Source of the DNA: Bradymonas sediminis
GTDB taxonomy: Bacteria; Myxococcota_A; Bradymonadia; Bradymonadales; Bradymonadaceae
Direction: 5' to 3'
Assembly: GCF_003258315.1 (NCBI RefSeq)
Contig: NZ_CP030032.1
Coordinates: 2,767,804-2,831,803, forward strand
Length of the DNA: 64,000 nucleotides
Position numbers and translations under genes: made by a program. This document shows positions 1 through 64,000 of the stretch, piece after piece (within the stretch, counting starts at the first letter, position 1; the number at the start of each line of letters is the position of its first letter). The notes beneath the pieces are model-generated. The model searched no databases. It was not told the DNA's origin and saw nothing but the letters and a program-made list of their open reading frames with translations.

Positions 1-2
1 AT

Positions 3-893
3 TGGCGAGGGTATTCCAAGGCCCAGGAAGGCCGCCACGGCCAGGGCCTGCTTCAGATCGGGCGCGACTGGCTCTTAAAGCGAAGCGCGAATTTGCGCGG
101 CGATCTCGAAGAGAACCTCGCCGACCTGGAGGCCCGGGGCGACACGCTGCTGTCGTCGTTTCGCGAGCTGGTGCGCAAGGACCAGAAGGTCTTCGTGCGC
201 GACGCCTCTCAATGGTCCCAATTGCTGGTGGTGGTCGCGATCATCATCATCTACCTGGTCAATTATAAATACCTGGAGGCCGCCGCCGACCAGGAACTCT
301 TCGGGCAGGTCGGCCTGTATTTCTTCAACCTGGCCTCCTGCGGCTTCGTCCTGGTCGCCCTGTCGGGGCGCTTCGTCTTCCCGTCGGTGAGCGTCGAGGG
401 GCGAAGCTTCTGGCTGATCTTGCAGGCGCCGATCACGCTGGAGCGCTTTTTGGTGGGCAAATGGCTCGGCACGCTGGCCCCGGTCTTTATCGTCGGCCAG
501 CTGCTGATCTGGTCCTCCAACCTCTTGGTGCTCCAGAATTGGGTGCTGATGCTGATCGCCAGCGCGTTGATCTTTTTGCTCACCCTGGTCTCGACCGCCA
601 TGGCGATGGGCCTGGGCGCGGTCTATCCACAATTTCACAACCCCAACGCCGCCAAGATCGCCTCGAGCTTTGGCGCGGTTATCTATATGATCCTCGCCAT
701 GCTCGTCGTCCTATTCACCCTGGCCTGCACCTTCGCGGTGACCATGCATATCGGGTCGCTGATCGACGGCAAAGGCGGCCGCTCCATCACCTCATACCAC
801 CTGGTCATCTTCACCATCGGCCTGCTGACGCCGCTGGTTGTGTCGTGGATCTCTATTCGCATCGGCGCCGCCTCGCTGCGCAGGCGCCTTTGA
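3..893 (+). CDS. ABC-exporter-type permease, C-terminal part (cut by window start)
   Basis: The reading frame is open from the first bases, so the gene starts outside the window. The visible 296 residues have an N-terminal soluble stretch (GYSKAQ near the window edge, then a basic, charged segment) followed by about six hydrophobic helices. These include runs near residues 75-90, 110-130, 160-180, 190-215, 230-250 and 270-290. The pattern of a charged loop followed by WLILQAPI and GKWLGTLAP resembles the putative ABC exporter permeases of the ABC-2 class, which pair with a separate ATPase. The expected ATPase gene would lie to the left and cannot be seen. It ends 74 bp before the next gene, on the same strand. 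An internal TTG at 93 is unlikely to be the true start. Substrate unknown. Confidence 0.6.
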   Translation, partial: WRGYSKAQEGRHGQGLLQIGRDWLLKRSANLRGDLEENLADLEARGDTLLSSFRELVRKDQKVFVRDASQWSQLLVVVAIIIIYLVNYKYLEAAADQELFGQVGLYFFNLASCGFVLVALSGRFVFPSVSVEGRSFWLILQAPITLERFLVGKWLGTLAPVFIVGQLLIWSSNLLVLQNWVLMLIASALIFLLTLVSTAMAMGLGAVYPQFHNPNAAKIASSFGAVIYMILAMLVVLFTLACTFAVTMHIGSLIDGKGGRSITSYHLVIFTIGLLTPLVVSWISIRIGAASLRRRL

Positions 894-967
894 GTTATAT
901 GCGCGCAGAGAAAACGCTCCGCGCGATGGTTTTCCCAAATTATTAATCATTAAGTTGTAGATTATTT

Positions 968-2599
968 ATGCCGCCATCTGAATCATCCTCGGACAACAAA
1001 CCCACGCGCGACAGCGCGGCGCCCTGGCGAGTTCGAGACGCGATTAAGCCGCCATTTACGCTGGATTTAGTGTGGGTTTTGCTGCCCTTTTCGCTGGTCC
1101 TCCTGTGCTTCGGGATGCTGCCGCTTCGCTCCTGGGATTATTGGTGGCACCTGACCATGGGTCGGCTCGTGCATCAATATGGGGCCATCCCGGCGGCCAA
1201 CCATTACCTCTATACGATGGACCCCGAGGCGCCCTCCTATATCCAGCCGTGGCTGTCCCAATGGCTCTTCTACTGGTTGCATGACCTCGGCGGCTTGCAA
1301 TTGGTGCTGCTGGTGCGAAACCTCATCGCCGGCGGGTTGGCGGCGTTTCTGGGGATGCGCGCGATGCGCCAGAGCCGCTCGGCGATGTTCGGGGCGGTCC
1401 TCACGCTGGTGGGCTTCGCGCAGGCATTTCCCTATATCGCCGCGCGCTCACATCTTTTTGTCCTGCCGCTTTTTGCCCTGCTCGTCTGGCTCGGCGCTCG
1501 GATCCGCAAGGGTCAGACCCCGCTGGCGGCCGTGATACTATTTCCGGGGGTCGCCGCGCTTTGGGCAAACCTGCACGGCTCGTTCTTTCTGCCCGCTGCC
1601 ATCGCTTTGGCCTTCGGCGCCGCGTCCATCTGCGACCGCTTCGACCCCCGGCCGCTGGCCGAGCGCCGGACCGTCGTCGAGGCGCCCACGAAACAGAGCA
1701 TCGCCTGGTTTGGCGCCTTCGTCGTATCCCTGGTCGCGCCGCTGCTAAACCCGCGCGGCGCCGAGATCTACGGCTATGTCATCGCCCTGTCGACCAACCC
1801 GGAGATCCAGAACACCGTGACCGAGTGGATGGCCGCGACCCCCTGGAACCCGCCCGGCATCGGCATGATCTTCTACGCGTCGATGGGCGCGGGCGCGTAT
1901 ATCTTTTGGCGCAACCGCCGCTCGGTGGACCCGGCCGACGTCTTCTTATTCGCCGGCCTCGCCCTGATGACCATCATGGCCGCGCGGGCGATGTTGTGGT
2001 TCGCGCTCATCATCCCCTTCGTGCTCGCGGCCTATCTTCGGGCTGACGACGCGACCCGCGCCGACAAGGCCCCGGACATCCCGCCGCGCCCGGTCCGCGC
2101 GTTCAACCTGCTCTTCGCGATCGCCTTGCTGATGTCCGCGCTGATCCTGCAACCCGGGACCATTTACCACCGGGACTTCGTCAACGCCTACCCGGCCATC
2201 CCGACGCGCGACGCGGCCCCCTTAAACGGCCTTGTCCTCGCCAGGACGCCCGTCATGGAGACCGCGATCTTGGAGCAACACCCAGGCGACCAGCATATTT
2301 TTCACGACCAGGAGTTCGCCGGATATCTGCTCTTTCACCTCACGCGCTCGCGCCCCGCGCCCATCGTCTTTGTGGACCAACGCGTCGAATTGCCGTCGGC
2401 CGAAATCTGGGACCTCTACGCGGTGGCCAGCACCACCTCGGCCTGGAAGGGGATCTTCCAGCAATACGATATCACCGCGGCCCTGCTCAATAAGGAGACC
2501 CAGCCCATACTCATCGAGAATATGCGCGCCGACTCCGATTGGGAGATTCGCCATGAGAGCGCCTATAATGTGTTATTTATCGAGAAGAAGCGCAGATAA
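968..2599 (+). CDS. polytopic membrane protein, GT-C glycosyltransferase-like
   Basis: A protein of 543 residues with about ten hydrophobic helices. The first extracytoplasmic loop carries acidic and aromatic residues (DYWWHLTMGR, then PWLSQWLFYWLHDLGG), the arrangement seen in GT-C fold enzymes that use lipid-linked sugars. A soluble C-terminal domain of about 150 residues follows the last helix and contains IFHDQEFAGYLLFHL and VFVDQRVELP. I do not recognise a characterised family, so a glycosyltransferase role is inference; it could be an unrelated transporter-like protein. It begins at ATG 968 with no strong Shine-Dalgarno and lies in the same direction as the permease fragment before it and the large secreted protein after it. 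Confidence 0.55.
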   Translation: MPPSESSSDNKPTRDSAAPWRVRDAIKPPFTLDLVWVLLPFSLVLLCFGMLPLRSWDYWWHLTMGRLVHQYGAIPAANHYLYTMDPEAPSYIQPWLSQWLFYWLHDLGGLQLVLLVRNLIAGGLAAFLGMRAMRQSRSAMFGAVLTLVGFAQAFPYIAARSHLFVLPLFALLVWLGARIRKGQTPLAAVILFPGVAALWANLHGSFFLPAAIALAFGAASICDRFDPRPLAERRTVVEAPTKQSIAWFGAFVVSLVAPLLNPRGAEIYGYVIALSTNPEIQNTVTEWMAATPWNPPGIGMIFYASMGAGAYIFWRNRRSVDPADVFLFAGLALMTIMAARAMLWFALIIPFVLAAYLRADDATRADKAPDIPPRPVRAFNLLFAIALLMSALILQPGTIYHRDFVNAYPAIPTRDAAPLNGLVLARTPVMETAILEQHPGDQHIFHDQEFAGYLLFHLTRSRPAPIVFVDQRVELPSAEIWDLYAVASTTSAWKGIFQQYDITAALLNKETQPILIENMRADSDWEIRHESAYNVLFIEKKRR

Positions 2600-2713
2600 G
2601 CCGAGCGTCTTTGTCACAGCCCATTGCCCGGCTTATGCCACCACTCAACCCACGGAATATAACCCCTGATGTGCGGGCCCATTTCAAAACGAACGCGCGA
2701 GCAACGCGCTCCG

Positions 2714-5668
2714 ATGCGCCCCGACCTCGGGGCAGCCATCTTCGGGGCGATGCTGCTGGTCGTCGCGCTGATGAGCGCCGCCCCGCGCACGGCGCAGGCG
2801 CTCGATGACCCGTCCCTCGAATATTATACCATCGAGACGCAGCATTTTTACGTCCACTATTATAGCGGGATGGAGGACTTCGCCCGGCGCGTCGCGCTAC
2901 TCCAAGAGGAGGCATACGCGGTGCTCACGCCGCTGCTTGATTGGGAGCCTAAGGGTAAAACCCACGTCGCAGTCAGCGACCGAAGCGACAGCGCCAACGG
3001 GTCGGCCAACGTCTTTCAGCGCAACCGCATCCGCATCTACGCGATGCCCCCGGAGCCCGAGGGCACCCTGGGCCACTATGACGATTGGCTGCGCATCCTC
3101 GTCTACCACGAACTCGTCCACATCCTGCATCTGGACACCACCAGCGGCATCGCGGCGCTGCTCAACCGCGTCATCGGCAAGCAGCTCAACCCGAACCAGG
3201 TCATGCCGCGCTGGTACACCGAGGGGCTGGCCACCCACTTCGAATCCCAGCGCAGCGGCACCGGGCGCGTCAACAACGCCCGCATGCAGATGTGGCTTCA
3301 CACCGCCGCCCTGCAGGACGACTTATTCACCCTCGGCCAGGTCACCGGCACCCCCGTAAGCTGGCCCCAGGGCAGCGCCGCCTATATCTACGGCAGCTTC
3401 TTTCTGGACTATATCACGCGCACCTATGACCGGGATTTCCCCCGGCGGTTTAACCATGAATATGGCAGTCGCATCATGCCATTTAGCCTAAACCAAACCG
3501 CCAAAGAGGTCGGCCCCAAGACCTTCGACGAACTCTGGAATGAGTTTACCGCCGCCACCCAGGGGGAGTCTCAGGCCCGGCGGGTCGCGGTGATGGCGGC
3601 CGGTGCGACCCGCGTCGAAATCCTGAGCAAAGGCGGCGGGCGAAATGGCTACCCGAGCCTTCGCCCCGGACACGATGAGGTGTCCTATTACCGGGCAAAT
3701 ATGGAATCACACGCCGCGTTCTCGACCCTGGACGCCTCGGGCAAAAGTCGGCTGCTCTTCTGGGAAAACGGCGCAAGCGGCGCCCATGATTGGAGCCCGA
3801 ACGGTGAGCAAATCGTGTACGGAAAGCGAACCGTGCGCGATAGCATCTACTCCTATAACGATCTCTTCGCGCGCGACCTGCAAAGCGGCGAGCGCCGCCG
3901 CCTGACCCACGATGAGCGCGCGCGCGAGCCGGCCGTCTCGCCCGACGGCAGGCGCGTGGCCTATGTGCGAAACCTCTTTGGTACCATGGAGTTGGCGGTG
4001 CGCCGCCTCGACCAGTCGAGTCACACACCGCCCGAAATCCTGGCCGGCGCGAGCAAGTGGCCGGCCGAAGATCCGCGCCACTGGCAACAGCTCTCATCGC
4101 CCACCTGGCACCCCACCCGGAATATCATCGTCTTTAGCGCCTGGCGCCTGGACCGGCGCACCCGCGACCTGTGGCTCTATGATTTTGACCAGCCCGAAGG
4201 CGCGCGCCTTCGCCCGCTGACTCACGACGCGGCGGCCGACCTCGACCCGAACTTCGGCCCCGACGGGACGCTGTATTTCTCCAGCGACCGCACCCGGATC
4301 TTTAACGTCTACGCCATGGACATCGACTCGGGCGAGGTCACCCAGCTCAGCAATGTACTGAGCGGGGCGTTCGACCCGGTCGCGAGCGCCGACGGGCGCT
4401 GGGTCTATGTCAGGACTTATACCGTTGACGGCTATGAGATCGGGCGCTTTGCGCGCGCCGAAAACCCGCCGCGCCCCGCTCCGGCGAGTTTCCGGGGCGC
4501 GCTGCGCCGCGACTACCCCGAGGTCGACACCAGCCAGTGGGTCGACTCGGGCTATAAACCGTGGCGCTGGGTCGCGCCGCTGACCTTCACCCCCGAAGTC
4601 GCCTTGCTGCTCGAGGGCGCCGGTTTCGGCGCGACGCTTGAGGGGCACGACCCCGTCGACCACCATCAATGGCAGCTCGCCGCCGCCTGGGCGACCGGCC
4701 CGGAGGTTGCCGACCGCAGCTCCGCCATCAGCGCGGCTTACCGATTCGGCGGCTGGCCCATAACAATGGGGCTGGACACCGGCTTTCGCACCTTCCCTGC
4801 GATGCGCGATTTCTTCGCCGAAAACCAATACCTCCCCTTGAGCGAGCGCACGCTATTTGGGCGCGTATCGCTGAGCTATCCCATCCGCGCCACCGACGAT
4901 GCGCTGAGCCTGTCGGCGTCGACGCGCATGCATTATTCCAGCTTCTATGACGCCCCAACCCCGAACCACCAGCCCGCCGATCTTGAGCCCATTTCGCCCG
5001 AAGATGGCTGGTTCCAAGACCTCAACTTCGGCCTCTCCTACTCGCGCCTCAACTATTATACGCAGGGGATCAGCCCCACCGATGGCGTGAGTGGACGGAT
5101 TAGCGTCGGCCTCAACTATAGCCTGCGCGAGCCCGAGCAAAACTCGGTGAGCTTCAGCTACGGGTTCAGCGGATACGTCTCGGTGCCCTATCTGAAGCAC
5201 CATGTGCTCAGCCTCGGGGTCAACGGCGGGATCATTCGCTCCAACTTCCCCGGCGCGCGCGGCTACGGCCTGGGCGGCTACTCCCCCCAGGACGTGCTCA
5301 CCGCGATCGTACTGCAGCGCCCCAGCAACCCCTTTGTGCTTCGGGGCTATCCGCCCGGGTTCTCCCGCGGCGACCAATACCAGGTCTGGCGCGCCCAATA
5401 TCGACTGCCGCTCTATGATTTTGAACACGGATTCTCGACGGTCCCAGTCTTTATTCGCCGCCTAAAGGGCTCGGTATTTTTCGAAATGGGCGGGGCGTTT
5501 AGCGGGTATTTACGCGACCAGACCTACCTAAAGAGCGCTGGCGCCGAGGTTCAACTCGACACCACGCTCGGGTATTTTCTGGGCGGCTCGCTGCGCCTGG
5601 GCTACGCGCATGGGTTCGACACCGGCGGCATCGACTCCGTTTATCTGCGCTACGGCGGCGGGTTTTAA
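2714..5668 (+). CDS. secreted HExxH peptidase, PD40 propeller and outer-membrane beta-barrel fusion
   Basis: A secreted multidomain protein of about 984 residues. From ATG 2714 it begins with a clean signal peptide ending near TAQA. An alternative ATG at 2669 adds 15 mostly polar and basic residues. A gluzincin-like peptidase domain follows: HELVH (bases 3107-3121) gives two zinc-ligand histidines and the catalytic Glu, and YTEGLATH about 35 residues later gives the third ligand, as in peptidase_MA-like proteins. The middle (about 3650-4480) has TolB/PD40-type beta-propeller repeats such as DWSPNGEQIVYG, AVSPDGRRVAYV and NFGPDGTLYFSSD. The last 300 or so residues alternate like a beta-barrel and finish in a terminal Phe, as in BamA/TamA or D15 surface antigens. 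Probably an outer-membrane protein with a periplasmic or surface peptidase. It overlaps the convergent gene by 4 bp. Confidence 0.75.
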   Translation: MRPDLGAAIFGAMLLVVALMSAAPRTAQALDDPSLEYYTIETQHFYVHYYSGMEDFARRVALLQEEAYAVLTPLLDWEPKGKTHVAVSDRSDSANGSANVFQRNRIRIYAMPPEPEGTLGHYDDWLRILVYHELVHILHLDTTSGIAALLNRVIGKQLNPNQVMPRWYTEGLATHFESQRSGTGRVNNARMQMWLHTAALQDDLFTLGQVTGTPVSWPQGSAAYIYGSFFLDYITRTYDRDFPRRFNHEYGSRIMPFSLNQTAKEVGPKTFDELWNEFTAATQGESQARRVAVMAAGATRVEILSKGGGRNGYPSLRPGHDEVSYYRANMESHAAFSTLDASGKSRLLFWENGASGAHDWSPNGEQIVYGKRTVRDSIYSYNDLFARDLQSGERRRLTHDERAREPAVSPDGRRVAYVRNLFGTMELAVRRLDQSSHTPPEILAGASKWPAEDPRHWQQLSSPTWHPTRNIIVFSAWRLDRRTRDLWLYDFDQPEGARLRPLTHDAAADLDPNFGPDGTLYFSSDRTRIFNVYAMDIDSGEVTQLSNVLSGAFDPVASADGRWVYVRTYTVDGYEIGRFARAENPPRPAPASFRGALRRDYPEVDTSQWVDSGYKPWRWVAPLTFTPEVALLLEGAGFGATLEGHDPVDHHQWQLAAAWATGPEVADRSSAISAAYRFGGWPITMGLDTGFRTFPAMRDFFAENQYLPLSERTLFGRVSLSYPIRATDDALSLSASTRMHYSSFYDAPTPNHQPADLEPISPEDGWFQDLNFGLSYSRLNYYTQGISPTDGVSGRISVGLNYSLREPEQNSVSFSYGFSGYVSVPYLKHHVLSLGVNGGIIRSNFPGARGYGLGGYSPQDVLTAIVLQRPSNPFVLRGYPPGFSRGDQYQVWRAQYRLPLYDFEHGFSTVPVFIRRLKGSVFFEMGGAFSGYLRDQTYLKSAGAEVQLDTTLGYFLGGSLRLGYAHGFDTGGIDSVYLRYGGGF

Positions 5669-6624
5669 TTATCGCAAAAGCCGAAGCCGCCGGAGTCCAC
5701 GATCGGCTTGCAGGAATTCATATTATCAAAAAATGTGCAGTCGATGTCGGAGGCGCCCACCTCGCACGGTTCAATGCAATGCTCCCGGGTCGTGCCGTTC
5801 GTCGTCACAGGCAAACAGGTCAGCCCGGCCGGGCACCCATCCTCATGGAGTTGTGCCGCGCTACAGCTCGCGCTAATCCGCTTATTGGGGACACCATTTG
5901 CATCCGTTCCGCCGTCATCATTTAATAGGCAACGGAAATTCGACGAGAACGCGACCTCCGACTGGAAGGGGTCCGGCACGCAGCGCTCCCAACTCTGGCA
6001 GCTCTCGACGAAGTTGATCAGGTCGCATCCATCGGTACAAAAACCCAACCCCTCGGCGATGTCGACATCGGCGGAGGCGCAGAATTGTCCGCTGCTGCAA
6101 AGGGTTGGCGCGCCTATCTCGCAGGGGCGAGAGCAGACCGAGCCGCGCGGGTCTGGCAAGGCCCAATCCACGCAGACAAGTCCGTCGGCGCAGTCGGCGA
6201 AGGTCGTGCAATCGTCGCCCTCGCCGCCGGTGCCGATTTCATCTGGGCCTACGCAACGCGTTCGTTCACTAGCCTCATCGTAAACACAGGCTGGATTCGG
6301 GGCGGTGCAACCGGAGGTCCCGACCAGCGCGCATTCATCGCCGAGTTCAACATCGACGTCCGGGCCAGCGTCCCCTTCCTCTCCGATATCCTCCGGGGGC
6401 TGCTGGCTGTCCGGGTCGACATCGTCGCCGAGGGCGTCGCGCTCAGCGTCACTCGAGTCAGCCGCTGGGCCAACGCCCGAGTACTGCACCGAGTCCAGGT
6501 CTGCATGAAGGTTGCAACCGGCGGTCATGAGCGAAATGCAGGCGACAAGAGCGAGCAAACGCCCGGAAATGCCGACTTCGATTTGCGCAGGTCGCGCGCG
6601 GTGATTTGATGTAGAAATGCTCAA
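5665..6624 (-). CDS. Cys-rich lipoprotein with TTG start
   Basis: A predicted lipoprotein of 319 residues. The hydrophobic segment LLALVACISLM leads into the lipobox TAGC, so the mature protein would start at Cys37. After an Asp/Glu-rich linker it has many paired cysteines in short CxxxxDCxxGLxC-like units (for example TTFADCADGLVCVD and LCSSGQFCASADVDI), as in Dickkopf-like Cys-rich surface proteins of myxobacteria and relatives. The start is TTG at 6624; no ATG or GTG lies between it and the signal peptide core, and a GGACGAG stretch sits upstream. It converges with the peptidase-barrel gene, with stop codons overlapping. Function unknown; the repeats suggest an exposed, disulfide-stabilised protein. 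Confidence 0.7.
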   Translation of the reverse strand: MSISTSNHRARPAQIEVGISGRLLALVACISLMTAGCNLHADLDSVQYSGVGPAADSSDAERDALGDDVDPDSQQPPEDIGEEGDAGPDVDVELGDECALVGTSGCTAPNPACVYDEASERTRCVGPDEIGTGGEGDDCTTFADCADGLVCVDWALPDPRGSVCSRPCEIGAPTLCSSGQFCASADVDIAEGLGFCTDGCDLINFVESCQSWERCVPDPFQSEVAFSSNFRCLLNDDGGTDANGVPNKRISASCSAAQLHEDGCPAGLTCLPVTTNGTTREHCIEPCEVGASDIDCTFFDNMNSCKPIVDSGGFGFCDN

Positions 6625-6905
6625 GGCTCGTCCGTTTTCCCGGGAAAAAACACAGCGTCAAATAACACCGTATCCAAATATCGCATCACTTCTAATGATT
6701 CGGCTCAACCACCAAAGTCCTCTTCGGCCAAGCACCGCAGCCCCATTGTCGCGCGAGGACCTGCGCCTTGCAACCCAGCATCTTCCGGCCAATCGCGGGC
6801 CTTTAAGACCGGGGCAATAGACTGCTCTCGTTTGATCTCTCAGCATGAGTAAAATAGACTAGATGCGCACGCTGAATCAAACCTCTCTAATCTTGGCATA
6901 ATACT

Positions 6906-8072
6906 ATGACATCCGCTGTCAGAAGGCTAAAACTACTTATATTATCGCTTCTCGCGCTAATTATGGTCAATTGTATTGATATCGGAACCTCCGAGAAACC
7001 CGGCCCGGCGGACACCCTCGACACGGGCGTGACCGACACCAACGCCGACGGTCCATCGGACACCGGCGAGAGCGGCGCCGACACCACAGACGTGGATGGG
7101 AATTCAGACGCGGATGCCGACGCCGACGCCAGCGACCCGACGCGCGCCGACGCGTCGGACGCCACGAGCCAGCCGGATACCGGCGACGCCGAAGACGCCG
7201 AAGACGCCGGGTCGCAAGTAGACCCCGGCGACTGCACAAGCGAAGACACCAGCGCCTGCGTCGCCCTGGCGAATACACAGGTCGCTGGCTGCGTGCTCGG
7301 CAGCTGCATTTTTGAGTGCCAGGACGGGTATCTGGACCTAAACGGCGACATCGGCGCCGCGGGCTCCGACGGATGCGAATACGCCTGCGCGCCGACCAAC
7401 GGCGGCGTCGAAATCTGTGACGGCCTGGACAATAACTGCGACGGACAGGTTGATGAGGGATTTGCCGATCTCGGAGACGCCTGCACGGTGGGGCTCGGAC
7501 AGTGCCAGCGCAGCGGCAATATCGTCTGCTCAGCGGACGGCGCGCAGACCGAATGCAGCGTGAAGCCGGGGTTACCCAGCACTGAGACCTGCAACGGCCT
7601 CGACGACGACTGCGACGGCGTTATCGACAATAACCTGCCGCAAAATTATTACCGGGATGGCGACGGCGACGGGTATGGTGACGAGTCAAGCGGACCGGTG
7701 GCCTGCGACTTCGCCAACGGGGTCACGATCACCCGCGGCGGCGACTGTGACGATACAAACGCCGACGTCCATCCGGGTGCGCCCGTATGCGGCCCGAACC
7801 CCGGCACCCACCAACCTGCCATCGACTATAATTGCAGCGGCAGAACCCTCTGCGAGGAGTTCGCGTGCAAATGGGGCCCAGAAGCCCTGTGCCTCACCGA
7901 CGACGGCGATGACGGGCGATGTGGCATGGGATCAACCTGCCAAAAACTTGCCGACGGAGAGTGCCGCAACGATACGGACTGTCGATTCGGCAACTATTGT
8001 GCTTGTCTAACCCCCGGCCCAAGCGTCTGCTGCCCCGATGGCCAGTTATGCTTGTGCGGCGAGCCCTATTAG
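6906..8072 (+). CDS. MopE-like Cys-rich lipoprotein
   Basis: A 388-residue exported protein. Hydrophobic residues 9-21 end in MVNC, a lipobox-like site with Asn at -1, which is unusual. About 75 residues of Asp/Ala/Thr linker follow. Next come putative metal-binding repeats of the Myxococcus MopE type: GGVEICDGLDNNCDGQVDEG, CNGLDDDCDGVIDN and DGDGDGYGD, then GGDCDDTNADVHPGA. The C-terminal third is Cys-rich (CRNDTDCRFGNYCACLTP). In MopE such repeats accompany copper binding at the cell surface; calcium or copper binding here is inference from Asp spacing. It is followed by a strong terminator and by a paralogue starting at 8335, suggesting local duplication. Confidence 0.75.
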   Translation: MTSAVRRLKLLILSLLALIMVNCIDIGTSEKPGPADTLDTGVTDTNADGPSDTGESGADTTDVDGNSDADADADASDPTRADASDATSQPDTGDAEDAEDAGSQVDPGDCTSEDTSACVALANTQVAGCVLGSCIFECQDGYLDLNGDIGAAGSDGCEYACAPTNGGVEICDGLDNNCDGQVDEGFADLGDACTVGLGQCQRSGNIVCSADGAQTECSVKPGLPSTETCNGLDDDCDGVIDNNLPQNYYRDGDGDGYGDESSGPVACDFANGVTITRGGDCDDTNADVHPGAPVCGPNPGTHQPAIDYNCSGRTLCEEFACKWGPEALCLTDDGDDGRCGMGSTCQKLADGECRNDTDCRFGNYCACLTPGPSVCCPDGQLCLCGEPY

Positions 8073-8132
8073 AACGAGGCAGAACGCCTCCACGAGCTTG
8101 GGCGACGCGCCTGCTTCGGTGTCGCCCTTACC

Positions 8133-8166
8133 CGCCCTCAACCTTTGTGTTGAGGGCGTTTTTTTG
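8133..8166 (+). terminator. rho-independent terminator after the 6906-8072 lipoprotein
   Basis: A perfect 10-bp stem (CGCCCTCAAC at 8133-8142 with GTTGAGGGCG at 8149-8158) with a 6-base loop, followed by a run of T. It separates the two MopE-like lipoprotein genes into independent transcripts. Confidence 0.9.
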
Positions 8167-8200
8167 TGCTCCATCGTCCCCCGGTCCGCCCTCCTATGAA

Positions 8201-8244
8201 TTGCGCCAATTTTGCACCAAAATCGCACCAAAGTTGCACCAAAA
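8201..8244. repeat. four tandem 11-bp iterons upstream of the second MopE-like gene
   Basis: Four head-to-tail copies of an 11-bp unit: TTGCGCCAATT, TTGCACCAAAA, TCGCACCAAAG and TTGCACCAAAA. They lie about 90 bp before the ATG at 8335 and just after the previous terminator. One unit per helical turn would put repeated contacts on one face of the DNA, as in an operator for a repeated DNA-binding protein. No matching palindrome or known regulator site was recognised. Confidence 0.55.
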
Positions 8245-8334
8245 CAACCTCGTGATTCCCGCCAGCGCCCCCTATAGTCGGTGGTATCGGCTCTATTCCC
8301 GACACACTTACTTCGTAATACTGCGAGTTTTCTG

Positions 8335-9762
8335 ATGAAATTATTCTCCACGAGAAAGTCTCTTGTTATTTTGGCTGTGCTCTTTGCGGGATTCAGCGGC
8401 GTCAATTGTAGCGATAACGCTGCGCTGACCGCCGGCAACGCACAGCAAAACCCGAGCAACAACGACGCTGGCGCGGCGGACACCACCGGCGCGGACACCA
8501 ACGAGGACCTGGACACAACCTCGCCCGACACCAGCGCCCCGGACACCACCTCGCCCGACACCAGCGCCCCGGACACCACCTCAACCGACGAGTGCACCAG
8601 CTTCGACTTAAGCGGCTGCGACGCGCCGGCCAATAGCAGCGCGGTCGGTTGCACCGTGGGTTCGTGCACCTACGAGTGCAACGCCGGATTCCACGACCTC
8701 AACCAGGACCTCGGCCAGGCGACCTCGGACGGCTGCGAGTACGCGTGCACGCCAACCAATGGGGGGGTCGAAATTTGCGACGGCCTCGATAATAACTGCG
8801 ACGGCGAGGTCGATGGCGGGCTGGACGGCACCTACTACAAGGACGCCGATGGCGACGGCTTCGGCGACGACTCCGACTCGGTCCAGGGCTGCGACGCCGC
8901 CAACAACTACACCACCCAGACCGGTGGCGACTGCAACGACCTCAACGCGTCGGTCTACCCGGACGCTCCGATCATGGAGTGCGCCAGCCCCATCGACTAT
9001 AATTGCAACGGCTCGGCCTCCTGCGACGACCCCGGGTGCATGGGCGAGATTTGCCGCGCCGACGGCCGCGCTGTCTGCACCAGCGGGCCGATCAAATGCA
9101 TCGCCGAGGACACCGGGGGGCCTGTGGGGATCTGCGAGATCACCAATGGCGGCGTCGAAATCTGCGACGGCATCGACAATGATTGCAACGGCGCGGTCGA
9201 CGACGGGCTGAGCGGCGAGACCTATTATAAGGATATCGACGGCGACGGTTATGGGCAGAGCGCCGACTCGGTGCAGGGTTGCGACGCGGCCGCCTATTAT
9301 ACCGCCACCGAGGGCGGCGACTGCAACGACACCATGCCCGGCATCTATCCGGGCCAGGGTTGCGATGAAGTGCCGGGTGACATCGAGCCGGTTTGTTTTC
9401 CGAGCAACGGCGGCGTCGAGATCTGCGACGGCCGCGACAATGACTGCAACGGTGAGATCGACGACGGCATCACGGGCATGCACTATAAGGATGCCGACGG
9501 CGACGGCTATCCGGACATTAGTGACTACATGTCGAGTTGCAACGCCGCGCTCGGCTACACTCATAAAGTCAGCGGGACTCTCCAACCCGACTGCGACGAC
9601 AACAACCCGGATATCTATCCCGGCGCGCCGCCCCAGGAATGCGCCTCCGGGACCGACTACAGCTGCAACAACCGCGGCGGTTGCCGGGATGCGGCCTGCC
9701 ACGGTCAGAGCTGCAACGATTCGGGCGGAAGTTGCAATGCGTCTCTAGGTGTATGTCTATAA
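8335..9762 (+). CDS. MopE-like lipoprotein with three metal-binding repeats
   Basis: A 475-residue paralogue of the preceding lipoprotein. The start is placed at ATG 8335 because it begins a normal signal peptide (MKLFSTRKS, hydrophobic core, SGVNC); a GTG at 8281 would add 18 residues without purpose. After a Thr/Pro/Asp linker with a perfect in-frame duplication (TSPDTSAPDT) come three copies of a module: GGVEICDGxDNDCNGxxDDG, then YYKDxDGDGYG, then a GGDCND-type loop. The Asp spacing (DxDGDG) looks like calcium-binding loops, and the family name is putative metal-binding motif (MopE-like). Cysteines are numerous and paired. Likely surface-exposed; ligand unknown. Probably a single-gene transcript with terminators on both sides. 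Confidence 0.78.
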   Translation: MKLFSTRKSLVILAVLFAGFSGVNCSDNAALTAGNAQQNPSNNDAGAADTTGADTNEDLDTTSPDTSAPDTTSPDTSAPDTTSTDECTSFDLSGCDAPANSSAVGCTVGSCTYECNAGFHDLNQDLGQATSDGCEYACTPTNGGVEICDGLDNNCDGEVDGGLDGTYYKDADGDGFGDDSDSVQGCDAANNYTTQTGGDCNDLNASVYPDAPIMECASPIDYNCNGSASCDDPGCMGEICRADGRAVCTSGPIKCIAEDTGGPVGICEITNGGVEICDGIDNDCNGAVDDGLSGETYYKDIDGDGYGQSADSVQGCDAAAYYTATEGGDCNDTMPGIYPGQGCDEVPGDIEPVCFPSNGGVEICDGRDNDCNGEIDDGITGMHYKDADGDGYPDISDYMSSCNAALGYTHKVSGTLQPDCDDNNPDIYPGAPPQECASGTDYSCNNRGGCRDAACHGQSCNDSGGSCNASLGVCL

Positions 9763-9842
9763 GATGATAACACGCATCAACCGTGTCTAGACCAATCTAT
9801 CGCGGCCTGGGATAGCCTCACCGCCGCATGATTGAGGCGACT

Positions 9843-9883
9843 AAAAAAGCCGACGCCCCTTGCAAGGAGCGTCGGCTTTTTAT
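9843..9883. terminator. bidirectional terminator between convergent genes
   Basis: A stem GCCGACGC (9849-9856) with GCGTCGGC (9869-9876), plus inner pairs, flanked by an A run on the left and a T run on the right. It can end the plus-strand lipoprotein transcript and, in the other direction, the phosphoesterase gene ending at 9961. Confidence 0.85.
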
Positions 9884-9960
9884 TCGGCAGTTATTCAGCA
9901 ACAACCAAACCACGGGCGGCTTGCCCCAAGGCGGGCGAGCCGCCCGCGCTCCCGCTTAGC

Positions 9961-11118
9961 CTATAACCCCTCCGTCACATCATCGCGCCAGACCCGCTGC
10001 GCGCCTTCATTTAGCGACTCCGGCAGCGTTGACCGCTCAATCTTGGGATGCGCGCCGTGTCGCTCCGACGTGGACGCGTAGGCGTCGAGGCTGACCTCGC
10101 CGTCGGGCGCCACCCGCGCTACCACGACGCTCTTGGGGCTCACCACGTCGCTGCCGATCAATTTGCGCGGCCCCGAGCCCAGACACGCCATACTCACCAG
10201 CCGCAGGTCTCCTCGCCGCCCCGGATAATACGCGTGGTGATGCCCGGCGAGCATCAGGTCGACGTCGAATTCGTTAAGCATCGCCTCGAGCTTGGCGTCG
10301 CGAAGAATCTCGGTCTCTCGGCCCTGGCTCACCGGGTAAAGCGGGATATGCCCGAACACCACCTTCGCCCGGGCGTCGCGGTTGGCCTGGAGCACCTCGC
10401 GCAGCCAGCGCCGCTGGGTGGCGTCGATGGGCCCGACCGTGGTCGCGTCGAGGGACACAAAGAGCACGCCCTTGGTCTTAAACGCGTAGTGCAGCGGGTA
10501 GAAGCGGTCGTCGACGAACTCGACCTGCGGGCGCCGGGCGCGCCACTGCTCTACAAAAGTGATGCGCTCCTGATAGAATACCGCGCCGGCCGACGCGTCG
10601 TGGTTGCCCGGCGTGACCGCAAACGGAATCCCGGCGCGGGCAAACGGCGTCGTCACCGCCGCGTGAAACCCCGCCCACATCGCCTCATAATCGAGCCCCG
10701 CGCGCTGGCCGGCGACCATATCGCCGGTCGACACCACCAGGTCCGGGCGCACGTCCTCGACCAACCAGCGCACCGACTCGTGCACGCCATCGGCGTAATC
10801 CTGCGCGCCGTAGCGCCCGTTGAGGTCCGAGACCACCGCGAAGACCAGCGCCTCGTCGGCCGGCGAGGCGTCGTCTGGAGGCGTTTGCGGCCGGGGGCTC
10901 GCGGGCTTAGTATCTTCGTGTGGCTGACGCTCGGCGCTCGCCCTGGCTCCCCGCTGGGTCGCGCGCGCCTGGGCCGAATCGCTCGCCCGGGTCTCAAGCA
11001 CCAACGCGCCCTCGGCGCCACTACGCCCGCCAACCTGCGTGCACGCCACCAGCAAGAGAACCGGAAGCACGACGAAGGATGAAACCCTGGGAGCGTAGTT
11101 TCGCATCAAGAGACGCAT
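9961..11118 (-). CDS. calcineurin-like metallophosphoesterase lipoprotein
   Basis: A 385-residue exported phosphoesterase. The N-terminus has a hydrophobic stretch ending in the lipobox LVAC, then a low-complexity linker of about 70 residues. The catalytic core carries the usual metal-binding blocks in order: SDLNG, STGDMVAG, TPGNHD and AGHHHAY. The first block is DxN instead of the common DxH, a variant that I believe occurs in some bacterial members. Together these residues would bind two metal ions and hydrolyse a phosphomonoester or diester. Lipidation places it in the periplasm or at the outer membrane. Two ATG codons (11118 and 11106) are possible starts. Natural substrate unknown. Confidence 0.8.
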   Translation of the reverse strand: MRLLMRNYAPRVSSFVVLPVLLLVACTQVGGRSGAEGALVLETRASDSAQARATQRGARASAERQPHEDTKPASPRPQTPPDDASPADEALVFAVVSDLNGRYGAQDYADGVHESVRWLVEDVRPDLVVSTGDMVAGQRAGLDYEAMWAGFHAAVTTPFARAGIPFAVTPGNHDASAGAVFYQERITFVEQWRARRPQVEFVDDRFYPLHYAFKTKGVLFVSLDATTVGPIDATQRRWLREVLQANRDARAKVVFGHIPLYPVSQGRETEILRDAKLEAMLNEFDVDLMLAGHHHAYYPGRRGDLRLVSMACLGSGPRKLIGSDVVSPKSVVVARVAPDGEVSLDAYASTSERHGAHPKIERSTLPESLNEGAQRVWRDDVTEGL

Positions 11119-11315
11119 CGTTATTCTTTGGTGAGCGGGTGAAGAACAAGAGTGGAAGCAGGCGTGTTCAGCTTAACTTGGGCTGGACTTGGACACCGCC
11201 AGCGCGCAGATTGTCGACGCTGCTGGCCGAAGTGTCAAAAATTCGGCAGACTACACCCGGGATTTCTCCCGTCTAGACAATTTCCTCCTGATTGATTGCA
11301 CCCAAGAGCGTAAAT

Positions 11316-12131
11316 ATGGCTGATTTCCGCACCCAAGACGGCTGCAAAATTCACTATAAGGCGCACGGTTTTGAGGCCGATGGGGTCGCCCAAGATGGCG
11401 ACGTCGTCGTCTTTTTGAACGGCATGACCCAATCGACCGCGCATTGGAATAGCCAGGCCAAGGCGTTCGTCGCCGCCGGTTTTCGCGTGCTCGCCTACGA
11501 CGCGCGCGGCCAGGGCGACAGCGAGCTGGGCGACCTGGCGCTGAGCCTGGAGTTGCACGCCGCGGATCTCGACGCCCTGCTGGCAAGTTTAGGGCTCGCA
11601 AAGGTGCACCTGGTCGGGTTTAGCCACGGCGCGCGTGTCGGCCTGGCGATGGCCACCTGGCAGCCCCAGCGCATCGCCAAGCTCGTGCTATGCAGCGCCA
11701 CCGCGCGCCCCACGGCGCTTGCCCGCACCATCGTTCAGAGCTGGCACGGCGTGCTCACCAGCGGCGGGCTCGAGGCCATGAGCTGGAGCTCCCTGCCGAT
11801 GATCCTGGGCAACGACTTTTTGCAGACCAACGAGAAGATCCTCAAAGGCGTGGTGCGCGCCGCCGTCCAGCGCAATGACCCCGCCGGCGTGCAGGCCCTG
11901 CTCGAGTCCATGATGGAGTACCCCGACCTGGCCGAGCTGGCTAAAAACGTCGACCTGCCCGCCCTAGTTATCTCGTCGGACCAGGACCTGCTGGTCACCC
12001 ACGACGGCGCGCGCGCCCTGGCCGAGCTGGCCGGCGGCCGCCACCAGGAGATCAACGGGGTCGGCCACACCATCCCCATCGAAGCCCCCGACGCCTTTCG
12101 CGATGCGGTCATCGCGTTCCTAGGCTCCTGA
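11316..12131 (+). CDS. alpha/beta hydrolase
   Basis: A cytoplasmic alpha/beta hydrolase of 271 residues. The start at ATG 11316 follows a weak purine stretch and removes a non-conserved extension. Visible features are the oxyanion-region LNGMTQSTAHW, the YDARGQGDS strand, the nucleophile elbow GFSHG (catalytic Ser), an acidic residue in SSDQDLLVTHDGA and the catalytic His in GVGHTIPIEAP. The pattern is close to 3-oxoadipate enol-lactonase and related esterases, but substrate cannot be told from sequence. It lies 20 bp upstream of the sirtuin gene on the same strand and is probably co-transcribed with it. Confidence 0.8.
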   Translation: MADFRTQDGCKIHYKAHGFEADGVAQDGDVVVFLNGMTQSTAHWNSQAKAFVAAGFRVLAYDARGQGDSELGDLALSLELHAADLDALLASLGLAKVHLVGFSHGARVGLAMATWQPQRIAKLVLCSATARPTALARTIVQSWHGVLTSGGLEAMSWSSLPMILGNDFLQTNEKILKGVVRAAVQRNDPAGVQALLESMMEYPDLAELAKNVDLPALVISSDQDLLVTHDGARALAELAGGRHQEINGVGHTIPIEAPDAFRDAVIAFLGS

Positions 12132-12151
12132 TACCCCGTGAGATCCCACCC

Positions 12152-12904
12152 ATGACTACTTCCAAAATTGCCACCGCTGCCCGCTGGATCCGCGACGCCG
12201 ACCATATCCTGGTCTTCTGCGGCAGCGGCCTATCTGCCGAATCGGGGGTCCCGACTTTTCGCGGCGAAGACGGCCTCTATAACGACTCAAAGCTGCTCGA
12301 ATACGCCCACGTCGACGCCCTGCGCGACAAGCCCGACGAGGCCCTGACCTGGTTTCATAAGGTCGTCGACATGCTCGAGCCCCTGCGCCCGAACGCCGGG
12401 CATTTCGCGCTCGCGCGCATCTGCCAGTCGCGCCCCTGCACCATCGTGACCCAGAACGTGGACCGCCTTTTGGAGCAGGCTATCGCGCAGAGCCCCGGGT
12501 CGAACCCGCCCGCCAAGGTCTGGCACCTGCACGGCTCGCTCTATAAGGCCAAATGCATGGACTGCGACGCGCCGCTTAAGACCATGCCCGAGGACCTGCT
12601 CGGCGCGCGCTGCCCCAAATGCGGCGGGCGCCTGCGCCCGGACGTCGTCCTCTTCGGCGAAGAACTCCCCGAAGCGCCCTATTTGCAGGCCCAGGGGGCC
12701 GCGCACGTCGCCGACCTGGTGCTGCTTCTGGGGACCTCGGGCATCGTCAACCCGGCCGCGATGCTCCCCGGCCTGGCCCGCTCCCACGGCGCCAAGCTTA
12801 TCGAGATTAACCCCAACCCCACCGAGCTCAGCGCCCTGGCCCACCTGACCCTGCGCGGGCCGACCGGCGAGCTCTTGCCGGCCATCGAAAAACGCATTCG
12901 CTAA
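12152..12904 (+). CDS. Sir2-family NAD-dependent protein deacylase
   Basis: A sirtuin of 250 residues that would remove acyl groups from lysines using NAD. The NAD-binding start is GSGLSAESGVPTFRG, a slight variant of the usual GAGISxESGIPTFRG. TQNVDR carries the Asn and Asp of the nicotinamide pocket, and HLHGS carries the catalytic His. Four cysteines in two CxxC pairs (CMDC and CPKC) form the zinc site. LLGTSGIVNPAA and IEINPNPTEL complete the Rossmann part. The usual His after the TQNxD motif is replaced (RLLEQAI), a small deviation. It follows the hydrolase gene by 20 bp. Confidence 0.88.
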   Translation: MTTSKIATAARWIRDADHILVFCGSGLSAESGVPTFRGEDGLYNDSKLLEYAHVDALRDKPDEALTWFHKVVDMLEPLRPNAGHFALARICQSRPCTIVTQNVDRLLEQAIAQSPGSNPPAKVWHLHGSLYKAKCMDCDAPLKTMPEDLLGARCPKCGGRLRPDVVLFGEELPEAPYLQAQGAAHVADLVLLLGTSGIVNPAAMLPGLARSHGAKLIEINPNPTELSALAHLTLRGPTGELLPAIEKRIR

Positions 12905-13041
12905 AGCCGGCGCCGGCGCCCCTAGGATTGCGATATGAAGCGGCGCAAAGTCTCTTGCTTCTGCGCTGAGCAGGCGATAGTTTCCAGACATATCACCGAT
13001 ATCTAACCAGCAAATATTTACCAGATGAATAGGGGTTGATG

Positions 13042-13584
13042 ATGAGTAAAAAGACCGAGCAAATTCGAACAAATTGGATGGTTCAGTGGCGAAAAGAGGC
13101 TCTGGCCGACGACGCGGCGTGGCTGCGCGATATGCTGGAGAACCCGGACGCGACGACCTCGGAGCTCATCGACGCCCAGCTCACCCTGCTGTCGCTCATC
13201 CCGGTTGAGGAGCCCGAGGGGGATTGGGACCCGAATTATCTGCTGAGTTGGCAGCGCTACGACGCCGAGCTCGACGAGGACCTGGTCACCATCCAACTGC
13301 ACGGCAAGAAGCACGCGCTGCTCTTCGCCGAGCCCGACACCCTCGAGGAGCTGCCGTTTGACCAGATCTTCGAGGCCCTGCAGACCGAGCGGGTCGCCAT
13401 CGAGTCGGGCGACGACGATATCGAGACCCTCTTCGACGCGGCGAATTATATCGAGGCGACGCTTGACCTGCCCGCGCCTGACTTCGACGCGGGCGCCCAG
13501 ACCACCCTGCCCTGGACCGGCGACTCAGGCCGGCTCGAGGTCGACCTGACAAGCCCCGAAGCCCAGCAGGTGCTCGACTTCTGA
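13042..13584 (+). CDS. small acidic hypothetical protein
   Basis: A 180-residue acidic protein without signal peptide or membrane segment. An AGGGG Shine-Dalgarno at 13031-13035 sits six bases before ATG 13042; an ATG at 13039 and a TTG at 13036 are also in frame. The first 55 residues look helical and the rest alternates short strands (LVTIQLHGKKHALLF) with Asp/Glu-rich loops. I recognise no family. It is convergent with the glyoxalase gene, with 17 bp between stop codons. Confidence 0.7.
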   Translation: MSKKTEQIRTNWMVQWRKEALADDAAWLRDMLENPDATTSELIDAQLTLLSLIPVEEPEGDWDPNYLLSWQRYDAELDEDLVTIQLHGKKHALLFAEPDTLEELPFDQIFEALQTERVAIESGDDDIETLFDAANYIEATLDLPAPDFDAGAQTTLPWTGDSGRLEVDLTSPEAQQVLDF

Positions 13585-13601
13585 GCGCCCACTCGCCGGG
13601 C

Positions 13602-14156
13602 TTAGCCCAGGTGCTCGCCGAGCGCCTCGGGCAAACACGCCGGCTCGACGATCTCAAGCCAATACCCATCCGGGTCCTGGATAAACGCGATATCGCGCAT
13701 CGAGCCGGCCTCCGGGCGTTTCACAAAATCGACGCCCAGCTCGTCAAAGCGCGCGCAGGCCGCGTCCAGATCCGGCACCGCAAAGCCCAGGTGCCCGAAG
13801 CCCTTGGGCGCGCTATTTCCGTTATGATAGGCGACGCTCTCGTCGTCCTCGTCGCCCCAATTATGGGTGAATTCGAGCAACCCGGGGCGCGAAAAGGTCT
13901 CGACCATGCGCGCGTCGGCCTCATCCGACCAGGACGCTTCGGCCTCGGGGGCCAGGGTCGCCAGGAAATACAGGCTGAACTCCATCTCGGGGAAGTCGAG
14001 CTTTCGCACCAGGGTCATGCCCATCACGCGGGTATAGAAGTCGATCGTGCGCCTGGGCGACTTGATGCGCAACATGGTGTGGTTGAACACAAACCCCTCG
14101 GTCCGGGGGTCGCGCTCCTCGCAAAGGCCTTCGGCTTGTTCAAAATGGCGGCTCAT
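13602..14156 (-). CDS. gloA: lactoylglutathione lyase (glyoxalase I)
   Basis: A 184-residue glyoxalase I, which isomerises the hemithioacetal of methylglyoxal and glutathione to S-lactoylglutathione. The start at 14156 has an excellent AAGGAG site six bases before ATG; a longer frame to 14288 has no support. FNHTMLRIKSP supplies the first metal-ligand position, LEFTHNWG the second, HLGFAVPDL the third and GYWLEIVEP the final Glu. The length and extra loops (DESVAYHNGN) match the longer, zinc-type enzymes typical of eukaryotes and many proteobacteria rather than the short nickel-type E. coli form. Its upstream side is a repeat array. Confidence 0.9.
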   Translation of the reverse strand: MSRHFEQAEGLCEERDPRTEGFVFNHTMLRIKSPRRTIDFYTRVMGMTLVRKLDFPEMEFSLYFLATLAPEAEASWSDEADARMVETFSRPGLLEFTHNWGDEDDESVAYHNGNSAPKGFGHLGFAVPDLDAACARFDELGVDFVKRPEAGSMRDIAFIQDPDGYWLEIVEPACLPEALGEHLG

Positions 14157-14257
14157 CGTGGTCTCCTTTTTGATTGAAGTATATGCGCGACGCGCCCGGC
14201 GCCGCAGGGGCAAATATGCACGGAGACCACGCCATTGCAAGCACTTCCCTCGCCCCG

Positions 14258-14545
14258 TTTGACCCATCGCGCTCCCTCCAAACCCCATCGCGCGTGGCTT
14301 CCGAGCGATATTGCGCCACCAAACACACGTTCAACGTCATTTTTGACCCATCGACCGTGCCATAGTGTCACACCTCACGGCGTTTTCGACCTATCGGGCT
14401 GCCAAAAAATCACGTTCGACGTCATTTTTGACCCATCGGCCTGCCAAAAAATCACGTTCGACGTCATTTTTGACCCATCGGCCTGCCAAAAAATCACGTT
14501 CGACGTCATTTTTGACCCATCGGCCTGCCAAAAAATCACGTTCGA
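14258..14545. repeat. 42-bp tandem repeat upstream of gloA
   Basis: Three perfect 42-bp units occupy 14404-14445, 14446-14487 and 14488-14529, followed by a 16-bp partial copy to 14545. A diverged half unit precedes them at 14387-14403, and further degenerate copies of TTTTTGACCCATCG lie at about 14258 and 14325-14357. Each unit has an A6 run and a T5 run 20 bases apart. Because 42 is a multiple of three the array is open in several frames, but none has a credible start or codon pattern, so I treat it as non-coding. Confidence 0.85.
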
Positions 14546-14578
14546 TGGTGTTAGGGACCCAGCCCACCCGCACCTCCA

Positions 14579-14701
14579 CCCCAGGGCAAGCCCTGGGGCT
14601 CTTGCAGGGCCCCCGGCCCCTTCCACGCTCACGCGTGGGGGCCGCTGATCTGATACACGCGCTATTCAAGGTCCGCCGGGCCTTGGCCCGAATCGCGGAC
14701 C
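14579..14701. other. three strong hairpins between the operon end and the 42-bp array
   Basis: Hairpins at 14579-14598 (CCCCAGGGC, AA, GCCCTGGGG), at 14623-14638 (CCACGC, TCAC, GCGTGG) and at 14670-14701 (GGTCCGC with GCGGACC enclosing CGGGCC, TT, GGCCCG). No T run follows any of them in either direction, so they are not classical terminators. They lie just beyond the last gene of the minus-strand operon and could act in 3' end formation or stability. No gene is seen in 14546-14761. Confidence 0.6.
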
Positions 14702-14761
14702 ACGGCCCTGCTAGAGCGTGGCGCCTTGTCCCCACGCGGCGGTCGATTCATCGACGGTTCT

Positions 14762-15790
14762 TCAACGATTGGTCGTCGACTCCCCACCCACAACCGACAG
14801 CGTCGACGCATCCGCCGGCGCGAGCTTGGCGAGGAATTCGGAGAGCTCCGAGGCCACGGAGCACCGCGGGGCTTGTTTGCAGATGATGGCGATATGGGTG
14901 CCCATATTTCCGCCCAGGTTCGCGCTTCCCAGCAGCATCCACGCGCTGCTCTCGCCCTCGTTCACCTCCTGCTCGCCGCGCAACTGCGGAGCCTTCCAGC
15001 GGCCCTGGGTGCGGCCCAGGCGCAGGATAACATCGGCGTCGTTTTTGCCGAACCACTTCCAGCCGCTGAAGGTGTCGCTCGAGGAGCGATAGTTGAGGGT
15101 TTGCACGAGCTTCGCCGGTTCGTTTGACGCGGGGGTCGCGCTTCCTGTGAGCTGGGCGGGGTCGATGCCTAGCTCGCGCAATTGCGCGGGGTCGAGCTGC
15201 TCCAGGGCGGCCTGCGGGAGCGCGGGGGACTCGGGGTTCAGGAGGTCCAGGAGGGAAGTAAACCCCGGGTCGGCGAATTTGCGAAAGCGCTCCATCTCCT
15301 GGGATGGGTAGACGCGCACCAGATTAGAGAATCGCTCGGCGTAGATAACCGCGTCGGGGCTTGTGCCACCCGGGGCCCGGTGGGTGATGAGGGTCACGCC
15401 GTTTTCGGAGGTCCACTTCCAGGTGTCGAAGTCGAGCGGCACGGTGGACGCGAGCCCACCGGGCAACACGACCTTTTGGGTCTGCACCGCCTCGCTCGCC
15501 TGGGCGTCCTGCGCCGCGGCGCCGTCATCTGCGGGGTCTTGCTCAGCGTCGTCGCCTCCAGCCATCGACTCGGCGATCGCCTTCTCAAATTCGCTCCCCC
15601 CGGCGCTCTGCCCGGAGCGCTTGGCGCCTGTAGCGCCCGTCCCGCTCGCCGACAATTCCTCAAAGGGCGCGCGCGCGTCAAAGATCGGCTGCGCCAGCTC
15701 GCGCGGCCCTTGGTCAGTGCAGGAGACCGCCGCAAAAGCCAACAACGACACGCCCAATAGCTGCGCCCTAAAATAGCGTCGCTTGCTCAT
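14762..15790 (-). CDS. lipoprotein, last gene of the tubulin/VWA operon
   Basis: A 342-residue lipoprotein with lipobox AVSC and a long low-complexity Ser/Gly/Ala/Asp linker to about residue 105. The remaining domain is unfamiliar. It includes DFDTWKWTSENGVTLITH, VIYAERFSNLVRVYPS and a C-terminal part with GWKWFGKNDADVILRLG and SAWMLLGSANLGG. Similar WKW-type strands in the two halves hint at a repeated beta-fold. ATG 15788-15790 overlaps the stop of the upstream gene in an ATGA junction, with a strong AGGAGG site four bases before the start, so translation is coupled. It would put an exported component into the complex encoded upstream. No known family recognised. Confidence 0.75.
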   Translation of the reverse strand: MSKRRYFRAQLLGVSLLAFAAVSCTDQGPRELAQPIFDARAPFEELSASGTGATGAKRSGQSAGGSEFEKAIAESMAGGDDAEQDPADDGAAAQDAQASEAVQTQKVVLPGGLASTVPLDFDTWKWTSENGVTLITHRAPGGTSPDAVIYAERFSNLVRVYPSQEMERFRKFADPGFTSLLDLLNPESPALPQAALEQLDPAQLRELGIDPAQLTGSATPASNEPAKLVQTLNYRSSSDTFSGWKWFGKNDADVILRLGRTQGRWKAPQLRGEQEVNEGESSAWMLLGSANLGGNMGTHIAIICKQAPRCSVASELSEFLAKLAPADASTLSVVGGESTTNR

Positions 15791-18700
15791 CGCTCCTCCT
15801 TAATCTCGCGCTTCTCGACGCCCAGGCGAAGCCATGCGGCCGACAGCGGCAAGAAGACCCACTTGCCCTGCCCGTCGCTGCTTAAGCCCAGCGCCTCGAT
15901 GCTCGCCAGCGGCGTTTGAGAGTCCGTAACGATAGGCACAAACGCCCGCTCGACGCCCCCGGTCGCGCCCGGCTGCGGCGCCAACTCCGCCCAGATAAGG
16001 CTCTGCTCGGGGTCGCCAAACTCCGCGCGCCACCGCGCAATGCCCTCGGCGCTCGGGTCCGCCGGCAACGCCGCGCCGCAGCAAATCGAATCGCTCTCGG
16101 GGTGCAAAAACAGTCCGGCGTCGATGCCCACGTGACGCAACAGAATCGCGAGCAGAAGCGACTGCGACTCCTGGTTGCCGAGGCGGTACAAAAGCGTATG
16201 AACCGGCCCAAAGATCGTCTCCGGGTCGTCCTCGGGGACGAAGGGAATCCCCTGGACAAAATCCGCCAAAAAACGCGCCATCTCGAAGCGCCGTCGCTCC
16301 TCATCGCCCCCCAAACCACCCCCACCCAAAACACCGTCTCGACCAGGCTCCGCCGACCTAAACCCACTTCGCTCGGCGAGCAATTCGGCGAGCGGTGCGA
16401 GCATTTCGTAGTTGTCACAGACGATGGCGTTGGCGAGCTTCTGGAAGGCGAGCGTCGCGGGTAATTTGAGCAACGCGGCGTCGGATCCGGTGGCGGCGTC
16501 GCTGTCCCCATCGGCCTCCCAAACGGTGCACGGAGTGCCCCAGATGCTCTGGTCTTCGAGCATAAACGCGGGGTTCTGGAGCTGCTTTGTAATCCAGTTG
16601 AGCTGCTCGCTAAGTTGGGGCGTATCGGCGTCATAAATCCGGGCGCGCGCCGCGATCTCTCGCCCGATTCCGACGTCACACATCGCCTCTTCGCTCATCT
16701 GGGCGCGCGGCGAATCCTCGCTCGCGCCGACCTCACGCGGGCTGTCGAGCATCCAGCGATGGCGCGTCCAGATAAGGTCGGTGACGCTGCCATCCGCGCT
16801 GAACCAGCAGCGGCCCAAATCGAAGATATCGCCCTCGCCCTCCTCCGATCCGACGCCAAATTGCGCGCGGCGTTTGCCGCCGGTGCTGCTTCCTTCGGGG
16901 CGCAGGCGGCTGTCGAGCCAGGAGAGCGCGCGTTTGCGGGCGAATTGGTCGCGATCGCGCTCGCTGAGGTCCTCGTAATAGATATCGTCGCGCGAGCGGG
17001 CCTGACCGACGCGGCGCCGGCCGTGCAGCTCGTCCTCGTCGGCCCAGAAATCGTAGCGGGCGCGCAGGCGGTCATGATAAAGGACGCGCTCCAAATAAAC
17101 GCGGCAAAAACGCAACAGAAGCTCGACGCCGTCGCGGTGAATCGCGTGGGCCGTGCCGTTGCCGCCGAGATGCGGGTCGTAGAGATAAAAGCCCTCGTCT
17201 GGGCCGAGCGCGTGCTCGGGCGGCGCGTCGGGGTCCGCGATATGAAGGGCGACCTGAATATCGCTGTCGGCGCCGCGATAGATCGACGGGAGCAGCGCGC
17301 GCATCGCCGCAGCGATGAGGCGCGCGTCGCGCAATTGCAGGCGCGGGCAATCGGGCGAGGACACGATCTCGAGCGCCGGGTTCGGGTAGATCCCGAGCGC
17401 GACGGTGCGCAGCGTCTCGGGCTCAATATCATCAAACAAAATGCGCTGGCGCACCTCGTAATGATGGGCGTCGAGCCGGAAGGTCGCCCGATGTTGGGTG
17501 CGGCATTCGACCGCGCCGAGCGACACGGCCAGCGGAAAATCGCCAATAAACAGCGGCTCGGCGTCGACATTATTCTCGCCGGATTTCGCGTTGGCCCGAA
17601 GGGGCGCGACCGCGCCCGGCAGCATATCGCTGGAGCGCATCGGCCTGACGTAGGTGCGACGCCGCGGGCTCGAGATCTCGTCATTAAGAAAGGGCTCGAC
17701 CAAAATATCGTGGGCCGATACCGGGCTCGTCTTGCGCTGCTGGCGCGACTCTTCGGCTGCCCGGCTCACCACGACATAGCGCCCCTTCGCGCTCTCAAAA
17801 ATCCGGCCCGGATAATACAGATGACGCGCGCTGATCTTGTCGGTTTCTTCGAGCACGGTGAGGTTTGTGCGGTCGCGCACGGCGACGCTTGGCCCCGGCG
17901 GGCGCTCGACCTGGGCGACGCGCGGCGGCAGCAAATGCGCGACCGACGAGGGGTCGTGCTCCTTGCCGCTGGCGACCGCTTTGAGCGGCACGCGCACATG
18001 CAAATTCGTCTCGTATTCGTTATGCGCCTCGTCGAGATCGGTGCGCGACTCGTGGAGCAAGAGCCCGGATTCGGCCAGCCGCGAGAGCGTGTGAACCGCG
18101 GTATTTCCAAAAACGTCAAGGATATCGGCGACCTCCAACCAGGTGTCGACAAGGTCCGAGGCAAGATGCGCCTCGACCGCCTGTCCAAAGGGCGCGCGGA
18201 CCACGGGGCGCGGCAAGGTGCGCACGATCTCGGCCAGCGAAGAGTTCGGGTTCAGCTCGGTCAGCGCCATGCGCTCGTCGGAGTCGACCACGCTGATGAG
18301 GGCGATGGGCACCGGCCCGGCGAGTTCGGTCTCACCCTCGGCCGGCAGGTAGCGAAGCCCCGCGCGGCTCAAGTGGCGAATCTCGCGGCGCACCGTGCTG
18401 ATATGCCCCTCCAAAAAGACCACGCAGGCGTCGAGCGGCGACTCGACATCGTATTGCGGCTCCTGGCCAAGCTTTAACTGACGGCGCCCGTGGCGGCGCA
18501 TCGCGTCGCCGCAGCGGTGATAATGCCAGGCGATCCCCAGGCGCTCGCAGGAGGCGATGAGGTCTGCGACCGACACACCGTCGCCCGTCTGTGTGCTGAA
18601 GTCGCTGAGCTGATAAAACAGATGATAGCGCCCCGGTTCGGCGTCCTCCAACGCTTCGGTCCCCGTGGCCGAGGACGCGTCCCCGTAGCCATCGTCGCTA

Positions 18701-20607
18701 TAATCGAAGGTCCGCGTCACCGCGTCGATGCCGCATAATGACTTCAGCCAGGCCGCGGTATTATGCATCGAATCGGTGCCCAGGATCAGGGTCACCGGCG
18801 CGCTCTCCTCGCCCAATTGATTGGTGCCAAGCAGCTCGCGCACCCGCAGCGTTAGCCGACGAAACGCCAATTGCATATGGACCTCGACCGGCCCACAAAA
18901 CGACTCGGCGTCGTCGATAATAATCAGGCCCAGGGTCTTTAAAAACGGCGCAAAAAGCTGCGGCTCATCCAGGATCGACACCACCAATTGGCGAAGGCTC
19001 GTGACGATGACATCGGGGATAATACCCTGGCTAAGATCCGAGATCAGGCTGGAATTTGCGGCTTTTACGCGCAGCGTCCAGCGAAGCGTCGAGGGCTCCA
19101 GGGTCGCGCGCAGCAGCTCGCTAAAGCGCTCGGCGGACTCCTCGTCGCGGGTGACGACCAGCGTCGAGCGGGTGTGGGTGAGCGCATGGTTGAAGGCGGC
19201 GAGCATGGCGAGGGTGGTCTTGCCGCTGCCGTCGGGCGCGAGGATGACCTGGTTGCGATGGCGCTGGCCGGACTCATCCTCAATCCCCGCCCCGCTCACC
19301 CGTCCCAGCTCCAGACTCGCCGCTTTGGGCGGCGGGTCGAGGTGGACATAAGCCTGGCGCGAGAGCGTCTCCAGGACGCTCTGCTGCATATGCGTCAGCC
19401 CGATCTTTTGGGCATCGGGGTTATCCGAATGGCTCGGGTAGATCTCTTCGAGCAAATCCGAGATGAGCCCGCGGTCGGCCGGCCGCGCGGCCGCCTCGAT
19501 CGGCTGAACGACGCGCGGCGCCTCGAAGGTATAGGGCTCCTCGACCAGCAGCCGCGTCTTGAGATCGGCGAGCACGTCGGGCCAGCCCTTGCCCGGGTCG
19601 GGCTCGACCTCGGGGGGCGCCTCGACCTTGGGTTCGGACAAATACCAATGCCCCGACAGGCTCAAATGAATCGCCCACGAGACCCAAAGGATCACGCTGA
19701 TCGAGAAGAACGAGCTATGCATCCGATAGGGGTCGCCCGCGATCGTGCCAAGCCCCCAGGCCAAAAACGGCACCGCCGCGACCAATAGCCAGGACGCCCA
19801 GCTTCGATAGGAGTCATCCGCCTTAAAGAGTTTGCTCGCCCCAAACCAGGTCCGCCAGCTCGCCAGCAGATGGTTATTATGGATGCGCGAGGCGAGGTTC
19901 GCCCCGAGCTCGCTGCCGTAGACGACGCGGATGATTCGCGCGGTCCACCACCAGACGCCAAACCACAGCGCCGCGGAGCTCAGAAGATTCAGGTAGGGAA
20001 AACGCTGCAAGGGCATATACCACTGCATCTCGGGGCGCGAGCCCAGCAGCAGATATTGCCAGGCCGGCGCGCCCTCGCCCAACCCGAGTTGGTAGCGAAG
20101 CAGCGGCTCGGTCAGCCAGGCCAGGCCAAAGAGCGCCGCGACGATCAACCCCGCCCACAAAAACGACGGCCCGATGCTCGCAACGATCACCGAAGGCGGC
20201 TCTTTTGCTTCGGCCTTCTCTTCTTTTTCTTTCGCGTCATCCTTGCTCGCGAAGAGCGCGCCGATCGCATTAATGGCCGCACGTATCGCCCGAATTATGA
20301 GCAAAATCGGATAGATAAGCACATAGACGACGACCACCGGCAGCAGGAACGCCAGCTCCTGCATGGGGATGGAGACCGTGTCGCTCGGGTTGGCGATCAA
20401 CGCGCGGTTGATGCGGCGCTGCATGGCAAAGGCGATCGAAAAGGCGAGCGCGCAGACACCCAGAATCACCAGCGCGGCGCCCATCGGGCCGATATGCTGG
20501 GCGAGGTCGAAGGCCTCGGCCAACCAGCGCCACATCTGGGCGATGAACATGCGAATTAATAAGACCAGCCCCGCGATGAAGCCGTTTCCTCCGGGAAGAT
20601 CATTCAT
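15787..20607 (-). CDS. membrane-anchored SF2-like ATPase with DUF1998-like and inactive transglutaminase-like regions
   Basis: A 1606-residue protein. Residues 1-320 hold about six transmembrane helices. A cytoplasmic RecA-like domain follows with Walker A APDGSGKTT near residue 460 and a DEAD-like Walker B IIIDDAES near 563, plus VIVTSLRQLV between them. The second lobe is poorly conserved and I see no QxxGRxGR arginine-finger motif. Around residue 1146, GFYLYDPHLGGNG resembles the DUF1998 domain of MrfA-type helicases, but the usual four-Cys zinc cluster is missing. Near residue 1477, LGNQESQSLLLAILLRHVGI aligns with the transglutaminase core GDCxDxxxLLxALLRxxGI, with the catalytic Cys replaced. 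A GGGAGG site precedes ATG 20607, which overlaps the upstream gene by 8 bp. Probably an inner-membrane NTPase; nucleic-acid activity is uncertain. Confidence 0.7.
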   Translation of the reverse strand: MNDLPGGNGFIAGLVLLIRMFIAQMWRWLAEAFDLAQHIGPMGAALVILGVCALAFSIAFAMQRRINRALIANPSDTVSIPMQELAFLLPVVVVYVLIYPILLIIRAIRAAINAIGALFASKDDAKEKEEKAEAKEPPSVIVASIGPSFLWAGLIVAALFGLAWLTEPLLRYQLGLGEGAPAWQYLLLGSRPEMQWYMPLQRFPYLNLLSSAALWFGVWWWTARIIRVVYGSELGANLASRIHNNHLLASWRTWFGASKLFKADDSYRSWASWLLVAAVPFLAWGLGTIAGDPYRMHSSFFSISVILWVSWAIHLSLSGHWYLSEPKVEAPPEVEPDPGKGWPDVLADLKTRLLVEEPYTFEAPRVVQPIEAAARPADRGLISDLLEEIYPSHSDNPDAQKIGLTHMQQSVLETLSRQAYVHLDPPPKAASLELGRVSGAGIEDESGQRHRNQVILAPDGSGKTTLAMLAAFNHALTHTRSTLVVTRDEESAERFSELLRATLEPSTLRWTLRVKAANSSLISDLSQGIIPDVIVTSLRQLVVSILDEPQLFAPFLKTLGLIIIDDAESFCGPVEVHMQLAFRRLTLRVRELLGTNQLGEESAPVTLILGTDSMHNTAAWLKSLCGIDAVTRTFDYSDDGYGDASSATGTEALEDAEPGRYHLFYQLSDFSTQTGDGVSVADLIASCERLGIAWHYHRCGDAMRRHGRRQLKLGQEPQYDVESPLDACVVFLEGHISTVRREIRHLSRAGLRYLPAEGETELAGPVPIALISVVDSDERMALTELNPNSSLAEIVRTLPRPVVRAPFGQAVEAHLASDLVDTWLEVADILDVFGNTAVHTLSRLAESGLLLHESRTDLDEAHNEYETNLHVRVPLKAVASGKEHDPSSVAHLLPPRVAQVERPPGPSVAVRDRTNLTVLEETDKISARHLYYPGRIFESAKGRYVVVSRAAEESRQQRKTSPVSAHDILVEPFLNDEISSPRRRTYVRPMRSSDMLPGAVAPLRANAKSGENNVDAEPLFIGDFPLAVSLGAVECRTQHRATFRLDAHHYEVRQRILFDDIEPETLRTVALGIYPNPALEIVSSPDCPRLQLRDARLIAAAMRALLPSIYRGADSDIQVALHIADPDAPPEHALGPDEGFYLYDPHLGGNGTAHAIHRDGVELLLRFCRVYLERVLYHDRLRARYDFWADEDELHGRRRVGQARSRDDIYYEDLSERDRDQFARKRALSWLDSRLRPEGSSTGGKRRAQFGVGSEEGEGDIFDLGRCWFSADGSVTDLIWTRHRWMLDSPREVGASEDSPRAQMSEEAMCDVGIGREIAARARIYDADTPQLSEQLNWITKQLQNPAFMLEDQSIWGTPCTVWEADGDSDAATGSDAALLKLPATLAFQKLANAIVCDNYEMLAPLAELLAERSGFRSAEPGRDGVLGGGGLGGDEERRRFEMARFLADFVQGIPFVPEDDPETIFGPVHTLLYRLGNQESQSLLLAILLRHVGIDAGLFLHPESDSICCGAALPADPSAEGIARWRAEFGDPEQSLIWAELAPQPGATGGVERAFVPIVTDSQTPLASIEALGLSSDGQGKWVFLPLSAAWLRLGVEKREIKEER

Positions 20608-23600
20608 CGTTGCCTCCCGTCGAAGTCGGGTCCTTCGCCGGCTCGTCCTGCCCGGCGTCCATCACCATTTGCTGGGCCGAGGATTCGAGCTCTCGCGAGT
20701 GATAAAGAACGTCCTGATTGATGCTATTTTGCAGGGATTCGTATCCCGTCAGATGATTGATCGGCATGCTCTCCCAGCTCTGGCGACTCTCGCCAGACAA
20801 CGGAAAGGTTCGGTCATCGGGCATGCGCGCGCGATGATGGAAGGATTCGAAGCGGCGCAAATTGCGCAGGCTATGCGGGCGAATGCCCTGCACGAGCGAG
20901 AGCATATACGCGGCGTTTGGCGGCACGCGGGCGACCTGAACCTTGATCCCCTGAAGCTGGGCGGGCGCGCCCTCGGCGTCTTTGGCGGCGTCGAAAACCG
21001 GCTCAAGCCCCGGGTGCAAAACGAGCGTCGAATCGGCCAGCAGATGAACGCCGTCGGGGTCGAGCCCCTCGTAGCCGACGAATTTGGCGCCGAAGCCAAT
21101 ATTGGGCGAATTCGTGATGACAAAATCCACCAGGCGCTCGCGCAGTTCATCCTCAAAGTCAAATTGACGGCTGACCGGGTCGGCCACGATCTCTTGGAAA
21201 TGCGCGCGCGTGAACGCCATGATGCGGGCCGAATCCGACATCGACGCGACCTTTCGCCAATTCTCAAAGCCGCCGACGGCCTTGATAAACTTCTCGAGCA
21301 TCTGGTCGATCTCGCGGGTTCCGCCGACGCGGCCGCGATAATAATCGATCAGGTGTTCCGACGACACGAGCAGGTCGCTGGGCATGCGCGACTGTGAATT
21401 AAAGAGTCGGCTAAGGTCATCCGACGGCTCGTCAGCGCCGCCCGCGTCGAGCTCGGTCATGCTAAATTGGACGCCGAGGTTCTCGGCCCGGCGGGTCAAA
21501 TATTCGCTCTGCAGGTCAACGCTGCGGCGCAGACGACCCGCGTGGCTTAAGTCGCGCAGCACGCGCTCGTAGACCTGGCCGGCGTAATTTCGGGTCGCCA
21601 GCGCCCCGCTATGCGCCAGGCGCGCCTGCATAAACGAGCGAATCGAGGGTGCGCTGGACAGCGGATTCTCACCGCCCTCGACCACCCGCCGCACCGCGTC
21701 GCTCATCTGATTGACCGCGCCCTGAAGTCGCTCGACATAGTCATTCATATGTCGGCGAAGCAGCCAGAAGACCGGCAAAAACACCAGCAGACCGCCGACC
21801 ACCGGGCCGAGCGGGCCCAGCAAAAACTCGGCGACGCCCGGCTCGGCCTGCAGCTCCATGGCCTCGGCGATACCCCACGACAGCGGCGCGCCGAGCACCG
21901 GCGACAAGATCGCCCAGACAAGGAGGCCAAGCTTCATCGCGTCATTATCGGGCTTGTCACGCGCGATCGAGAGCACCTGCTCGCGGGTGGACTGCAGGGC
22001 GTCGGTGCTCGGGATGCTATGGCTCAGACAAATTCGCTCGCTGTCGAGGCGTTGCCTTTCGTGGTCGCGCAGATGATCGCGACCGATATCATGAAGCTCC
22101 TCAAACCCAGCATACGCGCGCTTGAGCCCGCCCTTGCTGGCGTGCTCGTCGATGAGGCGGTCGCCGACTTTTTGCACCACGCTCAGCGTCTGCCCGAGCT
22201 CGCCCGAGGTCTCCCGGCGCAGCGCGTCGACCATCTCGTCCATCTGACCGCGGCGCCGGGTAAACGCGCGCCATTCATCATAAATATGCGCGCGTAGCTC
22301 CTCTTCAAAGGCGTCATCGAAGCGCGATTCGACCAGGCTGGCGCGCGTGTCGGCGTTGACCGCGACGCGCCCGAGAATCCGAGCGGCCATCGCCTTTGCC
22401 GAGCTGCCGGTTTCCTTGGCGAGCGAGCGCACGGGCTCAGCGAGCAAATCCTCCACTTTGGGCGGACTGATCGGCGCATCGCTGACCTTGGGCAGCCCGC
22501 CCTGCTCGCCGCGCTTAATGCGGGCGAGGCTCTGGCGGGCGAAGCGATTGGCCAAATATTCGCGCGCCTTCTCGGCCGGAAACGAGATCTCGTGGCAGGA
22601 GAACGACGCAAAAAGATCATCGCCGCGCGCGGCGGTGGCGGTGCGCCGAAGCCACTTGTCGCTGGCCAGATCGCTGCGGATCTGGAAGCTCAAGAAGTCG
22701 CGGGTCTGGCGCACCGAATCCCAGACCGACAGCACCGCGTTATCGGTCACCCGGCTATTGATGATGACCTGAGGAATGCAGCGCTTGCCACGCGGCACCG
22801 ACTCCACCCAACGCCTAACCCCCTGAATCGATTCGATAATCGCGGCCTCTTCGCCACGATTCTCATTGGGATATTTGCCGCCAAAGGAGTCTGCCGGGTG
22901 CGGCATCCACAAGATCGGCACGACCGAGAGCGCGCGGTCAAAACCCTCGCGGAAGGACTCAAAAATCGGGCCAAAGGCGCGCAATAACTCGGCGTGAACC
23001 TCGCGCAAAATCGTGCGCATCGAGGTCCGCGAAAACGCCTCGCTCATATCGCCGACCACGTAGACGGTCAGCCGCGGCGCCTGGGTCCCCGGCTTATTGC
23101 GATACTCTTTGAGAAACGAAAACTCATAGAGCTCGCGGGTTTGGGAGTTCAAAAGGCTACGCAACTCAAGCAGACCCGGGCTGCGTTGGTTGAGAAATTC
23201 CGAGCCGACGACCCGCCCTGAGTCCAGGTCGTTGATGATATCTTCGGGGCTCAGGCGCACCTCATTAAAGAGCGTTCGCGCCGGCGCAGCCTTGGTCGGC
23301 GAGCCAAAGCCCAGCTCCTGAAGACGCGCGTTGAGCACATGCTGCACCTTATTTTCGGGCGAGCTTTCTTCGACCACCAGACGGCGCAAAAACTCACTGG
23401 CGCCCCGGGGCAGATTGGCATCCCCGCCGTGCGCTCGCTGCGCGTAAGCATCGGAATCATCGCCTCGATTAGCCGCGCTCCGCCGCACAAAGTCCAGCTC
23501 GGCGCGCGCGCCATCGGGCTCTTCATCGAAGGTCTCCGAGATCAACGGGCGCACCAATAACTCGCCCAAAATCTCGAGCGATTGATCGAGCGCGTCGTCC

Positions 23601-24799
23601 GAGTTGGCGCGGTAGAGCGACGCCTTATGCTTCTCGTCGGAGGTCTCGACCCGCTCGCGCTGCAGGTCGACCCACATGCGAATCAGGCCGCGATGGGTGT
23701 GCACCGCCAGCTCGCGCAGGCGTTGCCGAAATTCCTCGCCGTGGGTCTGATGCACCCGCGAGCAATCGTCGTGGTCAAAGAGCCCGAGTCGAAATGGGCT
23801 GACCTCGACCGGGTCAAACTCCACCGCCTCGCCCATCCCGGTGTCACGCGTCGCCCAGCCGGTCGTCTCCCAATCGACCCGAAGCAGGTCGAAGGGAGAA
23901 ATCGGCGCGCTTAGATCATGGCCGCGCGGCAAAAATGGCGCGGGGAGCGTCAACGAGAACTCACGCTCGGGGACCTGAAGCTCCTGCAGCGCAGGCAACG
24001 CACCGGCGGCGCCCAGGCCATAGACCCACTCGGACCAACCCGCCCGCGGGTCTTCGGAGATGCCGTCGAGCAGCCCAGACAGATCCCCGGGCTCAAGCCA
24101 GTCCCGCTCGAATAAGATAGTTTGCTCACCGGCCGCCTGCGCCAATTCCTGGCGCTCGCCGACGGCCTGCGCAAACCATTGCCAGGGCGAGGGGTCGCGC
24201 CCTTCGGCCAGCGCGCGACAGCGACTCACACAGCCGAGCACCGCGCGCGGGCTATGCCCCTGACGGATGCGGTTGACCAACGGTGAGATAAAAAGATCAA
24301 CTTCGGGGTGGCGCTCTTTGACTGCGCGAAGACGCTCCACCGAGGTGATCGGGTCGGGACTAAGCGACTTCCACTCAAAGAAGCGACGCCGCGCGAAATA
24401 GTCCTCGTCGCGCGCGTCTTGCCCCGCCCCGCCGGGCACTTCGACCACGCCGCGGTCGCGCGGAATCGCGACCTGATAGGTGCCATTTCGGTAGCGAATC
24501 AGCCCGAGCGCGCGCAAAATCACAAAATCAAGGGCGAGCGTGGGCAGGTCGCCCTCGCCGGTATAGCGGGCGATCTCTACAAATTGGCGCTCGCTGTCGC
24601 GCCAACGCGCGTCATCGACCTGCGGGTTGGCGCGCAGGTGAACCAGGCGCAGGTTCTTAAGCGATGCCCCACCACCGGCTTGCTCAAGCGTCTCCCAATC
24701 CTCGCCGAGACGCTCGAGCACCGCCAACCCCAGGTCGCCCAATCCCAGCACGATACTCGGCGCGGGATAGGACAAACGCTTATCGGGTCGCTCATTCAT
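20600..24799 (-). CDS. degenerate tubulin-like protein with two membrane helices
   Basis: A 1399-residue protein that begins with SIVLGLGDLGLAVLERL, a glycine-rich Rossmann start like that of the tubulin-like neighbour. It does not keep the GGTGSG signature: the equivalent position seems to be VYVVGDMSEAFSRTSMR. Residues of about 950-1040 contain two hydrophobic helices (LLVWAILSPVLGAPLSWGIA and LGPVVGGLLVFLPVFWLL) flanked by long, probably coiled-coil helices. The C-terminal part includes FGAKFVGYEGLDPDGVHLLA. The start ATG overlaps the stop of the upstream gene (ATGA, 24796-24799). I interpret it as a non-catalytic, membrane-tethered partner of the upstream tubulin-like protein; the homology is inferred from gene order, size and the N-terminal motif. 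Confidence 0.65.
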   Translation of the reverse strand: MNERPDKRLSYPAPSIVLGLGDLGLAVLERLGEDWETLEQAGGGASLKNLRLVHLRANPQVDDARWRDSERQFVEIARYTGEGDLPTLALDFVILRALGLIRYRNGTYQVAIPRDRGVVEVPGGAGQDARDEDYFARRRFFEWKSLSPDPITSVERLRAVKERHPEVDLFISPLVNRIRQGHSPRAVLGCVSRCRALAEGRDPSPWQWFAQAVGERQELAQAAGEQTILFERDWLEPGDLSGLLDGISEDPRAGWSEWVYGLGAAGALPALQELQVPEREFSLTLPAPFLPRGHDLSAPISPFDLLRVDWETTGWATRDTGMGEAVEFDPVEVSPFRLGLFDHDDCSRVHQTHGEEFRQRLRELAVHTHRGLIRMWVDLQRERVETSDEKHKASLYRANSDDALDQSLEILGELLVRPLISETFDEEPDGARAELDFVRRSAANRGDDSDAYAQRAHGGDANLPRGASEFLRRLVVEESSPENKVQHVLNARLQELGFGSPTKAAPARTLFNEVRLSPEDIINDLDSGRVVGSEFLNQRSPGLLELRSLLNSQTRELYEFSFLKEYRNKPGTQAPRLTVYVVGDMSEAFSRTSMRTILREVHAELLRAFGPIFESFREGFDRALSVVPILWMPHPADSFGGKYPNENRGEEAAIIESIQGVRRWVESVPRGKRCIPQVIINSRVTDNAVLSVWDSVRQTRDFLSFQIRSDLASDKWLRRTATAARGDDLFASFSCHEISFPAEKAREYLANRFARQSLARIKRGEQGGLPKVSDAPISPPKVEDLLAEPVRSLAKETGSSAKAMAARILGRVAVNADTRASLVESRFDDAFEEELRAHIYDEWRAFTRRRGQMDEMVDALRRETSGELGQTLSVVQKVGDRLIDEHASKGGLKRAYAGFEELHDIGRDHLRDHERQRLDSERICLSHSIPSTDALQSTREQVLSIARDKPDNDAMKLGLLVWAILSPVLGAPLSWGIAEAMELQAEPGVAEFLLGPLGPVVGGLLVFLPVFWLLRRHMNDYVERLQGAVNQMSDAVRRVVEGGENPLSSAPSIRSFMQARLAHSGALATRNYAGQVYERVLRDLSHAGRLRRSVDLQSEYLTRRAENLGVQFSMTELDAGGADEPSDDLSRLFNSQSRMPSDLLVSSEHLIDYYRGRVGGTREIDQMLEKFIKAVGGFENWRKVASMSDSARIMAFTRAHFQEIVADPVSRQFDFEDELRERLVDFVITNSPNIGFGAKFVGYEGLDPDGVHLLADSTLVLHPGLEPVFDAAKDAEGAPAQLQGIKVQVARVPPNAAYMLSLVQGIRPHSLRNLRRFESFHHRARMPDDRTFPLSGESRQSWESMPINHLTGYESLQNSINQDVLYHSRELESSAQQMVMDAGQDEPAKDPTSTGGNDE

Positions 24800-27700
24800 T
24801 CTTTATCGGTCGTGGTAGGAGCGATGGACGGGTCGGCCGACGGCTTCGAGCGTTTGTTAAACGACGCCCGGTCGATCTCGCCCGAGCGCAGAATATCAAG
24901 CGTTTGCTTGAACTGATCTTCGCCGATGGGGTTGAAGATATTGCGGAAGTCCGAGGCCACCGCGCGACTCTCCTCGGGATGCTCCATCGCGCGCCAACCC
25001 TCGACAAAATAGCGCAGGATTTCGATGGATTGGCGCAGGTTCGACTGCGCAATCCCGTCGGGGAGCCCGGCGGGGTTCGACTCCATCACACCGCCGATGG
25101 TCCGCTGCTCAGCCTCAATCGAGCGCAGCCGCTCGAGCAACGCCTCAAGCGCCTCGGTCATGCGGCTATAGGAATCGGTGAAGTCCTTGAGCTTAAGCCG
25201 CTGCTCCGGCGAGGGCTCACTGCCGTATTGGGTGCGCAATTGGTCGCGGCTTTTGCGCCACTTATAGGGGAGCTTCACGACCTTCTCGAGCACCATCGGC
25301 GCCAGCCCGTATTGCACACCCTGGAGCATCTGCTGATAGCTCAGGTATTTGACGCGCTCGGCCTCGAGCAGGTCCGGCAGGCGCTCAATCGCCTCGGTGA
25401 GCGACTCGCCGAGCTCGGCCAGCCCCTCGCCGTCCATCGCGTGGGTCTGCTGCGGGTCACGCAAGAAATAACGCCCGTTCCGATGAATCAGATACCCCGA
25501 ATGCGCGCCGTAAGGGTCTTTGAGCGTCAGCAGCACGCCGAAGTTCACGATATGCTGGCGCACCAACTCCTGGCGGTGCTCTTCGAGCGCGCCATCGGGG
25601 TCGAGATCGGGCAGCGTATTCTCCCAATTCTTGTCGATATGCAGGACCTTGGCGCGCTTCGCCATGCCCTTGAAGCGGTGATAATACTCGCCCATCTCAC
25701 GCATGCGCCCGAAGACGTACAGCGGCACGTTGAGCACCGCGCGGTAGAAGACGATGGCGTGCGGGTCATGCCACTCGTCGTCGAGCCATTTGATGCCCGC
25801 CGACTCCACGCTGGTGATGGCCGCCTCGATATCCGGGTCGCCGAAATCGCGCGACTTAAGCCCCAAAAAGATATGATTCGGACGCACACCGCCCTGCTCG
25901 CTTCGCGACTCGTCGAAGCTGCACAAGAGCGCGGCCTTTTCGGATTGAATGCGCGAGACTTTATCGCGGAAATACTCCTGATAGACGTCGTCGCCCAGGT
26001 TGATCTGCTCCTCTTCGGGCCGGCTGCGATAGCGCGCGACGGCGTCGCGAATCGCCTGCGCGCCCTTGGCGTCGATCTCCTCCTGATTGCTGCGATACAG
26101 CGCGCGATACTCGGCCTCCAGGCGCAGCGCCTGGTCGAGGCGAAGCCCGTTGCGCCGCGACGGGTCCTGCGACTTGGGATCGCCGCCGATGCGGGTCTTT
26201 AAGAAGCCCTCGATATACTCGAGGAGCGACTCATAGATGCGCTGCAGCTTCGCCGAATTACCGACGCCGGTCTGCAGACTCATCATCCGAAGCACGCCGT
26301 TTAGGCGCGTTTGAATCGGCTTGCTCTGCAGGCTCAACTCGCTAAGCGTGTCGATCTCGTCTTCGTAATAGAAGTCCCACATCCGCCGGCCGTTCTCGAT
26401 CTGCAGGGCCTCGGTGTCGATGATATATTGATTCGCCGAGTCATCGCCCTCGACGCGCAGCCGCTCGTTCTCGCTCTGCTTGGTGCGCGCGAAGGAGTCA
26501 AATCCCTGCTCCAACCCGCGCAACTGCTCGGCCAGGCCGAGCAGGTTATTCCGGAAGGTCGCGCGCTGGGCCAAGAAGGACTTCTGAACCTCATAAAACG
26601 CCTTGGCCGCCTCGTATTCGTAGAGTTGGCCGATGATGCGCTTGAAGTCGTCTTCCTTGATGCGGTCGCCCTCGTCGCGGTCGATCTGCGGCGGCTTGGG
26701 CTCGGCGATGCGCGGGTCTTCGGCCTTGAGCGCGTCGAGCACGCTCAGCGCGGCGTAGCGCTGCGCGGCCAGGTTCACCTCACCGGCGTCGTTCTTCATA
26801 AAGTCGAGGTCCACCAGTTCGCGCATGCCCGGGATCAACACCTTCATGCGCGGGTCGTGGTACCCATTCTCGATGATATTCGTGCCGACCTGGGTGAGCC
26901 GTCGGGTGTTGCTCGACACCACCGAGCGCCAATAGGCCAGGTCGTTATTCTTCTCGTAGGGGGTCTGCTCGATGCCACTCTTCATCTCGTTTTGAATCGC
27001 GGCGTTGGCAAATTTCGTCAGCCCGGGCCACGGGTCGCCGCCCACGGACTCCAAAAGTATCGCCCCGATGGAATATTTCATGCCGCCCTGGCCGAGGTTC
27101 TCGCGCTCCTGGCGCTCCGCGTCGGCGTCGACGTCGACCTTCCCGTCGATCTTCGGGAAGCGGCCAGGCTGATGGCCGTGGCGAAAGATCTCCATAAATT
27201 GCGCCGACGAGCCATCTTCGTGCTCGCAGGCCGCGAGCAGGCGCACGCGCTTTTGGAAGAGTCGGTCGCGCAGGCGTTTCTGGGTCTCGGAGTCGCGCTT
27301 GGCGAAGTCGGCCAAATGGATGGGCGCGGCGTTCTCGCCGTCCATCTCGGTGACCTGATAGAAGCCGTCGGCGTTGCTGCGAAGCGGGCTATAGACCTTG
27401 CCGCCGGGGATGCTCCCCAAAAAGCTCGAGCGCATCAGGCTGAGCGCCGCCGAGCGCGCGCAATAGTCGACGAGTCCGTCGACGGGCACCAGGAGCACCG
27501 CCGAGCCAAAGGAGCCATAATATTGGGTATAACCCACGATCCCCTTGCCCTCGAAATCGTGGGGGACCAGAAAGCGCTGGTGCTGGGTATAATTATCATA
27601 ATCGCCCATCTGCACCTTAAAGAGCGGCGTAAATAGCTGCAGATAGAGGCCATCGGCGGCCGCCTGCACCGGCTTTTTGAGGCTATAGGACTCCGGGCGG

Positions 27701-28545
27701 TCGATAATATACATGAAGTCAAAGGGCTGCTGATACACGCGCCGCTTCGAGGTATCGCCCGGGTTATAATGAAATTCGATGCCGTCTTCGGGGTAAAAGC
27801 GCGACTCCGGCGAGCCCAATTTCATCAGGTGCTCGGTCTCTTTGAGCGCGGCGTACCCGTTGGCGAAGGTGCCGTCTTTATTGGCGCCGGTTTTGTCCTC
27901 GAAGACCGCCGGCATCACCGTGACGCCGATCATCGTGGGCTTGCCAAGCTCCTTGGCCTGGTCGCGCAACGCATAGGCGAGCGGCAAGAAACTACCCGAG
28001 CCCGTGCCGCCGGCGACCGAATAACACATCACGATGCGAATCTCGGTCGTCTGCAGGCGGCGATGCCCGTGGTTGTGATTCTTCATCGACTCAAGCAGGC
28101 GGCGAAAGCGCGCGAGCATGCCCTTATGCTTCATCTGATAATAGGAGCCCAGGCGCGACTCGATGCGAATCTGCCCCGCCCCGGCGGTGTCTCCGGCGCG
28201 GAAGCGATAGTCCTGGGGCACCCATTGGGTGAAATAGTCGTCGGCCTCCAAGAAGAGCTTTCCGCCGGCCAGATTCGCGTACTCTTCCTTCTCAAAATTA
28301 CTGATCAGAAAGGACTCGTCGGCGTGCTCCCGATAGTTTTCGAGGTCATTGATATTGGTATCAATAAACGCGAATTTGATCAGGTCTTTGTAGCGCTCAT
28401 GATAGTCATCCTGGCGCTTAAGATGCTGCGCGACGCGCACGGCGATCTCGCTCCCGCACCCACCGATGCCCACAAACAAAGTGGGGCTCACCATGCTTGG
28501 TTTCGTCAGCAACTCTTCGACAATCGCGCGCTCATTATTCGGCAT
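24796..28545 (-). CDS. tubulin-like GTPase-fold protein (Tubulin_2 type)
   Basis: A 1249-residue cytoplasmic protein. TLFVGIGGCGSEIAVRV at residues 23-39 is the nucleotide-binding first loop, and VMCYSVAGGTGSGS near residues 172-184 contains the GGTGSG tubulin/FtsZ signature that contacts the phosphates. FAFIDTN is the strand typical of the tubulin/FtsZ N-domain. These motifs fit the bacterial family annotated as tubulin-like (Pfam Tubulin_2). About 700 residues of charged helical sequence follow, including two long segments likely to form coiled coils. No membrane helix is seen. It lies 22 bp after the VWA gene and overlaps the degenerate partner by 4 bp. GTP binding is likely; polymerisation is unknown. 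Confidence 0.82.
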   Translation of the reverse strand: MPNNERAIVEELLTKPSMVSPTLFVGIGGCGSEIAVRVAQHLKRQDDYHERYKDLIKFAFIDTNINDLENYREHADESFLISNFEKEEYANLAGGKLFLEADDYFTQWVPQDYRFRAGDTAGAGQIRIESRLGSYYQMKHKGMLARFRRLLESMKNHNHGHRRLQTTEIRIVMCYSVAGGTGSGSFLPLAYALRDQAKELGKPTMIGVTVMPAVFEDKTGANKDGTFANGYAALKETEHLMKLGSPESRFYPEDGIEFHYNPGDTSKRRVYQQPFDFMYIIDRPESYSLKKPVQAAADGLYLQLFTPLFKVQMGDYDNYTQHQRFLVPHDFEGKGIVGYTQYYGSFGSAVLLVPVDGLVDYCARSAALSLMRSSFLGSIPGGKVYSPLRSNADGFYQVTEMDGENAAPIHLADFAKRDSETQKRLRDRLFQKRVRLLAACEHEDGSSAQFMEIFRHGHQPGRFPKIDGKVDVDADAERQERENLGQGGMKYSIGAILLESVGGDPWPGLTKFANAAIQNEMKSGIEQTPYEKNNDLAYWRSVVSSNTRRLTQVGTNIIENGYHDPRMKVLIPGMRELVDLDFMKNDAGEVNLAAQRYAALSVLDALKAEDPRIAEPKPPQIDRDEGDRIKEDDFKRIIGQLYEYEAAKAFYEVQKSFLAQRATFRNNLLGLAEQLRGLEQGFDSFARTKQSENERLRVEGDDSANQYIIDTEALQIENGRRMWDFYYEDEIDTLSELSLQSKPIQTRLNGVLRMMSLQTGVGNSAKLQRIYESLLEYIEGFLKTRIGGDPKSQDPSRRNGLRLDQALRLEAEYRALYRSNQEEIDAKGAQAIRDAVARYRSRPEEEQINLGDDVYQEYFRDKVSRIQSEKAALLCSFDESRSEQGGVRPNHIFLGLKSRDFGDPDIEAAITSVESAGIKWLDDEWHDPHAIVFYRAVLNVPLYVFGRMREMGEYYHRFKGMAKRAKVLHIDKNWENTLPDLDPDGALEEHRQELVRQHIVNFGVLLTLKDPYGAHSGYLIHRNGRYFLRDPQQTHAMDGEGLAELGESLTEAIERLPDLLEAERVKYLSYQQMLQGVQYGLAPMVLEKVVKLPYKWRKSRDQLRTQYGSEPSPEQRLKLKDFTDSYSRMTEALEALLERLRSIEAEQRTIGGVMESNPAGLPDGIAQSNLRQSIEILRYFVEGWRAMEHPEESRAVASDFRNIFNPIGEDQFKQTLDILRSGEIDRASFNKRSKPSADPSIAPTTTDKE

Positions 28546-28567
28546 ATCAATTCCCTATCAGCATCAA

Positions 28568-31366
28568 TTAACCGATCTCCCAACCGGCGAAAGTACCCTG
28601 CATTCTTTCACTATCTTCAAGCACTAATTTATCATTGCGGAAACTGGCGACTTCCAGCTCACCGTCCAAGCTCGGCATATGATTTTCGTAGCGAAACGCC
28701 CCGAGGAATCCTTCCTCATCGGGCACGCCATAGAAGCCATTATTTTTGGAGGCAAAGATATGCGCCGCGGTGCGCGGACGCGCCTTGAGCTGCTCAAAAT
28801 GACCGACCTTATCCAGCACCTTTAAGCTCGTGAGTTGAGCCTGATTCGGGTTGAGCATCAGGCGCACGGTTTCGTCATAGCGATAGTCATTGGGGAGGCC
28901 CAATTTGAGCGGATTCGCCTTAAACCAGGCGCTCGCCCGCGGGCCAAACCCGAAGCCCTTATCGACGATGGTGCGCACCTTGCGCGGCCCGTCGCTCGCC
29001 TTGCTCGTCATGCCCGTGGCGTTCCACTCGAGCAATTCGATATCGGCGACCAGGCTCTTCTTACTCAAGAAGTGGCTGTTGCGAAACATATTATAGACGT
29101 AGAGCAACAAGAGAATCAGCAGCAGCGCCAGCAGCGCCCACAGAATCATGGAGCCCCAGCATTGCCACATGCTCGCGGCTTCGACCGTGATCTCGACCGG
29201 CACTCGAATCGGCTCTTTGGTGCCCGAGGTCGGCGCGAGCACTAGCTCGGTGCGGTAGACGCCGCCGGCGCAGCACGCGTCGGAGGCCGCCCGGACCTGC
29301 AGCGGCGCGCCCTGCCCGCCCGGCGAGAATCGCTTCTTCGCCTTCTGCGCGACCTCGCCGCCGTTACGGATCGGCTCGCCGGCGGCGTCCAAAAACTGCA
29401 GCTCTAAATCGTTTGAGCCCGACGGCCAGGCGTCGCGCTGCTCGCGCGGCGGCAGCAAAATATTGAACTCGGCGTCGGTCTTAAAATTGCCGTCGACCTT
29501 GAGGTTCATCAGGGCGGAGTCGCCGGCCTTGAGGCTGGCGCTGAGCTTTCGCGGGGCGGCGAATTCGTTATTAAGCGAGAACTTCACCGGCACGACCAGG
29601 GTCGGCGGGCGAAGCCCGGAGTCGCTCGGGCGAAACTCGATGCGCACCGCGGTTTCGATATCGCGGGCAAAAGACGAGGCGCCGCAATAGGCGGCGACAT
29701 CGACGCCCAATTTATAGCTCTGCCCGGGGGTGATCTTCTGGGTCTTTCCTTCTTCCACGCCGCTCAGGGCGAAGCTCACGCACTCCGGAACATCCTTGCG
29801 ATTTTGCACGACCAGGCGGCCGGCGGTCGCCGGGAAATTGCCCGAGATTTTAAGCTCCGAAAACTCACTGGCGCCCGGCGTCAACGCGCCGAATTGCACC
29901 TGATCGGGGTTGGCCTCGATGGTTAAGGAGCTGACCTGTAGGGCGTGGGCGGCGCCCTTGATCGCGATGGTCGCGCCCTTTTGCCCCGGCACCGCCAGGC
30001 GCACGATGGGACGGATGATATGGTCGCCTTTGACGAGGTTGGAGCGCTCAAAATGAAAGCGCGCCTCGTCGCCCTGGCGCGCTGCGGGGAGCGCGCGCGC
30101 CGACTTCTCGCCGGGCTGCTGATATTGCACCACCGCCTCGCTCCCCCGACTCGCCACGGCCGCGGTCACGATCGCGCCTTCGTCGTTGACCAGGCGCACC
30201 TCGGCGCAAATCTGGCTGCCGACCTCGGCGTAGCTCAGGCTCGACGCGCCCGCGCGCCCGGCCTTCGCGGCGCACCCGCCGCTGCGCAGTTTCATCTCGA
30301 CGAAGAGGCGATATTCCGGCACCGCGACGACCTTCCAATCGTTGCCCGCGCCCTTGACGCTCACCGTCACCGGCACCGTGCCGGGGCGATAATCCAGCGC
30401 CGCGTAGCGATAGCGGCGCCCGTCCTCGAATTGATGCACGCCGGTATTCGGGGTGCCGATGACCTTTGGTTTATCGCCCTGTCGGGCCGGGTCGATGGAG
30501 AATTCGAGGGCTTTACCCTTATCGGGCGCCACAGCGAGCAGGCGCACGCGCCGCGCGCCCTTATGGGCGGCGAGTTCGTGTTTTTTAGGCGTCAGAAGGT
30601 AGGATTCATAGCCCTGCGAGCGAGACAGCGCGCTGGCGAAGGGCTCAAGAATCCCGGTCGGGTCCTCGGCGTTGACCACGATCGACATGCCGCCGGTGCG
30701 CTCGGCGAGCTGGGCCAAGTCGCGGGTATAGGCGCGCCCGTCGAAGCGCAGCAAATAGAATTTAAAGAGTTCGTCGTCGGCCGATTTAAGGCCTTTGAGA
30801 AAGGAGTCGCCCGAGAATTTCGTCCCGTTGCAGGCGCCGTCGGTCATAAACATCACGACCTGGGCGACGTTGGGCCGGTAGGCTGCGTTGAGCGCCTCTT
30901 TGACCTGGGCGAGCGAATCGGCACATGGCGTGCTTCGCCCGGCGTATTCAGCCAGCGCCCCCTTGAGCGAGAGCTTGTCTTCGAGGGCCTTGCGATTCTG
31001 CTTGAGCGGCGCGATGGGCACGATCTGTTCGCCATCGTTGCTGCCGTTAAGGCGCACCACCGTCGCTTCGTCGACCGAGTCGAGCATGCTCAGGGTTGAG
31101 CGCACCGCGAAAACGGCGAGGCGATCCGGGTCGGCGGCAGGCCCCTCACGCGAGATCTGGCGGCTCATGCTCCCCGAATCATCGATCACGAAGATATATT
31201 GGGCGGTGCGCGCCTGGGCCGACGCCATCTCGTTTTGGCCCTGGGCAGCAGCGCTCCCCACCCCAATGACCCCGAGCAACAACAGTGTCACCCCAAACGC
31301 CGCCCAACGCAGAGTTGGGCGCGCAATAGGTGTTTGCCAGAGGCGACGACCGAATTTTGACTTCAT
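28568..31366 (-). CDS. exported VWA-domain protein with C-terminal membrane anchor
   Basis: From ATG 31366 the protein has 932 residues and a signal peptide ending near SAAAQ; a GTG at 31414 would add 16 residues. The VWA domain begins at residue 57 with YIFVIDDSGSMS, which has an intact DxSxS metal site, and continues with VVMFMTDGACNGTKF. Several beta-rich segments follow (PQVQFGALTPGASEFSELKI-like strands), then one transmembrane helix (MILWALLALLLILLLLYVYN) near residue 740 and a cytoplasmic tail of about 160 residues. The topology places a metal-dependent ligand-binding domain in the periplasm, linked through the membrane to the tubulin-like proteins encoded 22 bp downstream. First gene of the five-gene operon. 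Confidence 0.8.
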   Translation of the reverse strand: MKSKFGRRLWQTPIARPTLRWAAFGVTLLLLGVIGVGSAAAQGQNEMASAQARTAQYIFVIDDSGSMSRQISREGPAADPDRLAVFAVRSTLSMLDSVDEATVVRLNGSNDGEQIVPIAPLKQNRKALEDKLSLKGALAEYAGRSTPCADSLAQVKEALNAAYRPNVAQVVMFMTDGACNGTKFSGDSFLKGLKSADDELFKFYLLRFDGRAYTRDLAQLAERTGGMSIVVNAEDPTGILEPFASALSRSQGYESYLLTPKKHELAAHKGARRVRLLAVAPDKGKALEFSIDPARQGDKPKVIGTPNTGVHQFEDGRRYRYAALDYRPGTVPVTVSVKGAGNDWKVVAVPEYRLFVEMKLRSGGCAAKAGRAGASSLSYAEVGSQICAEVRLVNDEGAIVTAAVASRGSEAVVQYQQPGEKSARALPAARQGDEARFHFERSNLVKGDHIIRPIVRLAVPGQKGATIAIKGAAHALQVSSLTIEANPDQVQFGALTPGASEFSELKISGNFPATAGRLVVQNRKDVPECVSFALSGVEEGKTQKITPGQSYKLGVDVAAYCGASSFARDIETAVRIEFRPSDSGLRPPTLVVPVKFSLNNEFAAPRKLSASLKAGDSALMNLKVDGNFKTDAEFNILLPPREQRDAWPSGSNDLELQFLDAAGEPIRNGGEVAQKAKKRFSPGGQGAPLQVRAASDACCAGGVYRTELVLAPTSGTKEPIRVPVEITVEAASMWQCWGSMILWALLALLLILLLLYVYNMFRNSHFLSKKSLVADIELLEWNATGMTSKASDGPRKVRTIVDKGFGFGPRASAWFKANPLKLGLPNDYRYDETVRLMLNPNQAQLTSLKVLDKVGHFEQLKARPRTAAHIFASKNNGFYGVPDEEGFLGAFRYENHMPSLDGELEVASFRNDKLVLEDSERMQGTFAGWEIG

Positions 31367-31486
31367 TAATTGCAAGATTATGACTTCATCATCTCGAGCG
31401 ACCACACAACCCACTCCACGAAGAATATAGCCCCCACCCTAAAGATATACCGAGTTTATGCAAGCATATAGGGAGGCCGTGGCCGC

Positions 31487-31492
31487 ATTATA
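31487..31492 (-). promoter_or_regulatory. candidate -10 element for the VWA/tubulin operon
   Basis: A perfect TATAAT on the minus strand about 120 bases before the VWA start. The -35 region at 17 bp spacing (CTCGCA) matches the consensus at only three of six positions, so an activator or another sigma factor might be needed. The operon may also be transcribed from the kinase gene upstream. Confidence 0.3.
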
Positions 31493-31551
31493 GATCGGAT
31501 GGCGAAAGATGCGAGAAGATTTTCTTCGACGCGCGGGAAAGCCCAGGATGG

Positions 31552-33462
31552 CTAATTAATCGCCAGGATCACCCGAAAGGTGCTGCCCTCGCCTACCGTC
31601 GTCTCAACCTCGATCTTGCCGCCCATCGACTTGATGATATTGCGGCAGACATAGAGCCCCAGGCCGGTGCCATCGCTGCGTGATTTCGTCGTGAAGAACG
31701 GCTCAAAGAGCCGGCGTTTATCGCGCGCCAAGATGCCCGGCCCGTTGTCTTCGACCTCGATGATCACATACCCATCGCGCTCGGCGATGCGCAGATAGAT
31801 CTTATTCTTGTCGACCGAATCCTCGGGCATGGCCTGGGCGGCGTTGAGCAGCAAATTCACCAGGACCTGGCGCAATTGGCCACCATTTGAGTCGAACTCC
31901 GGGATGTCTTCGAACTCGCAGAAGAGCGTCGCGCGGTGGCGAATCTGACTGTCGAGCATGCGCGCGGCCGAGCGGCAAATCTTTCGCAGGTCGACCGCTT
32001 CATCGGTGACCGGGCTTGAGCGCCCAAACGTCATCAGGTCCTCGACGATGACGCTGATTCGCTGCGCCCCGCTATACGCCGCGGTCAACGCGCGGCGCAT
32101 CTCTTGAATCTCGGTGCCGACGATCGAGACGATATCGGCGGCCTCAATCGTGTCGCCGTCAAAGACCTCGCTCTCAAGCGACTCCAGCACGAATTGCACA
32201 TTCCCCAGCAGATAGACCAGGGGATTATTGATCTCATGGGCGATGCCGGCGGCCATGGTGCCGATGGTCGAGAGTCGGTCGGCCTGCTGGACCTGGTCGT
32301 TGAGCAGCTTGCGCTCGGTGATGTCGATCAAGACGCCGCGCCATAAAATCGAGCCATCCTCGCATTTCTCGGGCGTCGACTGCCCGGCGATCCAGCGGAT
32401 CTCCCCGTTATCGTCAATCACCCGAAACTCATCGACCCACATCTTCAACTCGGCGGCGGCGCGCATCGTCGACCTGAGCAACCTCGGGCGGTCTTCCTCA
32501 ATGATCTCGTAGGTGTACTGAGTGATATCATCGCCCTTATATTCGGCGAGTTTCTCAAATCCTTTGACGCTGCCGACGGTGACGTACTCCAACGCGACGG
32601 AGTTATCGGGGAATTGACGAATCTGGTAGAGCGCCGCGGGCAACTGCTCGCTGATATACCCGAGCACGATCTCCTGGCGGCGCAGCTTTGACTCGGTCTG
32701 CCAGCGCGCCTCGATATCCTGCATCACCCCCTCGTACTCAAGGAGTTGACCCTGCTCGTCGTAGGTGGGCCGCCCCTCGCAATAAATCCTGCGGGTCCCC
32801 CCGCCTTCAAGGAGGACGCGAAACTCCAGGGCATAGGGCTGCTTGGTCTCAACCGAAAGCTCAACGGCCTTCTCGAAGGCGACACGATCGTCCGGATGTA
32901 GGTGGGAGAGCACCTCCGGAAAACTCAGCGTGCCCGCCGATGGATCGAGGTCCAGAAGTTCGTAGATCTGCGGCGACCACCAGGTCTCCAGGGTCAGCGC
33001 GTTCCAATACCAACTCCCTACATTGGCGCGCTCCTGGCCTTGTTCGAGGCGAACCCGAATCCGCTGAACCTCCTGAGCACGGCGCAATCGCCGCGCGGTC
33101 GCCTCGGTGCGGCTGTGCAGAATGGGCTCCCTGAGGACCGTCGGGAGAACCTCATCCGCGCCGGATGCATAGAGGCGCATCACCCCATCGACCTCGTCGC
33201 CGACCCCCATCACCAGAATATACGGCGGCAGCGGACAGCTCGCCGTCTGGGGCAAGAGCGATGTCAGCAGCTCACATATCGCGTGAATATCCCCCTCGGC
33301 CTGAATCAAGACAATCGCGGGCTCCGTCTGAACCTTTAAGACCTGCGCGAGCATCTCAGGGCGCACGGCGCTGCGGGTCCAACTGCACCCCGTTTTTTCG
33401 ATATGCGCGAGCAATTGTTGCGGGCGATGAGCAGGTAGAATTGACCTAATTTCAATATTCAC
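31552..33462 (-). CDS. cytoplasmic PAS-domain sensor histidine kinase
   Basis: A 636-residue histidine kinase. The first 130 residues resemble a receiver-like fold (YILVMGVGDEVDGVMRLYASGADEVL) without a clear phosphoacceptor Asp. Two PAS domains follow (ANVGSWYWNALTLETWW and the GSVKGFEKLAEYKGDD region), each ending in a PAC-type strand. The HisKA box is GTMAAGIAHEINNPL with the phosphoacceptor His near residue 410. The ATPase domain has the N box (LLLNAAQAMPE), EVEDNGPGI and GTGLGLYVCRNI. No membrane helix is seen. Start GTG 33462 has a GGAGAG stretch upstream. It lies on the same strand 185 bp before the VWA gene; no response regulator is adjacent. Confidence 0.85.
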   Translation of the reverse strand: MNIEIRSILPAHRPQQLLAHIEKTGCSWTRSAVRPEMLAQVLKVQTEPAIVLIQAEGDIHAICELLTSLLPQTASCPLPPYILVMGVGDEVDGVMRLYASGADEVLPTVLREPILHSRTEATARRLRRAQEVQRIRVRLEQGQERANVGSWYWNALTLETWWSPQIYELLDLDPSAGTLSFPEVLSHLHPDDRVAFEKAVELSVETKQPYALEFRVLLEGGGTRRIYCEGRPTYDEQGQLLEYEGVMQDIEARWQTESKLRRQEIVLGYISEQLPAALYQIRQFPDNSVALEYVTVGSVKGFEKLAEYKGDDITQYTYEIIEEDRPRLLRSTMRAAAELKMWVDEFRVIDDNGEIRWIAGQSTPEKCEDGSILWRGVLIDITERKLLNDQVQQADRLSTIGTMAAGIAHEINNPLVYLLGNVQFVLESLESEVFDGDTIEAADIVSIVGTEIQEMRRALTAAYSGAQRISVIVEDLMTFGRSSPVTDEAVDLRKICRSAARMLDSQIRHRATLFCEFEDIPEFDSNGGQLRQVLVNLLLNAAQAMPEDSVDKNKIYLRIAERDGYVIIEVEDNGPGILARDKRRLFEPFFTTKSRSDGTGLGLYVCRNIIKSMGGKIEVETTVGEGSTFRVILAIN

Positions 33463-33681
33463 CGACCGCTCTCCTCAAAACTTTCTAGAAGCCCATACAT
33501 CGCAATTTAACAGTAACCATAAAACCGCGCACAATCAATCAAAAGCCCAGCATTTACGGCGTCGCCCTAACCCGTCAAGAGCATCGCTGACAGGCATGAC
33601 TTTGGACCCATTCACCCAGATTGTCGGCGCCCGAAAGGTCACAGAAATGTAATAAGCTCATCGCGAAAAGTCTACACGGGG

Positions 33682-33709
33682 TTGACGAAGCGAAGCCGCA
33701 CACCATAAA
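33682..33709 (+). promoter_or_regulatory. sigma70-type promoter for lysS
   Basis: TTGACG (33682-33687) and CATAAA (33704-33709) are separated by 16 bp and match the -35 and -10 consensus at five and four of six positions. Transcription would start near 33716, giving a leader of about 120 bases. Nothing else is recognised in 33463-33681. Confidence 0.55.
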
Positions 33710-33714
33710 AGGCG

Positions 33715-33770
33715 CGAGGTGCCCGTATTACACGCGGATTTTCTCGACGAGAATCGCGCCTGTCACCTCG
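33715..33770 (+). promoter_or_regulatory. hairpin leader of lysS
   Basis: CGAGGTG (33715-33721) can pair with CACCTCG (33764-33770), enclosing a smaller TTCTC/GAGAA hairpin (33741-33753). A competing helix, GGCGCGA (33711-33717) with TCGCGCC (33754-33760), shares three bases, so the two are exclusive if transcription starts far enough upstream. No T-box or lysine riboswitch core was recognised. Confidence 0.35.
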
Positions 33771-33836
33771 GAGCACCACCGATATTAACCCCCTTCGCAG
33801 CTCACGACGCTAATCTCGCAATCGAGAGGAATTCCG

Positions 33837-35444
33837 ATGTCTCAAGACCCATTATCCGCCGATCTCAATTCCTGGCCCTTCGAAGAAGCACGTAAAATCC
33901 TGGCCAAAATCGAGCGCGAAAAAAAACGCGGCGGACGAAAACACGAGGACGTCCTCTTTGAGACCGGCTTTGGCCCCAGCGGCCTGCCGCATATTGGCAC
34001 CTTCAGCGAGGTCGCGCGCACCCTCTGGGTCCGCTACGCCTTTGAGCAATTGTCGGGCATGAAGACGCGCCTGTACGCGTTCTCCGATGACCTCGACGGC
34101 CTGCGCAAGGTCCCCGAGAATATCCCCAACCAGGAGCTTATCCTGGAGCACCTGGGCAAGCCGCTTTGCGATATCCCGGACCCCTTCGGTGAGCACGAGA
34201 GCTTCTCGGGTCATATGAACGCGAAGCTGCGCAGCTTCCTTGACTCCTTCGGCTTTGAATACGAATTCAAAGCCTCCAGCGACCAATATCGCGGCGGTGA
34301 GTTCAACGAAGGATTGCTCAAGATTCTTGAGAATTACGAGGCCGTGCGCGACATCATCACGCCCACGCTGCGCAAAGAGAATCGCGAGGCTTGGAGCCCC
34401 TTCTTCCCGATCTGTCAGAACTGCGGGAAGGTCAACTCCACCCGTGTCGTCGACACGCACCCCGAGGCCGGCGAGCTCAGCTATATCTGCGACCAGGACT
34501 ATCGCAACACCCCCTCGTGTGGGCACGAAGGCCGCATGCCGGTCACCGATGGCAACACCAAAGTCGGCTGGAAGGTCGACTGGGCGCTGCGCTGGTATGT
34601 CTTCGGCGTGGACTACGAGATGTACGGCAAAGACCTTATCGAGTCGGCCGAACTCAGCGCCAAGATCGTCACCGCGCTCGGCGGCGAGCCGCCCGAAGGC
34701 CTCTTCTACGAAATGTTCCTGGACGAGAACGGCCAGAAGATCTCCAAGAGCGTCGGCAAAGGCCTGACCATCGACCAATGGCTGGAATACGGCCCGCTCG
34801 AGAGTTTAAGCTGGTTCATCTTCCAGAGCCCGCAAAAGGCCAAGAAGCTGCACTTCGACGTCATCCCGCAGAGCGTGGACAAATACCTCAAGGACCGCCA
34901 GGAGTTCGGGCGCGACGACTCCGACGCGCGCATGGACAACCCGGCCTGGTTTATCGACCACGACAAGGTCGTGGCCGGCGAGACGGTCGACTTCGAATCG
35001 GACGTGACCTACTCGATGCTGCTCAACCTGGTGAACGTTTTGGGCACCGACGACAAGCAGATCGTCTGGGATTACCTGCTTCGCTACGACGACAGCGCCC
35101 GCAATAACGAGGCGGTCATCGACGATATGATCGTGCGCGCCCTGCGCTATAACCGCGACTTCGTCGTGCCGACCCTCGAATACGCCCTGCCCGAAGAGGA
35201 GATGCTCCCCTCATTGGCCCAATTCCGTGCGTTCCTGGAGCAATACGAGGGCAACGACGCCGACGAGATCCAGAACGCCTGCTACCAGGCAGGCAAGGAC
35301 CACGGCGTCAAATTGGGCAAGTGGTTCGCCACGCTCTATCGCCTGCTCCTGGGCCAAAAACGCGGCCCCAGAATTGGCACCTTCGTCAGCCTCTACGGCG
35401 TCCAGGAGACCCTGGACCTCATCGAGCGACGACTGGCTGAGTAA
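33837..35444 (+). CDS. lysS: class I lysyl-tRNA synthetase
   Basis: A 535-residue class I lysine-tRNA ligase, which charges tRNA-Lys using ATP. ETGFGPSGLPHIGTFSEV contains the class I HIGH-type motif (HIGT), and KISKS near residue 301 is the KMSKS loop. LYAFSDDLDGLRKVP is characteristic of the archaeal-type LysRS-I. Cysteines in CQNCGKV and the nearby SYICDQDY suggest the family's zinc-binding insert. Length matches the family. ATG 33837 is preceded by GAGAGGA seven bases upstream. Class I enzymes are widespread in archaea and patchy in bacteria, where class II is more usual. It is followed after 69 bp by a DUF6178-type gene. Confidence 0.93.
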   Translation: MSQDPLSADLNSWPFEEARKILAKIEREKKRGGRKHEDVLFETGFGPSGLPHIGTFSEVARTLWVRYAFEQLSGMKTRLYAFSDDLDGLRKVPENIPNQELILEHLGKPLCDIPDPFGEHESFSGHMNAKLRSFLDSFGFEYEFKASSDQYRGGEFNEGLLKILENYEAVRDIITPTLRKENREAWSPFFPICQNCGKVNSTRVVDTHPEAGELSYICDQDYRNTPSCGHEGRMPVTDGNTKVGWKVDWALRWYVFGVDYEMYGKDLIESAELSAKIVTALGGEPPEGLFYEMFLDENGQKISKSVGKGLTIDQWLEYGPLESLSWFIFQSPQKAKKLHFDVIPQSVDKYLKDRQEFGRDDSDARMDNPAWFIDHDKVVAGETVDFESDVTYSMLLNLVNVLGTDDKQIVWDYLLRYDDSARNNEAVIDDMIVRALRYNRDFVVPTLEYALPEEEMLPSLAQFRAFLEQYEGNDADEIQNACYQAGKDHGVKLGKWFATLYRLLLGQKRGPRIGTFVSLYGVQETLDLIERRLAE

Positions 35445-35513
35445 TCCAGACGAAAATATCGTGGGTATTTTTATTCGCGCAATCAACCGACGTACTTTTA
35501 AGGCGGTCAAATC

Positions 35514-37232
35514 ATGAGTGATAAAATCATTAACCTGGACGCGCATCGCCCCGACTCCCCCCTGAGTCATGTGACGCGCTCGCTGCCGCCAGGAGAGCCT
35601 ACCGAACAGATCAAGGCCATCCTCGACATGGATGATCCCGAGGGGTTCTTTGAGCAATTGGACGCCCAGGTTTTTTATCAACTCATCAAGTCGGCGGGCT
35701 GGGATCAGACCCACGATCTGATCCACTACGCCACGCCCGCCCAGATCCAGAATTTCGTCGACTTCGACTGCTGGACCCGCGACCGCCTGATCCCCGAGAA
35801 GATGGAGAAATGGCTGCTGGCCATCGTCACCGAGGCGAGCGATGAGAAGCTCAAAAAGGTGATGCGCGAGGTCGACGCCGAGGTCATCTCCATCTATTTC
35901 AAATCCTTCTTGCACGTCGAAGACCTCGACGATGGCCGCATCCCGGACCACCTCGAGGGCAACGTCTCGATGAGCCCGGACGGCGCCTACGCGCTGGTCT
36001 ACCCCGAGAACGAAGACCGCGCCGCGCTGATGCGCGCGCTCGTCGAGCGCACCTACGCGGTCGACCGCGTCCTGGTGTGGACCCTCTTTGAGGCCACGCG
36101 CTGGGAGTTGATGAGCGAGATGGAGGAATACGCCTATAAATGGCGAAATAGCCGCCTTGAGGAGTTCGGATTCGTCAGCCGCGAGGAGGCCATGGAGGCC
36201 TACCAATACCTCGACCCGGCGAAATTCCGCGACAGCCTGGACAAAAAGCCCAGCCTCGACGCCTTTATCGAGCGCGCGTTGCCCAAAAATATCGACCTGC
36301 CCGTGGTGGTCGAGGATGAGCTCGACGAGGAGTTCTTCGTCTACCGCGTCCTGAACACCATCGACGACCCCCGGCAGATTCAGAGCATCATCTATCAGAT
36401 CGGCGCGCTCACAAACCGCACCATGATGGCCGACGGCATCGAGCCGGGCGAAGTCGAGAGTGGCCGCGAGGTCGCGCGTCGCACGCTGGGCTATTTGAGC
36501 CTTGGCCTCGAATTCTTGAGCCGCGCCGAGATGGCGCGCGCCGCCGAGACCCTGGCCAGCGTGCCGGTCAAACGCATCTTCCAGGTCGGCTTCTCGCTGC
36601 CGCGCAAACTCCAGGCGCAGCTCGCGAGCCTCGAGGAGCGCCCCGCGCTGACCCTGATCGACGGCGAGCGCTACTCGCTGCTCAACGAAGACGAGCGCGC
36701 CCTGGCCGAGTCCCTGGACCGCCCGCGCCCGACCTTCGCCTGGGATTGGCGAAGCTTCGAGATTTTCAAATCTCAGGACCAGCTCGACGCCGCCGCGGTG
36801 CGCATCGGCATGCTCGCCTTCAAACAGATCTGGCTCTTCGGGATCATCGAGCAGACCCCGCGGTCACTGAGCGAAACGCTGGACTCCGAGCTGCTGGCCA
36901 ATAACGAGACGACCACGACCTTCGACGTCTTTTTTGCGACCTGGCTGGCTCGATTTATCCTGGGCGACGAGCCGCGCATCGACCCGTTGGACGGCGCCGA
37001 GATCGCCCAGCTTATCCAGAAGATCAATCAAGCGCCCTGGGACGCCGAAGGCGGCACCGCCTTCTTCAAGCCGCTCCTGGACCAGCTCAGCGCCAAGATG
37101 CCGCCCTCTTCCAATGTGCTCTTTACCCGCTGGGTCGTCGCGACCCTGGCGCGCCTGGACGACGAGTTCGCCGGCGTCACCGGCGTCGACAACTCCGCCC
37201 TCTTCCAAGAGGTCGTATTGGTTCACGTCTGA
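35514..37232 (+). CDS. DUF6178-like protein
   Basis: A 572-residue soluble, acidic, mostly helical protein. The N-terminal region (EQLDAQVFYQLIKSAGWDQT, then FVDFDCWTRDRLIP) has the pattern I associate with the DUF6178 family, common in deltaproteobacteria and without known function. No catalytic motif, signal peptide or transmembrane helix is visible. ATG 35514 has an AAGGCGG stretch upstream. It lies between lysS and ftsK on the same strand and may share transcription with lysS (69 bp gap). Confidence 0.65.
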   Translation: MSDKIINLDAHRPDSPLSHVTRSLPPGEPTEQIKAILDMDDPEGFFEQLDAQVFYQLIKSAGWDQTHDLIHYATPAQIQNFVDFDCWTRDRLIPEKMEKWLLAIVTEASDEKLKKVMREVDAEVISIYFKSFLHVEDLDDGRIPDHLEGNVSMSPDGAYALVYPENEDRAALMRALVERTYAVDRVLVWTLFEATRWELMSEMEEYAYKWRNSRLEEFGFVSREEAMEAYQYLDPAKFRDSLDKKPSLDAFIERALPKNIDLPVVVEDELDEEFFVYRVLNTIDDPRQIQSIIYQIGALTNRTMMADGIEPGEVESGREVARRTLGYLSLGLEFLSRAEMARAAETLASVPVKRIFQVGFSLPRKLQAQLASLEERPALTLIDGERYSLLNEDERALAESLDRPRPTFAWDWRSFEIFKSQDQLDAAAVRIGMLAFKQIWLFGIIEQTPRSLSETLDSELLANNETTTTFDVFFATWLARFILGDEPRIDPLDGAEIAQLIQKINQAPWDAEGGTAFFKPLLDQLSAKMPPSSNVLFTRWVVATLARLDDEFAGVTGVDNSALFQEVVLVHV

Positions 37233-37290
37233 GCCTGAGTCGACAAAATTGACGCGCCGCCGAACCATGATAACCTGCCTGCAGGATACC

Positions 37291-37367
37291 CCGCGCCTCA
37301 CCGGACCCTTCATTATTTACCGGTGATTTGAGGCGCGGCTCGATCGCAAGGATGCGATAAAACGAGC
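37291..37367 (+). ncRNA. two-hairpin structured leader upstream of ftsK
   Basis: CCGCGCCTCA (37291-37300) pairs perfectly with TGAGGCGCGG (37329-37338), and CCGG (37301-37304) with CCGG (37320-37323), leaving a five-base bulge. A second hairpin follows at once: GCTCG and ATCGC (37338-37347) pair with GCGAT and CGAGC (37354-37367). There is no T run, so it is not a standard terminator. It could be a cis-regulatory leader or a small RNA; no known family recognised. Confidence 0.4.
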
Positions 37368-37451
37368 GATTCCCCCCCAGCGATTTTGCCCCAGACCTTC
37401 GGGTTCTGGGGCCAAACTGCGACGGAATCGGCCACCACGGAGAAGAGCACC

Positions 37452-40244
37452 ATGGCCTCAGAAACCACGGCAGACGCCGCAAAAAAAACGATCGCAAAGA
37501 AGTCATCCACCAAGAAGAAGTCTTCGAAGAAGAAGTCTTCCTCCAAAAAGGACGCGACGCCCGCCTATTCATCGAAGTCGATGGCGCTGGGGCGCGAGGT
37601 CGGTGGACTGATCTTGATCGCGCTCGCGCTGGTCATCCTGCTGTCGGTCTTAAGCTTTGACCCCGCCGACATCCGCGGCGCGGGCCCGCCCAGCAACCTG
37701 ATCGGACCGGTCGGCGTGCACCTGGGCGACCTGCTGCTCTACCTGGTGGGCGTGGGCGTCTTCTTCTTCGACGCCCTGCTCTGGTACCTGGGTTTTATGC
37801 TGATCGTCGGGCGGCTGATCGAGTGGAAATGGTCCGAGATCGCCGGCCAATTGCTCTTCGTTTTAGCCGGCGCGATGCTCTGCCACCTCGCCTTCGTCGA
37901 GCACACCCTCTTTGGACATATGCCCGGCGGACTCGTCGGCGAATTGACCGCCGAGATCTCGCGCGGCCTGGTGGGCACCGTCGGCGCCAGCATCCTCGGC
38001 ATCAGCACCTTGCTGCTGAGCCTGATGCTCGCCACCGATATGAGCCTGGGCGCATTGGTGCGCAAAATCACCGCCAAGATCCATCATTTCAGCGCCTGGG
38101 TGCAGCACAAACGCACCGTGCGAAAACTCTATAAAGAGCGCCTCGCCGAGGCCCGCGCCGAGCTGATGGCCCTGCAGGGCCTGGACGCCGACGACCCCGC
38201 GCGCATCGCCGCCGAGCTCTCGCTCAAGCCGTTGATCGAGCAGGGATACGACTACGATCCCGAGAAGGAAGTGCAGGAAAAGCTCACCGGCACCATCACC
38301 AGCCTGCTGCGCAGCGAGCTCGACCTCGAAGAGGAAGAGAAGGCGTCGAAGAAGAAGAAATCCAAGAAGAAGAGCAAATCGAAGAGCGACGACAAGGTCG
38401 ACGAGGCCGCGATCACCGTGGTCGCAGACGCCGCCGACGCGGCCGCCGCCGACTCTGGCGAGTGGGAGATGGGCGAGCCCCTGGCCACGGAGCCCGAGAT
38501 CGTTATCCGCCATGTCGAAGACGACGAGAGCCCCGCGGAGGCCGCCAAGCCGGCCCCGGCGGGCGACTCCAAGGTCATCGATATGGGCAAAGAGAAGCAG
38601 GCCTCGGGCCCGGTGAACGCCGACTTCGGCCCGCAGATCGTCGAGAGCGAGAGCCAGAAGCGCTCGCGCGAGAAAAAAGAAATGCTGTCGGCTGACGACG
38701 GCGACGGCATCCTCTTCAAGCCCAAAAAGAAGGGCAAATACGAGCTGCCGCCGATCACGTTCCTGGACTTCGACGACGGCGACGCCGTCGAGATCGACAC
38801 CGACGCCCTGCGCCAGATGGCCGCACAGATCGAGCAGACCCTGGCCGATTTCAAGGTCGAGGGCTCCGTGGTCGAGATCTGCCCCGGCCCGGTCATCACG
38901 ATGTTCGAGTTCAGCCCCGCCCCGGGCGTCAAGATCTCGAAGATCGCCGGGCTCTCCGACGACCTGGCCATGGGCCTGGCCGCCCTGAGCGTGCGAATCG
39001 TGGCGCCCATCCCCGGCAAGGGCGTGGTCGGCATCGAGGTGCCCAACCCGACCCGCGAGATGGTGTGGCTCAAAGAGATCATCGCCGACGACGTCTTCCA
39101 AAATCAGGAGATGCAGCTCCCCATGGCGCTCGGAAAAGGCACCGAGGGCGAGCCGGTCGTCGCCGACCTGGCCAAGATGCCGCACCTTTTGGTCGCCGGT
39201 GCCACCGGCTCGGGTAAGTCGGTCGCGGTCAACACCATGATCGTCAGCCTCTTGTACACGAACTCCCCGGAGGACGTGCGCATGATCATGGTCGACCCGA
39301 AGATGCTCGAGTTCAATATCTACGAGAATATCCCGCACCTGCTGCTGCCCGTGGTGACCGACCCCAACCAGGCGACCATCGCCCTGAACTGGACCGTCAA
39401 CGAGATGGAGCGGCGCTACCAAAAACTCGCCGACCTCGGCGTGCGTAACCTGAAGGGCTACAACAAAAAGGTCGAGCGCCTGACCAAGCAGGCCGAGCTC
39501 GACGCGCTCGACGGCAAGGAAGAATCCGCCGCCATGCGCGAGCTCGACATCCAGGACGACGGCTCCCCGCGCCACCAGCGCATGCCGTTTTTGGTCGTGG
39601 TCATCGACGAGTTCGCCGACCTTATGATGACCGCCTCCAAGGACGTCGAGCAGGCCGTGGCGCGCCTTGCCCAAAAAGCCCGCGCCGCCGGCATCCACAT
39701 GATCCTGGCCACCCAGCGCCCCTCGACCGACGTCATCACCGGGCTTATCAAGGCGAACTTCCCCACCCGTATCGCCCTGCGCGTTACGAGCAAGACGGAC
39801 AGCCGCGTCATCCTGGACTCCAACGGCGCCGAGAGCCTGCTCGGTAACGGCGATATGCTCTTCGTCCCGCCCGGCACCAGCTACCTAAAGCGCGTCCACG
39901 GCGCCTACGTCTCCGAGACCGAGATCCACCAGATCGCCGACTTCCTGCGCAGCCAGGGCACCGCCGAATACGACGAGTCCATCCTGGCCACCGACGACGA
40001 AGACGACGAAGGCGGCAACCCCGAGGACGAGTGGGAAAAAGACGAATATTATAACGACGCCGTACGCATCGTCGTCGAATCCCAAAAAGCCTCCATCTCG
40101 ATGATCCAGCGCAAGCTGCGCGTCGGCTACAACCGCTCCGCCCGCATGGTCGAACGCATGGCCAGCGAGGGCATCGTCGGCGAGTCCGACGGGTGCCGCC
40201 CACGCGACGTGCTGGTCAACGAGATCCCGCCGCATTGCCGATGA
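37452..40244 (+). CDS. ftsK: DNA translocase FtsK
   Basis: A 930-residue FtsK/SpoIIIE translocase, which pumps DNA at the division septum and helps resolve chromosome dimers. After a short Lys/Ser-rich cytoplasmic tail it has about four membrane helices (residues 45-220), then an Asp/Glu/Lys/Ala-rich linker of about 250 residues. The alpha/beta motor has PGPVITMFEFSPAPGVK, Walker A VAGATGSGKSVAVNTM near residue 584, Walker B VVVIDEFADLM and the ATQRPSTDVITGLIKANFP signature. The C-terminal gamma winged-helix (SISMIQRKLRVGYNRSARM) recognises KOPS-type polar DNA sequences. ATG 37452 has GGAGAAGAG upstream; an in-frame TTG at 37386 is less likely. Confidence 0.95.
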   Translation: MASETTADAAKKTIAKKSSTKKKSSKKKSSSKKDATPAYSSKSMALGREVGGLILIALALVILLSVLSFDPADIRGAGPPSNLIGPVGVHLGDLLLYLVGVGVFFFDALLWYLGFMLIVGRLIEWKWSEIAGQLLFVLAGAMLCHLAFVEHTLFGHMPGGLVGELTAEISRGLVGTVGASILGISTLLLSLMLATDMSLGALVRKITAKIHHFSAWVQHKRTVRKLYKERLAEARAELMALQGLDADDPARIAAELSLKPLIEQGYDYDPEKEVQEKLTGTITSLLRSELDLEEEEKASKKKKSKKKSKSKSDDKVDEAAITVVADAADAAAADSGEWEMGEPLATEPEIVIRHVEDDESPAEAAKPAPAGDSKVIDMGKEKQASGPVNADFGPQIVESESQKRSREKKEMLSADDGDGILFKPKKKGKYELPPITFLDFDDGDAVEIDTDALRQMAAQIEQTLADFKVEGSVVEICPGPVITMFEFSPAPGVKISKIAGLSDDLAMGLAALSVRIVAPIPGKGVVGIEVPNPTREMVWLKEIIADDVFQNQEMQLPMALGKGTEGEPVVADLAKMPHLLVAGATGSGKSVAVNTMIVSLLYTNSPEDVRMIMVDPKMLEFNIYENIPHLLLPVVTDPNQATIALNWTVNEMERRYQKLADLGVRNLKGYNKKVERLTKQAELDALDGKEESAAMRELDIQDDGSPRHQRMPFLVVVIDEFADLMMTASKDVEQAVARLAQKARAAGIHMILATQRPSTDVITGLIKANFPTRIALRVTSKTDSRVILDSNGAESLLGNGDMLFVPPGTSYLKRVHGAYVSETEIHQIADFLRSQGTAEYDESILATDDEDDEGGNPEDEWEKDEYYNDAVRIVVESQKASISMIQRKLRVGYNRSARMVERMASEGIVGESDGCRPRDVLVNEIPPHCR

Positions 40245-40269
40245 GCGGCTGACGCCGGCCCCCCTTCCC

Positions 40270-40328
40270 CCGGAGCCGACTTGTATCCGGAGCCGACTTG
40301 TATCCGGAGCCGGCTTGTATCCGGAGCC
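40270..40328. repeat. 17-bp tandem repeat after ftsK
   Basis: Three head-to-tail copies of CCGGAGCCGACTTGTAT (40270-40286, 40287-40303, 40304-40320, the last with one change) plus the first eight bases of a fourth. It begins 25 bp after the ftsK stop. CCGGAGCCAGACC also opens the related cassette near 42114, so this may be a slipped copy of that cassette's edge. Confidence 0.85.
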
Positions 40329-40690
40329 AGACCTTCTAGGTCTGGCAAACAACTCCGTTGCTTTCACCGAGGCGCCTCGGGTACGCGGTGCGTTGCATCT
40401 CGCGACGCCTCGACGATTCGCCACGACCACCCCCGCCGGCTCGCCCGGCGGGTGAACCAGACTAACAGCCACAGCCCCCACGCCCCCCACGCCGACCCCC
40501 GCCGGCTTGCCCGGCGGGTGAACCAGACTAACAGCCACAGCCCCCGCGCCCCCGCGCCCCCCACGCAGACCCCCACGCAGACCCCCACGCAGACCCCCAC
40601 GCAGACCCCCACGCAGACCCCTACGCAGACCCCCGCCGGCTTGCCCGGCGGGTGAACCAGACTAACAGCCACAGCCCCCAGCCCTGTCAT
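40326..40690. repeat. REP-like hairpin repeat cluster A
   Basis: Three copies (hairpins at about 40431-40453, 40497-40518 and 40631-40653) of a unit with stem CCCGCCGG, loop CTTGC, stem CCGGCGGG, followed by TGAACCAGACTAACAGCC. They are preceded by the palindrome CCAGACCTTCTAGGTCTGG and a GCTTTCACCGAGGCGCCTCG segment shared with cluster B. No coding region is credible here. The same unit recurs at 42.3 kb and inverted at 58.0 kb. Confidence 0.85.
40563..40634. repeat. 12-bp microsatellite-like array
   Basis: Six head-to-tail copies of ACGCAGACCCCC, one with a single T change, between the second and third hairpin of cluster A. It looks like slippage of the ACGC-GACCCCC spacer that separates hairpin units elsewhere. 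Confidence 0.9.
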
Positions 40691-40950
40691 TTTATGCCGG
40701 CTCTAGCCCTCCAAGGCCACCACGCACCCCATACAGATCCCCCCTTCGCCGCGACGCGGGATTTTTTTGGGGCATCCGGATGGGGTGCCCAGAGGGGTTG
40801 GGGCCCTGGGGCTGGCATAGAACCCCCGGCTTGAGCCCCCCAGGGGGGCTCAGGGGGGCATCGGTATGCCCCATTTTTGAGAGCGCGAGGGCTAAGAGGG
40901 GCATCCGGATGGGGGGGCTGGTGGGGTCGGGGCCCCAGGGCTGGCATAAA
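40688..40950. repeat. three related 50-bp elements, one inverted
   Basis: Two direct elements run from GGGGCATCCGGATGG to CTGGCATA (about 40769-40820 and 40897-40950). A third, more diverged, lies inverted at about 40688-40743, sharing GGCATAAAATG at its end. The stretch is G-rich on the plus strand with several runs of five to seven G. No gene is credible in 40245-41028. Confidence 0.6.
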
Positions 40951-40969
40951 ATGCGAGTTCGGGCCAAAA

Positions 40970-41010
40970 CACGACGCCCCGGGCCGCTCGAGGCGGCCCG
41001 GGGCGTCGTG
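40970..41010 (-). terminator. terminator of the 41029-41883 gene
   Basis: An 18-bp perfect stem (40970-40987 with 40993-41010) around a five-base loop, followed on the minus strand by TTTTGG. It lies 19 bp beyond the stop of the minus-strand hypothetical gene. Confidence 0.85.
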
Positions 41011-41028
41011 ATTAGCGCTCGGCGCGGG

Positions 41029-41883
41029 TTAGCTCATGTCGAGGGCCGGGCTCGGGTCGGCGACCGGCTCGGCCGGCTCCCCCGCCTCCGGCCCGCCGGC
41101 CTCTTCGTCGAGCACCTCGCCGGTCTCCGGGTCGATCGGCGGGGCGACCCGGCGGCGCTTATAATACGCGCGCACGCGCTGATCCTGCTCGTCGACCGGG
41201 GCCAACAGCTTGGCGCGCGTGGCCGGGTCCTGCAAATAATCGTTCCACACCCGCAGGATCACCGCGAAATACGCATCCAGCCCGACGCGGTGGGCCTCCT
41301 GCACCTGGTCGTAGGTGACGGCGTCGGTCTTTAGCCCCGACAGGCGCTCAGTATATTCGGCGTTCACCGCCGCCAATTGCGTGATGTAAAGCTGCAGGCC
41401 CAGGGCGTTGCTCTCGGTCGAAAAATCCCGGCGAAGCCGCCCCAGGAGCTCGTCGATCGCGGCGTTCTGGTCCTCGTAGCGCAGCGAGGTCGTCACCCCG
41501 ACCCCCTCGGGGAACAGCGCGGCCTGCAGCCGGCGGCCCATCTGGCGGTTCGGGTGGTCGAGCTCAAGCTCGGCCCAATTCGCGACGGCCCGCGCCAATT
41601 GGCTCAGCGCGCGGTCGGCGCGCGCGTCGACCTCGGCGATGCCCTCGCGCCGCAGCGGCGCGGCCTTTCGCTGGTTTCGCCAGTCGAAGGCCAGCGCCCG
41701 GCTCTCGGTATTGGCCGCGATGGCCTCCTCGACCATGCGCTTGAGCTCGGCGTTGTCGATCTCGGCCGGCTGACCCGCCTGCGGGCATAGGCGCGCGTGC
41801 TGCTTATTCAGCGCAAAGAGCATCGCGCCCGCGGTGGGTTGGCGATAGTTCAGAAGGTTCGTCAACTGCACATTCGTGCTCAT
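41029..41883 (-). CDS. hypothetical helical protein
   Basis: A 284-residue soluble protein, mostly alpha-helical, starting at ATG 41883 with GGAGAG five bases before it. It opens with LTNLLNYRQPTAGAMLFALN and has several long amphipathic helices rich in Ala, Arg and Glu, a basic YYKRRRVAPPIDPETGEV strand and an acidic Pro/Glu/Ala tail. No catalytic motif, membrane segment or signal peptide is seen, and I do not recognise the family. It stands alone between two repeat-rich stretches and has its own terminator. Confidence 0.65.
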   Translation of the reverse strand: MSTNVQLTNLLNYRQPTAGAMLFALNKQHARLCPQAGQPAEIDNAELKRMVEEAIAANTESRALAFDWRNQRKAAPLRREGIAEVDARADRALSQLARAVANWAELELDHPNRQMGRRLQAALFPEGVGVTTSLRYEDQNAAIDELLGRLRRDFSTESNALGLQLYITQLAAVNAEYTERLSGLKTDAVTYDQVQEAHRVGLDAYFAVILRVWNDYLQDPATRAKLLAPVDEQDQRVRAYYKRRRVAPPIDPETGEVLDEEAGGPEAGEPAEPVADPSPALDMS

Positions 41884-42018
41884 GGTTCTCTCCATGCAAA
41901 GGGCCGCCCCCGCTGGGCTGGCCGATAAATTTTACTGCGTGTGCAGATAAGTTACGGCGTTCTGGGATTGGGCGCAACCGGCTGTTTTGGGTGCGTTGGG
42001 TTTCGCGGCGCAGGACGA

Positions 42019-42514
42019 CGATCAGCCATCAGTCCCACTCACCGACCAGACAAGCTGGTCGGGGTCGCTGCTGGCGCAGGGCGCCGTAGGTTACGCTGCG
42101 CTGCCCTGGAATTCCGGAGCCAGACCTTCAAGGTCTGGCAAGCAACCCACCCGACTACTCCAACCCCACACAAGCTTCGCCCCACGCCTCGCAGGTCCCC
42201 CACGCCCCCTTCTGTCGCGCTCCGCGCGACATCTTCCCCCAGGGGAAGATCTACTGTTGCTTTCGCCGAGGCGCTTCGGGTGCGCGGTGTTTGGGACGCC
42301 TTGGTTTCGCGACGCCTCGGCGATTCGCAACGACCCCCGCCGGCTTGCCCGGCGGGTGAACCCAGACTGACGGCTGCAGCCCCGCGCGCCCCGCGCCGAC
42401 CCCCGCCGGCTTGCCCGGCGGGTGAACCCAGACTGACGGCCGATCTCAAGCGCCGCCAAGGCGCCGATCAGCCATCAGTCTTACTCACCGACCAGACAAG
42501 CTGGTCGGGGTCGC
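42019..42514. repeat. nested repeat cassette, cluster B
   Basis: A 50-bp direct repeat, CGATCAGCCATCAGTC followed by ACTCACCGACCAGACAAGC, lies at 42019-42068 and 42465-42514 with two differences; each copy holds a GACCAG/CTGGTC hairpin. Between them are the CCAGACCTTCAAGGTCTGG palindrome (42119-42137), a GCTTTCGCCGAGGCGCTTCG segment and two REP-like hairpin units (42335-42357, 42401-42422). The inner part is homologous to cluster A. No gene is seen in 41884-42611. Confidence 0.8.
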
Positions 42515-42611
42515 GGGGCGTTGCGTCTCGCGACCAACATCATTGCGTCCCACGCCCTCCATCGGCCATAGTGCGCCCCCAGCCACGCCGCCCAATTTGA
42601 CGAGCCCTGCC

Positions 42612-43448
42612 ATGAAAAAACTAACGCCCATCCGCGTCGCCATCCTCATCACCGCCCTGCTCGCCCTGGGCACCTTCGTCGCCTACTCGGCGGGCTATCG
42701 CCTCAACGCCCCCGCCCCGCCCGAGCGCATCTACGACGCCCCGCCCCCGCAGGCGCTCCGGGTGCTCTTTATCGGCAATAGCCACACCTACGTCCACGAC
42801 GTGCCGGGTATGGTGCAGCGGCTGGGCGAGGCGAATGGGACGCCCATCTGGGTTGAGGCGTTGACGATTGGCGGGGCGAGCCTGAGCGACCACCTTCGCC
42901 GGCCTGGCACCAACGCGACTATTCAGGGCGACGGATGGGATTTCGTGGTCCTGCAGGAGCATAGCCTCACGCCCGCGCTCAACCCCGAGCAGTTCTACCA
43001 ATCGCTCGACCTGCTGGCGTCCACCGCCACCGAGGCCGGCGCCACCCCGGTCATCTACGCCACCTGGGCGCGCCACGGCGACGACCCATACTTCCAAAGA
43101 CAAACGCGCTTTACCTCGCCGATGCGCCTGCAAGAGGCGCTGGACCGCGCGTTCGCCACGGGCGCCCAACGCTCGAACGCCCTGGTCTCGCCGGTCGGCA
43201 CCGCCTGGCATCACTATTACGGACAAAACACCGCCAAACGCCTGCACGCCCCTGACGGCAACCACGCCAACCTGGCCGGCGCCTACCTGGCCGCCTGCGT
43301 GTTCTACCGCGTGCTGCAGGACGCGCCGTGCACCGGCAATACCTACCGCCCCGGGCGCATTAGCGCGGCCAGCGCGCTCAGGCTTCAACAGGTCGCGGAC
43401 CGGAGCCCGAAGCAGTGGAGCGTGTACACCCGGAGCCAGCGCTTCTAG
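42612..43448 (+). CDS. membrane-anchored SGNH hydrolase-like protein (DUF4886 type)
   Basis: A 278-residue protein. From ATG 42612 it has a signal anchor (ILITALLALGTFVAYSAGY). LFIGNSHTYVHDVPGMVQRL is the first SGNH block with a candidate nucleophile Ser, FVVLQEHS is a later block, and PDGNHANLAGAYLAA supplies an Asp-x-x-His pair. The pattern fits the DUF4886 branch of SGNH/GDSL hydrolases; substrate unknown. The stop overlaps that of the convergent LuxR-type gene by 4 bp. A truncated, diverged copy lies at 55761-55952. Confidence 0.75.
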   Translation: MKKLTPIRVAILITALLALGTFVAYSAGYRLNAPAPPERIYDAPPPQALRVLFIGNSHTYVHDVPGMVQRLGEANGTPIWVEALTIGGASLSDHLRRPGTNATIQGDGWDFVVLQEHSLTPALNPEQFYQSLDLLASTATEAGATPVIYATWARHGDDPYFQRQTRFTSPMRLQEALDRAFATGAQRSNALVSPVGTAWHHYYGQNTAKRLHAPDGNHANLAGAYLAACVFYRVLQDAPCTGNTYRPGRISAASALRLQQVADRSPKQWSVYTRSQRF

Positions 43449-44695
43449 CGGGAGTCGCCGCTGAGCCGTGCGATGAGCTCCTCGCGCGAGTTGATCCCGA
43501 GTTTGGCGTAGATTGCGCGGAGCTGGTTGGCCACGGTTCGCGACGAGGTAGCCCGACGCGCGGCGATATCTTCGTTGCTCAGGCCGTCGTAGACCTGACG
43601 CGCGACGTCACGCTCCGCCTCGCTGAGCCCCAGCGGAAGGTGGCAGGGTCGGTTGGCGAGGGCGAGCAGGGAGGTGTCCTCGATTGGGACCGGGCCCTGA
43701 GCCTCAAAGACCGCGCTGACCAGACGAATCAGCCCGGCGCGGCCCTCGACGTTGAGCTTGCGCATCGCCGAGCGCAATTGAGTGCGCACCGTCGAGGGTG
43801 AGAGGCCCAGCTCATAGGCCACCAGCTTGGTATGGTGACCGCGCCCTACCAGGTAGGCGACCTGCCGCTCTCGCTCGCTCAGCCCCACGATGCTGCGCAC
43901 CTCGACGGGGTTCTCCCGCAGGATTGTGTAGGCTCGCCCATCGCTGTCGAGCACATCCAACAAAGACCAGCGCGCGGCCACCAGCCCCTGCCAGAGCGCC
44001 ATCGCCTCGAGCGGGCGGTGCTCGGCCAGGGCGTCGGCCTGGCGTCGGGCGGCGATCATGGATCGGAGCGTCTCGCGGCGCGAGCCGAGCTTCAGTGTAT
44101 TTTCACGAATATCCAGGCGGTCGGTGACAGGGTCATAGATCGCGGCGGCGCCATCGAGATCCGCCCGGTCCAGACGCTGGCGCAGCCTTGCGCCGGCGGC
44201 GATATGCGCCGCGACACACTCCCAGAGGGCGCGGCGCGCCGGCTCCAGGCCGGCGACCTCGCTGCGCATCACGCTGAACATCCACCCCTGGCAGCGCGCC
44301 TCATCGACGCGCAGCATCTCGAAGTCGATCACGTCGCGCTGATGGGCGAGGTGCTGCATATCCGAGTCGTCTCGAAGGTCATGTAGGACCGGATGGGCCT
44401 GCGCGATCTCCGAGAGGCTCCGATAGCAATAGGGTTGCTCGTAGGCCAGGCGCGCCCGGGTCGGGTCGAGGTTTTGCAGCAAGGTCCGAAACATCGCCTC
44501 GTCACCCTCACGACCTTTGCAGGTGACGAATTCCAGGGGAATCACCCGCCCCTGGTCCACCCGCCAGCGAAACCCCACCATTCCTCGCCCCCGCTCAAAC
44601 CGGGGCGCCATCATCTCAACCAACTCGTTCAACCAGCCTTCATCATCACCATCGAGGCGGTAGGCGGCGTGGACAATCTGTACAACGTGGCTCAA
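43445..44695 (-). CDS. LuxR-type regulator with two tandem HTH domains
   Basis: A 416-residue regulator. The first 265 residues form an unrecognised, probably sensory, domain. Then come two complete LuxR-type helix-turn-helix units: LSERERQVAYLVGRGHHTKL (about residues 272-326) and LSEAERDVARQVYDGLSNED (about 357-411), each with the usual VAYELGLSPSTVRTQLRSAM-like recognition helix region. Tandem GerE-type domains in one chain are uncommon. TTG 44695 is supported by AAAGGGGAG five bases upstream. It is convergent with the SGNH gene and is the last host-style gene before the compositionally distinct segment. Confidence 0.8.
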   Translation of the reverse strand: MSHVVQIVHAAYRLDGDDEGWLNELVEMMAPRFERGRGMVGFRWRVDQGRVIPLEFVTCKGREGDEAMFRTLLQNLDPTRARLAYEQPYCYRSLSEIAQAHPVLHDLRDDSDMQHLAHQRDVIDFEMLRVDEARCQGWMFSVMRSEVAGLEPARRALWECVAAHIAAGARLRQRLDRADLDGAAAIYDPVTDRLDIRENTLKLGSRRETLRSMIAARRQADALAEHRPLEAMALWQGLVAARWSLLDVLDSDGRAYTILRENPVEVRSIVGLSERERQVAYLVGRGHHTKLVAYELGLSPSTVRTQLRSAMRKLNVEGRAGLIRLVSAVFEAQGPVPIEDTSLLALANRPCHLPLGLSEAERDVARQVYDGLSNEDIAARRATSSRTVANQLRAIYAKLGINSREELIARLSGDSR

Positions 44696-45113
44696 ACGCT
44701 CCCCTTTTCTCTATCTATTCATTCTGTCTTCAACACCAAATATCGATCTCCTGAAACGCTCCATCGGAACGGATATGGGCGTGTGAGCGCTCCTTCAAAT
44801 GCTCGCGACGATCAACCTTGATCACGACGCGCTTTGTTTCTGCGTAGAGGTCTCGACCCGCGTGCTGCTGGCTGCCTTGGCGGCGCATTTTGCCCTCATG
44901 AGCATTTATGCGTCAATCCCTGGGCTCAATATTTTGCGCCGTTTTTTTTGGGGGGCTGGGTATTGGCGTTGACATGCCGGAGGAGCCGCGGGCTTCGAAG
45001 GGATCCCCCGGCCCACCCTATGGACGCATTACCTATTGCTGCGACACGTCTAAAAAAAATATACCCGCTCGCCTCGTTGGAATCCCCAAAAAACAAACAA
45101 AATGGAGAAGACC
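44696..45113. other. intergenic region at left edge of the putative island
   Basis: A 418-bp stretch with no credible gene. It has a run of eight T followed by seven G (about 44943-44956), and a TTGACA (44969-44974) lacking a matching -10. Composition is host-like (ATAT present) until about 45060 and then changes. No att-like direct repeat or tRNA was found. Confidence 0.5.
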
Positions 45114-46274
45114 ATGTTTCAACGCCGTAATTGCCCCCTTAGCCTGCTTCTGTTGCTCCTGCTCGCCGCCCCAATGGGCTGCTCTTCGGACGATGATGAC
45201 GCCAACAACACCCCCGACAGCGGCGTGATTGACACGGACACGGGCTCTACCCCCGACGCCGACAACACCCCCGACGCCGACGCCGGCGACACGCCCGACG
45301 CCGGCGACACGCCCGACGCCGACAACACCCCCGACGCCGACAACACCCCCGACGCCGACAACACCCCGAGCTGCCCGCAGAACGGTTTTGACGCCCTCAC
45401 CCTGGAAGACGCCACCGTCTGGGCCCCCCACTCGCTTAAGGCGTCCTTTCTGGGCGAAGCTAACGGCCAGGGCAAAGCCCGCGGCCTGATCATCAACTGG
45501 AACTTCAACAGCGGCGCCAGCAGCGACGTGGCCGACTACAACCCCTACGTGCTGCCCACCTTTGCCAACGGAAGCACCAACACGGTTGTGGTGGTCGGCT
45601 ACACCGGCTGCACCCCCGGCGTGCTTCCCTCGATCAACAGCTGCGAGGCCTCGTACTTCAACCAGTCGGGCAACCTGACCCTCAGCGCCCTGGGCACGCA
45701 GACTGGCGAGCGGCTCACCGGCGAGCTCTCCGAGCTGGTGATGGACGTTGTGGACTCCGAGGGTGAGACGAGCTGGTGCATCGACGCCTTCGACTTCGAT
45801 CTTGGCGTCGTCTCCAACCTGCCCGCCCCTGGCGAGTGCCGCGTTGATGTGGACTGCGGCGGCAGCTCCTGCTTTGACCCGGAGGAGGCCCGGCGCTTTG
45901 CGATGTGCCCGCCGCAGAGCTGCAACCCCGATCTGACCTTCTGCCTGGACGACGCGTCCTGCGGCGCCGGCGGCGTCTGCCGACCCGCGCCGATGGAGGC
46001 CTGCGCCTGCTCCCCGGAGATGCCCACCTGCCAGCCCGCCTGCCTCGAAGACATGGACTGCGAAACCGGCGAGGCCTGCGGCGATGACGGCCACTGCGGC
46101 CCAATCCCCTGCCAGGGTCTCGGCGCCAGCCCCGACTGCCCCGCGCACTACTCCTGCACCGTCGACAACATCTGCGAGCGCACCACCTGCATGATGGATG
46201 ACGACTGCGTAGACGGCCGCTGCGTCGAAGGTCGCTGCTACGAGAGCTTTGGCGCCTGCGCTTCCCAATTCTGA
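45114..46274 (+). CDS. Cys-rich lipoprotein, paralogue 1
   Basis: A 386-residue lipoprotein. ATG 45114 has GGAG six bases upstream, better than the ATG at 45102. The lipobox is APMGC. A linker of repeated Asp-Ala-Asp-Asn-Thr-Pro units (18-bp DNA repeats) leads to a domain of about 150 residues without cysteine clusters (GLIINWNFNSGASSDVADYN). The C-terminal half has Dickkopf-like units such as CRVDVDCGGSSC, CLEDMDCETGEAC and CMMDDDCVDGRC. It shares this plan with the genes at 46367 and 54521 but is the most diverged of the three. Likely surface-exposed; function unknown. First gene inside the compositionally distinct segment. Confidence 0.75.
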   Translation: MFQRRNCPLSLLLLLLLAAPMGCSSDDDDANNTPDSGVIDTDTGSTPDADNTPDADAGDTPDAGDTPDADNTPDADNTPDADNTPSCPQNGFDALTLEDATVWAPHSLKASFLGEANGQGKARGLIINWNFNSGASSDVADYNPYVLPTFANGSTNTVVVVGYTGCTPGVLPSINSCEASYFNQSGNLTLSALGTQTGERLTGELSELVMDVVDSEGETSWCIDAFDFDLGVVSNLPAPGECRVDVDCGGSSCFDPEEARRFAMCPPQSCNPDLTFCLDDASCGAGGVCRPAPMEACACSPEMPTCQPACLEDMDCETGEACGDDGHCGPIPCQGLGASPDCPAHYSCTVDNICERTTCMMDDDCVDGRCVEGRCYESFGACASQF

Positions 46275-46296
46275 TTTGCACCCCTCCGCAAGTCAT

Positions 46297-46325
46297 GACC
46301 CGGCTGCCGCACACGCAGCCGGGTC
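46297..46325 (+). terminator. stem-loop between lipoprotein paralogues
   Basis: GACCCGGCTGC (46297-46307) pairs with GCAGCCGGGTC (46315-46325) around a seven-base loop. The downstream sequence is AT-rich but has no T run directly after the stem, so termination may be partial and the next gene at 46367 may be read through. Confidence 0.5.
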
Positions 46326-46366
46326 GATTATCCCGAACGTATTTTTACACGATCTAGGGCACACAA

Positions 46367-47584
46367 ATGCACAATTTTTCACGCTCCACCCTCAGCCTCC
46401 TCTTGTTGATGATGCTCGCCGCGCCCCTGGCCTGTTCTTCGGACAATGATGACAGCGACGCCTCGTCAGACGCCGGAGTGGTCGACACGGACACGGGCTC
46501 CACCTCTGACGCCAAGGACGCCGACAATACCCCCGACGCCGACAATACCCCCGACGCCGACAATACCCCCGACGCCGACAGTCCCCCCGACGCCGACAAC
46601 ACCCCCGACGCCGACAATACCCCCGACGCCGGCGACACCCCCGACGCCGACGACACCCCCGACGTCGGGGATGACGACCCAGTGCCCGGCTGCGACTTGA
46701 GCGGGTTTGGCCCTCGCACCCTTGAGGTTGCGCGCTATGACCACAACGGCATCAACGCCATCTTCCACGGCGAAGCCGACGAGAGCGGTAAAACCCGCGG
46801 CCTGGTCATCTACTGGCCTCAGGGCGGCAGCACCGATCTGGCCGACTACAACCCCTTCGTGATGAGCACCCCCGAGCAGGACGTGCCGATCAACGCCTTT
46901 GTGAACGGATGGACCGGCTGTGATCCCGGCGCCGACCCCAACCCCTTCACCTGCGAGGACTTCTTCTACACCGCCTCTGGCGAGATGACGCTCAGCGCGA
47001 TCGGCACCCGCGCCGGGGCCTCGGTCACCGGCCGAATCAGCGACCTGGTCCTGCACCTGCTCGACTCCAATGGCGAGACCAAATGGTGCCTCAACGGCTT
47101 TGACTTCGACCTGACCCTGCCCGCTACCACCAACGATCTGGGCATGTGCAACGTCGAGGATGACTGCTACGCATTCGGGAGCAACTCCTGCCTGACGCCC
47201 GTGCAACATGAGCGCTACACCTACTGCGCGCCGCGCACCTGCGTGCCCGCCGGTCAGATGACCGCCTGCGGCGACGACAGCGAATGCGGCGCCGACGAGG
47301 TCTGCCGCCGCGCCGAAACGACCCGCTGCGCCTGCGACGGCTTTAATACCTTCTGCCTGCCCGGCTGCACCGCCGACGCCGATTGCGCCGAGGCCGAGTT
47401 CTGCGCCGCAGACGGCCACTGCAAAGCGATCGCCTGCGAGGATGGCGGCTGCCCCGATAACTTCTCCTGCTCTTCCGAGAACACCTGCCTGCGCACCTCC
47501 TGCACGACCGACGCCGAATGCGCCGGCGTGGGCTTCTGCGTAGAGGGCAAATGCCACGCCGAGATGGGGTACTGCGTCGAGTAA
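46367..47584 (+). CDS. Cys-rich lipoprotein, paralogue 2
   Basis: A 405-residue lipoprotein with lipobox APLAC, an Asp/Asn/Thr/Pro linker built of about eight 18-bp repeats, and a folded domain opening with CDLSGFGPRTLEVARYDHNG. The Cys-rich C-terminus has CRRAETTRCACDGF, CTADADCAEAEFCAADGHC and CTTDAECAGVGFCVEGKC. From about 46670 onward the DNA is nearly identical to the broken paralogue at 54521-55702. AGGG lies eight bases before ATG 46367. It is followed by a bidirectional terminator and the convergent WGR gene. Function unknown; the WCLNGFDFDL core is shared with paralogue 1 (WCIDAFDFDL). Confidence 0.78.
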   Translation: MHNFSRSTLSLLLLMMLAAPLACSSDNDDSDASSDAGVVDTDTGSTSDAKDADNTPDADNTPDADNTPDADSPPDADNTPDADNTPDAGDTPDADDTPDVGDDDPVPGCDLSGFGPRTLEVARYDHNGINAIFHGEADESGKTRGLVIYWPQGGSTDLADYNPFVMSTPEQDVPINAFVNGWTGCDPGADPNPFTCEDFFYTASGEMTLSAIGTRAGASVTGRISDLVLHLLDSNGETKWCLNGFDFDLTLPATTNDLGMCNVEDDCYAFGSNSCLTPVQHERYTYCAPRTCVPAGQMTACGDDSECGADEVCRRAETTRCACDGFNTFCLPGCTADADCAEAEFCAADGHCKAIACEDGGCPDNFSCSSENTCLRTSCTTDAECAGVGFCVEGKCHAEMGYCVE

Positions 47585-47604
47585 GATCAGCGTTACACCC
47601 CCAC

Positions 47605-47632
47605 AAAAAAGGGCCCCGCGGGGCCCTTTTTT
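47605..47632. terminator. bidirectional terminator
   Basis: An A6 run, GGGCCCC, GC, GGGGCCC and a T6 run make a symmetrical terminator between convergent genes. Almost the same element recurs at 54136-54162 and a variant at 55723-55751. Confidence 0.9.
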
Positions 47633-47675
47633 GCGTTCTGCGCGCAGGGGTGCGAGCGCCCACCTCCCTACCGAT

Positions 47676-50600
47676 TCACGACTCGACCTCGACCATCACA
47701 AGCTCACCCTTCTTTCCACCGACCACGATGGTCGGCCCCGGCCCGACGCCAAGGGACTCGATGGCGATGCCCGTCTCGACCTCCTGAATGAGCTCAAAGG
47801 TTTGCTTGTCGAACACCTTAACCGTCGTGCCGCTGCTGGCGCTGATCAGGTGATCCCCGACCACCCGGATCGTGTAGAGGCTCGAATCGAAAACGCCGCG
47901 GCGAATCACCTCGCCATGCGCGTCGAACACCACCACCGAGTCATCGCGCCTGCTGACGAAGACCTCGCCATCGGCCGCCGCCATGCTCCAGAGCCCGCCG
48001 TAGCCGCTGACCGGTGGTAGCTTCCACTGCGCCGTCACCTTCAACGTGAAGGGGTTGACGACGAGCAAGCGCTCCCCCTGGTATTTGGCGACCAGGAAGT
48101 GGTCGTCGTCCAGCCGGACCATGCGTTGGAGGCCGAAGAGCGTCTTGGAGGTGTAGATATCTTCGCCCGTGTGACGGTCGAGGATCCGCAGGGTGTCGTA
48201 GGGCGGGCTGATGAAACGGTCTCCCATCAGCGCGATCCAGTAGTTGAAGACACCTTCGCGCTGCCAGACCTCCTCGCCATCGAGCGTACGACAGGCGGCA
48301 AACTCGCCACTGATGGCGTAGACGTGCTCGTCGTCCATGACCGCGTCGCGTAACCCGTCCTTAAACGCGTACTTCGCCAGGAGCGTGCCCTCGCGCGACC
48401 ACCGAATCACCGACTTGTCGTCGGAGGAGGTCAGCACCTGGTCGCCCAGGAGTTGCACCGAGCGGATTCGCGAGGTGTGGCCTTCGGCGTGGGCAGAGGC
48501 GCCAAAGGGTCGCGCGGAGAGTCCGAGCCCTGCCTTTTTGGCCTCCGCGTTGGCTTTTGCTTCGGCCTCGGCAGCGAGCGCCGCTTCGACCTCGGCGACG
48601 TAGGGCCGCATGCGGGCGTGCAAATCGTCGAAGTTGTGTTTGATGTACTCCGCGCCCCTGTAATGCGGGTTGCTCGACTTCCAGAGCCGACACAGACGCC
48701 GCAGCATCGCCTCGGTGTCCAACTTCGACATCGCCTCAATGAGATAATAGGTGCGTCGGTGCGCATCCCTCACATAGCCGTTGGTGTAGCCGGTGAAGCG
48801 ACAGTAGAGGTCGGCCAGCGCGAGCACCTCGGCGTCGAGCGCGTCGCCGACGCCCTCTTCCGCGGCCTTGATCACGAGGTTATGCCGGAAGATGGCGTTG
48901 GGGTCGGCCAGCGCTTCGCGCAGGCCCTCCACACCACGGCTCTCCCAGATGAGCTCGACGGTCGGACGGTCCATCCAGCGCAACCCAAGGTCGACGCCCA
49001 GCGCCTCCAGCCCTTCGATCGCCGCCGTACGCACCACGGCATACTCGTGATGCAGGTACTCCCGCAGCCGCGCTTCTGCCACAGCGGCGTCGGGATGATG
49101 CCGATACAGCCTGGCGAGCGTTTCGTGCAGCTCCCGGTCGTCGTAGGTGGAGTTCTCAACGATCAGGTTGAGCTCCGCCACGAGTGACCAGTCGACAGCG
49201 TCGGCGCCGCCGGTCTGGAAGGCCGCAAACTGCTGCATGCCGTGCTCGTAGGCCAGGTTGAGCAGCGATCCGTTATTTTTGGCGATGTAGGCGTCGATGG
49301 CGGATCGGGCCTCCTCGGTGCCGATATGCGCCAGGGCAAAGAGCACGGGCCGCGTCGCCTCCGAATCGACGTACGCGATCAGGGTCTGGGTCGCCTCCGC
49401 GTCGCCGATGCGTCCCAATGAGGCGGCCGCCCGGGGACGCACCTTGTCGGGCCCCTTCTCCATCAGTTTCATGAGGACTTCGACCGCCTCACTGCCGCCC
49501 AACGCCCCGAGCGCTTCAATCGTCGCGAGCAAGGGGTCGCTCTTCGACATCTCCATCAAGAAGTTGCCGTTCGGCCACCACAACTCCTTGACCAGGGGGA
49601 CAAGTTTGCCGACGTGCGCGGGATCGCCGAGCGCGGCAAACCCCCGCGCCGCCGCGGTCTGCGCGCGCCGGTACTCATCGCGCGTATCGAGCGCCGTCAG
49701 CAGATGCGGCAGCATGCGCTCACCCGCCGCCGCGGCCGCCAGCCCCAGGCGCTTCCAGTCGTGGCCGGTCCAGCTCTCCGGCTTGCCGAGCAGCGGGCCG
49801 ATAAGCTCGGAGGGCTCGCGCCAGATGATCTCGTAGAGCTCCTCGTCTTCGTAATCGTGCCCCCGGCCATCGCGGCTGCTTCGGTGCTCATCGATGAAGT
49901 TCCACCGGCGCGCCCACACCTTCCCTTCGGGCGACGCCTCGATGACCCTGGCAAAGACGCGCTCGGTCGCCTCATCATCATCGAGCTCCCAGAGCGCTTC
50001 GGTCATCGCGTCGACATCACCCTCGGCGATAAGCTGGTCGGCACGCTCCATCGCGGCGTAGTGGGCGGCGTTCGCCAGCCGCTCGGCCTCTTCGGCCTCA
50101 CGGGCGCGCTCCTCGGCCCGGTCGGGGTCGAGATCGAGCGCCAGGAACCTCTCGCGCAGCGCGAAGATGTCCTTGATCGCACCGAGCTCGGTGCGCCCCT
50201 CCAAAAGCTCTCGCACCAGCGCGACGCAATCGCGCACCACCGGCGAATCATGCGACGCCACAAGCTGAAGGCACGCTTCGAGCTCGGGCTTGTCGAACCA
50301 GAAGAGCCGCCAGATCCAGTAGAGCGCCGACGACGCATCAAAAGGCCTCGTTTTGGCCTGCTCGAAGTTCAACTCCGCGTGCAGGCTTTCGTAAAAGACC
50401 TCCGCGACCTCCTCGAACGCACCGATGCTGGTGTTGCGCAAGAGGTCGCTGATCCAGACGAATTTGTGGAAGAGGTAGAGCGCATCGGACTTCGCCTCAT
50501 AGCCCGGCTCGAACTCCGTCCCCTCTTCCAGCTCGTCGAAATGCCACGAGAGCGCGACGCGGCCCTCCAGCCGGCTCATATCCTCTGTGATCTGCGCCAG

Positions 50601-51347
50601 GCCGGGCGCTTCGTCCTCCGCGTCCTCGTTGTCGAAGAAGGCCACGTAGCAGCGGTTGAGCCAGGCGAAGGACGAGAGCGAGTCGGCGCAGACAAAGCTC
50701 GGCGAACTCGTCTCATGATCATAAAAGACCACCTCGACGCGCTGCGGGTCGAGGTCGTCGATGTGCGCAAAATACTGATCGCCATTGCCCGCGCTGCCGA
50801 TGCTCACCCAGCGGGCAAACTGGCCCATCATCGCCGTAGCCAGCACGTTCTCCTGATCCATGAGCACGAGCTGCTCGAAGAGGTTTCCTCGCTCCGCCTC
50901 CGGCAGCCAGAGGTCCTCATCCCACATCCGCCACTCGCCGAAGTTGCAATAGCCAAACCGGTGCGTGGAGCGCCAGGTCAGGTACTGGTCCAACTCCTCG
51001 GGCAGGGGTTTGGCGAGGTAGGCCTCCCACCGGTCGCGGTAGTCGAGCGGCTCGGCCTCAGTCACGCCCATCGCTTTCCACACATCGAGGACCTCGTGTT
51101 GCCAGTACGCTTTGACGCGCTCGTCCTGGCTGAAGCGCTCTTCGGGCGGAAGGCGCTGCACAAACCCGAGATCGCGCTGCGCTCGCGCCGTCTCGCGCAT
51201 CAACGCCAGCGCCTCGCCTTCATCGGCGACCTCGTGCGTCTCAACGACCGAGCCGGCTTCGCCCAGGGGGCCTGAGCGAACGGTGACGATGTCGTCCTGA
51301 TAGTCGACACGCCAGAATTCTTCAGCGTTCTCAAGGTAATACGTCAT
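47676..51347 (-). CDS. WGR, SUKH-like, HEAT-repeat and propeller protein
   Basis: A 1223-residue cytoplasmic protein. Residues 1-75 resemble a WGR domain (YYLENAEEFWRVDY, then GPLGEAGSVVETHEV). Residues of about 110-260 look like a SMI1/KNR4 (SUKH) domain: FGYCNFGEWRMWDED, WVSIGSAGNGDQYF and VVFYDHETSSPSFV. About 500-900 are HEAT-type helical repeats (TIEALGALGGSEAVEVLMKL, ASLGRIGDAEATQTLI). After an Ala/Glu coiled segment, residues of about 975-1223 form a beta-propeller (IRSVQLLGDQVLTSSDDKS, WSMAAADGEVFVSRRDDS). WGR domains bind DNA or protein in PARPs, and SUKH domains act as immunity proteins in toxin systems. GGAG precedes ATG 51347. It is divergent from the second WGR gene, with 259 bp between starts. 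Role unknown. Confidence 0.72.
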   Translation of the reverse strand: MTYYLENAEEFWRVDYQDDIVTVRSGPLGEAGSVVETHEVADEGEALALMRETARAQRDLGFVQRLPPEERFSQDERVKAYWQHEVLDVWKAMGVTEAEPLDYRDRWEAYLAKPLPEELDQYLTWRSTHRFGYCNFGEWRMWDEDLWLPEAERGNLFEQLVLMDQENVLATAMMGQFARWVSIGSAGNGDQYFAHIDDLDPQRVEVVFYDHETSSPSFVCADSLSSFAWLNRCYVAFFDNEDAEDEAPGLAQITEDMSRLEGRVALSWHFDELEEGTEFEPGYEAKSDALYLFHKFVWISDLLRNTSIGAFEEVAEVFYESLHAELNFEQAKTRPFDASSALYWIWRLFWFDKPELEACLQLVASHDSPVVRDCVALVRELLEGRTELGAIKDIFALRERFLALDLDPDRAEERAREAEEAERLANAAHYAAMERADQLIAEGDVDAMTEALWELDDDEATERVFARVIEASPEGKVWARRWNFIDEHRSSRDGRGHDYEDEELYEIIWREPSELIGPLLGKPESWTGHDWKRLGLAAAAAGERMLPHLLTALDTRDEYRRAQTAAARGFAALGDPAHVGKLVPLVKELWWPNGNFLMEMSKSDPLLATIEALGALGGSEAVEVLMKLMEKGPDKVRPRAAASLGRIGDAEATQTLIAYVDSEATRPVLFALAHIGTEEARSAIDAYIAKNNGSLLNLAYEHGMQQFAAFQTGGADAVDWSLVAELNLIVENSTYDDRELHETLARLYRHHPDAAVAEARLREYLHHEYAVVRTAAIEGLEALGVDLGLRWMDRPTVELIWESRGVEGLREALADPNAIFRHNLVIKAAEEGVGDALDAEVLALADLYCRFTGYTNGYVRDAHRRTYYLIEAMSKLDTEAMLRRLCRLWKSSNPHYRGAEYIKHNFDDLHARMRPYVAEVEAALAAEAEAKANAEAKKAGLGLSARPFGASAHAEGHTSRIRSVQLLGDQVLTSSDDKSVIRWSREGTLLAKYAFKDGLRDAVMDDEHVYAISGEFAACRTLDGEEVWQREGVFNYWIALMGDRFISPPYDTLRILDRHTGEDIYTSKTLFGLQRMVRLDDDHFLVAKYQGERLLVVNPFTLKVTAQWKLPPVSGYGGLWSMAAADGEVFVSRRDDSVVVFDAHGEVIRRGVFDSSLYTIRVVGDHLISASSGTTVKVFDKQTFELIQEVETGIAIESLGVGPGPTIVVGGKKGELVMVEVES

Positions 51348-51606
51348 CGCGTCTCCAACACATGATGTCGCGCTAAGCGATCATTGACGGCATAAACAGC
51401 GGTCGCCATTCAGGGTGAGTGCGCCGATTCTAATCTACAGCGCCAACATGCGCAAACACGTTTCGGAGGCGCAGAATCATAAGTTTCCGTCGATTTTCTC
51501 GCTCTAACTTGGTATACCCATGGCACGCATCACCATTGTAGGCCCGATTCAGCTCGCCCTTGTTGTCCCATGCGCATCACCTAGATTCCCCTCATCGGAG
51601 TACACC

Positions 51607-53211
51607 ATGACGCATTACCTTGAGTTCGTGGACGACACGTCCGCCAAGTTCTGGATGATCAAGCTTCTCGGCAACTCGCACACCGTCACCTACGGAAAGA
51701 TCGGCTCCGAGGGGCGCGCCAGCACCAAAGAATTCGACTCCGCCGAGGAGGCGCAGAAGAGCGCCGCCAAACTCATCGCGTCCAAGAAGAAGAAGGGCTA
51801 CACGGCGAGCGCCCGGACCGACGCCAAACCCGCCGCTCAGCTCACCAATGACGAGGCTGTCGAGAAATACGGACTCGCCGACCGCTACGTGGGAAACATT
51901 CGCTTCGCCAAAGTCATCGTCTTCGAGGGGGATGTCGAGATCTACGGTGACGTCAACAAGAACACCGTGGAATCCCTCTTCTTTGATGGCGAGCGCGAGC
52001 CCACCGACGAGCTGGTGATCATCGACGGCAACCTCACCGTCCACGGCAGCCTGGATCTGACCGAGTATTACCCCTGCCTGCTCGTGCTCGGAGATCTTCA
52101 CTGCGACTTTGTGACCAGCGTCAACTCCTACAAAGAAGTCACCGGCGACGCCTACATCACCACCGCCTTCATCGGCAATTACAATCATGGGCAGATGGTC
52201 GTGGAGGGGACCACCCACGTCCCGCTGATCCTCAACAGCGATCACGGCTGCACGATGACCCCCAACCCCAAAACGGTCTGCATCAACTATTTCAGCTACC
52301 ACGACGACTTTTTTAAGTACGATTATTACGTCGACGAGCTAAAGAACCTTTTCCCCGACGAGTTCTTCGAATGGTTTGATGAAGATGACGACGAGGACTT
52401 CGACTTCGAGTGGTGGTCGCTGGCGGCGACCCTGAAGTCGGGTGCCTCCCCCTTCCTGGAGGGCGCCGCGCCCGACCTCCTCTCCGCAGAAGAGATCCGC
52501 GCCATCGCATCGGGTGACGCGCCGGCCGGCGAGGCGCCGGCGAGCAACCCCAAACCGACCACGATGAGCCCGGCCGAGGCCAAAGAAGCGTTTGAAGCCT
52601 TTCGAGCCGAGCCGGCCCTGACCTTTTTGAGCATGTGCGGCGACGCCACGGTTTACCGCGGCAATGTCACCAGCGACGTGAGCGATATTTTGGATCTGGC
52701 GCTCACGCTTGGCGAGCAGGGCACACCGATTGTCATCGACGGTGACCTCACGCTGACCGCCGATTCCGTGGAATGGGGCTCGGAGTCGGAGTGCAACCTG
52801 CTGCTCGTCACCGGCGACCTCCGCGTCAATCACCTCCTTATGTCGGAAGTCGGCGACATCACCGTGCAGGGCGACCTCCACGCCAAGACCCTCGTCGGCA
52901 TGTACGGCGACAACGGCGGGAGCCTCAACGTCGCCGGCGACGCCCAGGTCGAAGTCCTCGTCGCCACGACCTATTTCTGTTTCGGCTTCGGCGGCAACGT
53001 CCAGACAAAACACATCATCGGCGACGGAACCTACGCCACCGACTTCACCGACGACTACATCTCCACCGAATCGACCAACCTCTTTGTGCCCGAGATGATC
53101 GAAGGTGGCGAATTCTCAGCCTGGCAGCTCTTTGAAGCGCGCGTCGCTGGCAAAGAGGTCTTCGTCAACAATGGCAAAGTCCGCGAGGGCGCCTACGAAC
53201 AGGAGTGGTAA
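51607..53211 (+). CDS. WGR-domain protein with bactofilin-like beta-helix
   Basis: A 534-residue protein. ATG 51607 has GGAG six bases upstream; the frame extends to 51520 without support. Residues 1-70 are a clear WGR domain: FWMIKLLGNSHTVTYGKIGS, then an EFDSAEEAQKSAAKLIASKK helix and GYTA. Two stretches of short parallel strands follow (VIIDGNLTVHGSLDL, LLVLGDLHCDFV and later VIDGDLTLTADSV, ITVQGDLHAKTLVG, SLNVAGDAQVEVLV). They resemble polymer-forming cytoskeletal (bactofilin) beta-helices, separated by an acidic Asp/Glu/Phe-rich segment. No membrane helix. It is followed one base later by the WD40 gene and is divergent from the larger WGR gene, suggesting one functional unit. Confidence 0.75.
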   Translation: MTHYLEFVDDTSAKFWMIKLLGNSHTVTYGKIGSEGRASTKEFDSAEEAQKSAAKLIASKKKKGYTASARTDAKPAAQLTNDEAVEKYGLADRYVGNIRFAKVIVFEGDVEIYGDVNKNTVESLFFDGEREPTDELVIIDGNLTVHGSLDLTEYYPCLLVLGDLHCDFVTSVNSYKEVTGDAYITTAFIGNYNHGQMVVEGTTHVPLILNSDHGCTMTPNPKTVCINYFSYHDDFFKYDYYVDELKNLFPDEFFEWFDEDDDEDFDFEWWSLAATLKSGASPFLEGAAPDLLSAEEIRAIASGDAPAGEAPASNPKPTTMSPAEAKEAFEAFRAEPALTFLSMCGDATVYRGNVTSDVSDILDLALTLGEQGTPIVIDGDLTLTADSVEWGSESECNLLLVTGDLRVNHLLMSEVGDITVQGDLHAKTLVGMYGDNGGSLNVAGDAQVEVLVATTYFCFGFGGNVQTKHIIGDGTYATDFTDDYISTESTNLFVPEMIEGGEFSAWQLFEARVAGKEVFVNNGKVREGAYEQEW

Positions 53212-53212
53212 T

Positions 53213-54103
53213 ATGAAGCGTCCATCTATGTCGGCCGTTTATGGCCTCGCGCTCAACCCGGACGGAACTCTCCTGGCCGCCGCCGGGCCGGGCAAGGGCA
53301 TCATCTTCGACACCGCCAGCGGCAACGCCGTCATAAAGATTCCCGGAGCCACCGGCCACGCGTATGACGTCGACTTCGCCCCCGATAGCAAGAGTGTCGT
53401 GATCTGTTTTCACGGCGGGCATGTCCGCCAGTACGACGTGCAGAGTGGCGATGAGATCGCCAGTTACACCGGACACGCCGGCGTCCCGCAGGGTGTGCGT
53501 AAGGTGAAGTTCAGCCCCGACGGCAAGCAGTTGGCGTCGGTCGCCGAAGACTCCACGCTGCGCATCTGGGACACCCAATCGACCGACGAGCTGCAGCGCT
53601 TCAAAGCGCGCGCCGACGTCAACACCGTGGCCTGGGGGCCGGGCGAAAGCCACATCACCTTCGCCACCGACGTCGGGCTGCACACCGTCGAGATCGCCTC
53701 GCGCCGCGGCATGACTCTGGACACCGGCGCCATCGCCGACGTTCAAGTCGTCAATAACCAGATCCTCGCGGCCTGGGATGAGGCTATTCGCTTTCTCACC
53801 CCCGACCTCGAGATCACACGCACGCTCGAACAGTGTGCGGTCTCCCGGATGCGGGCCTACGAAGGTTATCTCTTCGCGGCCTCCTGGTCCGGCGCCGACG
53901 CCGGCGTCCACCGCTGGGATCTCTCCGACGGAACGCGCCAGCGGCTACCACTGCCCGCGCCTGTTGGCGATGGGCCCCACGCCGTCTGGGCCCTCGCCAT
54001 CGACGCCGCTCGCGGCGTGCTCTACGCGGGCTGCAATCCCATGAATGGTTCGTCGAACATTGTGGCCTGGGATTGCGCGTCGCTGGACCTGCTCGATCTC
54101 TGA
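53213..54103 (+). CDS. WD40-like beta-propeller protein
   Basis: A 296-residue WD40-type protein with no signal peptide. Repeats include VYGLALNPDGTLLAAAG, VDFAPDSKSVVICFHGG, VKFSPDGKQLASVAEDSTL with RIWDTQS, VNTVAWGPGESHITFATD and VWALAIDAARGVLYAGC. These make about six to seven blades, enough for a closed propeller. AGGAG eight bases before ATG 53213 lies inside the end of the previous gene, and only one base separates the two, so they are co-translated. It probably acts as a scaffold for the WGR proteins; this is inferred from gene order. A terminator follows. Confidence 0.8.
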   Translation: MKRPSMSAVYGLALNPDGTLLAAAGPGKGIIFDTASGNAVIKIPGATGHAYDVDFAPDSKSVVICFHGGHVRQYDVQSGDEIASYTGHAGVPQGVRKVKFSPDGKQLASVAEDSTLRIWDTQSTDELQRFKARADVNTVAWGPGESHITFATDVGLHTVEIASRRGMTLDTGAIADVQVVNNQILAAWDEAIRFLTPDLEITRTLEQCAVSRMRAYEGYLFAASWSGADAGVHRWDLSDGTRQRLPLPAPVGDGPHAVWALAIDAARGVLYAGCNPMNGSSNIVAWDCASLDLLDL

Positions 54104-54135
54104 GCCTGAATGACGGCGATCGTCATTCTGCTCAC

Positions 54136-54162
54136 AAAAAAGGGCCCCGCGGGGCCCTTTTT
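54136..54162 (+). terminator. terminator after the WD40 gene
   Basis: A6, GGGCCCC, GC, GGGGCCC, T5: nearly identical to the terminator at 47605-47632. The downstream sequence also matches that region, so the element was copied with its neighbour. Confidence 0.88.
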
Positions 54163-54242
54163 ATATTCAACACTCTACATCTCCGGCGCCCGCTGCGAGG
54201 CCTCGGTTCACCCGAAGACCCAACCGTCGCCGGCGTCCACCT

Positions 54243-54331
54243 GCACACCGATTCACGACTCGACGTCGACGATGACAAGCTCCCCATTCTTTCCACCCAC
54301 CACGATCGTCGGCCCCGGCCGCCGTGCCGGG
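54243..54331 (-). pseudogene. remnant of the C-terminus of a WGR-propeller protein
   Basis: The minus strand encodes RPGPTIVVGGKNGELVIVDV and the same final residues as the gene at 47676 (GPGPTIVVGGKKGELVMVEV), with the stop at the same place. Similarity ends abruptly after about 25 codons. Together with the copied terminator it shows that a second, similar gene once stood here or that its 3' end was duplicated. Nothing else is seen between 54332 and 54520. Confidence 0.7.
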
Positions 54332-54520
54332 TGACCTCGCCATGCGAACACTCCGGGGATCAAACTCGACATCCCAAAGCCTATCTTCCCCACTGCCCCC
54401 TTTAGCCTCAACGAATTAACCATTGCAGTTAAACCCACCTCATAGTAGGCATCCCGCTTCTCAAATCCGAGGAAGGACGCCTCTTATCTGCTGACAAGCA
54501 TTTCCTCGGTTACATACGCC

Positions 54521-55702
54521 ATGGAGCACTTATGTACTGCACTTTCTTCCCGACTTATTTACCTCGCATTCGCCCTACTCCTCAGTACCACCCTCGGCTG
54601 TGGCGACGTCTAAACCAACACCAACCAGACAGCCAACGCCGACGCCGATACTGACGCCGACGGTGATACCGACGCCGACACTGACGGTGACACCGACGCC
54701 GACGCCGACACTGACGGTGATACCGACGCCGACGCCGACACTGACGGTGATACCGACGCCGACGCCGACGACACCCCCGACGTCGGGGATGACGACCCCG
54801 TGCCCGGCTGCGACTTGAGCGGGTTTGGCCCTCGCACCCTTGAGGTGGCGCGCTATGACCACAACGGCATCAACGCCATCTTCCACGGCGAAGCCGACGA
54901 GAACGGCAAAACCCGCGGCCTGGTCATCTACTGGCCCCAGGGCGGCAGCACCGATCTGGCCGACTACGCCCCCTTCGTGATGAGCACCCCCGAGCAGGAC
55001 GTGCCGATCAACGCCTTTGTGAACGGATGGACCGGCTGTGATCCCGGCGCCGACCCCACCCCCTACACCTGCGAAAACTACTTCTACACCGCCTCTGGCG
55101 AGATGACGCTCAGCGCGATCGGCACCCGCGCCGGGGCCTCGGTCACCGGCCGAATCAGCGACCTGGTCCTGCACCTGCTCGACTCCAATGGCGAGACCAA
55201 ATGGTGTCTCAACGGCTTTGACTTCGACCTGACCCTGCCCGCCACCACCAACGATCTGGGCATGTGCAACGTCGAGGATGACTGCTACGCATTCGGGAGC
55301 AACTCCTGCCTGACGCCCGTGCAACATGAGCGCTACACCTACTGCGCGCCGCGCACCTGCGTGCCCGCCGGTCAGATGACCAGCTGCGACGACGACAGCG
55401 AATGCGGCGCCGACGATGTCTGCCGCCGCGCCGATACCGCCATGTGCGCCTGTGACGGCTTCAACCGCTACTGCCTGCCCAGTTGCACCGACGACAGCAG
55501 CTGCGCCGAGGCCGAGTTCTGCGCCGCCGACGGCCACTGCAAAGCGATCGCCTGCGAGGATGGCGACTGCCCCGACAACTTCTCCTGCTCGACGGAGAAC
55601 ACCTGCCTGCGCACCACCTGCACCACCGACGCCGATTGCGCCGGAGAGGGCTTTTGCGTGGAGGGAGAGTGCCACGCGGAGATGGGCTACTGCGTCGATT
55701 AA
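54521..55702 (+). pseudogene. Cys-rich lipoprotein, paralogue 3, interrupted by an in-frame stop
   Basis: ATG 54521 opens a normal lipoprotein signal (LIYLAFALLLSTTLGCGDV), but codon 31 is TAA (54611-54613), three residues after the lipobox Cys. The same frame then continues without a break through an Asp/Thr/Gly repeat linker (30-bp DNA repeats, GDTDADADTD) into a domain almost identical to paralogue 2 and ends at 55702. A GTG at 54800 is the first alternative start, but it would lack export signals. The simplest reading is a nonsense mutation in a recently duplicated gene. Readthrough or a sequencing error is possible, because the rest of the frame is intact. Confidence 0.75.
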
Positions 55703-55722
55703 CAGTGGCTTTGTATAGCGGC

Positions 55723-55751
55723 AAAAAGGGGCCCCATCGGGCCCTTTTTTG
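55723..55751 (+). terminator. terminator after paralogue 3
   Basis: A5, GGG, a bulged G, CCC, loop, GGGCCC and a T6 run. A diverged member of the same terminator type as 47605-47632. Confidence 0.8.
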
Positions 55752-55760
55752 TGTCCAAAG

Positions 55761-55952
55761 CTCGGCGGGCTATCGCCCCAACGCGCCCGCCCCCCGCAGG
55801 CGCGGCGGGTGCTCTTTATCGGCAGCAGCCACACGTTTGTGCACGACGTCCCCGGCATGGTGCAGCGGCTGGGCGAGTCGAATGGAACGCCCATCTGGGT
55901 CGAGGCGTTGACGATTGGCGGGGCGAGCCTGAGCGACCACCTTCGCGGGCCT
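55761..55952 (+). pseudogene. truncated SGNH hydrolase (DUF4886-type) fragment
   Basis: About 190 bp closely matching bases 42690-42903 of the intact gene at 42612, in the same orientation. It includes the frame for VLFIGSSHTFVHDVPGMVQR and TPIWVEALTIGGASLSDHLR. The part before it is frameshifted or deleted relative to the intact gene, and similarity stops after the DHLR codons, so the Asp/His catalytic region is missing. It has no start or signal peptide. Confidence 0.8.
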
Positions 55953-56315
55953 TCGATCGGGCGTCGCCCATACAAACCGAGCGCAAGACATTGCCAATTT
56001 GGATGCAAATCACCCGCCTATCTTCAGCTTTAGTGCCAGCCCGGTGCAAACTTAGATAAATCCTGGCCAAACCCCGCCCAACGCCCTCTCAGGGCCTTGC
56101 CGAAGCCCCGAAACCCCTGCAACCATCGCCCCCGTCGCCAGCAATACCGGTGAATGGCGAGTGACTCTCGCCCGCATTTCAGCGGGTTTCGCCTCGTCAG
56201 CGAAGCCTGAGCCGAGATGATTCTGCGACGTACACGCGCCTTGAGGCGATGATGGTTCTATCGCCTGAAGGCGGCCGAGTTTTGTGAAATAAATTCCCCA
56301 GATTGGAGACTTAAG
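55953..56315. other. intergenic region, no gene seen
   Basis: 363 bp at the right edge of the foreign-looking segment. Base usage returns to host style toward 56316. No hairpin with a T run, promoter pair or repeat was recognised. Confidence 0.4.
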
Positions 56316-58010
56316 ATGAAAAATTATACGAAATATCTGGCGCTATTATGCCTGGGACTCACGGTGGGTTGCGGCGAGGCGGTCGAGCAGACCGACGCTC
56401 CCCCGGCGGCGTCGAGCCCGGCTTTTGACACCGCGACCCTCGCGCTGACCACCGACGTGCTGGCCGACACCGATATCGGAGGCGTGCGCTTTACGGCCAC
56501 CGAAGTCGACTGCACCACGGGCGCGCCGATCACCCCGGCCAACGTCGAGACGGCCGACGTCGACCTGGCCGATATGTTTATCCCGGGCGGAAACGGCACC
56601 TTCGAGAACGCCCCCTACGATGAGGATTCGCAGCATCTCTTCGCCGACCAATATTTCGACCTGTCGCCGGGCTGCTACGACGTGCTGGTCGAGCCGCTTC
56701 AAGCCGACGGCAGCCTCTCCGAGGATTGCTGGTCGGCCCATCGAGACGCGGTGCCCGTTTTTGCTGGGAGCACCACCGAGATCCTGCTGATCATGCAATG
56801 TCGCGGCGAAGAGCGCGGCGGGCTGGACACCATCGCCAGCGTGAATCACCCGCCTCAGATCGACGACCTGCAATTTGAGGACTCCAAATTCACCTGCACC
56901 GAGCGCACCCGGGTGTGCGTCACGGTCTCGGACCCCGACTCCGACCCGGTCGACGTGACCTGGGATATCGAGCCGGGCGCCCATATCGTTTCAAGCAGCA
57001 TCGAGACCAACGCGGCGGGCGAGACGGTGGCCTGCGCGACCATCTACTCCCAGGAGCCGGGGAGCTATCAGGTCGCGGCGACGGTCTATGACCTGGGCTA
57101 CGACGCCAACGGAAACCTGGTGCCCATCGAGGACCTGTTGGTCGCCCAGGGCGACCCGCACCCATCGCACGCGGCGCTCAAATTCCCCATTCATATGCTC
57201 AGCGGCGAGGACTGCCTATGCGAGTGCCCCGAGGGGTTTGAGTTCAACCCGGTCGATGAGACCTGCGAGCGCACCGAAACCGTCTCGGTCACCCATAACG
57301 GCGAGGCGTTTCGGGTCTGCGCGGGCGACACTAACTCGACCTATTCCGGCGGCGGCGCGAAATACCCGAGCGGAAACACCCTACAAAACGCGTTCTTTGG
57401 CCAGAGTTGGAGCGACTCAACCGACGGCCGACTGAACAACGTCGGCGTGTGGGCGTGCGACGGCGACAGCAATAGTAGCGGCTCGACTCCGACCGAGGAG
57501 TGGCTCGGCTTCACCACCTGCGTCGACGCCCCCACCGCCGGTGACTATCTGATCGGCATCGCCGGCGACAACCGTGTGCGCGCGGCCATCGACGGCGTGA
57601 CGGTGTCTCCGGGGTCGCTGAGCACAACCTATATCAACGCGAACTTCAACTATTGGTGGATGATCCCGGTGACGCTAACCGCGGGCGCTCACACCTTCCT
57701 TCTGGAAGGGTATAACGATGGCGGTGATGCGGCCTTCGGCGCCGAAATCTACGGCCCCTTCCCAGCCGGCTCATTGGTGGACGACGCCTCGATGATGGCG
57801 GCCGACGTGGAGAATAATATTATCTTCTCGACCGGCGATATGATCGGCTCGACCTTTTTGGGCGCAGACAGCGGGATGAGCTGCCCCGACGGCTACACCA
57901 TGGACGCCTGCGGCGCCAAGCTTGAGTGCGTGCGCACCGAGATCAAGGAATGCGTCAACACGGGTGGCGGCCCGATTGAGGAGGACGACGGCACCATCAC
58001 TCCCCTCTGA
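56316..58010 (+). CDS. lipoprotein with Ig-like and carbohydrate-binding-like domains
   Basis: A 564-residue lipoprotein with lipobox TVGC; GGAG lies eight bases before ATG 56316. Residues of about 60-165 form a beta domain with FTATEVDCTTGAPITPANVE. Residues of about 175-260 look Ig/cadherin-like (NHPPQIDDLQFEDSKFTC, VTVSDPDSDPVDVTWDIEPG). The region of about 330-520 resembles a PA14 or lectin-like ligand-binding fold (GDYLIGIAGDNRVRAAIDGV, TLTAGAHTFLLEGYNDGG). Cysteines are few and paired. It is probably a surface-exposed binding protein; ligand unknown. Codon style is host-like, unlike the genes just upstream. Confidence 0.7.
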   Translation: MKNYTKYLALLCLGLTVGCGEAVEQTDAPPAASSPAFDTATLALTTDVLADTDIGGVRFTATEVDCTTGAPITPANVETADVDLADMFIPGGNGTFENAPYDEDSQHLFADQYFDLSPGCYDVLVEPLQADGSLSEDCWSAHRDAVPVFAGSTTEILLIMQCRGEERGGLDTIASVNHPPQIDDLQFEDSKFTCTERTRVCVTVSDPDSDPVDVTWDIEPGAHIVSSSIETNAAGETVACATIYSQEPGSYQVAATVYDLGYDANGNLVPIEDLLVAQGDPHPSHAALKFPIHMLSGEDCLCECPEGFEFNPVDETCERTETVSVTHNGEAFRVCAGDTNSTYSGGGAKYPSGNTLQNAFFGQSWSDSTDGRLNNVGVWACDGDSNSSGSTPTEEWLGFTTCVDAPTAGDYLIGIAGDNRVRAAIDGVTVSPGSLSTTYINANFNYWWMIPVTLTAGAHTFLLEGYNDGGDAAFGAEIYGPFPAGSLVDDASMMAADVENNIIFSTGDMIGSTFLGADSGMSCPDGYTMDACGAKLECVRTEIKECVNTGGGPIEEDDGTITPL

Positions 58011-58017
58011 CGCGGGG

Positions 58018-58290
58018 CTTGGCTGTCAGTCTGGTTCACCTCTGCCGGGTAAGCCGGCAGGGGTCGGCGCGGGGCGTGCGGGGGGCGCGGGGCTTGGCTG
58101 TCAGTCTGGTTCACCTGCCGGGCAAGCCGGCAGGGGTCGGCGCGGGGGGCGCGGGGTGTGGCCTTCAGTCTGGTTCACCTGCCGGGCAAGCCGGCAGGGG
58201 TCGGCGCGGGGGGCGCGGGGCTTGGCTGTCAGTCTGGTTCACCTGCCGGGCAAGCCGGCAGGGGTCGGCGCGGGGGGCGCGGGGCGTGCA
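58018..58290. repeat. REP-like hairpin repeat cluster C (inverted)
   Basis: Four units at about 64-bp spacing (hairpins at about 58041-58061, 58113-58134, 58178-58199 and 58241-58263), each GGCTGTCAGTCTGGTTCACC, then CCTGCCGGGC-type stem, AAG loop and CCGGCAGG. On the minus strand they are the same element as clusters A and B. The stem differs by one base pair changed on both arms (C-G in A/B, T-A here). No gene lies in 58011-58409. Confidence 0.88.
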
Positions 58291-58409
58291 GCTCGGGCTC
58301 CAGCGGCCTCCCCAAACCCATCCCATCTTGCACCCACCACCTTTTTTCATTATCTCCTAACGCGACACACCCCGCGCTCCCCCAGACTCCACCACATCAG
58401 GTCCCGCTC

Positions 58410-61709
<3,300 letters not shown>

Positions 61710-61753
61710 GGCGCCCCGCGCAATCATTCCCAACACAAAAGAGTCCGCGAATT

Positions 61754-62020
61754 ATGCAGATTTTAGACGATAATAAGACCAAAGGCGTCCTGACGACCAA
61801 GAGCATCGCCGCCCAGACCACCGACATCACCCACGTCACGCTCGACGACGAGGGCGATTGGCAATTTTTGGGCGATGGTGATTTTGACGCGAGCGACCTT
61901 CTCATCTTGCCGCTGGGCCAGATCATTGAGCTTGATAAGACCCTGGGGACGCTGCCGAATATACGTCGAAAGGAGACCTATATTCGCAAGAAAAAAAGCG
62001 CCAAATGGCAGAAGCTCTAA
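61754..62020 (+). CDS. small hypothetical protein
   Basis: An 88-residue soluble protein starting at ATG 61754, 44 bp after carB on the same strand. DDEGDWQFLGDGDFDASDL is followed by ILPLGQIIELDKTLGTLPN and a basic tail (RRKETYIRKKKSAKWQKL). The order of an acidic, Trp/Phe-containing loop, a hydrophobic helix and a basic end faintly recalls DUF2185-type immunity-like proteins, but this is weak. Probably co-transcribed with carB. Confidence 0.65.
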   Translation: MQILDDNKTKGVLTTKSIAAQTTDITHVTLDDEGDWQFLGDGDFDASDLLILPLGQIIELDKTLGTLPNIRRKETYIRKKKSAKWQKL

Positions 62021-62069
62021 CCTGGCAAACCGTGGCTCCCTAGCCTCCCCATTTTAGCGACGCCGATTC

Positions 62070-64000
62070 ATGCCATCGACCGACGACACAGAGCTCGCGC
62101 AGGCGAGCGACACGGGAGCTCCCAGCGACTTATCGCTGCTGCTGCACGATGCCCTGCTGGTCAGCCTCGCGGCGCTCTTCGCGCTCTTATTCGGCGGCGT
62201 CGTCTACCAATTCTACGAGACCGACGCGGCCCTTTTTTGGAACCCCAACCTCCTCGCCGCGACCGGGTATATCTGGCTGCCGAGCATCGGCGCGACGCTA
62301 TTTATCTGCGGGATGCGCCGCGCTCTCATCGGCGCGCGAAGCTTTAATAAGCGCGTCATGCTCGCCGTCTTGACGCTGGTCTACGGGCTCGGGTTTAGCG
62401 GCGTTCTCTACTTTTTGGGGCGCGCCCTGGGCTTGCAGGATTTCTGGCTCTTCGCGGGTGTCGGCGCGCTCTTATTGGTCTACCCGATATTGCGCTTTGC
62501 CTCGGAGCGGCCGGGGCTTTGCAGTGTTTTGATGCTCACGCTACCCGGGATGCTCCTGGGCGCGGCGGGCGTCTCCTGGCTTGAGCAGCGCTATCTTTTG
62601 GTCGAGTCGCTGGGCGACCAATTTATGGACCCCAACGCTCAATTACTCACCGTATTAGCGCTACTGGTCGTGGCGTCGGGGGCCGCCTTAGTTCCCCATT
62701 TTGCCGACCTTGCGATGCGCGAAATCCTGCGCACACACACCCGCCTGGCCGCCGCCACATCGGGCATCCTGCTCCTCGGCGCGCTCGCCCTGAGCTGGCT
62801 AAATCGCGCTATTCTTGTTCCCCGCCTCTATTTGGAAACCCATCTGGTCCTGGGGTTTTTCGAGTGGCTCCTGGTCTTAGGAGCGCTCGGATGGCTCTCG
62901 GTTTTAAGCCCCTCCTATACGCGACCAACGGGCAAAAACCTGCGCCCAAAACTCGCGATTCTTGGCTTCCTCATTTTGGGGAGTCACGGGCTTTTATTCT
63001 TCGCGCCGTCGAGCCCCGGACAGCCGATTCCGCGTCGAAGCGACTACCTCGCTGAACTCTTCGCCCAACCCTATTTGCTGGTCTTCGATAAGGATGAGGA
63101 CGGTTATCTGCCGGCCTACCTTGGCGGCGCGGACTGCGACAACGCCCGCGCCAGCGTGAACCCACTGGCTCGCGAAGTGCTCGCCGACGGCGTCGATGAT
63201 AATTGCCGAAATGGCGACGCCCCGGCCGAAGAGGTCGCCCCAGCGGCGGTGCTCCCGGGTGGTAATGCGCGCCTCGTTATCGTCATCAGCGTCGATATGC
63301 TGCGCCCCGACTTTATGCAGGTCTACGGCGCCGAACACGCCACCACGCCCTACCTGCACGCACACCGCGATGAGTGGACCCGTTTCGAGCGCGCGTACAC
63401 CTCCGGGGGCATCACCACCCTCGCCCTACCGAGCCTTTTGCGCGGGCGCATCCCGCTGGCGATCGACTTCGAGCCGGCCTACCGAACCCTCGATTTTCGC
63501 TATGTCTTCTCCGACAAAGACAACGATATCAACCGCGTCTTCGCCTCGCCGCGCGCCGACAAACACCCCACGATTGGCGATATCTTCCGGCAAGCCGGCC
63601 TCCCCACCCGGGCGATCGTCGACGACGGCCCGGCCGGTATTTTCCAAAAAGGCTTCGGCTTCGAGACCGGGTTTGACACCTTCCATTACCCTAACCTCCC
63701 CGAGGGCCCGGGCCCCGAGGCGTGGAACCTCGACGCCCTCACCGACACCGCCGTCTCGCTGATCGAAGACGGCAAAGCCGAGGGCTTCTGGTGGCTGCAT
63801 ATCTACGACCCACACGCCGCTGACCCGCCCTGTCGCGACTTCGACACGACCCCGGGGCTTGGGTGTTATCGCGACGCGATTCTCGACGCCGACCAGGCCA
63901 TCGGGCGCATCGCCGAGGCGCTGCGCGCCGCCGGCCAATGGGACGACACCGCCCTATTTATCACCTCGGATCACGGCGAGGCGCTCGGCGAGCACGGGCT
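62070..64000 (+). CDS. membrane-bound sulfatase-family hydrolase with MopE-like motif (cut by window end)
   Basis: The visible 643 residues start at ATG 62070. About eight to nine membrane helices occupy residues 25-325. A segment at about 339-385, DKDEDGYLPAYLGGADCDN then VNPLAREVLADGVDDNC, is a MopE-type putative metal-binding motif. The sulfatase or phosphoethanolamine-transferase-like domain follows: VIVISVDMLRPDFMQVYG (first metal Asp), TSGGITTLALPSLLRG (Thr nucleophile region instead of a formylglycine Cys), WWLHIYDPHAADPP and ITSDHGEALGEHG (metal Asp-His). The missing Cys-type nucleophile suggests a lipid-headgroup transferase or phosphodiesterase rather than a sulfate-cleaving enzyme. 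The end lies beyond the window. Confidence 0.8.
   Translation, partial: MPSTDDTELAQASDTGAPSDLSLLLHDALLVSLAALFALLFGGVVYQFYETDAALFWNPNLLAATGYIWLPSIGATLFICGMRRALIGARSFNKRVMLAVLTLVYGLGFSGVLYFLGRALGLQDFWLFAGVGALLLVYPILRFASERPGLCSVLMLTLPGMLLGAAGVSWLEQRYLLVESLGDQFMDPNAQLLTVLALLVVASGAALVPHFADLAMREILRTHTRLAAATSGILLLGALALSWLNRAILVPRLYLETHLVLGFFEWLLVLGALGWLSVLSPSYTRPTGKNLRPKLAILGFLILGSHGLLFFAPSSPGQPIPRRSDYLAELFAQPYLLVFDKDEDGYLPAYLGGADCDNARASVNPLAREVLADGVDDNCRNGDAPAEEVAPAAVLPGGNARLVIVISVDMLRPDFMQVYGAEHATTPYLHAHRDEWTRFERAYTSGGITTLALPSLLRGRIPLAIDFEPAYRTLDFRYVFSDKDNDINRVFASPRADKHPTIGDIFRQAGLPTRAIVDDGPAGIFQKGFGFETGFDTFHYPNLPEGPGPEAWNLDALTDTAVSLIEDGKAEGFWWLHIYDPHAADPPCRDFDTTPGLGCYRDAILDADQAIGRIAEALRAAGQWDDTALFITSDHGEALGEHG

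Follow-up and report, generated by a model that had tools for sequence, protein, structure and literature searches.

Organization of the operon

What could a VWA protein, two tubulin-like proteins, a helicase-like membrane protein and a putative lipoprotein do together? The question is raised by an operon of five tightly packed minus-strand genes (~5,500 codons) in a 64,000-nucleotide stretch of the Bradymonas sediminis genome (NZ_CP030032.1, positions 2,767,804 to 2,831,803), referred to here as the window (Table 1). An earlier note on this DNA had proposed that the products form one inner membrane complex, in which a tubulin-type switch is coupled to a helicase-like motor. The ORFs are present as described there, their lengths sum to 5,528 residues, and the spacing was confirmed exactly, with one 22-bp gap followed by overlaps of 4, 8, and 4 bp. 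The ribosome-binding sites, all called good at the time, are strong before the pseudo-helicase (GGGAGG) and lipoprotein (AAGGAGG) genes and fair before the tubulin gene (AGGGAA), but weak before the partner gene (AAAGA) and poor before both possible starts of the VWA gene, namely, the ATG and an alternative GTG at 31414 that adds 16 residues.

Table 1. Genes of the operon and their coordinates in the window
Product	Position	Strand	Length
VWA protein	28568..31366	-	932 aa from ATG
Tubulin_2 / FtsZl1-family GTPase-fold protein	24796..28545	-	1249 aa
Degenerate tubulin-fold partner	20600..24799	-	1399 aa
Membrane pseudo-helicase, YprA/MrfA origin	15787..20607	-	1606 aa
Putative lipoprotein	14762..15790	-	342 aa

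Scans for promoters and terminators gave chance-level results only, and an Rfam search of the window returned no RNA family. A histidine kinase gene upstream (31552-33462) was considered as a sixth member; it has no homologue at the loci of relatives and was therefore excluded from the system. No match to a MoxR AAA+ ATPase was found among the operon genes or in this kinase.

A Tubulin_2 protein with a degenerate partner

Placement of the second gene product in the tubulin superfamily had been named as a test of the proposal. The protein matches Pfam Tubulin_2 (PF13809) over residues 23-370 with an E value of 1.4e-42 and 146.7 bits, far above the cut-off of 27. Its T4 GTP-binding loop, GGTGSG (residues 179-184; 27994-28011), is invariant in 13 homologues, and from the sequence both the GTP loop and the fold can be regarded as established. 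The gene is single-copy in the genome, and its product lacks a transmembrane (TM) helix.

The adjoining protein had been suggested to be a degenerate tubulin-like partner, and profile comparison bears this out. Full-length hhalign of partner against tubulin was indecisive (E value of 0.03) because the partner carries a lineage-specific insert of ~500 aa. Core-only profiles settled the question, with an E value of 1.7e-5 against the Tubulin_2 core, compared to 0.19-0.29 for the controls. PDB sequence searches based on the partner and tubulin profiles were uninformative. For a compact homologue of the partner, the top PDB match of the predicted model in Foldseek is FtsZ (2vaw; E value of 5.8e-4, probability of 1.00). 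A T1-like motif, GLGDLG, is found at 24728-24745, while GGTGSG is absent in the partner-protein alignment and the T4 position is replaced (VVGDMSE, 23039-23059). A two-helix membrane hairpin is present at about 21770-21925. Judged by profiles and model, the partner is a genuine, though degenerate, paralogue with the tubulin fold that has lost GGTGSG.

A membrane protein of helicase descent

The product of 15787-20607 aligns in two stretches with the helicase MrfA (6znp; hmmsearch E value of 1.1e-21). In Pfam, it matches DEAD (E value of 1.5e-7; 31.8 bits versus a cut-off of 26), with MZB and Transglut_core below cut-off. Its N-terminal part contains 4-5 TM helices, followed by a RecA1 domain with Walker A (GSGKT, 19216-19230) and motif II (DDAE, 18901-18924), a degenerate RecA2, an OB-CON-DUF1998-like canopy homologous to that of MrfA (YDPHLGGNG, 17155-17181), and a C-terminal transglutaminase-like region (~16093-16290) without the catalytic Cys. 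The two AlphaFold models in this study, built with few sequences (9 and 7), have low mean confidences of 60 and 49, respectively. The latter value belongs to the pseudo-helicase, and only the Foldseek agreement of that model was therefore used: all of its top four matches are MrfA.

Motif VI (QxxGRxGR) provides the arginine finger of these helicases. This motif and motif III (SAT) are lost in 22 of 22 aligned pseudo-helicase family members, with the region of motif VI aligning poorly, whereas both are kept in 16 of 16 canonical YprA paralogues from the same phylum, including one in the window's own genome. The six aligned members from Bradymonadales all retain Walker A (GSGKT/GAGKS) together with an acidic motif II, which in one of them is DELH. 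The Walker A lysine survives only in this order; in other families it is Arg or lost, and the operon persists there. The four-cysteine Zn cluster of DUF1998 is absent in the window protein and its lineage and present in members of three other families. By its sequence, the protein is best read as a YprA/MrfA-derived pseudo-helicase that is probably inactive and no motor, contrary to the helicase-like motor initially envisaged. The GSGKT motif of the Bradymonadales proteins may still allow ATP binding.

VWA protein, lipoprotein, and predicted topology

The VWA match of the first gene product lies just under the Pfam cut-off (E value of 3e-4; 21.5 bits versus 23.8). Its MIDAS is intact (DDSGS, 31169-31183; TDG, 30830-30844) and conserved in all aligned homologues that span this region, and a TM helix is found in all homologues. 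Hydropathy points to a signal peptide, a periplasmic VWA domain, a single TM helix (~29096-29152), and a cytoplasmic C-terminal domain. The locations proposed earlier are supported: a periplasmic VWA domain, a cytoplasmic tubulin, and membrane-embedded partner and helicase-like proteins.

The last gene product has a lipobox (AVSC) and no Pfam match. Its homologues are restricted to Bradymonadales relatives (the window's family), where their genes immediately follow the helicase-like one. Given this lineage specificity, the lipoprotein was rejected as a core component, and the conserved core comprises four genes, not five.

Conservation and co-inheritance

The gene order VWA-tubulin-pseudotubulin-pseudohelicase is found again in many families of Myxococcota, more than chance would produce. 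Counted with a core profile, the helicase-like gene is present in 25 of 189 genomes, all 25 of which also have Tubulin_2 (P of about 5e-17); the corresponding values are 3e-15 for the partner with Tubulin_2 and 2e-19 for the helicase-like gene with the partner, all of which overstate significance because genomes are non-independent samples. Tubulin and partner genes are adjacent at 16 loci, and in 15 cases the partner gene overlaps or adjoins the helicase-like one. Gene-tree distances correlate at 0.95-0.99, and the partner and helicase-like trees have 12 of 13 splits in common. In two genomes (G119 and G153), VWA-tubulin and the helicase-like gene lie at separate loci.

The earlier note had named independent occurrence of the genes as grounds for refutation. 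This applies to the tubulin, which occurs without the other operon genes in about half of the Tubulin_2 genomes, but not to the helicase-like and partner genes, which were never found without it. Shared order and co-inheritance support one conserved unit, from which the lipoprotein has to be removed. Ser/Thr kinases recur near these loci, and no P-loop GTPase or OmpA-like gene was found among the five genes or their recurrent neighbours. Cultured relatives include Lujinxingia vulgaris.

Proposed mechanism and alternative explanations

The occurrence of the gene set in several Myxococcota groups, including the predatory Bradymonadales, suggests a GTP-switched envelope scaffold. On balance, we lean toward a scaffold that is anchored in the inner membrane and coupled to a periplasmic VWA sensor. 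In such a scaffold, the GTP-bound Tubulin_2 protein would assemble in the cytoplasm. The hairpin-bearing degenerate tubulin, without usual GTP binding, would act as its partner and membrane anchor, either capping the assembly or alternating with Tubulin_2 in it. The pseudo-helicase, whose descent and motif losses are apparent from the alignments, would serve as a multi-pass membrane platform, with the YprA/MrfA canopy kept as a nucleic-acid or partner-protein binding module rather than a translocase. On the periplasmic side, the VWA domain, with its predicted topology and intact MIDAS, may sense or grip a ligand via its metal site and relay its state through the single TM helix to the cytoplasmic assembly. 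The likeliest use of this scaffold is to organize an apparatus of the envelope or cell surface, related to motility, pili, or membrane shape, and not defence or division.

Surface motility or pili are the best lead for the cellular role. As a more specific version of the scaffold explanation, the operon may be a type IV pilus accessory that positions or regulates pili, which we consider possible but doubtful. In Synechocystis, mutation of the Tubulin_2 gene sll0445 impairs phototaxis, and the protein encoded by this gene co-fractionates with pilus assembly proteins (PMC9880817); moreover, Bradymonadales use type IV pili for prey attachment (PMC7460792). However, the sll0445 phenotype may not transfer, since the Synechocystis operon has other partners. 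The conserved operon contains no pilus gene, many Myxococcota lack the operon, and Tubulin_2 is also found in Corynebacterium glutamicum and Methanosarcina acetivorans. An envelope-to-nucleoid bridge, in which a hetero-polymer of GTP-binding tubulin and membrane-inserted pseudo-subunit links the periplasmic VWA receptor to a pseudo-helicase that tethers nucleic acid (chromosome or RNA) to the inner membrane, appears unlikely.

Two further explanations assign the helicase-like protein an active part. An envelope-attached motor, in which the Bradymonadales protein hydrolyses ATP and moves DNA under the control of the tubulin switch, would agree with the retained Walker A and motif II and with the comparatively well-predicted RecA1. 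It is nevertheless rather improbable and was rejected on the comparison with the 16 canonical paralogues, as motifs III and VI and the Zn cluster are missing in Bradymonadales too and the operon is kept where the Walker A lysine is not. An anti-phage or conflict system, in which a YprA-type helicase would be connected to a tubulin-like sensor and to a VWA protein in the membrane, had been among the functions first suggested. Descent from the YprA/MrfA family, a key constituent of several defence systems (PMC12458937), and the patchy distribution are consistent with it. We now regard it as very unlikely: the catalytic motifs of active YprA helicases are gone, the operon holds no nuclease or methylase, its neighbours in the window are housekeeping genes (lysyl-tRNA synthetase, FtsK), the gene trees are mutually congruent, and homologues of the partner protein were not found on plasmids or in phages. 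None of the five proteins has a PADLOC match above chance, in a 2023 copy that probably does not cover ARMADA, BRIGADE, and TALON models.

Relation to known systems

Operons of FtsZl1 (Tubulin_2) and vWA genes were described in 2010 by Makarova and Koonin as putative membrane-remodelling systems; according to the main text of that study, most other genes in them have no recognizable domain, and a helicase is not mentioned there (PMC2875224). The locus resembles these operons in its GGTGSG-intact Tubulin_2 protein with a long C-terminal part, the adjoining membrane-anchored vWA protein with MIDAS, and the Ser/Thr kinases nearby. It differs in lacking the diverged P-loop GTPase and OmpA-like genes, which are frequent but not universal there, and, relative to the 2010 main text, in the additional presence of a degenerate partner of the tubulin and of a membrane protein derived from YprA.

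YprA-family helicases lie at the heart of DISARM, Druantia, ARMADA, and BRIGADE (PMC12458937). With the YprA/MrfA (DUF1998) helicases, the pseudo-helicase shares RecA1 and the arrangement OB-CON-DUF1998, and its sequence is similar to that of MrfA; it departs from them in its membrane helices, transglutaminase-like region, Tubulin_2 linkage, and loss of motifs III and VI and, in the window's lineage, of the Zn cluster. The operon genes differ from those of DISARM (DrmAB), Druantia, ARMADA, BRIGADE, and TALON, and the system-specific partners of the helicase in those systems are absent. The words transmembrane, tubulin, and vWA are all absent from the main text of the 2025 YprA survey (PMC12458937).

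The partner has the fold of FtsZ and alpha-beta tubulin, and an active-looking and a degenerate tubulin form a conserved, heterodimer-like gene pair. In contrast to FtsZ and tubulin, the partner lacks GGTGSG and has a membrane hairpin. The tubulin partner appears to be new, as does the derivation of the membrane protein from YprA. FtsZl1 tubulins have been known since 2010 with mostly anonymous partners, to which identities can now be given. One is a pseudo-paralogue of tubulin whose gene nearly always lies next to that of the tubulin, and the other is a membrane protein derived from a YprA/MrfA helicase that has lost its motor motifs, a defence-associated helicase fold reused as a membrane part. 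With the partners identified, direct tests of co-assembly and DNA binding become possible.

In Synechocystis, the Tubulin_2 protein is likewise clustered with other poorly known proteins (sll0445-sll0447), but these neighbours are annotated as FtsA-like and DivIC-like, and no YprA-like protein is reported among them (PMC9880817). A CRP site is predicted in the transcription unit of sll0445 (PMC2633013).

Operon organization and the Tubulin_2 protein

In the window, five minus-strand genes spanning 31366 down to 14762 form an operon with a combined coding capacity of about 5,500 residues. The genes are separated by a 22-bp gap, followed by overlaps of 4, 8, and 4 bp, and the genome consists of a single contig of 5,045,683 bases.

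Genes of the operon, in order of transcription
Feature	Position	Strand	Characteristics
VWA protein	28568-31366	-	Signal peptide, MIDAS-bearing VWA domain, TM helix
Tubulin_2 protein	24796-28545	-	PF13809, E = 1.4e-42
Degenerate tubulin partner	20600-24799	-	Core-profile alignment and model of compact homologue
Putative membrane pseudo-helicase	15787-20607	-	DEAD match, 4-5 TM helices, MrfA/YprA profile match
Lipoprotein	14762-15790	-	Homologues only in Bradymonadales

The Tubulin_2 protein, the only one in its genome, belongs to the FtsZl1 family as described by Makarova and Koonin 2010 (PMC2875224). Its T4 loop, GGTGSG, is unchanged across 13 aligned homologues, no TM helix was predicted in it, and its sequence is that of an active-looking tubulin. 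The VWA protein has its VWA domain outside the cytoplasm and a single TM helix near residue 765, followed by a cytoplasmic tail, and the MIDAS is present in every VWA homologue covering that region. Three homologous loci (L124, L126, and L130 in genomes G175, G062, and G004) carry a tandem pair of VWA-family genes ahead of the tubulin.

A degenerate second tubulin and a putative pseudo-helicase

A Pfam search of the partner gave no match. Alignment of its family revealed an N-terminal GxGxxG segment resembling the tubulin T1 region, with no GGTGSG-like motif found. The partner is a degenerate tubulin, because the tubulin and partner core profiles are colinear (hhalign E = 1.7e-5, versus 0.29 and 0.19 for control comparisons with the VWA and helicase-like families) and because the AlphaFold2 model of L116, a compact homologue of 420 aa, matches FtsZ (2vaw) as the only PDB entry below 1e-3, with tubulins ranking lower. 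That model was built from 9 sequences, and most of its first 220 residues are predicted well. Two adjacent TM helices, forming a membrane hairpin, are predicted in the partner. Bradymonadales partners contain an additional segment of about 500 residues within the fold, which is absent from members in other families.

Besides its DEAD match, the helicase-like protein shows weak MrfA-Zn-binding and transglutaminase-like matches. The best match of its family profile is MrfA/YprA (6znp, E = 1.1e-21), in two stretches covering RecA1 and the OB-CON-DUF1998 part, and the top four Foldseek matches of the predicted model are four MrfA chains. For comparison, 16 ordinary YprA proteins of the phylum were used, including one encoded in the B. 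sediminis genome itself. All 16 retain SGK, DExH, a SAT-type motif III, QxxGR[AS]GR, and CxCxxGCxxC, whereas motifs III and VI are lost in all 22 aligned members of the helicase-like family; the alignment around motif VI is poor, which is consistent with loss but leaves the exact residues uncertain. The Walker A lysine is kept only in Bradymonadales, being Arg or absent elsewhere, and the four-cysteine cluster is confined to members from three other families. The C-terminal transglutaminase-like region has no catalytic Cys and is absent in Lujinxingia. The best reading of this protein is a pseudo-helicase embedded in the membrane.

FtsZl1-vWA operons are already known (PMC2875224). Term searches of the main texts of that paper and of a 2025 YprA survey (PMC12458937) found no mention of the tubulin-like partner or of the membrane protein's descent from YprA; both families may be listed, without identification, among the anonymous operon families in the PMC2875224 supplement.

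Conservation across the phylum

Among 189 sampled genomes of the phylum, Tubulin_2 scored above the cut-off in 45. Members of the helicase-like family score 220 bits or more and stand clearly apart from ordinary YprA, which stays under 70 bits; the one exception to this gap is a partial match of 83 bits in genome G138. The family occurs in 25 genomes, all 25 with Tubulin_2, counting a truncated copy at a contig end in G184. The partner occurs in 23, again always with Tubulin_2. Hypergeometric P values (helicase-like/Tubulin_2, 5e-17; partner/Tubulin_2, 3e-15; helicase-like/partner, 2e-19) are overstated because the genomes are related.

The tubulin, partner, putative pseudo-helicase, and VWA protein are inherited together. 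Gene-tree distances among the operon genes show correlations of 0.95-0.99, and 12 of 13 splits are common to the trees of the partner and the helicase-like protein. Tubulin and partner genes are adjacent in 16 loci (Bradymonadales, Sandaracinus-like, and other families), and in 15 of these the partner gene overlaps or adjoins the helicase-like gene. The operon is divided between two loci in genomes G119 and G153, and the VWA-tubulin distance is about 15 kb in Lujinxingia and 1-22 kb in some others. The Lujinxingia insertion (L064/L065, L074/L075) contains short repeats and, on the opposite strand, a reading frame some 4,000 codons long, which could represent a giant gene or be spurious.

Two genomes of the same family as B. 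sediminis (G038, G082) have a tubulin and a partner-like gene without the helicase-like gene. Their variant operons (L091-L094) consist of the tubulin, a partner-like gene with TM helices, and a putative MoeA-like gene, judged by its start. In another Tubulin_2 operon, the TM protein L107 (G011, C20:20789-22285) matches only the C-terminal transglutaminase-like part of the helicase-like protein; the pseudo-helicase module therefore seems optional.

Possible role

In the proposed mechanism, the two tubulins would pair at the inner membrane in an assembly switched by GTP state. The pseudo-helicase would act as a platform, with its canopy binding either nucleic acid or protein, and the VWA domain would read a periplasmic ligand. 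Synechocystis Sll0445 (Tubulin_2) is the only experimental lead to the role of such operons: its mutant is impaired in phototaxis, pilus assembly proteins co-fractionate with it (PMC9880817), and a CRP site is predicted in its transcription unit (PMC2633013). The main alternative is a defence system, a role suggested by the YprA ancestry of the helicase-like protein but finding no support here. The only other recurrent neighbours of the operon are Ser/Thr kinases, and no partner homologues were found in 72,556 plasmids and 50,697 phages.

Repeats in the window

Immediately downstream of the operon lies a 42-bp tandem repeat (14326-14545, 5.2 copies), with further arrays of its unit at two genome sites, about 390 kb and 399 kb. 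Tandem repeats of 64-66 bp at 40421-40684 and 58011-58286 have a common core, TGGTTCACCYGCCGGGC, nearly restricted to this region of the genome. GAC/ACC-rich tandem repeats with periods of 18-60 bp occur at 45249-45367, 46517-46664, and 54628-54769, the first two within putative lipoprotein genes.

Follow-up and report, generated by a model that had tools for sequence, protein, structure and literature searches.

Why does the gene for an apparently intact tubulin-like GTPase in Bradymonas sediminis lie directly beside the gene for a second long protein, which starts with a similar glycine-rich motif and lacks the tubulin signature? The question arose from a sequence-only reading of a 64,000-nucleotide stretch of contig NZ_CP030032.1 (hereafter the window; coordinates below are positions in it), in which the second protein was taken to be a degenerate, membrane-tethered copy of the first that anchors or caps it in an active/inactive heterodimer.

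The intact Tubulin_2 protein

P0001 (24796..28545, minus strand, 1249 aa) matched Pfam PF13809 over residues 23-370 with an E-value of 1.4e-42, above the cut-off and along profile positions 1-354 of 356. Its predicted tubulin-like GTPase domain covers about residues 20-375. Pfam Tubulin_2 (PF13809) is the same family as FtsZl1 of Makarova & Koonin 2010 (PMC2875224), whose members carry a GxGGxG and a GGTG(S/T)G loop, and both loops were present in P0001. The T1 phosphate loop reads GIGGCG (residues 26-31; 28453..28470, minus strand) and the T4 tubulin/FtsZ signature reads GGTGSG (residues 179-184; 27994..28011, minus strand), at which point the sequence-only reading was accurate. Among the aligned relatives, G26, G28, G29 and G31 of the T1 loop were invariant (74/74), as were GGTGSG (74/74) and, elsewhere in the domain, GAGQIR (GAGQ) and N318 (74/74 Tubulin_2 proteins). 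Judged from its sequence, P0001 is clearly a member of FtsZl1 / Tubulin_2 and a predicted GTPase.

A neighbour that has lost the signature

The neighbouring protein P0002 (20600..24799, minus strand, 1399 aa) matched no family in Pfam or NCBIfam. Against PF13809 no match was found at E-values up to 1, either for P0002 or for its compact relatives, and a cyanobacterial partner reached an E-value of 0.15 and no more. BLASTP of P0001 against P0002 showed no recognisable relation (E 0.33). P0002 adjoins P0001 in Bradymonadales relatives too, with 39-62% identity, and this conservation together with the PF13809 match of P0001 argues that the pair is not a product of chance. Lujinxingia vulgaris and a Lujinxingiaceae assembly are among the relatives of this genome, and their names suggest a place near the Bradymonadales of the Myxococcota. 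Outside the Bradymonadales, members of the P0002 family are mostly shorter (760-950 aa), and residues about 86-540 of P0002 (~450 residues) form an insert that is absent from the compact relatives. In the Lujinxingia-type partners (L051, L052 and L053), tandem PGTRSEHDR-like peptide repeats were seen both internally and at the C-terminus.

A remnant T1-like loop, GLGDLG, lies at residues 19-24 of P0002 (24728..24745, minus strand; family consensus G[LVI]GxFG). Because residues ~86-540 are an insert, the place equivalent to GGTGSG falls at residues ~583-590, where P0002 has GDMSEAFS (23030..23053, minus strand), as located with an alignment of 37 partners and an alignment to the Tubulin_2 profile. 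Residues 175-190 (RIRQGHSPR) were considered for this site as well and were rejected, as they are inside the insert. In the alignment, AGGTGSG of Tubulin_2 corresponds to GDMSEAFS in P0002 and to DLGEPxV or similar in the compact partners; the T4 loop is replaced in every partner, often by acidic residues. When 44 distinct pairs were compared, GGTG[ST]G was found in 44/44 Tubulin_2 proteins and in 0/44 partners, the sole glycine-rich match seen in a partner being in the T1 loop. The observation that the neighbour has GLGDLG without GGTGSG was thus confirmed, and the loss, which had been proposed for checking over many pairs, proved constant.

In the alignments, nothing in the compact partners corresponds to the Tubulin_2 invariants G29, GAGQ (GAGQIR) and N318 either. 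With the T4 signature and these invariants gone, nucleotide binding has likely been lost from the P0002 family, as far as its sequences can tell. The GxGxFG part of the T1 loop is retained in most partners, which would suit a P0002 whose altered pocket can still hold nucleotide and which builds a second, active polymer; we regard this as quite unlikely in view of the replacement of GGTGSG in all partners and the absence of GAGQIR and N318 from the compact ones.

Homology of the partner to Tubulin_2

Taken alone, the profile of the long-form P0002 family found the correct region of Tubulin_2 only weakly (probability 11-26), so the compact relatives were used for profile comparison. The profile of their N-terminal domain matched the Tubulin_2 profile with a probability of 96.8, an E-value of 2.6e-10 and a score of 82.6 over 193 columns. 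The controls, which consisted of reversed alignments, 8 column shuffles, and vWA, DEAD and kinase families from the same loci, scored 10-18. A second profile comparison, made with Tubulin_2 of P0001's own lineage, gave a probability of 94.7 and an E-value of 6.4e-8. The partner HMM also matched one Tubulin_2 protein directly, at E 4.9e-5 and over profile positions 5-321, which is the whole domain (best reversed decoy, 0.006). After the strand-loop-helix with GxGxFG, the compact partners continue with strand, helix, strand and helix, the tubulin order. The C-terminal parts of the partner and Tubulin_2 families are unrelated, and the homology is confined to the N-terminal domain. The description of P0002 as a copy of P0001 therefore holds at profile level for that domain, and does not hold for the C-terminal part or at the level of BLASTP.

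Predicted structures were compared by Foldseek. The model of P0002 residues 1-960 had a mean pLDDT of 74, and tubulins were its most frequent top matches, with a best E-value of 0.44 that is not significant. For a compact partner from Enhygromyxa salina (L079, residues 1-400; mean pLDDT 74.7), the best PDB matches were FtsZ and tubulin with probabilities of 0.97-1.00 and E-values of 0.003-0.007, followed lower down by TubZ and PhuZ. Against viral models, a phage FtsZ was best (probability 1.00). The fold scores were modest (TM 0.26-0.41, rmsd about 6-8 angstrom, Foldseek E never below 0.001), and for this reason we treat the fold evidence as supportive and let the profile evidence carry the claim of homology; low TM-scores are as expected for a domain that is degenerate and partly modelled. 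The sequence-only reading had staked its case on a tubulin/FtsZ fold in 20600..24799. That reading was not refuted: a match of this kind was obtained for the compact relative at E 0.003, although for P0002 itself it reached only E 0.44.

A convergent glycine loop in some other Rossmann-type family, for example a KtrA/TrkA_N-like NAD-binding protein, would also account for the motif at the start of P0002. The family motif GxGRFG agrees with that of KtrA, KtrA was returned at E 0.019 when PDB sequences were searched with a profile, and some Foldseek matches were Rossmann oxidoreductases. However, the KtrA match extends over 19 residues, compared with ~190 columns for Tubulin_2 that run through the strand-helix pairs past the loop, and most of the best fold matches were FtsZ, tubulin, TubZ or PhuZ, as was every listed match with a probability >0.9. 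The KtrA-like reading was rejected as a motif-only match, and we consider it very unlikely. The profile and fold matches support P0002 as a very diverged, ancient homologue within the tubulin/FtsZ superfamily, related to Tubulin_2 (FtsZl1), and with this the idea that the neighbour is a degenerate tubulin gains support from both the profile-profile comparison and the fold of its compact relative.

Membrane helices of the partner

A hydropathy scan of P0002 revealed two hydrophobic helices, at residues about 959-977 (21869..21925, minus strand) and about 992-1010 (21770..21826, minus strand). The loop between them is short and acidic and the flanks are basic, which suggests that both ends of P0002 are cytoplasmic. 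Of 37 partners, 35 have one or more strong hydrophobic segments (often two) at the corresponding position, where Tubulin_2 proteins have none. The earlier wording that the neighbour had "gained" two such helices was right in this sense.

The gene cluster

On the minus strand, the order of genes is the vWA membrane protein P0004, FtsZl1 P0001, the partner P0002, the membrane NTPase P0003 and the putative lipoprotein P0006. A gap of 22 nt separates the end of P0004 from P0001, and the following genes overlap (P0002/P0001 by 4 nt, P0003/P0002 by 8 nt, P0006/P0003 by 4 nt). The five genes look like one operon, and the gene order is retained in relatives.

P0004 (28568..31414, minus strand; translation may in fact begin at the Met codon at 31366) gave a vWA match with an E-value of 3e-4, below the cut-off, and has hydrophobic helices near its N-terminus (38-56) and C-terminus (755-773) by hydropathy scan. 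In homologous loci (L081 and L117) the vWA match was above the Pfam cut-off, and vWA proteins are encoded upstream of Tubulin_2 in relatives. An operon with a vWA-domain protein is characteristic of FtsZl1, and here P0004 lies directly upstream of P0001. P0003 (15787..20607, minus strand) is a multi-helix membrane protein with a DEAD-helicase-like NTPase core (DEAD E 1.5e-7), and it also weakly matched MZB (MrfA zinc-binding domain) and transglutaminase. Similar proteins, which likewise match DEAD or MZB, are encoded after the partner at L070, L079 (Enhygromyxa), L081 (a Polyangia genome) and L090 (Archangium). A membrane-bound helicase-like protein inside an FtsZl1 operon is odd. The cluster ends with P0006 (14762..15790, minus strand), which has a lipobox-like AAVSC. 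Beyond the cluster, 138 nt separate the vWA gene from an upstream gene on the same strand for a PAS-domain histidine kinase (31552-33462, minus strand), and a complete FtsK/SpoIIIE translocase (37386-40244, plus strand) is directly preceded by a DUF6178 protein (35514-37232, plus strand).

Such a combination of genes could also be one of the conflict or defence systems of Kaur et al. 2020, the dead tubulin then acting as decoy or effector. Their paper (PMC7159879) reports systems of tubulin, vWA and GTPase, some effectors in inactive versions, and the presence of two tubulin genes in Firmicutes. Against this, PADLOC gave nothing beyond a weak helicase match, and GAP1 (GAP1/DO-GTPase), MoxR and HSP70 were not identified among the cluster proteins tested. 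The defence reading was rejected for want of PADLOC support, and we judge it rather unlikely.

Distribution of the pairing

A single-protein search of genome contigs found no relatives, and an alignment-based search of genome contigs yielded 80 loci. In all 68 non-redundant loci the partner and Tubulin_2 were on the same strand, the partner being nearly always directly downstream and mostly within 100 nt; since Tubulin_2 served to gather the loci, and its downstream neighbours to build the partner profiles, these adjacency counts are partly by construction, and a whole-genome search is the freer test. Among 189 Myxococcota genomes, Tubulin_2 was found in 48 and a credible partner in 24, and all 24 had Tubulin_2 (in G008 only a fragment, at the edge of a contig). 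Two further, weak matches were not counted among the 24, one of 33 residues around the glycine motif (G047) and one within a Tubulin_2 gene (G105). Paired distances of Tubulin_2 and partner were correlated (Spearman 0.78, 37 pairs, uncorrected for shared ancestry). The Myxococcota-type partner family was also detected in Thiodictyon (Chromatiaceae) and in one Symbiobacteriaceae genome.

The partner is not universal, as about one quarter of the Tubulin_2 loci with room downstream, Burkholderiales among them, had no recognised partner. In one Bradymonadia family (f5, L059-L063), Tubulin_2 is followed by a protein of 670-850 aa and then by a large membrane protein. The downstream neighbours in these loci showed no detectable tubulin homology (probability 0.2) and were not counted as dead tubulins.

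In Nostocales (L113-L119, L121-L128 and L139), a ~1016-aa protein without GGTGSG is encoded downstream of Tubulin_2. Its comparison with the Tubulin_2 profile gave a probability of 97.0-97.6 and E-values of about 1e-10 to 3e-12, with a reversed control of 3.4, whereas comparison with the myxobacterial partner gave a probability of 3-7. The Nostocales protein represents a second signature-less partner family, possibly an independent degenerate tubulin. As it is nearer to Tubulin_2 than to the myxobacterial partner, a dead partner may have originated repeatedly. The wider proposition, that many FtsZl1 systems consist of an active GTPase co-assembling with a dead membrane-embedded tubulin homologue that arose more than once, is one we put forward as tentative.

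Proposed role and relation to known systems

We favour, with moderate confidence, the interpretation that P0002 is a diverged tubulin without the T4 loop and with a membrane hairpin, serving as a dedicated partner that anchors or co-assembles with P0001. P0002 would bind P0001 through its tubulin-like face, whether as a fixed subunit, as an end cap or as a lateral adaptor, and the hairpin would keep the assembled P0001 at the inner membrane. At that site P0004, the vWA protein that spans the membrane, and P0003, the membrane-bound NTPase, could be connected to the assembly, which may polymerise and remodel the membrane. The capping or anchoring heterodimer of the sequence-only reading is likewise a proposal.

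The main rival is that a tubulin-fold P0002 regulates or senses P0001 without co-assembly, by sequestering it, by depolymerising it or as a passive membrane receptor. The genomic evidence is the same for this reading as for co-assembly, and pseudoenzymes are often regulators of their active relatives. The translational coupling implied by the 4-nt overlap fits stoichiometric assembly better than substoichiometric control, although this argument is a weak one. Regulation without co-assembly is possible and, in our estimation, the less probable of the two; co-assembly or anchoring stays the preferred interpretation.

Partnerships of this general kind exist elsewhere. One nucleotide site of alpha/beta tubulin is non-hydrolysing, and alpha/beta tubulin and BtubA/BtubB each consist, like P0001 and P0002, of two related tubulin-fold proteins. 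In contrast to P0002, which has no binding loop and carries a membrane hairpin, both subunits there bind nucleotide, so the parallel drawn in the sequence-only reading may be used only as an analogy of how such a pair might work. FtsZ with its anchors FtsA, ZipA and SepF is another case in which a dedicated partner ties a cytoplasmic tubulin-like GTPase to the membrane. However, none of these anchors is itself known to be a tubulin homologue.

The FtsZl1-vWA operon has been known since 2010, when a role in membrane remodelling was proposed (Makarova & Koonin, PMC2875224). P0001 is a member of that family, and its neighbouring vWA gene is the association published there. Unlike the present cluster, the other operon genes described there are mostly lineage-specific and without recognisable domains, and the part of the main text seen mentions no dead, membrane-anchored tubulin partner. 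The GAP1-N2 GTPase systems of Kaur et al. 2020 (PMC7159879) resemble the locus in having tubulin-domain proteins beside vWA proteins and, in Firmicutes versions, two tubulin genes. They differ in being from Firmicutes and Actinobacteria and in having a GAP1 GTPase, and in the part of that source seen the second tubulin is not called dead or membrane-anchored. No description of a degenerate, membrane-anchored second tubulin or FtsZl1 partner was found in the open-licence literature, the supplementary tables of PMC2875224 and PMC7159879 aside.

A reviewer of the 2010 paper asked how a cytoplasmic FtsZ-like protein acts with periplasmic and outer-membrane partners (PMC2875224). A dead, membrane-anchored tubulin encoded next door would be a concrete and testable answer in those lineages that have the partner, and P0001 and P0002 could serve as a defined pair in assays of heterodimers and filaments. 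If the interpretation is true, this would be an unusual case of a tubulin-fold protein giving up its nucleotide site to become the anchor of an active one. The pairing of an active with a dead tubulin in many myxobacteria and some other bacteria suggests how a poorly understood cytoskeletal system may reach the membrane.
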